From NCBI GenBank assembly GCA_024681295.1, contig JAILBC010000074.1, positions 1 through 45,202 on the forward strand: a DNA stretch of 45,202 nt. The letters are read 5' to 3'. Positions within the stretch are counted from its first letter, which is position 1; every line of letters starts with the position of its first letter. Source of the stretch: Bacteroidales bacterium. Its GTDB lineage: Bacteria > Bacteroidota > Bacteroidia > Bacteroidales > F082. Made by a program: the position numbers and the translations under genes. Of the stretch, positions 1 through 45,202 are shown in pieces. The notes beneath the pieces are model-generated. The model did no database searches and was not told the origin of the DNA. It saw nothing but the letters and a program-made list of their open reading frames with translations.

Positions 1-2
1 GT

Positions 3-194
3 GCCGAGGACTTGCAAATCATGGCCTCTGAGTTGAGCGAAGTCAAAGCGCAGACTGAGTCGCTGGAGGATGCCGAAGAACAGGTGATCCGCCAGGCGCT
101 GAAGCAATACAATGGCAATCTTTCACTGGTGGCGAAAGCGTTGAAGATCAGCAGGCCGACCTTGTATAACCGTTTGAAGAAATACGGGATATGA
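3..194 (+). CDS. Sigma-54-dependent response regulator, C-terminal fragment (Fis-type HTH)
   Basis: Only the last 63 codons lie in the window. The frame is open back to the left edge, so the gene begins outside. The tail has the Fis-type helix-turn-helix found at the C-terminus of NtrC-family activators: an acidic helix, then IRQALKQYNGNLSLVAKAL, then the recognition helix ISRPTLYNRLKKYGI. By family knowledge the missing part should contain a receiver domain and an AAA+ sigma-54 activation domain; neither can be checked here. The stop overlaps the start of the next gene (ATGA at 191-194), a histidine kinase, so the two almost certainly form a translationally coupled two-component system. A lone Fis-like protein is possible but much less likely. 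Confidence 0.85.
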   Translation, partial: AEDLQIMASELSEVKAQTESLEDAEEQVIRQALKQYNGNLSLVAKALKISRPTLYNRLKKYGI

Positions 195-1048
195 GTGTCT
201 GGTTGTGGATAGGGGTAATCATTGTGGCCGTGGTGGCGGCCATCGTAATCACCTTTTGGCTGACGCGAAAGCATGACACCAAGAAGGTTTCTTTTATGAT
301 GGATGCTCTGGAGGACGGCGAACGTAACTTCCGATTTCAGGAGAAATCGTCATTGAACCGCGCTTTAAACCGCATTCACGGTATTTTTGAGCGACGGTCG
401 GCAGTGGACGAATCCACCTCGTGGAGCAGACTGTTCAGGGTGATTACACACGAGATTATGAATACCGTGGCGCCGATAGCCTCATTAAGCGATGCGCTTT
501 CCAAAGAAGAAGACTTGGATGTAAAGGCAGGTCTTGAGACGATCTCGGCCTCATCGAAAGATTTGATTCGTTTTGTGGAGTCGTACCGCAACATCACCGA
601 AGTGGCACCTCCGGTACGCAAAGCGGTGATGGTGGATGAACTAGTCGATCGGGTGTTGCGCCTCAACAAGGCCAAGATCGCCGAACAAGGTGCCGTCCTG
701 ACCTATCAGGCCAAGACCCCGGATCTGCTCATCTTCGCCGACGAGGGTCAAATCATGCAGGTGTTCAACAACCTGATCAAGAATGCTGTTCAGGCAGGAG
801 CCAATTCCATTCGCATTACAGCTGACCTTAATTCGGACGACCAGACGGTCATTCGCGTGGCTAATAACGGCAAAGCCATTCCTTTGCGACAGATCGAGGA
901 GATCTTTGTGCCATTTTATACTACAAAGCCTAATGGTACGGGTATCGGGCTCAGCCTTTCAAAACAAATCATGGTGAAACACAATGGCACATTAAGCCTT
1001 GAGCAAAGCGACAGTCAAATGACAGTTTTTTCGATGGTGTTCAAATAA
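191..1048 (+). CDS. Sensor histidine kinase (NtrY/NtrB-like), short membrane form
   Basis: Kinase partner of the upstream sigma-54 regulator. Residues 4-24 form one N-terminal transmembrane helix, and no periplasmic sensor domain follows. The phosphoacceptor H87 lies in ITHEIMN. The N box is NLIKNAVQA with N198, the F box is PFYTTK (about 240-245), and the glycine-rich G2 box is GTGIGLSLS (249-257). The G1 box reads NNGKAI (225-230), with Asn where most kinases have the adenine-contacting Asp of DxGxG. At 285 residues it is short for the family. With one TM and no recognisable sensor domain, it probably reads a membrane or cytoplasmic cue, or works with another protein. The gene ends at 1048, directly against the end of a convergent gene whose stop starts at 1049. 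Confidence 0.9.
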   Translation: MSVWLWIGVIIVAVVAAIVITFWLTRKHDTKKVSFMMDALEDGERNFRFQEKSSLNRALNRIHGIFERRSAVDESTSWSRLFRVITHEIMNTVAPIASLSDALSKEEDLDVKAGLETISASSKDLIRFVESYRNITEVAPPVRKAVMVDELVDRVLRLNKAKIAEQGAVLTYQAKTPDLLIFADEGQIMQVFNNLIKNAVQAGANSIRITADLNSDDQTVIRVANNGKAIPLRQIEEIFVPFYTTKPNGTGIGLSLSKQIMVKHNGTLSLEQSDSQMTVFSMVFK

Positions 1049-2059
1049 TCACTGTTTTACGATCTTACGTGTCGAAACGCCCTGTGCTGAAACCGTCCGC
1101 TCAATGTAAATCCCAGATCTCAGGTGTGTGGGGTCAACCTTCTTGCCGGTGAGATCGAACCATTCCACCTGAAGTGCATCATTTTCGTTTTCATGTTCTT
1201 CAAGCCCGTCTGAATCGACCACATCGACAAATAAAGTGGTCATGGAGGTGGCACAGTTGCAATCGAGCACAAGCATGATGTCGAGCCAGCAGGTAGAGCC
1301 GACAGCGACGGTCGGCAACAGCGTCGCTTCCGTGATGACTTGTTTGGTCTCGTCGGGTTCGAGGTGGAAGACTGTGCAAGGTGTGCCTTCCACGGTGAAG
1401 TGGATGTCAGTGAAATATTCGTACGAAGGGGAGAAGATGACATCGATGGGCTCGTAACCCAGATTCTGGACATCGAAGCGGAAAATGATCTGTTGGCCAG
1501 GGTAAAGCGAGGTCTGGATGGTGGTTGGCGTTGCTTGGAAGTCATATTTGGCTACCATGTCGATGCTCACTTCGTCAATGGTGAGATGATAAGCACCTTC
1601 TGAGGCAATGGCGTGGATGCCAAAGTAGGGATAGTCGGCTGTGATGGTTTCGATATAAGCGGAGACTTTATTATAGTTGCCTTCGTCCACGGTGACGGTG
1701 AAAAGCAGTTGTTCCATATGTTCGGCGTTATCTTCTGTGCCTGCCCAGAACTCCAGCTCGTAAGTGCCGTCGGAGATCACCCAGCTCGAAAAACGGTATT
1801 TTAGCTGCGAACTAAGAAACTGCTCCAGGAACATCCATGAGTCGTCGGCGTTGGTGAAGGCGTACCAGTCGCCTGCATGTGCCTTCCGGTTGTGATCTTT
1901 GTCGAAGTGCCCACAAAGCCATGACTGGTCGTCGCAGGTCCAGCCGATAGGTGTGGTCATGTCATGGTTCCCATACTCGAAACTCTCGTAGAGGATGCCT
2001 GAGGCGAAAACAAATGCTGGGGCAAGGCAAACCAGCAATATAAGGAGCAGTCTTTTCAT
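1049..2059 (-). CDS. Secreted choice-of-anchor J protein with T9SS-like C-terminal tail
   Basis: A 336-residue exported protein. Residues 1-19 are a signal peptide (KRLLLILLVCLAPAFVFA). Residues 20 to about 170 match the pattern of choice-of-anchor J / MAM-like beta-sandwich domains found on Bacteroidetes surface proteins: ILYESFEYG near the start, then W, GDWYAFT and DGTYELEFWAGT, and a terminal strand YHLTIDEVSID. A second beta-rich region (about 175-280) looks Ig-like. The last 40 residues (VEWFDLTGKKV, then LRSGIYIE, then RKIVKQ) resemble the type A sorting domain of the type IX secretion system, which would export and anchor it at the cell surface. The substrate or ligand is not recognisable. 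Transcription probably starts at the minus-strand promoter at 2079-2086. Confidence 0.75.
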   Translation of the reverse strand: MKRLLLILLVCLAPAFVFASGILYESFEYGNHDMTTPIGWTCDDQSWLCGHFDKDHNRKAHAGDWYAFTNADDSWMFLEQFLSSQLKYRFSSWVISDGTYELEFWAGTEDNAEHMEQLLFTVTVDEGNYNKVSAYIETITADYPYFGIHAIASEGAYHLTIDEVSIDMVAKYDFQATPTTIQTSLYPGQQIIFRFDVQNLGYEPIDVIFSPSYEYFTDIHFTVEGTPCTVFHLEPDETKQVITEATLLPTVAVGSTCWLDIMLVLDCNCATSMTTLFVDVVDSDGLEEHENENDALQVEWFDLTGKKVDPTHLRSGIYIERTVSAQGVSTRKIVKQ

Positions 2060-2078
2060 TTTTCTATCGTTTAGATTG

Positions 2079-2086
2079 CAAAAATA
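2079..2086 (-). promoter_or_regulatory. Bacteroidetes -7 promoter element for the anchor-J gene
   Basis: On the minus strand this reads TATTTTTG, a match to TAnnTTTG, 19 nt before the ATG at 2059. It lies in a 70-bp divergent intergenic region opposite the promoter at 2109-2116. Assigned by pattern only. Confidence 0.6.
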
Positions 2087-2108
2087 GTAATATTCAAAGA
2101 AATATCGT

Positions 2109-2116
2109 TATTTTTG
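2109..2116 (+). promoter_or_regulatory. Bacteroidetes -7 promoter element for the AI-2E transporter gene
   Basis: TATTTTTG matches TAnnTTTG and lies 13 nt before the ATG at 2130, implying a leader of only about 9 nt. It is divergent with the element at 2079-2086. Confidence 0.6.
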
Positions 2117-2129
2117 CTTTTTTTAAGCC

Positions 2130-3308
2130 ATGGAAAAAGAAAGAAACATCGATAAACTGGCAGGTTACCTGATTAAATTGGGTGGCCTCGCCATCATTGC
2201 CGCCCTGTGCTGGTATTTCAAAAACGTCTTGATTTACATTATTGTCGCTTTTGTGGTGTCGCTGATCGGACGGCCCATCATGAAACTCTTAAAAAAAATC
2301 CGCATCGGGAAGTTTCACCTGCCTGAATGGTTTTCGGCCATACTCACCATCATCTTGATCATCGGCCTTTTGATCTTGATTGTCACGCAGATGATTCCCA
2401 TGGTATCGAACATCATTCGCGACGCCTCGTTGTTGAATGGCAATGTCTATCTGGAGTCGAATCCGATAGAGCGATTCAATGAATGGCTGATTGGCTTGTA
2501 CCCTGCTCTGGGCGCGGATTTCAACATTGTTGATGTTGTCATGGTTAAACTTAGGGAGTTGGTGAGTTTCAACAGCGTTACGGGATTTGTGGGTTCGGTG
2601 GCTTCGTTGGTCTCCAGCGCTTTCGTCGGACTTTTTGCCGTAGTGTTCATCTCGTTCTTCTTCCTGAAGGATTCCGATTTGTTTGGAAGGATTGTCTGTG
2701 CCTTGGTGCCCGATAAGGTTGAAAACACCATGATTGCAACCCTCAACGATATCAAGCAATTGCTCTCTCGTTATTTTATTGGATTGCTGCTTGAGATGCT
2801 TGGCGTGGCTTTGATCGACTGTTTGGGACTATGGCTTATCGCTCGTCTCGACTTCAGTTATGCCATCGGTATCGCTTTTATCGCCGGTTTGCTCAATGTG
2901 ATTCCTTACGTGGGCCCTTTGATGGGCGAGGCTATCGGTGTGATTCTCGGTGTCATCCTGAAGTTGGGCACTGGCGCTGGCCTTAATGTGAATGTATGGG
3001 TCTTTGCGCTGATTATCCTGGCCATTATGGTCACAGCTCAACTGATCGACAATTTCATCTATCAGCCGGTCATTTATTCCACCAGCATCAAGGCGCATCC
3101 CCTGGAGATCTTCATTGTGCTGCTGATGGCTGCCCATATTGGAGGCACCGTGGGGATGCTGGTTGCCATCCCAGTTTACACGGTGTTGCGCGTTGTCGCC
3201 CTGCGGTTTTTCCATCGTTTCAAACCCGTCCAGCGACTGGATCCTGATCTGAGCGAAGAGGACAAAATCATTGAAGATTTTAGTTCAAGGGTCAAGGAAC
3301 AAGGGTAA
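2130..3308 (+). CDS. AI-2E family transporter (PerM/TqsA-like permease)
   Basis: A 392-residue inner-membrane protein with about eight hydrophobic segments. Two sit at the N-terminus (residues 11-50) and one near 66-90. A soluble loop follows at about 95-150, with the remaining segments to about 365. The family signature GLLNVIPYVGPLMGE is present, as is the later IDNFIYQPVIYSTSIKAHPLEIF block and a glycine-rich pair ending in GMLVAIPVYTVLRV. Family members export autoinducer-2 or other small molecules, or act as Na+(Li+)/H+ antiporters; sequence alone does not distinguish these. The last 17 bp overlap the end of the convergent thioesterase gene. It is probably transcribed alone from 2109-2116. 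Confidence 0.88.
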   Translation: MEKERNIDKLAGYLIKLGGLAIIAALCWYFKNVLIYIIVAFVVSLIGRPIMKLLKKIRIGKFHLPEWFSAILTIILIIGLLILIVTQMIPMVSNIIRDASLLNGNVYLESNPIERFNEWLIGLYPALGADFNIVDVVMVKLRELVSFNSVTGFVGSVASLVSSAFVGLFAVVFISFFFLKDSDLFGRIVCALVPDKVENTMIATLNDIKQLLSRYFIGLLLEMLGVALIDCLGLWLIARLDFSYAIGIAFIAGLLNVIPYVGPLMGEAIGVILGVILKLGTGAGLNVNVWVFALIILAIMVTAQLIDNFIYQPVIYSTSIKAHPLEIFIVLLMAAHIGGTVGMLVAIPVYTVLRVVALRFFHRFKPVQRLDPDLSEEDKIIEDFSSRVKEQG

Positions 3309-4056
3309 ACTGGATCTTGCAGCGGCAGACTTCGGTGTCTTTTTGGGTGAACTGGTCTGTTTTCACTAAGCGGATGCAATAGGTCTGTTCCCCAGTTTGT
3401 TCCCTATAGAAATGCAGCTTGTCGCCTTGGTGGGTCTCCGCCACGTAGGCAATGTCGAAGCGTTTGATGAAGTGCTCTTGGTACCACGGGATGTCCCACA
3501 AATCAATCACATGTTCGATATATTTTATGGAATTTACATGTCCATTAATGTCGATATCGTGATAATAGGTGTCAATCGTACGAATCAATTCGGCGTCGGG
3601 GCTCATCTTCACGCGGTCGCCTTTTTCAATAGGACAGGGCTTGTCGGTCACGATGAACTGGTTGATTGCTCCGTCCTCAATAGCGAAAATGTCTGCCATT
3701 TGTCTTGTCTCCGTGTCGATCATGGCCCATACCGAGCGACCGTAGCCGTAGACCTCGCCGTTGTCGTTTGTGATGGCAAAATTACGTTGGGTGAAGTAGC
3801 GCATGGCCCCTTCAATCCAGGTCTCCACGTTAAAATGTTCGAGTTGCAATGGCATCTCGTCCATCTCGATGGCCAGCCTTGACAGCACCCAGGCACGATG
3901 GATGCCCAGCAAGTGCTTCATCCCGAAGCCGCGGCCCGTAGCATGGAAGTCGGCGGCGTTGAGCAGGTTGTTGCCCAGGTGCCCTAGACACAAGTGCCCT
4001 GAGAAGTCGCAGTGGAACGGCTCGGCAGTGAATTTATATTTCCCGATTTTGTCCAT
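3292..4056 (-). CDS. Acyl-ACP thioesterase (FatA/FatB-like, double hotdog)
   Basis: A 254-residue cytoplasmic enzyme expected to hydrolyse acyl-acyl carrier protein and release free fatty acids. The length and layout fit bacterial acyl-ACP thioesterases with two tandem hotdog folds. The N-terminal half contains GHLGNNLLNAADFHATGRGF (about residues 24-43) and WVLSRLAIEMDEMP. The C-terminal half contains YYHDIDINGHVNSIKYIEHV, where the DxNGHVNxxxY motif carries catalytic Asp, Asn and His in family members. Its last codons overlap the end of the AI-2E transporter gene by 17 bp (3292-3308) tail to tail. The promoter is the minus-strand element at 4076-4083. Nothing unusual in the protein itself. 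Confidence 0.88.
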   Translation of the reverse strand: MDKIGKYKFTAEPFHCDFSGHLCLGHLGNNLLNAADFHATGRGFGMKHLLGIHRAWVLSRLAIEMDEMPLQLEHFNVETWIEGAMRYFTQRNFAITNDNGEVYGYGRSVWAMIDTETRQMADIFAIEDGAINQFIVTDKPCPIEKGDRVKMSPDAELIRTIDTYYHDIDINGHVNSIKYIEHVIDLWDIPWYQEHFIKRFDIAYVAETHQGDKLHFYREQTGEQTYCIRLVKTDQFTQKDTEVCRCKIQFTLVP

Positions 4057-4075
4057 TGTTTTTGCTTTTGGATGG

Positions 4076-4083
4076 CAAAGTTA
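4076..4083 (-). promoter_or_regulatory. -7 promoter element for the thioesterase gene
   Basis: On the minus strand this reads TAACTTTG (TAnnTTTG), 19 nt upstream of the ATG at 4056, in a 66-bp divergent region shared with the promoter at 4095-4102. Confidence 0.6.
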
Positions 4084-4094
4084 TAAAAAATAGT

Positions 4095-4102
4095 TATCTT
4101 TG
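4095..4102 (+). promoter_or_regulatory. -7 promoter element for the gene at 4123
   Basis: TATCTTTG, an exact match to TAnnTTTG, 20 nt before the ATG at 4123. Confidence 0.65.
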
Positions 4103-4122
4103 GAGCTTGAAAATCATAAACT

Positions 4123-4875
4123 ATGGATGAACAGAATAGAGTGATTCATAAAGAGTCTTCGCTGTACCAGCTGGGTGTCCAGGAGATGATTGGACTGGGA
4201 GAGTCGGGCCTTAGCGAATATGAAGATGCGGAGTTTGTTGATGTCAGGACAGGGAAAATACACATGTCGACGCATCTTGTGGTGGAAAGGGACCTTCAAT
4301 GGAGTTCTGATGGAGAAAGGGTGTTTTTCAACGGTTTCCTTTATGACCTTCTAGGTGAAGAAGAAGACCCGTTTTTTGTGGTGATGGATGTGAAGAACAA
4401 GGCTTATCTGCACGTTTACCAGGGTTATGCTGAGCATCCCCGTTGGAATACCTTTGAGACGGATGCCATATTCGACAATGTGCTTGAGGAGTCGAGGGAC
4501 ACTTTTGCCTTTCTTGACCGTGAATCCAGACGTTTTGATCTGGAAAGAAATCTGCCAGTGATTCATCTCGAAAACGAACAGGTCGTGGAGGCTGATGGGC
4601 GACAATATGTAGGGCAGAGTATCTCGCCGGACTATAGTCACATGGTGCGTTTCTACAAAGTGCGTGACAGGCAGAATGACAATTTCGAGGTCCTTTTCTG
4701 GGTGTATCGTCGTAAAGATGAATGGTGGCTGCCACTCAGATGGGCTATGTCCTATAGCATGGTCAATGGCGTTGACGGGTTTGGCTGGGTTGACGGTGCG
4801 ACGATCCTTTATTCGGTGTCGGGCAGTAGGAGAAGTTGTCTTAATGTTTTGAGTAGTTTGGGTTTCCTTTCGTGA
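4123..4875 (+). CDS. Protein of unknown function with propeller-like repeats
   Basis: A 250-residue protein that I do not recognise. It lacks a signal peptide and TM segments, so it is probably cytoplasmic. Composition is acidic and aromatic, with predicted beta strands. Short segments such as LQWSSDGERVFFNGFLYDL (about residues 59-77) and QSISPDYSHMVRFY resemble WD40/PD40-type propeller blades (W-SxDG-x-VFF), so a small incomplete propeller is possible. The C-terminus (DGFGWVDGATILYSVS) looks like another blade. It has its own promoter at 4095-4102. Its last 35 bp overlap the end of the convergent hydE gene (4841-4875). No neighbour suggests a role. Confidence 0.6.
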   Translation: MDEQNRVIHKESSLYQLGVQEMIGLGESGLSEYEDAEFVDVRTGKIHMSTHLVVERDLQWSSDGERVFFNGFLYDLLGEEEDPFFVVMDVKNKAYLHVYQGYAEHPRWNTFETDAIFDNVLEESRDTFAFLDRESRRFDLERNLPVIHLENEQVVEADGRQYVGQSISPDYSHMVRFYKVRDRQNDNFEVLFWVYRRKDEWWLPLRWAMSYSMVNGVDGFGWVDGATILYSVSGSRRSCLNVLSSLGFLS

Positions 4876-5935
4876 AAGCTACGGAGTCGCCCCAAGCGTT
4901 ATAAAGAACCTTATGTCCAATGGCAGCCAATCGGATGTCCAGGCAGCTGTGGCACTCATCGGGCTTGTCCTTGACGCAGGCCTTGTCGGGATAAATCAGA
5001 TAATTTTCACGGAACTCGTTTGGGGTGAGGTTGGGCATGATGACGTTGGCTCCGGCGAGGATGGCCTTCTCGCGGCCTTGGGGGTCGACCGTCTGGTTGG
5101 CGGTAGCGGCCACCATGTTGATTTCGGGCATCATCAGGCGGAGGATGGCAATCATCTTGAGGGTCAGCTCCATGCGTTTCTTAGCCGTTGGGATCTGTTC
5201 ACGATACTGCCACAGCGGCGTGTCGGGGTGGGGGATGAAAGGCCCCATGCCGACCATGGCCACGTCTTTCTCTTTAAAAAACAATAAATCATCAGCCAGG
5301 TCGTCGAGGGTCTGGAAGGGGAGACCCACCATTACGCCAGTACCCGTCTGGTAGCCCACTTTGAGTAGGCTGTCGATGCAAGCGAGGCGTTGCTGGAAGT
5401 CGTGCCTGGCATCGTGCGGGTGAATCTTATAATAAAGCTCTTCGTTCGAGGCCTCGATGCGAAGCAGGTAACGGTGTGCCCCTGCCTCAAACCACCGGCG
5501 GTAAGTGTCCTCGGTCTGCTCGCCCAGCGAGAGCGTGATGCCGAGGCTGCCATTGTCGATCTTCTTGATTTCCTTCACCAGATGGGTGATTTTGTCCACA
5601 AAGGCCTTGTCGCTTCGTTCGCCGCTTTGCAGAGCCACCGAGCCATAGCCCAATTCATGGGCGAGCTTGGCGCATTCCAACACCTCCTCGTCGCTGAGCT
5701 GGTAGCGTTCCACCTTCAAATTCTTGCACCTGACGCCGCAGTAGAGACAGTATTTCGAGCAGATGTTGCTGTACTCGATCAACCCTCTCAGGTGGACATA
5801 ATTGTCCAGGCGCTCCAGCTTCACCTGTAAGGCACGGTCGAAGAGTTTCTTCAGGTCCTCGCCTTCGGCAGAAAGGAGGAGCTTGATTTCCTCTTTGTTG
5901 AGTTGGTCTTTATGGAGGATCTCGTCGATGGTCAT
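4841..5935 (-). CDS. hydE: [FeFe]-hydrogenase H-cluster radical SAM maturase HydE
   Basis: Radical SAM enzyme needed to assemble the H-cluster of [FeFe] hydrogenases, with HydF and HydG. The radical SAM CxxxCxxC motif is CSKYCLYC, with Cys at 59, 63 and 66 counted from the chosen start. Other family features are the GSVALQSGER strand, the LSLGEQ and HRYLLRIEASN segments, GTGVMVGLPFQTLDDLADDL, and the C-terminal NLTPNEFRENYLIYP. The frame stays open to an ATG at 5989, but a -7 promoter lies inside that extension (5956-5963). Starting at the ATG at 5935 (MTIDEILHK) gives 364 residues, close to the family size. hydF, hydG and a hydrogenase are not in the window, so it is a detached maturase gene. 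Confidence 0.9.
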   Translation of the reverse strand: MTIDEILHKDQLNKEEIKLLLSAEGEDLKKLFDRALQVKLERLDNYVHLRGLIEYSNICSKYCLYCGVRCKNLKVERYQLSDEEVLECAKLAHELGYGSVALQSGERSDKAFVDKITHLVKEIKKIDNGSLGITLSLGEQTEDTYRRWFEAGAHRYLLRIEASNEELYYKIHPHDARHDFQQRLACIDSLLKVGYQTGTGVMVGLPFQTLDDLADDLLFFKEKDVAMVGMGPFIPHPDTPLWQYREQIPTAKKRMELTLKMIAILRLMMPEINMVAATANQTVDPQGREKAILAGANVIMPNLTPNEFRENYLIYPDKACVKDKPDECHSCLDIRLAAIGHKVLYNAWGDSVAFTKGNPNYSKH

Positions 5936-5955
5936 GTCGTCATTGAAATCGGATG

Positions 5956-5963
5956 CAAAAATA
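5956..5963 (-). promoter_or_regulatory. -7 promoter element deciding the hydE start
   Basis: On the minus strand this reads TATTTTTG. It lies 20 nt upstream of the ATG at 5935 but downstream of the ATG at 5989 in the same frame, which argues for the shorter hydE product. Confidence 0.6.
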
Positions 5964-6030
5964 GGAAAAACTATTCCCCGATAAGCCAAAATTGTTGATA
6001 AAAACTTCAGGATAATCCCATTTTTTGTTA

Positions 6031-6038
6031 TATTTTTG
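6031..6038 (+). promoter_or_regulatory. -7 promoter element for the envelope operon 6043-11696
   Basis: TATTTTTG matches TAnnTTTG and ends only 4 nt before the ATG at 6043. If transcription starts the usual few bases downstream of this box, the mRNA is leaderless or nearly so. It also rules out an upstream TTG at 6025 as the start. Confidence 0.6.
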
Positions 6039-6042
6039 CGCT

Positions 6043-8253
6043 ATGCGCAAATGGATCCCTTGGATATTAATGATGGTTTTTGCGATGTTTTTTTCCTGTT
6101 CTAGGAAGAAGACCTCGCTGCTTGACGTGGTACCACGTGACGCGGAAATGGTTGTCGAGTCGGCGGATTCGGCCGTCATCATGCTGTTCGACACCTTGCT
6201 GGGAGCGCATGTATGCACTGAAAATATAGTCGATGGCGAACCGATGGCCGTCGTCGAGATGCCTTCAGAGGGCCCCAACGAATTCCTCTTTATTTCGAAA
6301 CCCACAAAAAAAGACATCCAAGACCATAAGATTTACGAAGATCCTGACTTTGCACGACTCCAGAAAACCCTCGGGCAGAATGTGAAGGCTCACGTGTATT
6401 ACCACCATCCCAATGGATGGGCATTGCTTGATGTGCTGCCCGAAGGCCGTAATCTGGTAATGACTGGCTACGCTCTGGCTAGTGATTCTACTTCGGCCTG
6501 GCGACCCCTGAAATACCAACTGCCCGTGAAGAACTCGGTGGTGAACATCCTACCGTCCGACACACGCTTTATGCATCATCTGGGAATGTCAGATTATGCT
6601 TCCTATTGGGAGTCGTTTTGCAATAAGGAGAGCGTCGCTGCCTTCAACAAAAAGTACAGCACCGATGTGGAAAACAAGTTGCTGGCCTTCCTCTCGGAAG
6701 TGTCGTTCAACAAGTTCGGAAAGAATAATCGCGAGGTGTTTGTAGGCCGGATGAACGACCCCTCGGCGGTGATCAAATTCATGGAACGCTTGGCTTCAAA
6801 AATGGGGGTGGCTGGCTCGCAAAACTGTCAGGGCTACGCGCTCTATGACTTGGGCAAGAGCAGTTTCATTCCTGATATCTTCGGTGATGACTTCAAGATG
6901 ATGAAACGCTGCTGCTACGCCATTGTGGACCAGTATCTGGTAATGGCCGCTAACATAGAGACGCTTCAAGAAGTCATAGCCTGCTATCGTTCAGGCCGTA
7001 CGCTTGATCTTAATGAGAACTTCCGCGCCTTCCAGCAGAAGATGCTCGAGTCTGCTAATATCACCTTCTTCGAAGTTAAGAAGGACAGAAAAGAAGCCTT
7101 GCAGCTGGCCTCTTCGAAAGACTTGGTTTACACCAACGTGTGTATCAGCTGGGACGCCGAGGTGAAGAGCGAGAACAACGTCCGCTGGAAGGTCAACCTT
7201 GATGCCCCCCTCAGCGGCAAACCCTTCATCCTCGAGGATCATTCCTCGTCCAATAAAAACGTGGTCGCCTTCGACCGAAATAACAAGATGTACCTCATTG
7301 ACAGTGAAGGCAACATCCTTTGGACCAAACAGCTTGAAGAAGCTCCAATGAGTGAGGTGTTCACCGTTGATGCCCAAAACAACGGACAACTTCAGTTCCT
7401 GTTCAACACAGCGCATACCATTCAACTTATAGACCGCAACGGCAATAACCATGAGGGTTATCCCATCCGTCTTCCTTTTGAGGCCTCCAACGGGCTCTCG
7501 GTGTTCGACTACAACGGCAATCACGACTACCGTCTCTTGCTCTTCAGCACCGACCGCCTGCTGTACAACTACGACATCCAAGGCAAGGAGGTGGAAGGCT
7601 GGAACCGTCACCGCGCTGAGGACAAGGTGACACTCCCCGTGAGGCATCTGGTGGCCGACAACAAGGACTACCTCATCGTGTCGGATGTCAACGGCGGCGT
7701 GCGCATCCTCGACCGCCAGGGACGCATCCGCATCCCCCTGACTGCCGACATGCAGAAGTCGGCCCTGAACGACATCTATACCAACGCTACCAATACCAAG
7801 AAAGGCCTCTTCCTGACCTCCGACAAGGAAGGCAAGCTACTCTATATCACAGCAGACGGTTCACTCAACCGTACCGATTTTGGAACTTATTCCGAAAAGC
7901 ATTTCTTCCTCTACGAAGACTTCAACGGCGACCAAGATCCCGACTTCATCTACCTCGACGGACAGGAACTGCATGTGTTTGACCGTTTCAAAAAGGAACT
8001 GTTTGTACATCACTTTGATGTGGAAATTACCACCAAGCCAGTGTTTTTCAGGATATCTCGCAATAAGAGGATGCTCGGTGTCGTTTCAGAGAAGGCCCGC
8101 GAGATCACCCTCATCGACCGCAAGGGCAACATGATTGTGAACTCGGGACTGGTAGGGGAGACTCCTTTCGCCGTGGGAAGCCTGCACAACGACCAACAAA
8201 TCAATCTTGTCACTGGTGTGGGCAACGCTTTGTTTAACTACGTCATCTACTAA
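6043..8253 (+). CDS. Lipoprotein with C-terminal beta-propeller-like repeats
   Basis: A 736-residue exported lipoprotein of unknown function. The N-terminus starting at the ATG at 6043 (MRKWIPWILMMVFAMFFSC) is a signal peptide with a lipobox ending in Cys19, so the mature protein is lipid-anchored in the envelope. Residues about 25-370 form a mixed alpha/beta region reminiscent of DUF3352-type proteins. From about residue 400 onward come repeated strands of the form NKMYLIDSEGNILWT, IQLIDRNGN, LLYNYDIQGKEVEGW and VRILDRQGRIR, typical of PQQ/WD-like propellers. It heads an operon with a periplasmic thioredoxin-like protein (2-nt gap) and a GH3/serine-hydrolase fusion, suggesting a shared cell-envelope role. 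No catalytic motif seen. Confidence 0.75.
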   Translation: MRKWIPWILMMVFAMFFSCSRKKTSLLDVVPRDAEMVVESADSAVIMLFDTLLGAHVCTENIVDGEPMAVVEMPSEGPNEFLFISKPTKKDIQDHKIYEDPDFARLQKTLGQNVKAHVYYHHPNGWALLDVLPEGRNLVMTGYALASDSTSAWRPLKYQLPVKNSVVNILPSDTRFMHHLGMSDYASYWESFCNKESVAAFNKKYSTDVENKLLAFLSEVSFNKFGKNNREVFVGRMNDPSAVIKFMERLASKMGVAGSQNCQGYALYDLGKSSFIPDIFGDDFKMMKRCCYAIVDQYLVMAANIETLQEVIACYRSGRTLDLNENFRAFQQKMLESANITFFEVKKDRKEALQLASSKDLVYTNVCISWDAEVKSENNVRWKVNLDAPLSGKPFILEDHSSSNKNVVAFDRNNKMYLIDSEGNILWTKQLEEAPMSEVFTVDAQNNGQLQFLFNTAHTIQLIDRNGNNHEGYPIRLPFEASNGLSVFDYNGNHDYRLLLFSTDRLLYNYDIQGKEVEGWNRHRAEDKVTLPVRHLVADNKDYLIVSDVNGGVRILDRQGRIRIPLTADMQKSALNDIYTNATNTKKGLFLTSDKEGKLLYITADGSLNRTDFGTYSEKHFFLYEDFNGDQDPDFIYLDGQELHVFDRFKKELFVHHFDVEITTKPVFFRISRNKRMLGVVSEKAREITLIDRKGNMIVNSGLVGETPFAVGSLHNDQQINLVTGVGNALFNYVIY

Positions 8254-8255
8254 CT

Positions 8256-8729
8256 ATGAGACAAAAAGGGATACTGCTATTACTGATGCTGTTTGTCGCG
8301 ACGACGATGCCGGCGCAGTATCTCCATAAACCTGGCGACAAGGCCTTTGATTTTGAGGGTGTCACCGTCGACGGCAAGCCTTATCATCTCTATGACTCGC
8401 AGGCCGAGCGCATCGTCGTGTGCTTCTGGTCGGTCGACTGCGAGCACTGCCACGAGTTCCTCAAGTCGCTTCGAAAAAACGTCGACCTGAAACACGACTT
8501 TGAGCTGGTGACTTTTGCCTTGGCCGACAACGCCAAAGAGGTAAAGAGAAAAGCCCGCTGTCTTCGCCTCCACGGCTACCACTTCTTCGATCCCGCTGGA
8601 TGGGACAGTGGACCTTTCATGGATTACGACGTTAGTTTCACCCCCACGGTGATCCTTATCGATAAAGACAAAAACATCATCGGCGAAGCCTATGATTGGG
8701 ATGAATTTAAGGAGCTAGTGAGACAATGA
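8256..8729 (+). CDS. Periplasmic thioredoxin-like (TlpA/redoxin family) protein
   Basis: A 157-residue exported thiol-disulfide oxidoreductase. Residues 1-20 are a signal peptide ending near AQ. The redoxin start GDKAFDFEGVTVDGKPYHL follows. The active site CEHC (C62 and C65) lies in FWSVDCEHCHEF, and the cis-Pro loop is FTPTVILIDKD (about 125-135). The family resembles TlpA/ResA reductases, which act on periplasmic cysteines; the partner is unknown. It sits 2 nt after the propeller lipoprotein and 15 nt before the GH3 fusion, so it is the middle gene of the operon. The four-residue CEHC site, rather than WCGPC, makes the redox direction hard to predict. Confidence 0.88.
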   Translation: MRQKGILLLLMLFVATTMPAQYLHKPGDKAFDFEGVTVDGKPYHLYDSQAERIVVCFWSVDCEHCHEFLKSLRKNVDLKHDFELVTFALADNAKEVKRKARCLRLHGYHFFDPAGWDSGPFMDYDVSFTPTVILIDKDKNIIGEAYDWDEFKELVRQ

Positions 8730-8744
8730 AAAAAAACACAAAAT

Positions 8745-11696
8745 ATGAAAATAACACGTTCTCTTTTGTTGCTTATCGGGCTATCATTATTGTCCTTTAA
8801 TCTTATCGCTCAAGACCCCGAGACTCAGTGGGTCGACTCGGTTTACAACAGCCTCACCCTCGAGCAGCGGGTGGGACAACTCATCTGCATGAGGGCCAAC
8901 AGCCCCGGCAAGCCTTTCGAGAAGGCCGTCGAGGATTGCATCAAGCAGTATAACATCGGAGGCGTATGCTTCTTCAAGGCCGATGCCGTACCTCAAGTGG
9001 AGCAGACCAACGCCTGGCAAGCGATGGCACAGACCCCCCTGATGGTCTGCATCGATGCTGAATGGGGTGTGGCGATGCGCGTGCGGGACGTGATGAGCTA
9101 TCCTTACCAGATGACCTTGGGCGCCATCAACGACAACAACCTCATCTATAAAATGGGGCAGCAGGTGGCTGACCAGTGCCTTCGTATGGGCATCCAGGCC
9201 AACTTTGCCCCCGACGCCGACGTCAATTCTAACGCCAACAACCCTGTCATCGGCGTGCGTAGCTTTGGTGAAAACCCGCGCAACGTAGGGGAGAAGGCAG
9301 CAGCCTACGCCCTTGGGATGCAGAACCACGGTCTGATCACCTCCATGAAACACTTCCCAGGTCACGGCAACACCGATACCGACTCGCATCTCACCCTGCC
9401 TACCGTCACCCGTTCCTACGAAGAAGTCAAGGATATCGAACTGGCCCCCTTCCGTTACCTTATCGAGCGCGGCGTCAACGGCGCCATGGTGGGTCATCTC
9501 TATTTCCCCGCCATCGAGAAGGTGGAGAACACCTCCTCGTCGCTCTCAAAAGGCGTGGTCACCGACCTGCTGAAGAACGAGATGGGTTTCGAGGGACTGA
9601 TCTTTACCGACGGCCTGGATATGAAGGGTGTGTCGCAGACCATCCCAGCTGACAGCGTGGCCTATGCAGCCTTCTTAGCTGGTAACGACGTGCTCATCTT
9701 GCCTCACGACGTGCCCAAGGCCATCCAACAAATCAAAGAGGGTGCCTTGCGTGACCCCGAGATTGCCGCCCGCGTGGAGGAAAGCTGCAAAAAGATATTA
9801 AAGTACAAATACCGCACCGGATTGGACCACTACACGCCCGTCAGCACTGCCAATCTGTTGGCCGACCTCAACCGCCAGGAATACCTTGACCTGAAACAGC
9901 AGCTTTACGACGAGGCCATCACCCTGCTGCGTAATACCGATGAAACTCTTCCGCTGACAACGGGTGACAAGGTGGCCGTGGTGACCTTCGGCGACATCGA
10001 AAGTTCCAATAGCATGGCCGATGCCTTGAAAGCGGCCGGAGTGACGGTGAAGTCTTACTGCCTCAGCAAGAGCAAAGCCGCCGACGCCCAGGGCTGGCTG
10101 AAGGAACTAGAGACCTACGACATGGTGGTGGTCAACGTGATGCAGACCTCCATGAACGCCTCTAAGGGCTTTGGCATCAACGACGAGACCGTGGCGTTCT
10201 TCAACAAGTTGGTGGCACAGAATGATGTCATCCTGAACCTCTTCGCCTGTCCATACGCGCTCGATAAGTTTCGTATCAACAACAGCGTAGTTGCCGTGCT
10301 GGTGGCCTATCAGGACGATGCGTGTGCCCTCAATGCCGTCAATGCTATCCTGACGGGACGCAAAGCAGCCCACGGCACCCTTCCGGTCTCCACCGCCAAA
10401 TTCAAGTGCGGTGACGGCATCCTGCCCGCCGACTTCCCAAGTCCGATGCCAGCCTCGGCACCCGTGATCAAGGTGGGCTCGCTGCCTATCGACCAGACCC
10501 CGCTGCCGAAAGGCACCATGGAAGCGAAATATGAACAGAAACTTGACTCCATCGCCCGCGCAGGCATCACCGAAGGTGCCTATCCAGGATGCCAAATCCT
10601 AGTTATGAAAGACGGTAAGGCGGTCTACGACAAATGCTTCGGTACCTTCACCTATGGCGGCGGCGCCAAAGTGGTACCCGAAGACGTGTACGACATCGCC
10701 TCGCTTACCAAGATATTCGCTTCCACGCTGGCTATCATGAAACTCTATGAAGACAGCCTGCTCGACATCAACAAGACCATGGGCGACTACTTCCCCTATC
10801 TCAAAGAGTCCGACAAAGGTGACATCCAGATCATCGACATCCTGACCCACCAGTCGGGCATGAAGTCGTGGATTCCTTTCCATACGAAACTGATCGACGA
10901 GAATGGTCCCAAGGCGGAATTCTTCACCGATACCATCGACGAGGCCCACACGGTGCGCGTGGCAGAGAACCTCTATATCGTGAACGACTACAAGGAAAAG
11001 ATCATAGACTCTATCATGAAGAGTCCCATGAAGGAAAAGAAATACGTGTATTGCGACATGGGTTTCTACTTCGTGCCTGAGCTGGTAAAACTGCTTACCA
11101 ACAAGAGCCTCGAGGAGTACCTGCACGAGAAATTCTACGACCCGATGCATCTCACCAGCATCGGCTTCTGTCCCTTGCATTGGCGCACCCGTGAGACCAT
11201 CATCCCCACCGAGGACGACAAGACCTTCCGCCAACAGTTGCTTTGGGGCGATGTCCACGACCAACAGGCAGCCCTGATGGGCGGTGTCTCGGGTCACGCT
11301 GGACTTTTCGCCAATTCACACGACCTTGCGGTGATTGCCCAGATGTTCATGGACGGCGGTAAGTTCGAAGGAAAACAACTGCTGAAGCCTGAGACGATAC
11401 AGTATTTCACTACGGCACCGTTTACCGACAACAACAACCGTCGTGGCTTAGGCTTCGATAAGCTGCCTTTGGGCAAGAAAGGCTCCTGCACTCCTTCCAA
11501 GTCGGGCTCGATGTCGGGCTACGGTCACACGGGCTTCACGGGCACCTTCTTCTGGAATGACCCAGCGAACAAGACCGTCATCGTGTTCCTCTCGAACCGT
11601 GTGTATCCCAGCTCTGACTGCAAACAGTTGATGAACCTGAGTATCCGTACTCAGTTGCATGAAGTGGTTTATCAAGCCTATCCCCTTGGGAACTGA
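8745..11696 (+). CDS. GH3 beta-N-acetylhexosaminidase-like / beta-lactamase-like serine hydrolase fusion
   Basis: A 983-residue exported two-enzyme fusion. Residues 1-22 are a signal peptide. Residues about 30-370 are a NagZ-like GH3 domain, with the loop KHFPGHGNTDTDSH (about 202-215), whose His/Asp dyad assists catalysis in NagZ, and the nucleophile region IFTDGLDMKGV with D289. A GH3 C-terminal-like region (about 395-570) follows. Residues about 600-975 are a class C beta-lactamase/PBP4-type domain with SLTK (S653, K656) as SxxK and Y769-C-D as the YxN-like element. This arrangement recurs in Bacteroidetes, where it is thought to act on peptidoglycan muropeptides or glycans. Third gene of the operon. 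A hairpin follows at 11701-11733. Confidence 0.9.
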   Translation: MKITRSLLLLIGLSLLSFNLIAQDPETQWVDSVYNSLTLEQRVGQLICMRANSPGKPFEKAVEDCIKQYNIGGVCFFKADAVPQVEQTNAWQAMAQTPLMVCIDAEWGVAMRVRDVMSYPYQMTLGAINDNNLIYKMGQQVADQCLRMGIQANFAPDADVNSNANNPVIGVRSFGENPRNVGEKAAAYALGMQNHGLITSMKHFPGHGNTDTDSHLTLPTVTRSYEEVKDIELAPFRYLIERGVNGAMVGHLYFPAIEKVENTSSSLSKGVVTDLLKNEMGFEGLIFTDGLDMKGVSQTIPADSVAYAAFLAGNDVLILPHDVPKAIQQIKEGALRDPEIAARVEESCKKILKYKYRTGLDHYTPVSTANLLADLNRQEYLDLKQQLYDEAITLLRNTDETLPLTTGDKVAVVTFGDIESSNSMADALKAAGVTVKSYCLSKSKAADAQGWLKELETYDMVVVNVMQTSMNASKGFGINDETVAFFNKLVAQNDVILNLFACPYALDKFRINNSVVAVLVAYQDDACALNAVNAILTGRKAAHGTLPVSTAKFKCGDGILPADFPSPMPASAPVIKVGSLPIDQTPLPKGTMEAKYEQKLDSIARAGITEGAYPGCQILVMKDGKAVYDKCFGTFTYGGGAKVVPEDVYDIASLTKIFASTLAIMKLYEDSLLDINKTMGDYFPYLKESDKGDIQIIDILTHQSGMKSWIPFHTKLIDENGPKAEFFTDTIDEAHTVRVAENLYIVNDYKEKIIDSIMKSPMKEKKYVYCDMGFYFVPELVKLLTNKSLEEYLHEKFYDPMHLTSIGFCPLHWRTRETIIPTEDDKTFRQQLLWGDVHDQQAALMGGVSGHAGLFANSHDLAVIAQMFMDGGKFEGKQLLKPETIQYFTTAPFTDNNNRRGLGFDKLPLGKKGSCTPSKSGSMSGYGHTGFTGTFFWNDPANKTVIVFLSNRVYPSSDCKQLMNLSIRTQLHEVVYQAYPLGN

Positions 11697-11700
11697 AAAC

Positions 11701-11733
11701 GGAAAGTGGAAAACGGAAAACTTTCCACTTTCC
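11701..11733. terminator. Hairpin between convergent genes (candidate bidirectional terminator)
   Basis: A perfect 12-bp inverted repeat, GGAAAGTGGAAA (11701-11712) and TTTCCACTTTCC (11722-11733), with a 9-nt loop. It lies right after the GH3 fusion stop and before the end of the convergent yqgE-like gene. The stem is A/T- and purine-rich without a clean U tail, so termination is inferred from position. Confidence 0.5.
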
Positions 11734-11756
11734 ACTCTCCACTTTCAATTTTCCTC
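11722..11756. repeat. Heptad tandem repeat TTTCCAC x5 (degenerate)
   Basis: Five consecutive 7-nt units: TTTCCAC, TTTCCAC, TCTCCAC, TTTCAAT, TTTCCTC. The first two form the right arm of the hairpin at 11701-11733. The last units run into the 3' end of the YqgE/AlgH gene (stop at 11745-11747). Confidence 0.6.
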
Positions 11757-12335
11757 TGGATTACGTGGGAACCGGCTCCACATGCTGTATTCATTGCCCA
11801 TGTGGGTGATTAGGGTCTTCCAGAGCTGGTCTGACGGAGTGTTGAATAGCGTTTTGGCGTTGGCTTTGCACACCGCCCAGGAGTTGCGTTCCAGTTCGTT
11901 GACAAGTTGTCCGGCCTCCCAGCCAGAATAGCCCAGGAAGAAACGGGTGTTGCTCTTGTTGGCGATGCCTTGCTCGATGAGGGTGTTGAGCATCTCGGCA
12001 TCTCCGCCCCAATAGAGGCCTTCGATGATCTTACATGAGTCGGGGACGAGGTCACCCAAGGTGTGCATGAAGAAGATCTTGTTTTCAGCTACGGGGCCTC
12101 CCAGAAACACTGGCGCATCGAAGTCGTTGAAGGTGTCCACCAATTCGTTGAGCCTCATGCTGAGCGGCTTGTTCATGATGATGCCGAACGTGCCTTCCGC
12201 TTTATTGTGGTCGATGAGCAGCACCGCTGCACGACCAAAGTGGAGGTCGCCCATGGTAGGTTCCGAAAGCAATACGTCGCCAGGCTTGGGTTCGAAGGTG
12301 TTGCTTTGAATCCGAAAGAGTTCCCTGATATCCAT
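11745..12335 (-). CDS. YqgE/AlgH family protein
   Basis: A 196-residue cytoplasmic protein of the YqgE/AlgH family (UPF0301). Family features: PGDVLLSEPTMGDLHFGRAAVLLIDH (residues about 18-43), GIIMNKPLSMRLNEL, then FLGGPVAENKIFFMHTLGDLVPDS, GLYWGGDAEML and RFFLGYSGWEAGQLVNELERNSW. Family members are widespread; AlgH was originally linked to alginate regulation in Pseudomonas, but the molecular role is not established. The gene is single and convergent with the GH3 operon. Its last codons fall inside a heptad repeat. The promoter on the minus strand is at 12355-12362. Confidence 0.92.
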   Translation of the reverse strand: MDIRELFRIQSNTFEPKPGDVLLSEPTMGDLHFGRAAVLLIDHNKAEGTFGIIMNKPLSMRLNELVDTFNDFDAPVFLGGPVAENKIFFMHTLGDLVPDSCKIIEGLYWGGDAEMLNTLIEQGIANKSNTRFFLGYSGWEAGQLVNELERNSWAVCKANAKTLFNTPSDQLWKTLITHMGNEYSMWSRFPRNPEEN

Positions 12336-12354
12336 TTGTTTTTTCTCTTGGGTG

Positions 12355-12362
12355 CAAATTTA
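12355..12362 (-). promoter_or_regulatory. -7 promoter element for the YqgE gene
   Basis: TAAATTTG on the minus strand (TAnnTTTG), 19 nt before the ATG at 12335, in a 64-bp divergent region. Confidence 0.55.
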
Positions 12363-12373
12363 CAAATTATTCT

Positions 12374-12381
12374 TATCTTTG
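12374..12381 (+). promoter_or_regulatory. -7 promoter element for murL-murD2
   Basis: TATCTTTG, 18 nt before the TTG start codon at 12400. Confidence 0.65.
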
Positions 12382-12399
12382 TAGAAAAATTACACGGCT

Positions 12400-13761
12400 T
12401 TGAAACGTAGCGACAATCAACAGCGGTTCGACGACCTTCGGGAAAAGTTCAAGAACTTCACTTTCTACCAGCAGGAGGTGAGCCTCGAAGAAGGGGTGTT
12501 GAAGATGACTTTTCACTTCAGTTTGGACGACCAGTATTATTTTCATCCTACAATAAGCATCCCGAGCCGGCCCTTCTACCATTGGGAGTCCATCCCGATG
12601 GAACAGCTGGAATCTTTGGCCTTCCATATTGGCTTGGTGGAGCTGGTGAGTTACTGGAAACTGGCCTGTCCCAAGACCATTGTGGTGAAGCCCTACGACC
12701 TGAAACTCTGCCAGAAGAAATGGTGGCGGCATCTGTATTACCAGGGACTGGGTGAGTTCCGTTACTTGAATGGCATTGACTGCTCAAAGCATGACTTTCT
12801 GCGTATTGAATCGGGGACGAATCGTGACTTCCAACCCCTCCGTCATTACCTCCCGATGGGAGGTAATCCAACCTGCGGCGTACTTGTCCCCATCGGTGGC
12901 GGCAAAGACTCTGTGGTCACCTTGGAATGTCTACGCTCAGAGGTGCCTGTGAGACCGCTTATTCTCAATCCCCGTGGCGCCACCATCGAGTGCGTGAAGG
13001 CGGCTGGCTACACCATGGATGATGTGGCGGTTATCAACCGAACGCTTGACCCGACGATGCTGAAACTCAATAATGAAGGTTTTCTCAACGGCCATACCCC
13101 CTTTTCGGCTTTGCTGGCCTTCCTGACGTTGTTGATTAGCGCGGGCACTGGGTCGAAATACATCGCCCTGTCGAACGAGTCGAGCGCCAACGAGAGCACC
13201 GTGCCGGGTACCGATATCAACCACCAGTACAGCAAATCCATTGAATTTGAGCGTGATTTCCGCGATTATGTGAAGCAACACTTGAGCGAGGAGATTCAGT
13301 ATTTCAGTTTCCTGAGGCCTATGAACGAATTGCAGATTGCCTCGTTGTTTAGTCAATGCACCGCTTATCACGAGGTGTTTCGGAGTTGTAACGCTGGTAG
13401 CAAGACTGACTCGTGGTGCGGAAAATGCCCCAAATGCTTGTTTACTTGGATCATTCTTTCGCCCTTCCTTTCAAGACAACGTCTCACTGAAATCTTTGGC
13501 AAGGATTTGTTGACCGATCCCGACCTGCGTCCTATTTTTGAGGAGTTGAACGGCACCTCGGCGGTGAAGCCTTTCGAGTGCGTGGGTACAGTGGAGGAGG
13601 TGAGAGCCTGTGTTGACTTCATGAAAGACCGTCAGGGAACCATCGTGGAGGAATCGCCAAAGGCCGATGCCACGGTGGAGACCATCCTGAAACGTTTCAA
13701 TAACGAGAACTTCCTGCCGCCACAATTTGAACAACTTCTGAAAAACCGTCTCCATGTTTGA
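12400..13761 (+). CDS. murL: MurL-like UDP-MurNAc-L-Ala-L-Glu epimerase
   Basis: Predicted to epimerise the terminal L-Glu of UDP-MurNAc-L-Ala-L-Glu to D-Glu with ATP, the second step of the MurD2/MurL route described in Xanthomonas. Evidence: a 453-residue length; a PP-loop type ATP motif IGGGKDS (about 165-171); HTPFSALLAFLTLL and SNESSANESTVPG segments; and a late CGKCPKCLFTW cysteine cluster. The next gene is a MurD homologue overlapping by 8 bp, which is the diagnostic neighbour. The start is TTG at 12400, 18 nt after the promoter; the next in-frame ATG would remove about 35 residues. QueC-type PP-loop proteins were considered, but their length, motif and context do not fit. Confidence 0.78.
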   Translation: MKRSDNQQRFDDLREKFKNFTFYQQEVSLEEGVLKMTFHFSLDDQYYFHPTISIPSRPFYHWESIPMEQLESLAFHIGLVELVSYWKLACPKTIVVKPYDLKLCQKKWWRHLYYQGLGEFRYLNGIDCSKHDFLRIESGTNRDFQPLRHYLPMGGNPTCGVLVPIGGGKDSVVTLECLRSEVPVRPLILNPRGATIECVKAAGYTMDDVAVINRTLDPTMLKLNNEGFLNGHTPFSALLAFLTLLISAGTGSKYIALSNESSANESTVPGTDINHQYSKSIEFERDFRDYVKQHLSEEIQYFSFLRPMNELQIASLFSQCTAYHEVFRSCNAGSKTDSWCGKCPKCLFTWIILSPFLSRQRLTEIFGKDLLTDPDLRPIFEELNGTSAVKPFECVGTVEEVRACVDFMKDRQGTIVEESPKADATVETILKRFNNENFLPPQFEQLLKNRLHV

Positions 13762-15013
13762 CTTGATTTTGAATCGTCTCCGCGGCAAACGCATCCTGAT
13801 TCTCGGCTTCGGCCGTGAAGGGAAATCGTCATTAGCTTTCCTTAAGAATTATCTGCCTGAGGCTCAAGTGGCTGTGGCGGACAAGAACCCGATGGAAGGG
13901 GTGACGCATTCGGGTGAAAACTATCTTCAGTCAGTTTATGACTACGATATCGTCATTAAGACCCCGGGAATCTCGTTGAAAGATTTCGATGTCAAAGGCG
14001 TGGAGATCACCTCTCAGACGGATCTGTTTTTGAGTCAGTTCCATGCCCAGACTATCGGTATTTCAGGAACGAAAGGGAAGAGCACAACGACGAGCCTTGT
14101 CTATCATCTTTTGAAAGAATCGGGCCATGATGCAATTTTGACGGGAAATATAGGTATTCCTTGCTTTGATATCATGGAGCAGATCCATGCGGATAGCATC
14201 GTGGTGTATGAGCTCTCGGCGCATCAGTTGGAATATGTGCATAACAGTCCTCGTGTTGGGGTGCTGTTGAATGTGTTTGAAGAGCATCTGGACCATTTCG
14301 GCACTTTTGAGCGTTACAAGCACGCTAAGTTCAACTTGTTGCGCTTTATGGGTGCCGACGATTACGCCGTGGTCCACGACTCGTTGCTGATGGAAACCTT
14401 GTCATTGGGTGTGAATAACGTGACTTTCTCTCGGATGGACTTTGATATTGATGAGGAGGCCTTACCCATCTTGGGTCCCCACAATCTTTTGAATGCCAAA
14501 GCCGCTTTATGCGCTTGTTCCGCCTACGGTGTGGACGTTCGAGAAGTGATTCCGCATCTTTATTCCTTTAAACCGCTGGAACATCGCTTGGAGCCTGTGG
14601 GCGCCTTTGACGGGGTGACTTTTGTAAATGATAGTATTTCTACTATTCCTCAGGCGGCCATTGCGGCTTGTGAGACGCTAGGCAGAGTTGATTTTCTGTT
14701 GTTGGGCGGTTTTGATCGCGATATCGATTACACGCCATTGGTGGATTACATGCTGGAACATCCTGTGCCTCACATGCTCTTTACTGGTAAGGCTGGCGAG
14801 CGGATGATGGCAATGATGAAATCTAGAGGTGTGGTTTCAAATCTGGTGGTTTACCACAATATGGAGGAGGCTTTTGATTATCTCGGGAACCACGCAAAGC
14901 CTAACGATGTGTGTTTGTTATCTCCAGCTGCCTCCAGTTACGACCAATACAAGAATTTCGAAGAGCGCGGCCGCAAGTTCAAGCAGCTGGCGACGTCGTT
15001 CCATAGAGCATGA
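13754..15013 (+). CDS. murD2: MurD2-like UDP-MurNAc-L-alanine:L-glutamate ligase
   Basis: A Mur ligase of the MurD type, 419 residues. N-terminal Rossmann region KRILILGFGREGKSS (about 12-26). ATP-binding P-loop GISGTKGKSTTTS (about 98-110). Central signature ELSAHQLEYV and NVFEEHLDHFGTFERY with KHAKFNLL, where the MurD lysine would be carbamylated. C-terminal domain with LEHRLEPVG, TFVNDSISTIP, LLLGGFDRDIDY and the tail SPAASSYDQYKNFEERG. Taken alone it could be MurD adding D-Glu. The 8-bp overlap with murL makes the L-Glu-adding MurD2 role more likely. A second, canonical murD in the dcw cluster would support that. Its 3' end overlaps the convergent DUF5618 gene by 35 bp. Confidence 0.8.
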   Translation: MFDLILNRLRGKRILILGFGREGKSSLAFLKNYLPEAQVAVADKNPMEGVTHSGENYLQSVYDYDIVIKTPGISLKDFDVKGVEITSQTDLFLSQFHAQTIGISGTKGKSTTTSLVYHLLKESGHDAILTGNIGIPCFDIMEQIHADSIVVYELSAHQLEYVHNSPRVGVLLNVFEEHLDHFGTFERYKHAKFNLLRFMGADDYAVVHDSLLMETLSLGVNNVTFSRMDFDIDEEALPILGPHNLLNAKAALCACSAYGVDVREVIPHLYSFKPLEHRLEPVGAFDGVTFVNDSISTIPQAAIAACETLGRVDFLLLGGFDRDIDYTPLVDYMLEHPVPHMLFTGKAGERMMAMMKSRGVVSNLVVYHNMEEAFDYLGNHAKPNDVCLLSPAASSYDQYKNFEERGRKFKQLATSFHRA

Positions 15014-15389
15014 TGGCGCACCTGTCGATAATTTGATTGGCGAGGCGGAAGCCTTCATCACATAGCATCTTGCTTAGACAGCCATCATAAGTCATATTTA
15101 GGTGAATGTAATCGTATCCATCGTTTACGAGTCCAAGTAGTTTTCGGTCACGTTTGCCGACGGCTTTTCTGTAATCGTCGATATCAACGCGGTCACGTCC
15201 GACTTTTACGTGAAACACGGCATCCAAGGCGATAAGCACGCCGCCCCAGAGGTAGTTGCCTGCGGCTTTCACGTACTTGTCATCGCGATAACGGTTCTGT
15301 TCCACGTCCAGGTCACCGTTCTCTCTTAGAGCTTTACGGGCGTTTTTTACATAACGCCTCGATTCTTCAATAGGGTTTTCTTCTTTCAT
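14979..15389 (-). CDS. DUF5618 family protein
   Basis: A 136-residue, probably cytoplasmic helical protein. It matches the DUF5618 family common in Bacteroidetes: NPIEESRRYVKNARKAL near the start, then KYVKAAGNYLWGGVLIALDAVF (about residues 38-59), then a basic region and YIHLNMTYDGCLS. The family has a HEPN-like helical appearance but no established function. The last 11 codons overlap the end of murD2 (14979-15013). The promoter on the minus strand is at 15456-15463, leaving a 5' leader of about 62 nt, longer than is usual here. Confidence 0.85.
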   Translation of the reverse strand: MKEENPIEESRRYVKNARKALRENGDLDVEQNRYRDDKYVKAAGNYLWGGVLIALDAVFHVKVGRDRVDIDDYRKAVGKRDRKLLGLVNDGYDYIHLNMTYDGCLSKMLCDEGFRLANQIIDRCAIMLYGTTSPAA

Positions 15390-15455
15390 GGTTTACAATT
15401 TAAAAGTTTGACATTTCAGCGTTGGTTCATTTGTGTTTCTGGCGGCAAAGATACC

Positions 15456-15463
15456 ATTAATAA
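15456..15463 (-). promoter_or_regulatory. -7 promoter element for the DUF5618 gene
   Basis: TATCTTTG on the minus strand, 66 nt before the ATG at 15389. Confidence 0.6.
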
Positions 15464-15510
15464 ATCAGATGTCAATAGATTTGGTGATTTTTTTTATTAA
15501 TATTAATAGA

Positions 15511-15547
15511 AAGAAAAACCCGAAGGATTTCCCTCCGGGTTTTTCTT
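15511..15547 (-). terminator. Strong intrinsic terminator of the beta-helix gene
   Basis: A 12-bp stem, AAGAAAAACCCG (15511-15522) with CGGGTTTTTCTT (15536-15547), around a 13-nt loop that can pair partly (AAGG/CCTC). On the minus strand the GC stem runs into a U-rich tail, ending transcripts from the gene at 15626-17095. The stem is symmetrical, so it could also work on the plus strand. The 47 bp between it and the DUF5618 promoter are AT-rich with nothing else visible. Confidence 0.8.
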
Positions 15548-15555
15548 TGTTGTCC

Positions 15556-15616
15556 GTAGAGACGTCATAATATGGCGTCTCTACATTATGGCGTCTCTAC
15601 ATTATGACGTCTCAAC
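15556..15616. repeat. Palindromic intergenic repeat with two extra direct copies
   Basis: An inverted repeat (15556-15584, arms GTAGAGACGTCATA and TATGGCGTCTCTAC, one G.U pair) is followed by two further direct copies of a 16-nt unit, ATTATGGCGTCTCTAC (15585-15600) and a diverged copy (15601-15616). It lies between the terminator and the stop of the beta-helix gene, so it should be transcribed in that mRNA's 3' UTR. Confidence 0.75.
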
Positions 15617-15625
15617 GCGTTTTTT

Positions 15626-17095
15626 TTACGGCAGATCATTCAGGATTTGGTTGGGAGCATATTCAGCGCCATTCCAATCGCCGCCGCTTTCGAGCCAGAC
15701 GTTACCGCCAGCGCAGTCAACGAAGGTGTTGCCGCTGTGGGTCACGTTGCCCCAGTTGGAGATGTTCTCGATGCCCACACCGTTATAGTCGCAGGGACCG
15801 AACACGTTGTTGGTAAGGGTGAGCTTGGCATCGCTGCGGATGTAGAGGCAGCTTCTTACGCTCCAATCATCGTCCGGACCACAGTTCTTGATCTGGCAGT
15901 AGTTCATTACGTTGCCGTTACGGGTGCTTCCGAACAAAATGCCATCCCAAAGGTCTTCGGGCGTGGTGCCTCTGAAGATGATGGGCTGGCTTGCTGTGCC
16001 GTTGGCTTCAAAACGAGCATCGCCAGTGATTTCGAAACCACGGTCATAATCAAATGTTAACTCCACACCAGGTTCAATGGTTATCTTGACGTTTTCGGGT
16101 ACATACAAACCTTCTTGCACATAATAGGGGATGCCTTGGTTGTTGATAGTGGTGTTTTCATAAAGATAACTGGAAGCCAAATTGATCATGTTGCTTCCGT
16201 TTTCAACGTAGGTGTTGCCACTGCCCAAGCTGCTGGCTTTGTTGGTCTCGTTCAACCACACGGGATAGCCGCCGCAGTTCTTGATGGTGTTGTTTTCAAA
16301 AGCGGTGAATACACCGTCGCCGCCGAGGGCCACACCTTGGTGCAGGGCGCCGTCAATGGTGCAGTGCTTCATGGAAAGCTTGCCAAATACGGTGATGACA
16401 TCATCGCCGCTGCCGCCATTGACAAACTCGACATACTCAAACTGGTTGTCGTTGCGCTTGGAGCTAATTTGAATACCATACCAGGCACCGGGATGGTTGT
16501 CGTTCAAGGCATTGACGAGACGGATGGGTTTGTCAGCGGTGCCGACCATCTTCAGGCCAGCGTTTTCACCGAGGCAGAATCCATCGCCTACACCTTCGAA
16601 CATGATGGTGACGCCGGGTTCGATAGTGAGGAGGGCATTGCCGTCGATGTAAACATAGCCATTGACGACATAGTCAACGTCGAGGCCGAGGTCGGGCCAA
16701 GTGGTGTTGGCGTCGATGTTGCCTGACCAAGTGGTCGGGTCGCCGGTGCCGCCACCGCCGCCACCGTTCGGGTCAACGGTAACCGTAGCTTTGTAAACGA
16801 CCGTGGAGCCGTCTTCGGCAGTCACAGTGAAGTCGACAGGGTTGGTGAAGTCGACCACGGTGCCCGAAGCGGGAACCACGTTGGCTTTTTCAGAGACAGT
16901 GATGATGGGCACCAGACCAGTGACGTTGGTCCCGAAGGGAACCACGGCCACAATGGTGTGGGCGTCTTCAGAAATGGTTGCTTCAACAGCCGGAGCGGCA
17001 AACTTGAAGCTGAGGATCTTCTTTTCGCTGCTTTCCTTACCGCAGCTGGCCAGCAACATCAAAGCTGCAAGGGCCACAAACAGAGATTTTCTCAT
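15626..17095 (-). CDS. Lipoprotein with DUF5018-like domain and right-handed beta-helix
   Basis: A 489-residue surface or periplasmic lipoprotein. The signal peptide has a lipobox LLASC (Cys18). Residues about 27-105 match DUF5018-type Ig-like domains (ILSFKFAAPAVEATISED, FTVTAEDGSTVVYKATVTV). A glycine-run linker (about 110-116) precedes a parallel beta-helix region rich in YVYIDGNALLTIEPGVTI, YVEFVNGG, GKLSMKHCTIDGAL, NNTIKNCGGYPVWL, VKITIEPGVELTFD and NVMNYCQIKNCG rungs. Such helices bind or cleave polysaccharides, but no catalytic motif is recognisable, so a binding role is equally possible. It lies 36 bp after the M48 gene with no clear promoter between, so co-transcription from 18069-18076 is likely. 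Confidence 0.82.
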   Translation of the reverse strand: MRKSLFVALAALMLLASCGKESSEKKILSFKFAAPAVEATISEDAHTIVAVVPFGTNVTGLVPIITVSEKANVVPASGTVVDFTNPVDFTVTAEDGSTVVYKATVTVDPNGGGGGGTGDPTTWSGNIDANTTWPDLGLDVDYVVNGYVYIDGNALLTIEPGVTIMFEGVGDGFCLGENAGLKMVGTADKPIRLVNALNDNHPGAWYGIQISSKRNDNQFEYVEFVNGGSGDDVITVFGKLSMKHCTIDGALHQGVALGGDGVFTAFENNTIKNCGGYPVWLNETNKASSLGSGNTYVENGSNMINLASSYLYENTTINNQGIPYYVQEGLYVPENVKITIEPGVELTFDYDRGFEITGDARFEANGTASQPIIFRGTTPEDLWDGILFGSTRNGNVMNYCQIKNCGPDDDWSVRSCLYIRSDAKLTLTNNVFGPCDYNGVGIENISNWGNVTHSGNTFVDCAGGNVWLESGGDWNGAEYAPNQILNDLP

Positions 17096-17131
17096 GGGTT
17101 AAAAATTTGAGTTAATATTAGTTTTCAAAGA

Positions 17132-18043
17132 TCATTTCTTTCCGCCGACTTTAACGCCGTTGGATTTGTTCCCAGAGGCCTTCACCCCTGAAGAATTTGA
17201 ACCAGAAGGCTTGGAACCTGCAGAAACCGTGCCACTCTTTCCACCCTTGCCACTACTACCCGTAGTGTTCAACCTATAACCGGCAGCTTCGGCTACCTCC
17301 TTGATATGGGTGGCGCGTTTTTGGGTGTCGGGGTGGTCGGAGAATGCCTGTGCCAAGGTGCCTTGCTGCCCTGTGTCACCGCTGACGCTGATGAGCACAT
17401 TCAATGCGTGGTACATGGCGAAGGGGTCAACACCGTTCTGGACGCAGAATTGGAAGGCCATCTCGTCGGCCTCGGTCTCCTGACGGCGTGAGTAGGCGTT
17501 TTGGGCCAGTTGCTGTCCCAAGTCGCCGAGAAATCCCGTGGAGAGGGCACCTCCCGTCTGGCTGACGGCAGCAATGCCGTAACGGGCAGCTACAACGAGG
17601 TAAGCATTACGGTAGGAGTCGCGCACATCCTTGTTGATGAGGTGACCCAACTCGTGGCCGATAACGGCGAACAATTCATCATCGTTCATCACGTCCATCA
17701 AGCCTGAATACACTCTTACGCTACCATCGCCACTGGCAAAGGCATTGATGGTGCTCGACTGGTAGACCTTGTAATTCAAGTTCAGGTTGCTGATGTTGTG
17801 GAACCTGCCCATGACGCGGTTCAGGCGTTGGGTGTATTCGCTACTAGCAGGAGCAATGGTGTTCTCTTTGTCCATCTGGGCCATGTATTCGGTGCATACC
17901 TCGGCAATCTGTGCATCACTGATGGTTAATGCCGTGGCTACGGCAGCGCCGGCATTCAAGGCGGCGTTTTGGTCAACAACTTTGAGCATGGAGCAGCCGG
18001 TCATCATCGTGACGCAAAGCACTCCTAAGAGGATTCTTTTCAT
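17132..18043 (-). CDS. M48 family metalloprotease lipoprotein (copy 1)
   Basis: A 303-residue zinc metallopeptidase anchored by an SPII signal (lipobox MTGC, Cys17). The catalytic motif HELGH has H130, E131 and H134; the third zinc ligand is expected in ETEAD (E189 with D193). Flanking segments NAFASGDGSVRVYSGLMD and NKDVRDSYRNAYLVVAARYG are nearly identical to the copy at 32652-33515. Family relatives such as BepA and LoiP act in outer-membrane quality control. The C-terminal tail, about 40 residues, is a Ser/Gly/Lys-rich repeat (SSGVKASGNKSNGVKVGGKK) absent from the other copy. Divergent from the tubulin-like operon. Promoter at 18069-18076. Confidence 0.92.
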   Translation of the reverse strand: MKRILLGVLCVTMMTGCSMLKVVDQNAALNAGAAVATALTISDAQIAEVCTEYMAQMDKENTIAPASSEYTQRLNRVMGRFHNISNLNLNYKVYQSSTINAFASGDGSVRVYSGLMDVMNDDELFAVIGHELGHLINKDVRDSYRNAYLVVAARYGIAAVSQTGGALSTGFLGDLGQQLAQNAYSRRQETEADEMAFQFCVQNGVDPFAMYHALNVLISVSGDTGQQGTLAQAFSDHPDTQKRATHIKEVAEAAGYRLNTTGSSGKGGKSGTVSAGSKPSGSNSSGVKASGNKSNGVKVGGKK

Positions 18044-18068
18044 AAGTTTAATTTTTATGATATTCGTG

Positions 18069-18076
18069 CAAAGATA
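18069..18076 (-). promoter_or_regulatory. -7 promoter element for M48 copy 1
   Basis: TATCTTTG on the minus strand, 25 nt before the ATG at 18043, divergent from 18118-18125. Confidence 0.65.
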
Positions 18077-18117
18077 AAAAAAAGATGATAAAGCGTAAAA
18101 ATCTTTCTGATTATTTG

Positions 18118-18125
18118 TATTTTTG
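18118..18125 (+). promoter_or_regulatory. -7 promoter element for the tubulin-like operon
   Basis: TATTTTTG, 7 nt before the ATG at 18133. It lies inside the reading frame of the longer candidate starting at 18085, so that start is unlikely. The implied leader is only a few bases. Confidence 0.6.
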
Positions 18126-18132
18126 TAGGGTT

Positions 18133-20391
18133 ATGAAAATGAGTAAAAAAATATTCATTATACTATTGTTGCTGCTCGTGACCATAGGAGGTTGGGCGCA
18201 GTCAACCGCCCAGAAACCCAAACGCATTTACATCACCTTGGACGTGTCAGGCAGCATGATAGGCGATAAATACAACATGGCCAACTATGCCGCACAGACC
18301 ATCTCGGTTTTCAGCGACCCCAGTGACCGCGTCTATCTCTATTATCTTGGACAACAGCACGACATCAGCGGTGCTAACGGCTATAAACAAATCCAAAAGC
18401 CCTTTACCAGTTTGACAGGGCAGTACAAGTATCTCGAAATCTCAGATCTGACTCAGTTTCTTAAGGATTACCAAGTCGATGCACGTTATCAGGATTGGCT
18501 CTTTATTATCGGCGATGGCCAGTGGGACTACCCCAGGGCTAAACCTGAGTATGACAAAACCACTCTGGCGCTCAAACAAATAATTGAAAAGGGAACCCTT
18601 CAGGTGTGTTACCTGCAGACAGGCGAATTGCTTACCGAAAGAAATGCATTTACCACTTTTTTGGAGGAGATGCATTCGCCCATGGTTGACATCAAGATTT
18701 CTGACACTAAAGCCTCGTCGGTGCTGGGGCACTGCGTGTATTTTGCCAATAGGATTCTGGGGTTCAGTAACACCTACGTGGAGTTGTACCAACAGGATGA
18801 GCAGCACGTGGCATTCCGCTCGGAATTTCCCCTGGAACGCTGCCTGCTGGTGTACCAGTCGGGTAAGCCTGGCGCCACGGAGACGAAGATTGTGGAGGCA
18901 ACATGCAAGGGGAACGCCCTCTCCACCCAGGTGAAGGGGAATCCTAGCACCAAGCCGTTGGTGGTCGCTGGAAAACCCGTGGTCAACGGTATAGTCTGGG
19001 AGCTGAGTAGCCCACAGACCATGCCGGCCAATGACACAGTGTTGGTCCACTTCAATCAGCCTGTCGAGGTCCAGAGCCTGAAACTCTACCCTTATGTCGA
19101 TGTGGCCATCGGGATGCGCCCCTGGAGTGTTGCGATGGATACGTTGGTGGAAGTTGGCAATAATCGTTATCAAATTTGTGACAAGGAAAACAAAGTGCTG
19201 GTGAAGGTCAGTGCTACCGACAAATACGGTCATAAGTTCTCGCCGCAGCTGATGCAACGGATGGAGATGAAGCTCTCCGTCGCTAGTCGTGAGCTTGTGA
19301 CTACCTACTCGTCGTCAGACACCACCTTCCAAGCCATCTTGGAGATGCCTGGCGACACTTTGTCGTACTTCACCATGGTAGAATGCCCTGGTTATTTCAG
19401 CCGGGTTACCTCGCGCCAAACCGTGATGAAGTCTGCTGACGCCTGTCCTCCAGAGAAAGCCCCCTTGATCACCCTTCCGGTACAGCGTTTTGAGGTGGTC
19501 GACTTTGGGACCATGATGGAAGGAGGTCACTATGGCGGTCAGATCGACGATCCATTGTTCAACACTATCGCCGGCAAGGGCTCGTTCGACGAGATCTCAC
19601 TGAGCGGTCACGACTCCTGGATGCTCGAAAAGGCTGAAATTACTTATGAAGACGGACACATTATGTTGCTCCAGCAACCCAAAAGCGAGTTGTGTGAATG
19701 CGCTTTCCCTGACACCCTATGTTATGAGGTGACCTTGCGCTCACGAAGGGGCATTCGACACGAAGACAAACTATATGAGGGCTTTCTGATACCCGTCAAG
19801 GTCCCCGTGGAAAGAGGGAGGTGGATAACCCGCTGTTGGATGTATCTCGTTGCCTTGGGTGGACTGCTTCTACTTTTTATCTACATCCGCGCTTTGAAAC
19901 GGAAACGCCGCTTTGGGAAAACTTCGGGTGTCAAGTCGGTTTACTACGACCGCTATGGTGAAGAGGTCGATGACAATTACCAGCTCCCGTTACGCAAGGG
20001 AGGCCTCGGCGCTTGGCTGGTACGTTGGTTCTGGCCAGGAACCGAGAAAAACACGCTGAATTTTGTCGAACCAGAATCCACTATGATGTCTTTCGTGGCG
20101 GGAGACTCCATCAACACTGTGAGAATTCCTCGAGGCAGCATCGATCCGATGTCGGTAAGCGTTGATGGATATGACTTTGATAATGAGTACAATGCACCTG
20201 ACTATGTAAAGGTGTCCAATAATGGCAAGATTGAGTTGCTTAAGAATTCGGAAACCAAGGCGGGCTATCTCATGTATGTCGCAGGCGACAAGGCTGGTGA
20301 TGGATGGTTCCGTCTCCTCTCGTCGCTGCTGATGATTGCCACAGTTGTCGCTGGCTGCTTTGTCATCTGGATGCTGTTTAAGTCGTTTTAG
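18133..20391 (+). CDS. vWA-domain membrane protein of the tubulin-like operon
   Basis: A 752-residue inner-membrane protein. Signal peptide at residues 1-23. A von Willebrand A domain (about 30-190) has the metal-binding MIDAS motif DVSGSM and the segment FIIGDGQWDYPRA. Beta-rich periplasmic regions follow, ending in the motif CECAFPDTLC. TM1 is at about 567-586. A basic stretch KRKRRFGK marks the cytoplasmic side. A module of about 130 residues containing YYDRYGEEVDD, LVRWFWPGTEKNTL and VDGYDFDNEY follows, then TM2 (about 727-748). The last 190 residues are shared with the next two proteins. First gene of the operon; 3 nt separate it from the next. vWA proteins bind ligands or assemble complexes; the partner is unknown. 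Confidence 0.85.
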   Translation: MKMSKKIFIILLLLLVTIGGWAQSTAQKPKRIYITLDVSGSMIGDKYNMANYAAQTISVFSDPSDRVYLYYLGQQHDISGANGYKQIQKPFTSLTGQYKYLEISDLTQFLKDYQVDARYQDWLFIIGDGQWDYPRAKPEYDKTTLALKQIIEKGTLQVCYLQTGELLTERNAFTTFLEEMHSPMVDIKISDTKASSVLGHCVYFANRILGFSNTYVELYQQDEQHVAFRSEFPLERCLLVYQSGKPGATETKIVEATCKGNALSTQVKGNPSTKPLVVAGKPVVNGIVWELSSPQTMPANDTVLVHFNQPVEVQSLKLYPYVDVAIGMRPWSVAMDTLVEVGNNRYQICDKENKVLVKVSATDKYGHKFSPQLMQRMEMKLSVASRELVTTYSSSDTTFQAILEMPGDTLSYFTMVECPGYFSRVTSRQTVMKSADACPPEKAPLITLPVQRFEVVDFGTMMEGGHYGGQIDDPLFNTIAGKGSFDEISLSGHDSWMLEKAEITYEDGHIMLLQQPKSELCECAFPDTLCYEVTLRSRRGIRHEDKLYEGFLIPVKVPVERGRWITRCWMYLVALGGLLLLFIYIRALKRKRRFGKTSGVKSVYYDRYGEEVDDNYQLPLRKGGLGAWLVRWFWPGTEKNTLNFVEPESTMMSFVAGDSINTVRIPRGSIDPMSVSVDGYDFDNEYNAPDYVKVSNNGKIELLKNSETKAGYLMYVAGDKAGDGWFRLLSSLLMIATVVAGCFVIWMLFKSF

Positions 20392-20394
20392 CCT

Positions 20395-22278
20395 ATGAAA
20401 CGGATACTGCTTTTCTTGCTTTGCTTCGGCGTGTTCCAAGGGATGGGCCAAAAGATCCATCCTTGGGATGGGTACATCTTTCCGTTCTGCACCGATGAGA
20501 ATCCTTACGGCATCACTTACGACTCAGGTACAAAGGGCGAGGCGGCTTTCCCGAAGAAAGGCGACATCGGATGCCTTCACAAAACGCCAGGCCCGGTGTG
20601 GTACTACATGCAGATTGACAATCCCGGAGACCTGCTGATTTATATCGAACAGTTCTCCGTGGACGACCACTTCCCCCTGGATGTCGACTTTGCCTGCTGG
20701 GGACCGTTCGAAGCGGAGTCGAAGATTGACTTCCTGAAGAAACTGAGGAACTCCTATAAGCTGGAGACCAAAGACCATCCTACCCATAGGCCTAGCAAGG
20801 GCGACCATTCCCTCGATTTGGGAGGTTATCCTTTCGACAATCTGGTAGATTGCAGCTTCGACCCCGCTGGGACGGAGTGGTGCTTCATCCCCAATGCCAA
20901 GACAGGGGAGTGGTACCTGCTGCTGATCACCAATTATTCGCGGAAACCTGGTAAAATCCATTTTGAGCGAGTTGATGACAAATCGACAGCCACCACCAAC
21001 TGCGATATGACGCTCCCCGTTATGATCAATCCTTGCCCCAAAGGATTAAGGCAAGTCGACGACCGCACCTCCGCCATCTGCCTTTACGACGACAAGGCCT
21101 TGGTTACCGTCGAACTGGAAGGGGAGGGCAATTTCACCCTGTCCAAACAAAGCCTGAAGAAGACCCAAGTGGTGGTGTATGCCAATGGAAGGACTTATAA
21201 CGCCAAGTTGTTGGGAGAGGCTTTCGAATGCGAGATCGATATTGAGCAGGATACTACTGCCTACTATGCCGTCGTGGAGTGCCCCGATCCTGAGTTCAAA
21301 CTTCAAACAGAACAGCATTTTATCGTCAGGTCGAACGACTGCGATCCCGGCAGGATTCCTATGACCTATGGTGAGACGATACACGTAGGTGGCGTGGACC
21401 TTGCCGACCTGAAGCGTGGCGACAAGCCTGTGGATGTGGTGTTTTCGGATAAGGAAGGATACCGTGATGTTAACCTTGACGATTATCATGTGGAGGTGGA
21501 GAACAAAAGTCTCTTCGTGGAGGAGGTCGGAGTCGGACAGAAGGACAATAAATTGCAATTGACTCCCAAGTTGCGTGGCGACTGGTGCGACTGCTTCCTT
21601 CCCGACAGCCTCTCTTTCCGTGTAACGTTGCTGCCGAAAGACCCCCAAAGTGGAGCTAAACCCATCGAGATGCCTGTTGTCATCGGAGTCGAACGGCATT
21701 CGACTTGGATGTCGCGCTGTTCTTGGGTCCTTGTGGCGATAGGGGCTTTGCTGATCCTATTCCTCTACCTTCGTGCGATATTCCGCAAACGCCGTTTCAA
21801 GAAGCACGCCATGGTGACACCAGTCTACTATGACCGTTACGGCGAGGAAGTCGACGACGGCTCGGGCCAACGGCTGCGCAAGACAGGCTTTGCTGCTTGG
21901 TTTGCCCGCTGGTTCTTGCCAGGGACGGAGAAGCGAACCCTCAGTTTCGAGAGCCCTGAGGCTGGCTCACTGAAGTTTGTGGCTTCGGAGTCGGTCGAGA
22001 TGGTGGAGATGCCCAAAGCATGCATCGACACGGAAACCATGGAGGTGGATGGCTACGACCCGGATACTGACAGGGCTCCGTCGCGTCCGATCAGATTGGG
22101 TGCCAACGGGAAGATAAATGTCAGAAAGAGCAACGGCATCAAGGACGGTTACCTCTATTTCACTCCCGGTAGAGCACGCGATGGCGGAGGCTATCGTCTG
22201 TTCCTTGGAATCCTGATGTTTGTCGACCTTGCGGCAGTGATAGTGTTGGCTGTGTTGATGCTTCGAGGCCTTATTTGA
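20395..22278 (+). CDS. Paralogous membrane protein with PPC-like surface domain
   Basis: A 627-residue protein. Signal peptide at residues 1-19. Residues about 30-200 resemble a beta-sandwich common in Bacteroidetes T9SS and gliding-associated surface proteins: GCLHKTPGPVWYYMQI, then DVDFACWGPF, then VDCSFDPAGTEWCFIPNA and GEWYLLLITNYS. A further beta-rich stretch ends in WCDCFLPDSL. TM1 is at about 442-463, then FRKRRFKK, the cytoplasmic module with YYDRYGEEVDD, FARWFLPGTEKRTL and VDGYDPDTD, and TM2 near 603-625. It differs from its vWA neighbour in the N-terminal domain but keeps the CxC motif, membrane and cytoplasmic parts. This suggests exchangeable periplasmic sensors on a common cytoplasmic adaptor. 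Confidence 0.78.
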   Translation: MKRILLFLLCFGVFQGMGQKIHPWDGYIFPFCTDENPYGITYDSGTKGEAAFPKKGDIGCLHKTPGPVWYYMQIDNPGDLLIYIEQFSVDDHFPLDVDFACWGPFEAESKIDFLKKLRNSYKLETKDHPTHRPSKGDHSLDLGGYPFDNLVDCSFDPAGTEWCFIPNAKTGEWYLLLITNYSRKPGKIHFERVDDKSTATTNCDMTLPVMINPCPKGLRQVDDRTSAICLYDDKALVTVELEGEGNFTLSKQSLKKTQVVVYANGRTYNAKLLGEAFECEIDIEQDTTAYYAVVECPDPEFKLQTEQHFIVRSNDCDPGRIPMTYGETIHVGGVDLADLKRGDKPVDVVFSDKEGYRDVNLDDYHVEVENKSLFVEEVGVGQKDNKLQLTPKLRGDWCDCFLPDSLSFRVTLLPKDPQSGAKPIEMPVVIGVERHSTWMSRCSWVLVAIGALLILFLYLRAIFRKRRFKKHAMVTPVYYDRYGEEVDDGSGQRLRKTGFAAWFARWFLPGTEKRTLSFESPEAGSLKFVASESVEMVEMPKACIDTETMEVDGYDPDTDRAPSRPIRLGANGKINVRKSNGIKDGYLYFTPGRARDGGGYRLFLGILMFVDLAAVIVLAVLMLRGLI

Positions 22279-22301
22279 TTGTTTTTGAAGGTAAAAAGTT
22301 G

Positions 22302-22309
22302 TATCTTTG
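22302..22309 (+). promoter_or_regulatory. Internal -7 promoter element within the tubulin-like operon
   Basis: TATCTTTG in the 49-bp gap between the second and third genes, 18 nt before the ATG at 22328. It could drive the third paralogue, the tubulin-like gene and the two downstream genes separately from the vWA gene. Confidence 0.6.
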
Positions 22310-22327
22310 CAAGTTAATATGATCAAA

Positions 22328-23335
22328 ATGAAAAAATACCTGGTTTTATCGTTGATTCTCGTCGCAGCACTGCGCTGTTTTGCGGCCCGTGAAGAAGAGC
22401 CCCAAATCATCGAAAAACCTGTTGCCGACTGGGGGACTCTATCCTTTGAAACGCTTAAGACCGAGCCTATTATTGGTACTATGGTGGATGAGCAAAGTTT
22501 GGCCACACTAGACCCGAGCAATTTCGACCTCACAGTGGAGATTGAAAACGACTTTCTTTATGATCGCCCAAGGGTTCACATCGAGGGCGACAAAATCCTC
22601 ATCGACATCCATCCCAGAGGTGAATGGTGCGAGTGCTTTTTCCCGAAGAACCTGAACATCAGGATTTGCGCTACCCAGAAAGAGGGGGCCTACGATGCCG
22701 AAGGCAAGCACTATCTTAAAACCGTGTATCCTATCCATATCACAGTGGTGAAAACCCGTATGTGGATGCCGCGTTGCCTTTGGGTATTGGTCACCATCAT
22801 CGGGCTGCTTCTGCTGTTTGTTTATCTGCGCTCCATTTCGAAGAAACGCCGTTTCAAGAAAAACGCAGTGATTACACCGGTTTACTTTGACCGTTATGGC
22901 ATCGAAGTGGACGATGGTGCGGGCCAACGCCTTCGCAAGGAGGGCTTCGTGGCCTGGTTTGCCCGCTGGTTCCTGCCTTTCGATGAGAAGAACACACTCA
23001 GTTTTGAAAGCCCTGAGGTCAGTTCCATGCCTTTCACCGCTTCCGATTCAAGCGAGATGGTGGAGATTTCCAAGGGAAGCGTCGACCCAGAAACTATGGA
23101 GGTCGACGGGTATGACCCTGACAGCGACATTCATCCCGATCAACCGATTAAGCTGGCCAACAACAGCGTGATCAACGTATACAATTACAGTAAGGTGAAA
23201 CAGGGCTTCCTCCGCTTCTCGGCGAACAACGAGAGGGACGGGGGAGGGTACAAGGTGTTCCTGACGGTGCTGATGTTCGCATCTCTGGCCGCCATCATCT
23301 TCATGATTTACCTGATGATTAAATCGTTTATGTAA
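22328..23335 (+). CDS. Minimal paralogous membrane protein of the tubulin-like operon
   Basis: A 335-residue protein that is a stripped-down version of the two genes before it. The signal peptide starts MKKYLVLSLILV and ends near CFAA. A short periplasmic part (about 25-150) is mostly the membrane-proximal domain with WCECFFPKNL. TM1 is at about 152-171, followed by KKRRFKKN, the cytoplasmic module (PVYFDRYGIEVDD, FARWFLPFDEKNTL, VDGYDPDSD) and TM2 near 311-334. No extra sensor domain is present. ATG at 22319 is an alternative start; the TTG at 22307 lies within the promoter and is rejected. It is 35 bp upstream of the tubulin-like gene. Function unknown; inferred to be a scaffold or the constant partner of the system. 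Confidence 0.75.
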   Translation: MKKYLVLSLILVAALRCFAAREEEPQIIEKPVADWGTLSFETLKTEPIIGTMVDEQSLATLDPSNFDLTVEIENDFLYDRPRVHIEGDKILIDIHPRGEWCECFFPKNLNIRICATQKEGAYDAEGKHYLKTVYPIHITVVKTRMWMPRCLWVLVTIIGLLLLFVYLRSISKKRRFKKNAVITPVYFDRYGIEVDDGAGQRLRKEGFVAWFARWFLPFDEKNTLSFESPEVSSMPFTASDSSEMVEISKGSVDPETMEVDGYDPDSDIHPDQPIKLANNSVINVYNYSKVKQGFLRFSANNERDGGGYKVFLTVLMFASLAAIIFMIYLMIKSFM

Positions 23336-23370
23336 GTAAAATCAATATAATAATTAAAAACTATTCAATT

Positions 23371-26300
23371 ATGCCAACTCCAAGTAAACCAACATTAATC
23401 ATCGGCCTGGGCGGTGTAGGCTGCCGGATTGTCGAAGGCGTCTACCGTCAGTTTGAAGCGAGCCATCCCGAGGACATCGACCGCAGGAATGTGGAGTTCC
23501 TCTGCCTCGACACCGATGAGAGCGACATCAACAAGCGCAGAAAAGTCATGCCGGAGAACAACGTGGTGAAGACCTCGTCCGACCTGAGCGACACGGTGGG
23601 TGGATACATCGATCGCATCAAGGGCAAGACCACCGTGACCGACTGGTTCGACACCAGTAGCCAGCAGTTGCTGGGCATGCCGCTCAACAAGGGCGCCGCG
23701 CAGGTCAGGATGGCCTCGCGCCTGGCCCTCATGTCGGCCATCAACGAAGGCAAGCTGGCCGCCATCGACAACAGCATCAGCCGTTTGATGGCTGTTGAGC
23801 CTGAGCGTCATGCTGGCAACATCATCCGCACTTACATCGTCACCAGTCTGGCAGGCGGCACAGGTGCAGGCTCATTCCTTCAGATCGCCTATTACGTGAA
23901 GAACTCCATGAGAGACCACGGAGCCAACGCCCCCGAAGTCGACGGATTCTTCCTCCTGGCGGATGTCCTCTGTGACGATGCTAGCATTGGCCTCTCCGAC
24001 GACCAGAAAGAAAACATCCGTTCCAACACCTACGCTTGCATGAAGGAGATGCTGGCCTTCAGCAGCAGCGACCGTGACGAAGCGCTCAAGAAAGTCGAGT
24101 TTGAATACCGCCTGGGACAGAAGGACAAAGGCCTCCCGTCTAACCAGCCCTACGACCAGTGCTACATCATCGACTATACGGCTTCCAGCGGAGAGAACCT
24201 CGGCAAGGAAAGCCGCTACGAGAGCCAGGTGGAGTCGTTCGTTTACCTGACCGCTTTCAGCCCCACCGGCGACCAGTACCGCAGCAATGTCATCAACAAC
24301 ATTCGTCAGCAGATCCAGGACGAGACCAAGAAGTTTGCATCCTTGGGTGTCTCCAAGTTGGTGTATCCTGTCGACGACTTGTTCGCTTATTTCGCCCGTC
24401 AGCGTGTGACCGATAACATGAGGGCCTCGTGGTGCCTGATCGACAAGGACTATCAAGAGAAATACGCCGAATATAAGAAGAACAAACGTGAAGGCATCCC
24501 CACACCGGAACCCGATAAAGGACAGCACTTCATGGATATGGTCAAGCAACTGGCCGCCAGCTCAGGCAGCCAAGGAGCAGAGTTCGGAGAGATCTACCGC
24601 AGCACCCAGGTCCTCGACAAGGACTTCAAGCCGATTAAGTCGAAAGCCAGCGAATACCTGGCAGCCATGCAGCGCTTCGCCATGATGAAGGTGAATTCCA
24701 GCGGCGAGTTGGATAGCCGCTATTCGGAGTGCGTGAAGTCGAACGTGGGCTTCACCACCAAGGACGTGCTGGAAAACGACGTGCAGTTCGTGGTCAAGCG
24801 AGAACGCGCCCTTGAGGACTACAGAAACCAGGTGTTCTCCTTTATCGACAACGTGAAACGAATTACCCCGAAACAGTGCTTCCTCGACGACCACGACAAC
24901 GAGAACTACGTCTCCAAGACTCCCCAGGAAGACCTCCATCACCTCAACACTTTCATTCTCTCAAAGGACGAAGAACTGCATCCTCTGGCGGTACGGTATT
25001 TCCTCTATGACCTCAGAGACCAGATCAAGCCTCTATTGAAGAAGAAAAAGACCGCCAACGAGACGCTGGAGAAGAAGATCAAAGAGGATTATTCCAAACT
25101 GTTTGACGATCCTACCACCAAGAAAGTGGAGACCGCCGTTGACACCATACAAGGTTCCCATCAGAAGCGTACCGGCCTTACCGGTCTCGCCAACCGCATC
25201 ACAGGTCAGAATCCCTACAGAAGAACTAAGGAGGACTATGAAGCCAAATCGAGGATGCAAGCCGACAACATCAAGAAGTTCGCCTACGAGAAACTCTTGG
25301 AGGAGACCCTCTCCACCATGCTGAATTACATCAACCGACTCCTTGAGGAGAGCGAAGGCTTCTTCGACCGCCTGCCCGTGGCGCTGGAGGAAGTTGACAA
25401 CATCCGTGTGGCCCTGCTGAAGAAACACGATAGCCTGAATGACAAGGATGTCACCTATGTGCTGGCTTCGGAGCAGATCAAGAAAGACATCTACAACTTC
25501 GTGGTCAGCCGCAACGACTCGCCCTTCTTCCCGACGGTGATGTCGGCAGCACTCTATCGGAGCATGTATCACAATGTGGCGGTGGAGCTGGCAGCCAACA
25601 AGTTCGTTACCTCCAAGACCGTGGACGAGGAAACCAAGAAACAGGCAGCCATCGAGGCCAACAAACGCATCATCGAAGAGTGCGTCGCCTATCAAGACAA
25701 ACTCATCAGGGAAAGCAATAGAGACTATGCCCAGAAGAACGTGATTGCAGCCTTGAAGGAGGAAGCCATGAGAGAGTCAAACAACGACCCCGTGGCCGCC
25801 AAAGAATACATGGAACACAAATTCCAGATGTTCAGGGAACAGGCCAAGTTCTGGGGCCCCAACGACCTCGATCCCAAGGTGCGCTACATCAACGCATGGG
25901 GATTCCATCCTGACTGTGTCGGCTCGGAGACCATCTCCGCCAAAGACGCTGACGCTCTGTTCGGTGACGAAAGAGTGGACACCAATCCCGAGAACGCCGC
26001 CACACGACTGGTATCCAAGTTCTTCAGCCCATACGAGATTGTCAGGGCCAACTCGGTAACCCTGCTGTCGATCAACAAACACTTCAAGAAGTTCCACGCC
26101 AAGGAGAAGACCGATTTGACTGACGAGTACTTTGGCCCTTACTTCACCGCCTACAGAACAGTCGTCGACCGTGTGTTCGCCTCCGACAGACGGAGCCGCT
26201 CATTTGTCAAAGGCGTCGACTCAGAAGTGCTGAAAGACTGCTCGCCGCATCTCGACAAGCGTTGGCACCTGCCGGCCTACATGCCCAACATCGGTTCTTC

Positions 26301-26952
26301 GTACATGGAAGAGACCACCAAACTCTTCCATGCCCTTTGCTACGGCCTGCTGTCAGACGATTTCAAGGCTGTGTACAACGGTGGCGAATATTATTGGAAG
26401 TTCATCAGCAATACCTCGAAATTCATCAGGGATATCGACCAAAGGATGATTGGCATCGGACAAACCTTGGAAGGCGCATTCAACAACCTGTTTGAGAAAG
26501 GTCTGGTCAACAACCCGGACATTGTCAACCAAGTACTCGAAGCCAACGAGGAGCGTTGGAAAGAAGCCAAGAACCAGTGGCTCGACACTGAACACGACGA
26601 GACCAACGAGCTGGCTATGATGAAAGAGCATCCCATGGTCAAGGCCATCGTCGAATTCAACTTTAACTTATGCCCGGCACCAGCATTCAAGACCACTAAG
26701 AACTGGTTTACCCTGCTGACCGCCCGGAAAGGTTCGACGCTGTTTAATGTTCTCGAAAAACACGATGGCTACCTCCGTCATCACTTCCTCACCAACCTGG
26801 TGGAGCGGATCATCGAGGTCTTCGGACAAAGCTCCAACACCCAGAGCCTGTGTGAATACATCCTTTCTGGCGTTGGCACCGTCTATGCCGACGATGCGAA
26901 GGGCATCTTGCGTGAGTTTAAAGAAAAAGGCTGTTTTGAGCCAGTTGAATAA
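23371..26952 (+). CDS. Tubulin/FtsZ-like GTPase family protein (Tubulin_2-like)
   Basis: A 1193-residue cytoplasmic protein. The N-terminal 170 residues carry the nucleotide-binding elements of the tubulin/FtsZ fold: a T1-like loop IIGLGGVGCRIVEG (11-24), the strand FLCLDTDESD (43-52) equivalent to the FtsZ NTD loop, and the phosphate-binding signature AGGTGAGS (161-168) corresponding to GGGTGT/S. The remainder is about three times the size of FtsZ and mostly helical, with charged coiled-coil-like stretches (about 540-800), no TM and no signal peptide. It is not cell-division FtsZ: size, motifs and neighbours all differ. Makarova and Koonin (2010) described related FtsZ-like families near vWA proteins, proposed to remodel membranes. 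Polymerisation here is unproven. Confidence 0.85.
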   Translation: MPTPSKPTLIIGLGGVGCRIVEGVYRQFEASHPEDIDRRNVEFLCLDTDESDINKRRKVMPENNVVKTSSDLSDTVGGYIDRIKGKTTVTDWFDTSSQQLLGMPLNKGAAQVRMASRLALMSAINEGKLAAIDNSISRLMAVEPERHAGNIIRTYIVTSLAGGTGAGSFLQIAYYVKNSMRDHGANAPEVDGFFLLADVLCDDASIGLSDDQKENIRSNTYACMKEMLAFSSSDRDEALKKVEFEYRLGQKDKGLPSNQPYDQCYIIDYTASSGENLGKESRYESQVESFVYLTAFSPTGDQYRSNVINNIRQQIQDETKKFASLGVSKLVYPVDDLFAYFARQRVTDNMRASWCLIDKDYQEKYAEYKKNKREGIPTPEPDKGQHFMDMVKQLAASSGSQGAEFGEIYRSTQVLDKDFKPIKSKASEYLAAMQRFAMMKVNSSGELDSRYSECVKSNVGFTTKDVLENDVQFVVKRERALEDYRNQVFSFIDNVKRITPKQCFLDDHDNENYVSKTPQEDLHHLNTFILSKDEELHPLAVRYFLYDLRDQIKPLLKKKKTANETLEKKIKEDYSKLFDDPTTKKVETAVDTIQGSHQKRTGLTGLANRITGQNPYRRTKEDYEAKSRMQADNIKKFAYEKLLEETLSTMLNYINRLLEESEGFFDRLPVALEEVDNIRVALLKKHDSLNDKDVTYVLASEQIKKDIYNFVVSRNDSPFFPTVMSAALYRSMYHNVAVELAANKFVTSKTVDEETKKQAAIEANKRIIEECVAYQDKLIRESNRDYAQKNVIAALKEEAMRESNNDPVAAKEYMEHKFQMFREQAKFWGPNDLDPKVRYINAWGFHPDCVGSETISAKDADALFGDERVDTNPENAATRLVSKFFSPYEIVRANSVTLLSINKHFKKFHAKEKTDLTDEYFGPYFTAYRTVVDRVFASDRRSRSFVKGVDSEVLKDCSPHLDKRWHLPAYMPNIGSSYMEETTKLFHALCYGLLSDDFKAVYNGGEYYWKFISNTSKFIRDIDQRMIGIGQTLEGAFNNLFEKGLVNNPDIVNQVLEANEERWKEAKNQWLDTEHDETNELAMMKEHPMVKAIVEFNFNLCPAPAFKTTKNWFTLLTARKGSTLFNVLEKHDGYLRHHFLTNLVERIIEVFGQSSNTQSLCEYILSGVGTVYADDAKGILREFKEKGCFEPVE

Positions 26953-29117
26953 TGAGTGACGTTTCTGTATTACTGAATTTAACAAGCCGAATCGCTTTTG
27001 AAGAAACCGACCCGCTGATGAGCCTGGTGAACGCGAAAGAGCCGCTGCTCTTTTACAACAGGCTCTCGGTGGAAAGGTTCCCTTCCGACAAGGAGTTGTA
27101 TTTGGAGCATTCCGAACGCCTGGTCTCGAACCTCCGCAATCTGCTTGAGGCGCGGTCGCTTTCGGTCGACGATGACGATGGACGGATCCGTCTGATCATC
27201 ATCCTTGACCTGGTGGAGGGAATCTTCCAGCCAGAAGGGAGTCGGCTCTTTTTCCCTGCCCAGAAAGTTCGTGCTGTCAAAAGCCTGATGGCAAGGATTT
27301 TCGAGGAGAGGAACCCACTTCTTGAGCGGATGGAGTACTGTTTCCTGTTTATCAACAGCAGTTTTGACGACAAGCAGCTCTTCTCGTTTTACCAAAAGCT
27401 GGCCTACGATGGCTGTATGGGAGGCGATGACCAGACTTGGTTCAGCAGCAACGTCATACGCTTGAACGACTGTCGCGACGAGTTGTTCAGGAAGTTGGAC
27501 GCGCCCGATGTCGACATGATGCTGGATGACCCTAGCGTCAGTTTGGCGTACCAGCATTTCAACGATGCTGTTGCCGAGGTCATGGAGAAGGTGGGTTCAA
27601 GGCTGGCTGAGGCAGGGGTGAGAGACGAATTCGAATCCCTGCTGCGCGACGCGGTAGCACAGGTCAAGACTGTCGGTGACTTCGTGTCCTTTGACTATGA
27701 TGCCACGGTGCGCGCCTGCGTGAGCAAACTCATCGGTTTGAAAGCCAGCGACTTCTTCACCGACTGCGTGTTCTTCATCTTACGGTACGACGAAAGCCCA
27801 GCGGCCATCAAACAAAGGGACGAGGTCTTCGTCAAGTCGCTGGTGCAACTGCTCTGCACCATTGACAGCAATGACTACACCCGTTATTTCAAGTCGGGTA
27901 TCCTAAGGAGTGCGAGACTCTTCGTTTTGGGTGAATACGTCGGTTCCAACATCGACATCGAAGCCCTGTCTGCCTTCGGCCAACAGGCGAGAACCTGCCT
28001 GCCGCGGTTGTCGGATGCCAAATGGACTGAAGATATGGACGTGGAGTACCGTATATTCTCGCCCAATATCTCGGAACCGGCCAAAACGGACACGCATCGC
28101 GATATGAACGAGAAATACACCAAGAAACGGACTAGACTGGTAGATGACTTCATCGATGCACGGCAGGTCCCGTTTTTCTTCGACAAAGAGAAGGGAGGAT
28201 GGAACTGGTATTCCGAAGTGATGGAATGCGTTACCAGCCTATATGAGTTTGAGAAGGAGAACGACCGACCACTATATGATACGCCGAAACGTCTCACCAG
28301 TAAGGAGATGCGCGCCGAGACGAAAAAAACCACCTACCGGGAGCTTGAGAATGACAGGGCTAAACTGGCTCAACAGGATATACAGGTGATGCATGTGGAA
28401 GACCTGAACGCTTACCTGACAAAACGCCGCGGTTTAATGGATTCTTTCGCCAAAGCCATCAACGAGTTGAAAGAGGAGATGCCCAAACTTGGCTATCTGG
28501 CCTGTCTGCTATGGATGGGAATCCTCTCTGTATTGGGCTTTACGATCTGTTATTCGTTTCATTTCTGGAGAGGCAACACCGGTCCGCTCTATGCCGTCGC
28601 CATCGCTTTTGGTGCCGCGGGGATACTGTTCTTGTTGGCTTCGCTGATTGGACAAGCCACTGTCAAGCGTAAGATACGGAATGTCTATATCAGGATTGAC
28701 AACATCTGCCTGCAGCTACAGGAGAACTTGGAGAAATATCTCGCGGATGTGAACAAACGCGCTAAACTGCAAAAGGAGGCTGATGTCAGACGTCGCAACC
28801 TCGACGAGATGGAGGAGAAGCTCGAGGAATTCAAGAGCCACAACAAGCGCGTGGACCTGTGGAAAACGCACTTCTCCAGCATCGCCGACAAACTCGATTA
28901 CATCCTGGCAGCGCTTGGGAAAGACACGGAGGCTTCCTCCGAGAAGATGAAACTGAACGTGAGCGACTTCAGTCTGGAGGGTTTCCCGACCATGCCCCTG
29001 GTGATCCGATCCAAATACAAAGCTATGAACACCCAAATCATGCAAGCGCCAGTCGACATTCGCTCGGTCACCTGCATGGTGAAGCATTTCCGTTTTACTG
29101 AAATCAATTCGATTTAA
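26952..29117 (+). CDS. Two-TM coiled-coil protein of the tubulin-like operon
   Basis: A 721-residue protein that I cannot assign to a family. The start overlaps the tubulin-like stop by 1 nt (TAATG), so translation is probably coupled. The N-terminal 200 residues look like an alpha/beta fold: the strand IRLIIILDLVEG (about 80-91), then KVRAVKSLMARIF, then a strand YCFLFINSSF, loosely like a vWA or Rossmann core without a MIDAS motif. The middle is helical. Two adjacent TM helices lie at about 515-535 and 545-567, flanked by coiled coils (before: RELENDRAKLAQQD; after: LQENLEKYLADVNKRAKL to EMEEKLEEFKSHNKR). The short loop between the TMs suggests a hairpin with both ends cytoplasmic. Candidate membrane anchor for the tubulin-like polymer. 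Confidence 0.7.
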   Translation: MSDVSVLLNLTSRIAFEETDPLMSLVNAKEPLLFYNRLSVERFPSDKELYLEHSERLVSNLRNLLEARSLSVDDDDGRIRLIIILDLVEGIFQPEGSRLFFPAQKVRAVKSLMARIFEERNPLLERMEYCFLFINSSFDDKQLFSFYQKLAYDGCMGGDDQTWFSSNVIRLNDCRDELFRKLDAPDVDMMLDDPSVSLAYQHFNDAVAEVMEKVGSRLAEAGVRDEFESLLRDAVAQVKTVGDFVSFDYDATVRACVSKLIGLKASDFFTDCVFFILRYDESPAAIKQRDEVFVKSLVQLLCTIDSNDYTRYFKSGILRSARLFVLGEYVGSNIDIEALSAFGQQARTCLPRLSDAKWTEDMDVEYRIFSPNISEPAKTDTHRDMNEKYTKKRTRLVDDFIDARQVPFFFDKEKGGWNWYSEVMECVTSLYEFEKENDRPLYDTPKRLTSKEMRAETKKTTYRELENDRAKLAQQDIQVMHVEDLNAYLTKRRGLMDSFAKAINELKEEMPKLGYLACLLWMGILSVLGFTICYSFHFWRGNTGPLYAVAIAFGAAGILFLLASLIGQATVKRKIRNVYIRIDNICLQLQENLEKYLADVNKRAKLQKEADVRRRNLDEMEEKLEEFKSHNKRVDLWKTHFSSIADKLDYILAALGKDTEASSEKMKLNVSDFSLEGFPTMPLVIRSKYKAMNTQIMQAPVDIRSVTCMVKHFRFTEINSI

Positions 29118-29141
29118 CCCCATAAGAAAACTGTTTTTCCC

Positions 29142-32100
29142 ATGTCAAACCTCGTTACGATCATCATTTTGCTGCTTACACTGCTCTATGTCCTTGGTTA
29201 TCTGATCAGTGGTAACAGGAAGAAAGTGGAGACCTCAGCCCACCAATGGTGGTATATCCCGTGGTTCGCCCTGTTGTATGCGGTGCTGATGTACCTGGTT
29301 TACTACGACTCGGATTTTCAGGATTGGGATCTTGTCAACGACATCGTCGGGGAACACCATGTGGAAGCCTCGTTTTTCTTGTTTTGTGCAGGTGTTTGGG
29401 CGGTCATTGAGAGAATGATCTTGCGCCGCGATTTCATGCACAAGAAACTGATTAAACTTTTCAGGAACCTCTTTGCTGGCAAGCGGACTGATAAAGACAA
29501 GGTGCTACCATTCCCTTATTATCTCGATGAGGAAGACAAGGTGAGGACGAAGCCGGGGCAGGTGTTCTATCGCCGTACCATGAAGGTCTTGATCATCTTC
29601 ATCACCCTAGTCTATGTGGTGTTTTTCCTCCTTTCCGCCTACGCTGACCTTGATTTCTATCCCATCTCGGCCTTAGGCCTGCTGGGACTCCTTCCTTTGT
29701 GCGACTATTACGTTTATCTCTGTGCCGAGGCCCCGGTGGAGCGAAAGGACAAGGAAATCGTCGTTGAGGAAAGCCACAGCAACTTTGACGAGTTGTGGAG
29801 CCTTTACACGAATACGTTCGACAATTACACGGTGGCGTGGAAACGTACCCTGACGGAGAAGGAATTGAAGAAGAACAGGGCCAACAAGGTGAATAACGAC
29901 GACGACTGGGAAGACATGATGAAGCTCTTCGCCGAGAACCATCTTGACGGCATTATCCTGAACTGCGACTTGGTGACGGCCTTCATGAAACTGGAGCCTA
30001 TCTTCGATCATGTGGAGAAAAACGGCCGCTTTGTGCTGATTGCCATCGATGTGCCGAACCATTTTATCAAAAACGAAGAAAAGACCTACGTTGACGCCAT
30101 CGCCGACAAACTGAGACTTATTATCAAGAAGGACTTCTCCGTCTATGGAGGAAAGTCGTCCGTGGAGTCGCTCAGCAACAGCGTCGTTTTAGCACCCCTT
30201 TCTGTGGTGTCGGGACAGGGCCTTTACAAGGAGTGGATGGAGAAGATCGGCCTGATTGTGGTGGCTAACATCTTCGACAAGAACATCTCGAACATGTACG
30301 AGAGCAGGCGGTTCAGCTATGTGCTTCAGACGGTGAACCCCGACTATCAGCTTTTATTTGTCGCCCCGTATTGCCGTGAGGTGCAGCCATCGATAGCGAA
30401 CAGTTGGCTGACCAGCACTGAGACGCCGGTGGAGAAGGCCATGAAGCAGTTCCCCAACAGCAGCCGCCAGTTCTTTATCGGCTACAATTACGAGGACTAT
30501 GGTGCCCGTGTTGAGAGGGTGTTTGTCAGTCGTCCGTCGGAGCCCTTGTATTCAGGCAGCGAGTTGGCGCCTTTGGCCTTGAGTTCCACGGCAGAGGGCC
30601 ATGTCAAGGCAGTGACGCCGGTTCATTATCTCGAACTGACCTACTCCAATGCCATCGAAGGCAAGGAAGAGATTGGAAAATTCGCTTCTCTCCTTAACGA
30701 GGAATACCAAGTGGCCAGCAAGGACATCAACGAGAATATCAAGAACCATCTGCTGCCAGTGGAACGTATCGAGGAAAGCCAGATCTTTAACATCATTTAC
30801 GACCGCGACAACAACGCCCCAGCGGTATATGCCAACTGGCAACATCTTGGACTCGAAGAGAACTTTTCAATAGTTATATCGAAGCCCTATCTATTTAGGG
30901 ATTATTTCAACGCCAACCACAGCTTCTTCATGGGCGCGCCTTTCGCCGCCATCCAGCCTAGCCTCAGCAAGAGCAGGATTACCTTGGCCATTGTGTTGCT
31001 GAAGCTGCTGCAGAACGCTGCGATGGAGGAGGAGGAACTCTGCGACCTCCTGTTGTTCTATTACGACAGCAGCGAGATCAAGTCCGTCTCGACCTTGATT
31101 AAAGACCTGTTCACCACTTACTTCACTAGAGACTTGGCCCGTTCGCTTGTGACCGAGGATGTGGTCGTGTTTGACGGTGAGAAATACAACCATCACATCA
31201 AATACAAACTCTCGCTGTATGGTGACAACGACCAGCGTTTCCTCGATACGGTGACCGTCAAGGACGAGTCGGGCAATGCCTTGTTCGACATTGTTCGTGA
31301 CTTGATGGAACAGAACTATGTGGCTGGACAGATTCACACCTTCTCAGGAAGGCCCTACCAGATCAAGGATTTCAACAGCAAGACGAAGACGTTGAATGTG
31401 TCGAGGGTGAACAACAGCGACAAGGACATCCTCTTCTACAGGCCCAGCATGAAGGTCAAGATAGCCGACGACCGTATCCCCATCAAAGAGATGAACCCCA
31501 CTGAGTTGAAGCCCAAGGTGTGGCGCCACCGCGAAACCGACCAAGAGCTCTCCATCGTGTTTGACGGCTTTGAGACTGGCGTGGAGGTGGCCACTACGGA
31601 ATGGTTTGAGTTCAACAAATACACCCTTTACGGCTATGTCAAGACTGGTTCCTCCGCCAAACCGCGTTATTATTCCAACGGCAAAGTGCTGAAGGTGTCG
31701 TTCAAGTATGTCTCCAAGCCCGAGTACGTGGATAGGATTGACGACATCCGCAAAGGCTTGCAGATTCTGCTGTATGAGGTGATGCAGTCGGTGTTCCCAC
31801 ATCATGCCCAATATCTCATCATCTCTTCGCTCGGTGAGGGTGATTCCGACCTGCCTTGGATTTTCAATCGCCTTGAGTGCGACGATTCCCAGGAGGAAGG
31901 CATGCTGACCTACTATTTCATCGAAGATGCCCATATCGATCTCGGCTTAATCGGGGTGTTGGCCAAGACTGAAACCATCTGGTACATCTTCCAGTATCTC
32001 TATGATTATCTGATCTGGCTGACCGAAGGCAAACTGGTGAGACCTGCTGGCTTCGACGCCTATCCGATCCGCAAGAAGCCCGACAAACTGGCGTTTTTGA

Positions 32101-32645
32101 AGTATGGCCGCGACCAACTTCCCGATTATCTCGATATTGACCTGTTGATCAGCTTTATCAAGGATTTTTATGAAGACGGCAAGGCATTGCAGAAGGCTGT
32201 GGAAGACCGGCAGGGACAGTTTGATACAACGAGCGATACCTCTGCCGTCGACACCAACACGCCGACCAACGCCGTCTATGAGAAAGTGAAAACCATGTTC
32301 AGGGATTATCTTGGCATCGACTTCGGATGGATTCCCCACAAAGTGCCTCAATTCAGCAGCACAAGTTATCCTTTCAATGCCATGGTTCGCGAGATGACCT
32401 ACATCTGGGAAAACTATAACGATAGCTTCAAGAAGGTTAGAAAGACGAACGAGGACCTAGCGGAGGGCCTCGCCGTTTGGACGGACTTGTACCTTTCGGA
32501 GCGTAACGGAGCTTTGGACATCGCTTGGCGCAGAGCCCAATATCTCACCAAGAACGACAAGGCTGGACGCGGCTTGAAGTTTATCCTGGGCCACTGCCCG
32601 AACAACCCGTATGTCTACATCCAGCAGATGGCGAAGGGGTTGTAA
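29142..32645 (+). CDS. Multi-TM protein with degenerate YprA/MrfA-like helicase region
   Basis: A 1167-residue inner-membrane protein. About five TM helices lie within residues 1-196; the rest is soluble and probably cytoplasmic. I read the soluble part as derived from DUF1998-type SF2 helicases. VYGGKSS (about 334-340) with VVLAPLSV, then LIVVANIF (371-378) sit where YDGDT, LTNPDML and VVVDELH occur. NWQHLGLEENFSIVIS (565-580) replaces WQQAGRAGR...S. FRDYF and NAAMEEEEL fit the following dimer-like region. GRPYQIKDF with ILFYRPSMKVKI (about 737-780) fits the GxxYxV...YYT segment. A DUF1998-like end spans about 870-965. The Walker A, DExH and arginine-finger residues are all missing, so it should be inactive. 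This homology is visual only. Confidence 0.6.
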   Translation: MSNLVTIIILLLTLLYVLGYLISGNRKKVETSAHQWWYIPWFALLYAVLMYLVYYDSDFQDWDLVNDIVGEHHVEASFFLFCAGVWAVIERMILRRDFMHKKLIKLFRNLFAGKRTDKDKVLPFPYYLDEEDKVRTKPGQVFYRRTMKVLIIFITLVYVVFFLLSAYADLDFYPISALGLLGLLPLCDYYVYLCAEAPVERKDKEIVVEESHSNFDELWSLYTNTFDNYTVAWKRTLTEKELKKNRANKVNNDDDWEDMMKLFAENHLDGIILNCDLVTAFMKLEPIFDHVEKNGRFVLIAIDVPNHFIKNEEKTYVDAIADKLRLIIKKDFSVYGGKSSVESLSNSVVLAPLSVVSGQGLYKEWMEKIGLIVVANIFDKNISNMYESRRFSYVLQTVNPDYQLLFVAPYCREVQPSIANSWLTSTETPVEKAMKQFPNSSRQFFIGYNYEDYGARVERVFVSRPSEPLYSGSELAPLALSSTAEGHVKAVTPVHYLELTYSNAIEGKEEIGKFASLLNEEYQVASKDINENIKNHLLPVERIEESQIFNIIYDRDNNAPAVYANWQHLGLEENFSIVISKPYLFRDYFNANHSFFMGAPFAAIQPSLSKSRITLAIVLLKLLQNAAMEEEELCDLLLFYYDSSEIKSVSTLIKDLFTTYFTRDLARSLVTEDVVVFDGEKYNHHIKYKLSLYGDNDQRFLDTVTVKDESGNALFDIVRDLMEQNYVAGQIHTFSGRPYQIKDFNSKTKTLNVSRVNNSDKDILFYRPSMKVKIADDRIPIKEMNPTELKPKVWRHRETDQELSIVFDGFETGVEVATTEWFEFNKYTLYGYVKTGSSAKPRYYSNGKVLKVSFKYVSKPEYVDRIDDIRKGLQILLYEVMQSVFPHHAQYLIISSLGEGDSDLPWIFNRLECDDSQEEGMLTYYFIEDAHIDLGLIGVLAKTETIWYIFQYLYDYLIWLTEGKLVRPAGFDAYPIRKKPDKLAFLKYGRDQLPDYLDIDLLISFIKDFYEDGKALQKAVEDRQGQFDTTSDTSAVDTNTPTNAVYEKVKTMFRDYLGIDFGWIPHKVPQFSSTSYPFNAMVREMTYIWENYNDSFKKVRKTNEDLAEGLAVWTDLYLSERNGALDIAWRRAQYLTKNDKAGRGLKFILGHCPNNPYVYIQQMAKGL

Positions 32646-32651
32646 CAGGAC

Positions 32652-33515
32652 TTAATCTTCATCATATCGATATCCGTCTTTCTCGGCCAGCTCTTTGATG
32701 TGTTTGGCACGTTTGACGGTGTCGGGGTGGGAGGAGAACATATTGCTCAGCACGGTGTGTTCCTCATTGTCGTCGCCGATTTCCATTAACACGTTGAGGG
32801 CTCGATACATGGCGAAGGGATCTACGCCGTTGTCGATGCAGAATTGGTAGGCTTTCTCGTCGGCTTGTGTTTCTTGACGGCGTGAGTAGGCGTTATTGGC
32901 CAGTTCGTCGCCGAGATCGCCGAGGAAGCCCATGGAGATGGCGTTGGCTCTTTCGCCGAACGACGAGATGCCGTAACGGGCGGCTACCACAAGATAGGCG
33001 GTGCGATAGGCATCACGCACGTCTTTGTTGATGAGATGTCCCAGCTCATGACCGATGACAGCGAACAACTCATCGTCGTCCATGACGTCCATAAGGCCGG
33101 AGTAGACACGCACGCTGCCGTCGCCGCTGGCGAAGGCGTTGACGGTGTTCTCGTCATCGTAGACGGCATAGTTCAGCTTGAGTTTGCCGAGATTCTTGAA
33201 ACGCTTCATGACCCTATTGAGCCGTAGGGTGTAGGGGTCATCGGCAGGGAGGATGACATTGGCGGAGTCCATGGACATCATATATTCGCTGCACAGGGCT
33301 GTGATCTCAGCGTTGCTGATGGTCATGGCTGAGGCGAGGGCGCCGGAAGCGGCAGCTACGGCATCGGGATCGAGGTTCTCGAAATGCGAGGTGACTTGCT
33401 CGGTGAGGTTGTCGCTGATGAGGTTGGCAATCTCGGTGCCCGCCACGTCGTTGAGGACAGAACAGCTGCTAAAAACAACGGAAACTACAAATAAGAGGGG
33501 TAAAAGTTTTTTCAT
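32652..33515 (-). CDS. M48 family metalloprotease lipoprotein (copy 2)
   Basis: A 287-residue zinc metallopeptidase lipoprotein closely related to the one at 17132-18043. The lipobox FSSC gives Cys18. HELGH has H156, E157 and H160, and the third ligand is expected in ETQAD. It shares long near-identical stretches with copy 1 (NAFASGDGSVRVYSGLMDVM, ELFAVIGHELGHLINKD, YLVVAARYGI). It lacks the Ser/Gly/Lys tail and has a longer N-terminal helix region (about 20-65). An ATG at 33524 is an alternative start; 33515 is preferred because MKKLLPLL gives a normal signal peptide. It ends 6 bp after the tubulin-like operon, tail to tail, so the two M48 copies bracket the operon. Predicted to act in the periplasm. 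Confidence 0.92.
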   Translation of the reverse strand: MKKLLPLLFVVSVVFSSCSVLNDVAGTEIANLISDNLTEQVTSHFENLDPDAVAAASGALASAMTISNAEITALCSEYMMSMDSANVILPADDPYTLRLNRVMKRFKNLGKLKLNYAVYDDENTVNAFASGDGSVRVYSGLMDVMDDDELFAVIGHELGHLINKDVRDAYRTAYLVVAARYGISSFGERANAISMGFLGDLGDELANNAYSRRQETQADEKAYQFCIDNGVDPFAMYRALNVLMEIGDDNEEHTVLSNMFSSHPDTVKRAKHIKELAEKDGYRYDED

Positions 33516-33533
33516 AATTATCATTTAGTGAAG

Positions 33534-33541
33534 CAAAGATA
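33534..33541 (-). promoter_or_regulatory. -7 promoter element for M48 copy 2
   Basis: TATCTTTG on the minus strand, 18 nt before the ATG at 33515, divergent from the rpsA promoter. Confidence 0.65.
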
Positions 33542-33581
33542 AATATTTTTACGAAAATGACACCACTGTTCTTATTTTTTG

Positions 33582-33589
33582 TATCTTTG
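33582..33589 (+). promoter_or_regulatory. -7 promoter element for rpsA
   Basis: TATCTTTG, 126 nt before the rpsA ATG, implying a leader of about 120 nt, the longest in the window together with that of the gene at 39956. Confidence 0.65.
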
Positions 33590-33593
33590 CAGC

Positions 33594-33715
33594 CCGATTC
33601 AGACCGCAGTCCGGAATGATTGCAAAATCAGCGGTTTAAGTCGAAATAGAAAGTGTAACCTCCTCGGAGGGGCGGGTCCGGTGCCCCTGCGGGTACAAGC
33701 AAAGCAAAACAACAA
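33594..33715 (+). promoter_or_regulatory. Structured 5' leader of rpsA
   Basis: A leader of about 120 nt, GC-rich near its 3' end while its surroundings are AT-rich. A hairpin GGGGC (33669-33673) with GCCCC (33683-33687) competes with a second one, CCTC (33659-33662) with GAGG (33667-33670), because both use G33669-33670. Such mutually exclusive pairing fits autogenous control by S1, which is known in Proteobacteria. I do not recognise a catalogued RNA family. Confidence 0.4.
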
Positions 33716-35599
33716 ATGGCAGAAAACGAAAACATCATCAACGAAGCCATGCCAGTAGAAGAAAAGGCCGTTGAAAGAGCTCCCAAACAGAAACCCGTCC
33801 CGGACGAGAACTTCGACTGGAGCACCTCTCACAAGAAATTCGACAACTACTCCGACGCCGAGCGCGCCAAGCTCGAGGATCAGTATGCTGCCACCATGAA
33901 CCAAGTTGCTGACCACGAGGTCATCGAAGGTACTGTGGTCGCCATCACCGACCGTGAGGTGGTTGTCAACATCGGCTTCAAATCGGATGGTGTTATTCCG
34001 ATCGCGGAATTCCGCACCAACCCCAACCTCGCCGTGGGCGACAAAGTCGAAGTGTACGTCGAAAGCCAGGAAGGCTCCAACGGCCAACTCGTCCTCTCCC
34101 ACAAGAAGGCCCGCATCCTCAAGTCATGGGATCGCGTCAACGCAGCCTTCGAAAGCGGTGAGATCGTTAACGGTTACGTCAAGAGCCGCACCAAGGGTGG
34201 CTTGATCGTCGACGTGTTCGGCATCGACGCCTTCCTGCCCGGCTCCCAGATCGACGTCAAGCCGATCCGTGACTACGACGTGTTCGTTGACAGCGTGATG
34301 GAATTCAAAGTCGTGAAGATCAACCAGGAATACAAGAACGTGGTGGTCTCTCACAAAGCACTCATCGAGGACGAACTCGAAGCCCAAAAGGCCGAGATCA
34401 TCAGCAAGCTCGAAAAGGGCCAAGTCCTCGAAGGTGTGGTTAAAAACATCACTTCTTACGGTGTGTTCATCGACCTCGGCGGTGTTGACGGTCTTATCCA
34501 CATCACCGACCTCAGCTGGGGCCGCATCAACCACCCGGAAGAGATCGTCAAGCTGGATGAAAAGATCAAGGTCGTCATCCTCGACTTCGACGACAACAAG
34601 AAACGTATCGCTCTCGGCCTGAAGCAACTCACTCCTCATCCGTGGGATGCCCTCGACCCGAACCTCAAGGTGGGCGACATCGTCAAGGGTAAAGTGGTGG
34701 TCATCGCTGACTACGGCGCATTCATCGAGATTGCTCCCGGCGTCGAAGGCCTCATCCACGTCTCCGAGATGTCATGGAGCCAGCACCTCCGCACCGCTCA
34801 GGACTTCCTGAAGGTGGGCGACGAGGTGGAAGCCAAGGTCCTCACCCTCGACCGCGAGGAGCGCAAGATGAGCCTCGGCATGAAGCAGCTGATCCCGGAT
34901 CCTTGGGCCAACATCAGAGACCGCTACCCGGTCGGCTCCAAGCACACCGCCGTGGTGCGCAACTTCACCAACTTCGGCATCTTCGTCGAGCTTGAGGAAG
35001 GCGTCGACGGCCTCATCCACATCAGCGACCTCAGCTGGAGCAAGAAGATCAAGCACCCGGCTGAATTCACCAAGGTTGGCGAAAGCATCGACGTCATTGT
35101 TCTCGACGTTGACGAAGAAAACCGCCGCCTCAGTCTCGGCCACAAACAACTCGAGGAGAATCCTTGGGAAGTGTTCGAGACCGTGTTCACCGTGGGCTCT
35201 GTCCACCAGGGCACCATCATCAGCGCCGCCGACAAGGGCGTCGTGGTATCACTGCCTTACGGCGTCGAAGGCTTCTGCCCGAACCGCTACCTGAAGAAGG
35301 AAGACGGCACCACCGCCAAGGTCGACGAGACCCTCGACTTCAAGGTCATCGAGTTCTCGAAGGAAAGCAAGAAGATTATCCTTGCCCACTCCAAGATCCA
35401 CGAAGACAAAGAAGCCGCTGTGAAAGACGCTGCTGAGAAAGCTACCGAAAAGGCTGCCAAGCAAGCCAAACGCACTGTGAAACAAATCAACGAGACCGTT
35501 GAACACAGCACCCTTGGCGACCTCGAAGTGCTCGCCGGCTTGAAAGAAAACCTTGAAAAGCAAGAACAAGCTGCCAAGGACGAAAACAAAGCCGAATAA
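33716..35599 (+). CDS. rpsA: 30S ribosomal protein S1
   Basis: A 627-residue mRNA-binding ribosomal protein. Six S1 OB-fold domains lie at about residues 67-135, 151-221, 238-307, 325-395, 412-481 and 496-563. The middle ones carry the typical YGVFIDLGGVDGLIHITDLSW and related GLIHxSxxSW motifs. Domains 1, 2 and 6 are the most divergent, as in other S1 proteins. The N-terminal 60 residues are acidic and unstructured in appearance. The C-terminal tail (about 570-627) is Lys/Glu/Ala-rich and helical. S1 unfolds and presents mRNA to the 30S subunit; in Bacteroidetes, with few Shine-Dalgarno sites, it may be especially important. It is a single-gene unit between its own promoter and the terminator at 35628-35658. 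Confidence 0.96.
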   Translation: MAENENIINEAMPVEEKAVERAPKQKPVPDENFDWSTSHKKFDNYSDAERAKLEDQYAATMNQVADHEVIEGTVVAITDREVVVNIGFKSDGVIPIAEFRTNPNLAVGDKVEVYVESQEGSNGQLVLSHKKARILKSWDRVNAAFESGEIVNGYVKSRTKGGLIVDVFGIDAFLPGSQIDVKPIRDYDVFVDSVMEFKVVKINQEYKNVVVSHKALIEDELEAQKAEIISKLEKGQVLEGVVKNITSYGVFIDLGGVDGLIHITDLSWGRINHPEEIVKLDEKIKVVILDFDDNKKRIALGLKQLTPHPWDALDPNLKVGDIVKGKVVVIADYGAFIEIAPGVEGLIHVSEMSWSQHLRTAQDFLKVGDEVEAKVLTLDREERKMSLGMKQLIPDPWANIRDRYPVGSKHTAVVRNFTNFGIFVELEEGVDGLIHISDLSWSKKIKHPAEFTKVGESIDVIVLDVDEENRRLSLGHKQLEENPWEVFETVFTVGSVHQGTIISAADKGVVVSLPYGVEGFCPNRYLKKEDGTTAKVDETLDFKVIEFSKESKKIILAHSKIHEDKEAAVKDAAEKATEKAAKQAKRTVKQINETVEHSTLGDLEVLAGLKENLEKQEQAAKDENKAE

Positions 35600-35627
35600 G
35601 GTCACTTATGTGATACGATTTCAAAAC

Positions 35628-35658
35628 GAAAACCGCCCCCGAAAGAGGGCGGTTTTTC
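35628..35658 (+). terminator. rpsA intrinsic terminator
   Basis: Stem GAAAACCGCCC (35628-35638) with GGGCGGTTTTTC (35647-35658), 8-nt loop, followed by a T-rich run. A strong rho-independent terminator separating rpsA from the acylation operon. I see no clear TAnnTTTG between it and the ATG at 35673, so that operon may rely on read-through or an atypical promoter. Confidence 0.85.
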
Positions 35659-35672
35659 TTTAAACGAAAGTC

Positions 35673-37088
35673 ATGGTTTTCTCCGACCTCTTCTTCCTCT
35701 TCGTGTTCCTGCCGGTGTTCGCGCTGAGCTACCTGCTGGCGGCATGGGTCGACAGGAGAAATACCATGCATTCGTTCCGCCACCGTAACAGCATGCTGGT
35801 GCTCTTCTCCCTCGTCTTCTACGCTTGGGGAGAACCCGTTTACGTGCTGCTGATGCTCGCCAGCGTGGTGGTCAATTATTTCGTTGGACGAGGCATCGCC
35901 AAGAAAGGGAAACCGTTTCTGGTGCTCGGCCTGGTGTTCAACCTAGGGGTGTTGGCTACGTTCAAATACCTCTCGTTTTTCTGTGCCGAACTACTTTCAT
36001 TGGGCATACCCGTAAGCGTTCCAAAAATAGCTTTGCCTATTGGAATTAGTTTTTATACTTTCCAGTCTATTTCTTATCTGATCGATGTCTACCGTGGAAC
36101 AACCCCAGTGCAGCGCAACTTCAAGAACCTGCTGCTCTATATCTCCATGTTCCCACAGCTCATAGCCGGTCCTATCGTGCGCTACGGCACCATTGCCAAA
36201 GAGATCACTGACCGCCATGTCGACAGCAACGACTTCGCCGAAGGCATGATGCGCTTCCTGCGTGGACTGGGCAAGAAGGTCATTCTCGCCAATCAACTCT
36301 CGGAGATCTCCTCGCAACTACTTACAGGTAGCGGCCTGGAAAACCTCTCCACCGTAGGTTCTTGGGTGGGTATCGTAGCCTTCACCTTCCAAATCTACTT
36401 CGACTTCTCGGGTTACAGTGACATGGCCATCGGCATGGGGCGGTGCATGGGTTTCCACTTCAACGAGAACTTCGACCATCCTTACTGCTGCGTGAGTATC
36501 ACCGACTTCTGGCGCCGCTGGCACATCTCGCTCGGCAGCTTCTTCCGTGATTACCTCTACATCCCGCTGGGCGGCAACCGTCGTCATCAAGCTCTCAATA
36601 TCCTCATCGTTTGGATGCTCACAGGCTTTTGGCACGGTGCCAGTTGGAATTTTCTTTTGTGGGGCGTTTTCTACGGAATTATAGTAATGATTGAGAAATA
36701 TACCCTGCTGAAGGTCATCAAGCGGATTCCCAAGGTGCTGTTGCATGTCTACAGCCTGCTGTTGGTGGTGATCGGCTGGGGCATCTTTTATTTCGACGAC
36801 TTCGGACAGATGAAGCATTTCTTCCATGCCTTCTTTGGTAGGGCAGAGGCGTTTTCCGATTTCGCTGCAGTCAACACCCTGAGCTCTTACGGCTGGCTCT
36901 GGGTGGTGGCCATCCTTTTCTGCATGCCGCTACGCGACTGGGTTAACCGTTGGGTGGCTGGCTGGAAACAGCCCCGTCCGGCCCTGGTGCTGGTAGCACG
37001 TTCCGTTTTGGCATTCTTATTGTTGGCCGCTAGTGTGGCCCTCTTGGTAGGGGCTACCAACAACGCCTTCTTATATACACGATTCTAA
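35673..37088 (+). CDS. MBOAT family O-acyltransferase (AlgI/PatA-like)
   Basis: A 471-residue polytopic membrane acyltransferase. MBOAT features: FSGYSDMAIGMGRCMGF (about 245-261), FWRRWHISLGSFFRDYLYIPLGGNRR, and the catalytic His in GFWHGASWNF (about H321). The N-terminal part YAWGEPVYVLLMLASVVVNY and the PQLIAGPIVRYGTI region match AlgI-type proteins. Family members pass acyl groups, usually acetyl, across the inner membrane to periplasmic partners that O-acetylate polysaccharide or peptidoglycan. The next two genes encode DHHW proteins, the expected periplasmic partners, 11 nt downstream. The target polymer cannot be told from this window because no polysaccharide synthesis genes are adjacent. 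Confidence 0.92.
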   Translation: MVFSDLFFLFVFLPVFALSYLLAAWVDRRNTMHSFRHRNSMLVLFSLVFYAWGEPVYVLLMLASVVVNYFVGRGIAKKGKPFLVLGLVFNLGVLATFKYLSFFCAELLSLGIPVSVPKIALPIGISFYTFQSISYLIDVYRGTTPVQRNFKNLLLYISMFPQLIAGPIVRYGTIAKEITDRHVDSNDFAEGMMRFLRGLGKKVILANQLSEISSQLLTGSGLENLSTVGSWVGIVAFTFQIYFDFSGYSDMAIGMGRCMGFHFNENFDHPYCCVSITDFWRRWHISLGSFFRDYLYIPLGGNRRHQALNILIVWMLTGFWHGASWNFLLWGVFYGIIVMIEKYTLLKVIKRIPKVLLHVYSLLLVVIGWGIFYFDDFGQMKHFFHAFFGRAEAFSDFAAVNTLSSYGWLWVVAILFCMPLRDWVNRWVAGWKQPRPALVLVARSVLAFLLLAASVALLVGATNNAFLYTRF

Positions 37089-37099
37089 AACATAAAGCC

Positions 37100-38176
37100 A
37101 TGAAATACTTGTTTCAATTGTTTATCGCTGCTGTAATGATTCTCACGGGCTGTGACCTTAAAGCACAAAATTTGCTGCCGCAGGACAGCGCTGACCGTTG
37201 CGTCACCCCATACGTCAACAACCTGACACCCAACGCCACTTGTCGCAAAGCGGCTAAGGCTGGCATCATCCTGATTGGCGGCGGTGATACGCTGCGGGCC
37301 TGCAACCCCTGTAACCAGACCCCTAAGACCGCCCTCTCGTATGCCGACATCTGCAACATCTACAAAAGCAAACTCGGTGACACCATCAACGTGTACTGCA
37401 TGCCCATCCCCACGGCTATTGAGTTTTACTGCCCTGATGCCGCCAAGAGCTGGACGCATCCCGAGGCCCCCGTGCTGAACAGCATGTTTGAAGCTTGCTC
37501 CGACTCGGTGCTGGTGGTCAATGTGTACAATATCTTGGGTGAACATGCCAACGAGCGCATCTTCTCGCGCACCGACCACCACTGGGCTCCCCGTGGTGCT
37601 TATTATGCGGCCATGAAACTCTGCCAGGTGGCTGGCGTTCCCTTTGAGGACCTCTCACATTATGAGGAGCACGTCATCCATCGCTTTGTGGGCACCATGG
37701 CTTCCTTCTCGGGCGAGGACTGCGTGAAAAAGGCTCCCGAGGACTTCTACTACTACACGCCCCTTGACTGCGAATACACCACGACTTACATCCAATACAA
37801 GACCTCCAAGGGTCAAATCACTGGCGAGAATCCTCCTGCCGAAGGCGACTTTTTCAAGCATTACGACGATGGAAGCGGTGCTGCCTACAACACCTTTATG
37901 GGTGGCGACTCCAAGATTACCCAGGTGCGTACCGGCGTGGACAATGGACGTCGCGTTGTCATCTTCAAGGACAGCTTCGGCAACGCCATCCCAGGCTACC
38001 TGTTCTTCTCGTTCGAGGAAGTTCACGTGATTGACTTCCGTTTCTTTGACCGCAATATCATCAAGTATATTAGAGACAATAAGATCACCGATGTGGTCTT
38101 TGCCAACAACCTTACCCACGCCTGCGGAAATGCTTCCTATAAGGCTTATACACGTTTTCTAAGCCAAGGTAAATGA
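37100..38176 (+). CDS. DHHW family (AlgJ/AlgX-like) SGNH-type protein 1
   Basis: A 358-residue exported protein. An N-terminal hydrophobic signal with LTGC at Cys18 suggests a lipoprotein. The DHHW motif is TDHHW (D159, H160, H161, W162) in IFSRTDHHWAPRGAYYAA. The downstream VVIFKDSFGNAIPGYLFFSFEEVHVIDFRFF supplies the Ser of the SGNH-like core. In AlgJ/AlgX proteins the Ser, His and Asp form the acetyltransferase triad. It probably transfers acyl groups delivered by the MBOAT protein to an extracytoplasmic glycan. It lacks the longer N-terminal segment of its neighbour and overlaps it by 4 bp (ATGA). The paralogue has about the same core. Confidence 0.85.
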   Translation: MKYLFQLFIAAVMILTGCDLKAQNLLPQDSADRCVTPYVNNLTPNATCRKAAKAGIILIGGGDTLRACNPCNQTPKTALSYADICNIYKSKLGDTINVYCMPIPTAIEFYCPDAAKSWTHPEAPVLNSMFEACSDSVLVVNVYNILGEHANERIFSRTDHHWAPRGAYYAAMKLCQVAGVPFEDLSHYEEHVIHRFVGTMASFSGEDCVKKAPEDFYYYTPLDCEYTTTYIQYKTSKGQITGENPPAEGDFFKHYDDGSGAAYNTFMGGDSKITQVRTGVDNGRRVVIFKDSFGNAIPGYLFFSFEEVHVIDFRFFDRNIIKYIRDNKITDVVFANNLTHACGNASYKAYTRFLSQGK

Positions 38177-39486
38177 TGCGATACAACCGCATATTGGTCG
38201 CTTTCGTCACCATAATGATGACGGCTTTCGTGGTGGTGTTCTGCACCCTGCCAAGAAGCACATATTCTGAGCTTGAGCGTCGCGACCTACTGCGGCTTCC
38301 TGAGTTTAGTTGGGAAAGCCTGCGTGATGGCAGCTTCACCCAGAGCGTTTCCAGCTGGTTCAGCGACAGCGAGCCTTTCCGTGACGTGTTGATGCGAGGA
38401 AGCATGGAACTGAAGTCGCTGTTGGCCTTTAAAACCCAATCGGCAGTGACCTTCCATGCAGCCCAAGAAGAGCCTGTGACCATAGCTGAAACGCCTTTGG
38501 AGGTCGATTTGGTGGACAACCAGCGCGACATTGAGGAGTTTCATAACAACGTGGATGCCAATGCCAAGATGGAGAGCGCTGGTGTGATTGTGGTGGGTAA
38601 CGCCCCCGATGCCCGTGCGCTGATGGCCTTTAAAAACAAGAACAAAGGGGAGAAGTCGTATGCCACGACGGTCAACAGGTACCAGACGTTGTTCGGCTCC
38701 GATGTGAACGTGTATTGCATGATCATTCCTACGGCCGTGGAGTATTACTGCCCGATGAACGCGAGGAGTTGCACCGATCCGGAGTTTCCCGTGCTAACCG
38801 AGTTGTACGATTTGATTGACACAACGGTGCAGGTGGTGGACCTGTATGATTTGATGGGTGAGCATGTCGACGAAGACATCTACCTGCGCACTGACCATCA
38901 CTGGTCACCGCTGGGTGCCTATTATGCGGCGCGGCAGTTCGCCATGGTGGCTGGTGTGAAAATGCCTGAGTTGGAGGATTTCGAGGCGGACACCATAAAT
39001 AATTACGTCGGCTCGATGTACGGTTTCTCAAAGGACGTCAACGTGAAGAAATCACCCGAAGATTTCGTGTTTTACAGGCCCCTGGGCGTCGAATATGAGA
39101 CCACCTATATCAGGTATGATCTGGACGAGGATTATCAGATTGTGGGGGAGGAGAAGCCCCATCAGGGCGAGTTCTTTGTGAAGACCTCAGGAACGGGTTC
39201 GGCCTATTGCACCTTTATGGGCAGCGACGCCCGCATCACTCAGGTGAAGACCAATTCAGAGTGCCCCCGTCGCCTGCTGGTGATGAAAGACAGTTTCGGC
39301 AATGCCATCCCTGGCTATCTGTTTGGCTCGTTTGAAGAGATCCATGTGATCGACTTCCGCTATTTCACCTATCATATCAAGGATTACGTGGCAGAGCATG
39401 GCATCACCGATATCTTGATGGCGAACAACATCTCGCATGTTTGCTCAGGGGCCATCGGATCGGCTTACAAGAAATTTTTACAATAA
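38173..39486 (+). CDS. DHHW family (AlgJ/AlgX-like) SGNH-type protein 2
   Basis: A 437-residue protein anchored by an N-terminal TM (about residues 6-25). An AlgJ-like preamble follows (STYSELERRDLLRLPEFSW and SVSSWFSDSEPFRDVLM), then the DHHW core with LRTDHHWSPLGAYYAA (D241, H242, H243, W244) and LLVMKDSFGNAIPGYLFGSFEEIHVIDFRYF. The core is clearly paralogous to the preceding protein, so the pair arose by duplication and then diverged at the N-terminus. Probably a periplasmic O-acyltransferase working with the MBOAT protein; two enzymes might modify different positions or act in series. Stop at 39486, with the S4 gene starting 1 nt later. Confidence 0.85.
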   Translation: MMRYNRILVAFVTIMMTAFVVVFCTLPRSTYSELERRDLLRLPEFSWESLRDGSFTQSVSSWFSDSEPFRDVLMRGSMELKSLLAFKTQSAVTFHAAQEEPVTIAETPLEVDLVDNQRDIEEFHNNVDANAKMESAGVIVVGNAPDARALMAFKNKNKGEKSYATTVNRYQTLFGSDVNVYCMIIPTAVEYYCPMNARSCTDPEFPVLTELYDLIDTTVQVVDLYDLMGEHVDEDIYLRTDHHWSPLGAYYAARQFAMVAGVKMPELEDFEADTINNYVGSMYGFSKDVNVKKSPEDFVFYRPLGVEYETTYIRYDLDEDYQIVGEEKPHQGEFFVKTSGTGSAYCTFMGSDARITQVKTNSECPRRLLVMKDSFGNAIPGYLFGSFEEIHVIDFRYFTYHIKDYVAEHGITDILMANNISHVCSGAIGSAYKKFLQ

Positions 39487-39487
39487 T

Positions 39488-39727
39488 ATGGTACAGAAAT
39501 ATAATAAAATCACTTTTACGCTTCGCGAAGGCGAGGAATTCATCCCATTGATAGCCCTGCTGAAAGCCACTGGCGTGGTGGAATCGGGCAGTGAGGCCCA
39601 GGAGGTGGTCATCGCTGGAATGGTGCGCCGTAACGGCGAAGTGGAGCTGCGCAAAAGAGCGAAGATCACGGCTGGTGAAGTGATTGTTTTTCAGAATTTC
39701 GAGATCGAAGTGGAGGAGAATGTTTGA
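39488..39727 (+). CDS. S4-domain RNA-binding protein (YbcJ/YaaA-like)
   Basis: A 79-residue cytoplasmic protein with a single S4 RNA-binding domain: EFIPLIALLKATGVVESGSEAQ, VIAGMVRRNGEVELRKRAKIT and AGEVIVF. Small stand-alone S4 proteins such as YbcJ bind RNA and are often linked to ribosomes or translation. The start is the ATG at 39488, one nucleotide after the DHHW gene; a longer frame from 39437 lies entirely within the DHHW coding sequence and is not needed. It appears to be a passenger in the acylation operon. A hairpin at 39769-39799 follows. Confidence 0.88.
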   Translation: MVQKYNKITFTLREGEEFIPLIALLKATGVVESGSEAQEVVIAGMVRRNGEVELRKRAKITAGEVIVFQNFEIEVEENV

Positions 39728-39768
39728 TTTCTCAGCAGTAATTTCTAACGCGATCAAAATTTGATTCA

Positions 39769-39799
39769 AAAGACGGCTATCGGTGAGGTGACCGTCTTT
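39769..39799 (+). terminator. Candidate terminator after the S4 gene
   Basis: An 8-bp stem AAAGACGG (39769-39776) with CCGTCTTT (39792-39799), a 15-nt loop, then ATTTTG. Weaker than the rpsA terminator because of the long loop. Confidence 0.6.
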
Positions 39800-39824
39800 A
39801 TTTTGTTCATCTTAGAAAAAATTG

Positions 39825-39832
39825 TATCTTTG
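39825..39832 (+). promoter_or_regulatory. -7 promoter element upstream of the leader ORF and zinc-ribbon gene
   Basis: TATCTTTG, 123 nt before the ATG at 39956 and 26 nt before the small ORF at 39859. Confidence 0.65.
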
Positions 39833-39858
39833 CACAAATCTATCTCAAAATTATCACC

Positions 39859-39945
39859 ATGAAAACTTTCATATCATGGGCGCTTGCTGTCACTATCGTC
39901 ATCAGGCTTCCGCATTGTTTTGAGATGAGAATCAAAAATTCATAA
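39859..39945 (+). CDS. Possible 28-residue leader peptide / upstream ORF
   Basis: A short ATG-initiated frame in the 120-nt leader of the 1244-residue gene. It starts MKTFISWALAVTIVI: a Lys followed by a hydrophobic stretch, like the start of a signal peptide, then RLPHCFEMRIKNS and a TAA 10 nt before the next ATG. It may be a decayed secretory gene start, a regulatory upstream ORF, or chance. The spacing makes reinitiation at 39956 possible. No similarity can be judged. Confidence 0.3.
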   Translation: MKTFISWALAVTIVIRLPHCFEMRIKNS

Positions 39946-39955
39946 ATGTACAAAT

Positions 39956-42900
39956 ATGTCTAGATTTTGCGACTACTGCGGCGCACCGCTGCAAGAAGGA
40001 ACCAAGTTTTGCACGGGTTGCGGACATCCTGTGACTCAAATGGAACAACCAAAGAGACCAAGCACAACCAATCCATACACGAATAGCCCTCAGTCGCCGA
40101 AAGCGAATCCTTCGTTTGGCAGGCAGACTCCCCAGCCTGTGGCCCCGAAGAAGAAAAGGGGATGTGTAGGGAGACTGCTTCGAGTGACGCTGATTGTGGT
40201 GGTGATCGTGGTTGTTGGCTCGTTTATCCAAAATATAATAAAGGAGAAGCGTGAAGGCAACGAGGAGAAAGAAAAGACGACGCAGGAGCAGAAGCCTGTT
40301 GAGAATGCGACAAAAGTCTACAGCGGCGAGGGCTTCAAGTTGGAGGCGGGTGAAAGCGACAACGACTTGGAATGCACTTTGGTGAGCGACGAGCGGATCG
40401 CCGAGCTGAAACGCCAGGGCTACAATCCCATCGTCACCCCGCTGAGCGTGACACGCAAGGGCAACCGCCATGTCGAGCTGAAACAGTGGGCCATCCTCAG
40501 CTTTGACATCCCCAAGGACTTCCCCAAGGACAAGTACAACGAGCTGGTAGGGGTGCTCATCACCGACGAGGGTCCGGAATACAAGATCCCCGACTATCAG
40601 GCCCTGAAGGAAGGCGTCGTCAGGTTCGGGACCTTCCATTTCTCCGATGCCACCGTGGAGCAGAACATGGCTAAGCTGCGCGAGAAGTACATCGAGGAAG
40701 TCGCCGTCAACGGATGGAACGGCTATATTCGCGACGAATCACTGAAACCGAAGCTGAAGGACCAGCTGAACAAGTATGCCAAGTCCATCGGCCTGGGCGA
40801 GGACGACCCGATGGGTGTCATCGTGCGCGAGATCTATGGGGACAACACGCTTGTGGCCATAGGTACGGACCTGATCAACGCCTACGACATGGAGGGTGAC
40901 GATATTGAAAAGCGCATTGAGATGGCCACAGAGACCATGGTACAAGAAGCCGAGGCAAAAGTGCTGTCCTACCTCTTCGACAAACTCAAGGAGGACGACA
41001 CGAAGAAGAAGAAGGTGATGGACGAAATGAAGACAGACCCGAAAGGCGGCTTCAATGACATCAAATACAAGACGGAGATCGAGGAAATCGACAGCAGGAG
41101 AAACAAGATCGTGGACTTCCTTGAAGAGCACTTTTCCATCGACAACGTGAAGGAGAAGAGCGAGGAGCTGGGCGGACTGATCACTGCCGAGGAATTCTAT
41201 GCTTATGCCAAGAAACAAATCAAGGGACAGGTGAAAAGCAAACTCGAGGATTACGCCACCAACCTGTTCCCCTATATAAAGACAGTACAGGCAACGGCGG
41301 GTGTGGTGGAACTTGCGAAGAAGTTCTGGGCCACCACGCAGATCAATGACTACTACAAGGAATATGAGAAAGAAGCCAGCGCACACAACGGCTGGGTAAG
41401 TAATGACTGGTGGGACTTCGTTACCTTGAGAAGCTCCGCGCCCAAATTCCTGCATGGCATGACGAACGAGGAGATCAAGGAGATGTTTGCGGAACGCTAT
41501 CAGCAAAAGGTGGAGATCAACAAGCGGAAGGAAGAAGCCAAGAAAACCGTGGAAATGATTGAAAACTACGTGAATCTGAATGCCGAATGCTTCGAAAAAA
41601 AGAAATTCGACTATACCCAGCGCCTGACCGTCGCGCATAACCTTTTGAACAGATTCTACACTGAATTAGTTGACAAGAACGGGTATCTGACCTTCATTGA
41701 CGACCGTACGGGAAACAAGATGACCTATAGCGCGGAGATACCGAAGAAAGAGCAACTCTGCCATGTGGTGAACCAATACTTGGATTATTATCCCGACCAG
41801 GAAAAATTCTATGCATGGCTGGCCAAATACGGCTACAAACAGAACAATCTGCAGGACGACTTCTCCAAGCTGGACGCCTTGTTGGAAAAGGCCTGGAAGC
41901 CCCAAAACGACCCAAGGGTGAGCATCAAGATACAGGAAACGCTCGGGGCTGAATCGGGCCTCGCCAAGTATGTGGGATACACCATCTGCTTGGGTACCAA
42001 TGGAAAGCCCTACAAGGACTGGAGTTATCTTCCTTACGAGGACTCGCTTCGTTTCGTAGGCTGGGACGTAGAGTTTCCCGGCGAAGATTCCATCATGCGC
42101 TTAAGCCAATACAAGGCCATAGGAATGCCTAACCAGGTGCTGGTCTATAAGGATGAAATGGCTTTCAAAAAAGGTGAAGCACCTCTTGAGGCCATAGATT
42201 TTGTGTTGGAAACGAACGGCACCACCACAGTGGTTGAACTCAACAGGACAGTAAAGGGAGAATACTCCAACGACTACGTTAAAGCAACGAGAAGTGGAAA
42301 GATAGGTGATTGGGGTGACAGTATATGTGATACTCATATCAAGTTAATGAAAAACGGAGATTTCACTATTACAGGCAAAGAAGATTTCACCACCGATAAT
42401 TGCCATGTGACGGGTAAATTTATCATTAGCGGGCATATTGATTATAGCACTAAAGAAGGAACTTTCAAAATGAAAGCGACTTACAAGTATGAAGAGCTAG
42501 AATTGAGGGCATTTCAGAATTATAAATATAGAGAATCCTTAGTCGTCGAGAATAGCGGCCAGACTTTCTTTAATCGGTCATATCCCGTAGATGACTACGA
42601 TGGTATAGGCCACCCAGCTGACGGCTATCTTTTTATTCGTACAAATGAAAATTGTGATATCATTAAATACTATTGTTGGAATACTGGAGCTCACTATAAG
42701 TATAAGAGACCTTATTATGATACTAATGATGATGGCGAACACTTCTGGAACGTGGTTAAACAAGACTTTTATGACTATTATATCATTGACGCCGAGCGCG
42801 ACAAGCCAAAAAAGCAAAAAAACGACCCCAATGTAAGCATTGTGATTCAGGAAACACTCGGGGCCGAAGCGGGGGACGCCAATTACGTGGGGCGCACCAT

Positions 42901-43690
42901 CTGTTTGGGTACCAACGGTAAACCCTACAAGGAGTGGTACTATAATACTCCTAATGATAACAAGGCACGTCAAGAAGGCTGGAGCACAACGTATCCAAAC
43001 GAAGGCTCTTCCATCTCCTTAAGCCAATACGAGACCATAGGCTGCCCCAACCAGCTGCTGGTCTATAAGAACGCAATGGCTTTCGAAAGAGGCGAAGCAC
43101 CTCTTGAGTCCATCAATTTCGTGGTGGATACGACCGACCACCCCACAGTGGTTGAACTCCATGTTGCGGATGCAGCGGAAGTATATACCTGTTCCCAATG
43201 TTGGTGTAATGCTGGAAGGGTTGAATTGAGTAAAATAGAAAAAACTGTTATCAAGATTATGGAAAATGGTGATTTCACTATGGTTTCATCGGTAGAAAAT
43301 GAATATTACACTGGCGCCTCAGCGGATATTACCATTAGTGGACATGTTGATAAAGACACCGGTAGAGGAACCTTCAAAATGAGTGGGACAATTATAACTA
43401 TTGACAAACATACCATAACTTTTGAGACAAGTGGCGAGGTCATTAATGACTACGATGAAATCATGCGCGTGAGAGATGATTATTATTATAATACGTGCAA
43501 GGAGGGGTCTAAAGGCTATTTGTATTTTACACCCGTGAATAATCCGGATGCCCATAATATCGTCCTCGTTGCTTGTAATGAGTATGTTTTTGACTCACGT
43601 GATGCTGATGATCCAGAATACACCGGTCGTTATTGCTATGGTTACTTTTTTGGTAAAGGATTTTCTAATAATCAAGTAAAGAAACGCTAA
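39956..43690 (+). CDS. Zinc-ribbon, single-TM protein with two tandem C-terminal repeats
   Basis: A 1244-residue protein of unknown function. Residues 5-22 form a zinc ribbon (C5, C8, C19, C22) of the kind seen at the cytoplasmic end of many membrane proteins. A Pro/Ser/Asn linker is followed by KKKRG and a TM helix at about 74-95. Residues about 100-645 are mostly charged and helical. Two homologous repeats begin at about 651 (NDPRVSIKIQETLGAE) and 957 (NDPNVSIVIQETLGAE), sharing ICLGTNGKPYK, LSQY, NQLLVYK-type strands and GEAPLE. Orientation is predicted as N-in, with the large part periplasmic. Codons in the spacer parts of the repeats are markedly more AT-rich than elsewhere, suggesting mosaic origin. 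Monocistronic; candidate terminator at 43715-43739. Confidence 0.8.
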   Translation: MSRFCDYCGAPLQEGTKFCTGCGHPVTQMEQPKRPSTTNPYTNSPQSPKANPSFGRQTPQPVAPKKKRGCVGRLLRVTLIVVVIVVVGSFIQNIIKEKREGNEEKEKTTQEQKPVENATKVYSGEGFKLEAGESDNDLECTLVSDERIAELKRQGYNPIVTPLSVTRKGNRHVELKQWAILSFDIPKDFPKDKYNELVGVLITDEGPEYKIPDYQALKEGVVRFGTFHFSDATVEQNMAKLREKYIEEVAVNGWNGYIRDESLKPKLKDQLNKYAKSIGLGEDDPMGVIVREIYGDNTLVAIGTDLINAYDMEGDDIEKRIEMATETMVQEAEAKVLSYLFDKLKEDDTKKKKVMDEMKTDPKGGFNDIKYKTEIEEIDSRRNKIVDFLEEHFSIDNVKEKSEELGGLITAEEFYAYAKKQIKGQVKSKLEDYATNLFPYIKTVQATAGVVELAKKFWATTQINDYYKEYEKEASAHNGWVSNDWWDFVTLRSSAPKFLHGMTNEEIKEMFAERYQQKVEINKRKEEAKKTVEMIENYVNLNAECFEKKKFDYTQRLTVAHNLLNRFYTELVDKNGYLTFIDDRTGNKMTYSAEIPKKEQLCHVVNQYLDYYPDQEKFYAWLAKYGYKQNNLQDDFSKLDALLEKAWKPQNDPRVSIKIQETLGAESGLAKYVGYTICLGTNGKPYKDWSYLPYEDSLRFVGWDVEFPGEDSIMRLSQYKAIGMPNQVLVYKDEMAFKKGEAPLEAIDFVLETNGTTTVVELNRTVKGEYSNDYVKATRSGKIGDWGDSICDTHIKLMKNGDFTITGKEDFTTDNCHVTGKFIISGHIDYSTKEGTFKMKATYKYEELELRAFQNYKYRESLVVENSGQTFFNRSYPVDDYDGIGHPADGYLFIRTNENCDIIKYYCWNTGAHYKYKRPYYDTNDDGEHFWNVVKQDFYDYYIIDAERDKPKKQKNDPNVSIVIQETLGAEAGDANYVGRTICLGTNGKPYKEWYYNTPNDNKARQEGWSTTYPNEGSSISLSQYETIGCPNQLLVYKNAMAFERGEAPLESINFVVDTTDHPTVVELHVADAAEVYTCSQCWCNAGRVELSKIEKTVIKIMENGDFTMVSSVENEYYTGASADITISGHVDKDTGRGTFKMSGTIITIDKHTITFETSGEVINDYDEIMRVRDDYYYNTCKEGSKGYLYFTPVNNPDAHNIVLVACNEYVFDSRDADDPEYTGRYCYGYFFGKGFSNNQVKKR
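41905..43160 (+). repeat. Internal tandem duplication in the zinc-ribbon protein gene
   Basis: Segments at about 41905-42250 and 42823-43150 encode clearly homologous protein blocks about 306 residues apart, with recognisable DNA similarity (for example both encode IQETLGAE and CLGTNGKPYK). Coordinates are approximate. Confidence 0.8.
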
Positions 43691-43714
43691 CCAGCTTTTC
43701 CATATAAAGACGAA

Positions 43715-43739
43715 GAAGGCGGCCATATAGGTCGCCTTC
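43715..43739. terminator. Hairpin between convergent genes (candidate bidirectional terminator)
   Basis: A 10-bp stem GAAGGCGGCC (43715-43724) with GGTCGCCTTC (43730-43739), one G.U pair, and the loop ATATA. It lies in the 92-bp gap between the zinc-ribbon gene and the end of gcvP. Tails are not strongly U-rich. Confidence 0.6.
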
Positions 43740-43782
43740 CGTTTATGCGGATTAATCCGTGAAATTGCCGAGGGAAAAAACC

Positions 43783-45202
<1,420 letters not shown>

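Follow-up and report, generated by a model that had tools for sequence, protein, structure and literature searches.

An accessory Tubulin_2/FtsZl1 operon of a Bacteroidales bacterium with a putative vWA-family receptor, a possible ex-helicase and a decayed metallopeptidase

Two groups of described systems come closest to the locus analysed here. In FtsZl1-vWA systems, a P-loop GTPase, a kinase and an OmpA-like protein are frequent but not obligatory partners of FtsZl1, most other genes of the operons are without a recognisable domain, and the FtsZl1 proteins themselves may lack elements required for filaments (Makarova and Koonin 2010, PMC2875224, as far as the text was available). Bacteroides caccae appears in the Figure 1 alignment of that article, and a reviewer names an FtsZl1 locus of Bacteroides capillosus. 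The operon in our window (the whole stretch of 45,202 nucleotides analysed) is like these systems in that its gene D falls into the family by Pfam, that a vWA gene is present, and that it encodes membrane proteins of no assigned function; it differs in lacking genes for a P-loop GTPase, an OmpA protein or a kinase. Furthermore, the families of genes E and F, the helicase-like body of F and its zinc-ribbon metallopeptidase were not found described in the available text of the article. GAP1-N2/DO-GTPase systems (Kaur et al. 2020, PMC7159879, in the accessible part of the text) share with the operon a tubulin-domain protein, a membrane vWA protein, inactive enzyme modules and lineage-specific extras, and E and F were not found described there either. 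Unlike these systems, the six genes and ten neighbours gave no DO-GTPase, GAP1 or FNIII match in Pfam. The DO-GTPase and GAP1 models are presumably included in that collection. To our knowledge, no experiment has shown the function of a Tubulin_2/FtsZl1 protein since the 2010 description. The recurrent four-gene core, a candidate zinc peptidase as output and the existence of carriers with strain names make the question directly testable; if the reading proposed below is true, bacterial transmembrane signalling and proteolysis would be tied to tubulin-type assembly.

Six plus-strand frames, all open, make up the operon (Table 1): A encodes a putative vWA receptor and B and C its paralogues, D a member of the Tubulin_2/FtsZl1 family, E a protein with two TM segments and F a polytopic one. 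The tight packing described in the initial annotation stands, except for a gap of 49 nucleotides that arises only if C starts at its later ATG, 22328; with the listed ORF starts, the gaps from A to F are 3, 28, 35, -1 and 24. Five membrane proteins around D had been claimed as well, and hydropathy indeed predicts TM segments in A, B, C, E and F and none in D. Similarly, no OmpA, kinase or P-loop GTPase model matched A to F in Pfam at E-values up to 1, in line with the absence of OmpA and of a separate GTPase noted before. The promoter-like motif TANNTTTG, which we take to be of the Bacteroidota -7 type, precedes both A and C and is found 29 times in the window against 17.6 expected, a count reached in 1 of 100 shuffles. 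Because the copy before A lies just upstream, ATG 18133 is the likely start of A. Foreign composition was rejected, since the GC content of A to F (0.496-0.536) lies between the extremes found in the flanking genes (0.473-0.558).

Table 1. Features of the operon and its flanks (positions in the window).
Feature	Position	Strand	Description
Flanking M48 metalloprotease (LoiP-like)	17132..18043	-	Belongs to host site, outside operon
TANNTTTG promoter-like motif before A	18118..18125	+	Motif search
Gene A	18133..20391 (ORF opens 18085)	+	Has vWA homologues that precede D in other phyla
Gene B	20395..22278	+	Paralogue of C-terminal half of A, N-terminal region different
Second TANNTTTG motif, before C	22302..22309	+	Motif search
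Gene C	22319..23335 (ORF opens TTG 22307; alternative start 22328)	+	Short paralogue of B and A
Gene D	23371..26952	+	Tubulin_2/FtsZl1, 1193 aa, no TM
Tubulin-like nucleotide-binding domain of D	23395..24399	+	PF13809 match, E 3.3e-51
Gene E	26952..29117	+	721 aa, TM hairpin at residues 515-566
Gene F	29142..32645	+	N-terminal TM segments, helicase-like body, metallopeptidase remnant
F residues 256-430	29907..30431	+	Weak alignment with RecA1 of DUF1998/MZB SF2 helicases; Walker A and DExH absent
F residues about 848-960	31683..32021	+	Weak alignment with C-terminal DUF1998 region of DUF1998/MZB helicases
Zinc-ribbon/metallopeptidase remnant of F	32103..32627	+	Ribbon missing; REMTY at HExxH place, 32388-32402
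Second flanking M48 protease (M48b)	32652..33524	-	67% identical to first M48

The profile matches of D place it in the tubulin superfamily and in the FtsZl1/Tubulin_2 family. Its Pfam E-values of 5.8e-50 for Tubulin_2 (PF13809, residues 9-343) and 1.6e-4 for PF00091 place membership of the superfamily far above chance, and the tubulin/FtsZ-like assignment made from the motifs AGGTGAGS and FLCLDTDESD, both present in D, is thereby upheld within the FtsZl1 frame, with the tubulin fold resting on these matches. The glycine motifs T1 and T4 are kept, G12, G14, G15, G17, G162, G163, T164 and G167 being invariant across 41 sequences; all 41 family members scanned match Tubulin_2, and 34 of them PF00091. 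The tubulin domain, after which FtsZl1 proteins have a coiled coil and an alpha-helical C-terminal region, is followed in D by 850 residues in which matches to helical PDB chains were non-significant, and PDB sequence searches with D and F gave no significant match.

A shows an N-terminal signal anchor, a predicted extracytoplasmic vWA domain with a MIDAS-like DVSGS, a TM segment, a cytoplasmic domain and a C-terminal TM segment. No Pfam model matched the window copy itself; its family, in which VWA_2 was matched by 11 of 30 members scanned, is found 5' of D in 60 of the 67 loci with room, and the vWA partner of the initial annotation is thus confirmed as a member of a family upstream of D across phyla. 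The receptor or adaptor paralogues proposed there are likewise real, as B and C are 32% and 35% identical, respectively, to A over its C-terminal half and 51% identical to each other, and a predicted module of two TM segments with an intervening domain is shown to be common to all three. E, for its part, is shown by hydropathy to be a membrane hairpin protein. Scanning it against Pfam gave no recognised domain and nothing consistent, its alignment holds zero invariant columns, and in distant loci its position, its length and the TM hairpin are the main marks by which it is recognised.

This gene order was earlier taken for a Bacteroidales version with its own partner set, a view that did not survive, as the A-D-E-F order instead recurs in Bacteroidota, Bacillota, Actinomycetota and others. 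Relatives were represented by 80 of 89 loci; the gene caller had no D in six, and these six are taken in by a six-frame recount, according to which F lies 3' of D on the same strand at 58 of 65 loci with room. It should be noted that the profiles of F, A and the peptidase were built from the same loci in which they were then counted. The window F as query alone found a match in 32 of the 80 loci, in every case downstream on the same strand, and the distances of D, E and F correlate with r 0.91-0.97, uncorrected for species relatedness. Whether these genes are kept in order or scattered was posed as a test in the initial annotation, and the answer is mixed: the core is kept across phyla, but one Bacteroidota clade carries D alone, with F elsewhere in 5 of 6 of those genomes and E beside F in 4. 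F was not found in the orphan-D genomes of loci L106 and L095.

F is shown by its TM segments to be a putative membrane-anchored protein, and its body weakly resembles an SF2/DUF1998 helicase without Walker A. Compared with DUF1998/MZB helicases (PF09369), two hhalign matches were obtained in order, at RecA1 and the DUF1998 region, with scores of 37.5-38.8 and a probability of only 3.5-6.4%. In none of 100 column shuffles, for each of the two regions, did F score as high as the real match; however, the unrelated family D, used as a control, reached 33.2 against 37.5 for F, and in one comparison two out-of-order matches outscored the DUF1998 match. Walker A is absent from all 44 F proteins, and a DExH/D pattern is present in one. 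The pseudo-helicase of the initial annotation is weakly to moderately backed: the ordered alignment and the missing Walker A speak for it, the low probability and the nearly equal control against it. F further differs from these helicases in its membrane anchor, and many of its relatives in a fused peptidase.

This peptidase, which the initial annotation missed, is present in relatives of F and, judged from the alignment, decayed in the window copy. F of relatives often ends in a CxxC...CxxC zinc ribbon followed by HExxH and an EG motif, resembling gluzincin-type metallopeptidases with a zinc ribbon. The domain occurs in 54 of the 80 loci, as a separate frame in 13, and HExxHxW is intact in 45 of the 54. 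Its weak Pfam matches are to DUF6782, BSP, DUF6055, M1 and DA1-like models, those inspected singly being below curated cut-offs. The window F differs from such enzymes in lacking the ribbon and both histidines, two internal stretches of its remnant are missing, and no second peptidase copy was found in the host genome. The peptidase is also absent from four F proteins of the orphan-D clade and from locus L054, and therefore the core output may be something other than proteolysis.

So what could such a locus do? We tentatively favour, at somewhat below an even chance, an accessory inner-membrane signalling machine of the FtsZl1-vWA kind, with a signal-gated tubulin switch tethered at the membrane, a proteolytic output in many relatives and a protease-dead scaffold here. 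An envelope signal would be sensed by A and B, whose common module would use E to recruit or trigger the GTP-dependent assembly of D at the membrane, after which assembled D would act on the helicase-like body of F. In many relatives, the output would be the zinc-ribbon metallopeptidase, either as the C-terminal part of F or as the product of an adjacent gene. F of the window, having lost the peptidase site, would serve as a scaffold with a structural output (membrane organisation) instead of a proteolytic one. More doubtful is a wider formulation, a phylum-crossing transmembrane switch that would run from an extracytoplasmic vWA receptor via a cytoplasmic tubulin-like polymer to a gated zinc protease, the protease being kept at the membrane by an ex-helicase with a now structural role; the window would have kept this switch, lost the protease and carry two extra receptor-type proteins. 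Within the genus the operon is accessory (2 of 99 genomes). It occupies the place at which congeners carry, beside an M48 protease, a cassette of SPFH, DUF3784-PH-like and CAAX-type protease genes; envelope maintenance would therefore be the most likely biological setting. M48b was rejected as a part of the operon, as three other genomes of the genus that lack the operon carry it next to the SPFH cassette.

Of the alternatives, membrane remodelling as proposed by Makarova and Koonin fares best, although we regard it as unlikely. Here, membrane-bound filaments of D would bud vesicles from the inner membrane or bend it under the control of vWA proteins, and the peptidase of relatives would be only a helper, which fits the FtsZl1 membership of D and its vWA partner, the TM segments in five of the six window proteins and a peptidase that is dispensable in the window and in the four F proteins of the orphan-D clade. 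Against this, T6-H7 elements are not confidently identified in FtsZl1 (PMC2875224, in the available text), Pfam reveals no OmpA or GTPase partner in the operon, and the peptidase signature that most relatives with the domain keep intact is left unexplained.

Less probable again is a biological-conflict (anti-phage or anti-invader) system, in which membrane sensing would lead to assembly of D and a suicidal or confining output. The patchy spread within the genus, the inactive enzyme modules and component themes akin to those of Kaur et al. (PMC7159879, in its accessible part) are consistent with it, but none of the six proteins matched a PADLOC model below E 0.01 or a DO-GTPase or GAP1 model in Pfam. 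A scan of the flanks of relatives retained 98 of 114 eligible frames, the 16 dropped by eye as likely spurious being mostly antisense and in high-GC loci. Among the matches listed for these 98 proteins, a few were to defence models (Csx1/Csm6 2, DrmC 2, PsyrT 2, GmrSD 3), which lends the idea something, but the commonest Pfam families were transglutaminase-like (5/98) and ribose-phosphate pyrophosphokinase (4/98); a defence-island reading is weak for the flanks of relatives. A phage or plasmid origin was rejected, as the viral scan found no relative and plasmids gave no DNA match to D; seven plasmid protein matches cover 15-49% of D. The only match in the phage collection, MT836542 (unverified and without annotation), looks like a mislabelled bacterial contig, since its D groups among Lachnospiraceae in the tree.

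Decay of the window copy into a non-functional cassette, with the peptidase gone and the remainder drifting, is very improbable: the gapped remnant and a C-terminal part of F less like that of L034 (26%) than the body is (33%), the opposite of L033, whose C-terminal part is its best conserved relative to L034 (37% against 32%), speak for it, but the six open frames, the retained T1 and T4 motifs of D, an identity between the window F and L033 of 56% in the body and 44% at the C-terminus, and the recurrence of degenerate or absent peptidases in other lineages speak against it. Carriers with strain names include Neobacillus, Paenibacillus and Microbacterium, and some Clostridial relatives have an extra transglutaminase-like gene downstream.

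Relatives of D, the Tubulin_2/FtsZl1 protein of the six-gene operon, were collected by scanning a single genome for each species; of the 89 returned, 80 loci were kept. At each locus, genes were called and searched with the window's proteins and then with iterated profiles, whose E-values are circular, as the profiles were built on the very loci searched. The window's F as sole query gave matches in 32 of the 80 loci, each time on the same strand and downstream of D. With its profile, F is present in 58 of the 65 loci having at least 7 kb past the D start, its match beginning 3.7-6.3 kb past that start and usually two genes on. Where at least 1.5 kb is available upstream of D (67 loci), the vWA family, to which the receptor gene A belongs, is present on that side in 60; the window's A as sole query found only 12 loci. 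E, the TM hairpin protein, found as sole query just three loci besides its own, so that in distant loci it is recognised mainly by its place, length and TM hairpin. The six-gene order recurs in a lake Bacteroidetes MAG (L034), where three genes of the type of A and its paralogues B and C are followed by D, E and F. L033, a Bacteroidia MAG with a contig matching one of G356 (a genome of the window's own genus) in length and coordinates, carries D, E and F along with two A-type genes.

F is absent from seven loci with room for it, namely L095 and six loci of a single Bacteroidota clade. Searching the seven genomes with the F alignment yielded an unlinked F in five of the six from the Bacteroidota clade, and none in the genomes of L106 and L095; two positive-control genomes gave F, bringing the total to seven of nine genomes searched. 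E adjoins the unlinked F in four of these five genomes, and D, E and F thus tend to co-occur even when unlinked. Furthermore, four of the five unlinked F stop ahead of the zinc ribbon, the fifth being cut by a contig end, and a peptidase domain was not found in the stretches read, so that the peptidase is optional.

D matches Tubulin_2 at 5.8e-50 and PF00091 at 1.6e-4 in Pfam. Across its 41-member family alignment, Tubulin_2 is matched by all members and PF00091 by 34, the glycine-rich loops are conserved, as is an FDTD-like strand, and five residues near the C-terminus (P959, H960, D962, W965 and H966) are invariant. Sequence searches of the PDB gave no significant match to D, gamma-tubulins surfacing at E 0.11-0.26. 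Judged by profile, membership of D in the tubulin superfamily is settled, its detailed fold lying outside that claim. In a tree made by a quick method and holding several long branches, the window's D groups with L033, then with L034 and L064, and their clade also takes in other Bacteroidota, Bacillaceae or Paenibacillaceae and Desulfobacca. Further clades contain Clostridia, Actinomycetota and a myxobacterial MAG. A Lachnospiraceae-like D beside a vWA-family gene was also seen in MT836542 (L017), which is labelled Bacteriophage sp. and is probably a bacterial contig.

In the family alignment of F, CxFCG...DGRxRCxxC and then HELTHIWQ...EGxAxW stand near the C-terminus. Single members give weak metallopeptidase matches, counted at E up to 1 (best 7.5e-5), to DUF6782 (23 of 38) and BSP (20 of 38). 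A profile made from 26 members places the peptidase domain in 54 of the 80 loci; 41 of these have it fused to F and 13 in a frame of its own. Of the 54, 45 keep HExxHxW intact, L104 reads HELVRAW, and in eight the pattern was not found. The window's F has lost two internal stretches of the domain, ribbon included, and its site reads REMTY within an open reading frame; a search of the window's genome, at 91% completeness, gave no second peptidase copy. When F is compared between L033 and L034, the best conserved stretch is the C-terminal part (identity 0.365, against 0.315 for the body and 0.251 for the first 200 residues), whereas between the window and L034 this part reaches 0.259, below the body at 0.331 (0.215 for the first 200 residues), a pattern expected of relaxed constraint. 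Seven Clostridial F of about 1730-1760 aa (L085, L089, L090, L096, L099, L101 and L102) have a degenerate peptidase domain, beyond which lie some 350-500 additional residues.

What, then, is the body of F? By hhalign, residues 256-430 align with RecA1 of DUF1998/MZB helicases (31 sequences, found via PF09369 or likeness to one of those), and a separate match falls in the helicases' C-terminal DUF1998 region, in the correct order. Scores were 37.5-38.8 for the RecA1 region and, for the DUF1998 region, 34.6 in one run and about 27 in others. None of 100 column shuffles per region, a lenient control, reached the real score, and reversed controls topped out at 26.5 and 25.8. Weighing against the match, the hhalign probabilities are 3.5-6.4%, D scored 33.2 against the same profile, and in one run two out-of-order hits (33.9 and 30.8) outranked the DUF1998 match. 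Walker A is absent by pattern from all 44 F proteins, and DExH/D was not found in 43 of them. The helicase reading is therefore best taken as a lead, supported more by order and position than by score, and our best explanation of the operon is independent of it.

In the window, A to F are six plus-strand genes bracketed by two minus-strand M48 protease genes, with gaps, by the listed starts, of 3, 28, 35, -1 and 24 bases. The TANNTTTG motif, which we take to be the Bacteroidota -7 element, occurs 29 times in the window against 17.6 expected, and its copy before A makes ATG 18133 the most likely start of that gene. By hydropathy, D alone lacks TM segments, whereas A, B, C, E and F have them, four being counted in F at the chosen threshold. 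The basic character of the loop joining the early TM segments of F suggests that its C-terminal body would be cytoplasmic.

Features of the window and of related loci
Feature	Position	Remark
TANNTTTG motif	18118	just before A
TANNTTTG motif	22302	before C
M48 protease, LoiP-like	17132-18043	flanks operon
M48 protease, LoiP-like	32652-33524	flanks operon; 67% identical to the first
Single protein	8745-11696	glycoside hydrolase family 3 and beta-lactamase-family domains
Site cassette	between M48a and S1-protein gene	Band_7 (SPFH), DUF3784/bacterial-PH-like, CAAX-protease (Rce1-like)
D loci without F, Bacteroidota clade	L036, L044, L049, L086, L093, L106	
Transglutaminase-like genes (Pfam Transglut_core)	L065:14171-15385, L100:19356-20384, L108:19830-21200	Clostridia; directly 3' of F
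FtsK/SpoIIIE-type ATPase gene	L111:19476-22784	directly 3' of F

The operon combines a vWA receptor family with a shared receptor module, a tubulin superfamily protein, a membrane hairpin protein and a membrane-anchored F, in a recurrent core with an optional peptidase. We propose that a signal would be perceived, that assembly of D would be triggered at the membrane and that F would be gated; since the protease site is lost in the window, F most likely acts there as a scaffold. Our confidence in this mechanism is moderate at best. For the genes that follow F in some Clostridial relatives, transglutaminase-like or, in one, of FtsK/SpoIIIE type, envelope or surface processing fits better than nucleic-acid defence. 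Makarova and Koonin 2010 (PMC2875224) describe FtsZl1 with vWA, GTPase, kinase and OmpA partners, propose membrane remodelling and recognise no domain in most other operon genes; E and F may be among its supplementary families, without function. Kaur et al. 2020 (PMC7159879) place tubulin and vWA proteins within GTPase-centric conflict systems, and PMC9871819 (2023) and PMC5898192 (2015) set Tubulin_2 proteins aside as divergent and mention the vWA-FtsZl1 link in passing, respectively. No paper on an E-F core was found among open-licence search results for FtsZl1, for PF13809, or for tubulin with vWA, metalloprotease or inactive helicase.

Within the genus, a near-full-length D occurs in two of 99 genomes, the window's and G356, and G356 carries its operon on another contig and retains the SPFH cassette. 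The operon is therefore accessory, occupying the place where congeners carry a membrane cassette, and it may have replaced that cassette; the GC of A to F is no different from that of the flanks. In five genomes a shared set of three genes lies between the first M48 gene (M48a) and the S1-protein gene (Pfam was run on L117 only, the other sets being judged alike by eye), with one extra gene in G356 and the second M48 gene (M48b) at the site in three of the five. Band_7 is found in 83 of the 99 genomes, and in 43 of the 46 high-quality ones; no copy was found in the window's genome. Conserved beside an M48 protease in L117-L121, the cassette looks like an envelope quality-control locus. Outside the window's genome, just three of the 99 have a match to M48b, at 72-85% identity, and its orientation differs in G311. 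Matches confined to the tubulin part of D occur in eight more of the 99; these distant Tubulin_2-like genes (L020-L027) include L021, whose neighbouring genes differ and which is perhaps a second FtsZl1 type.
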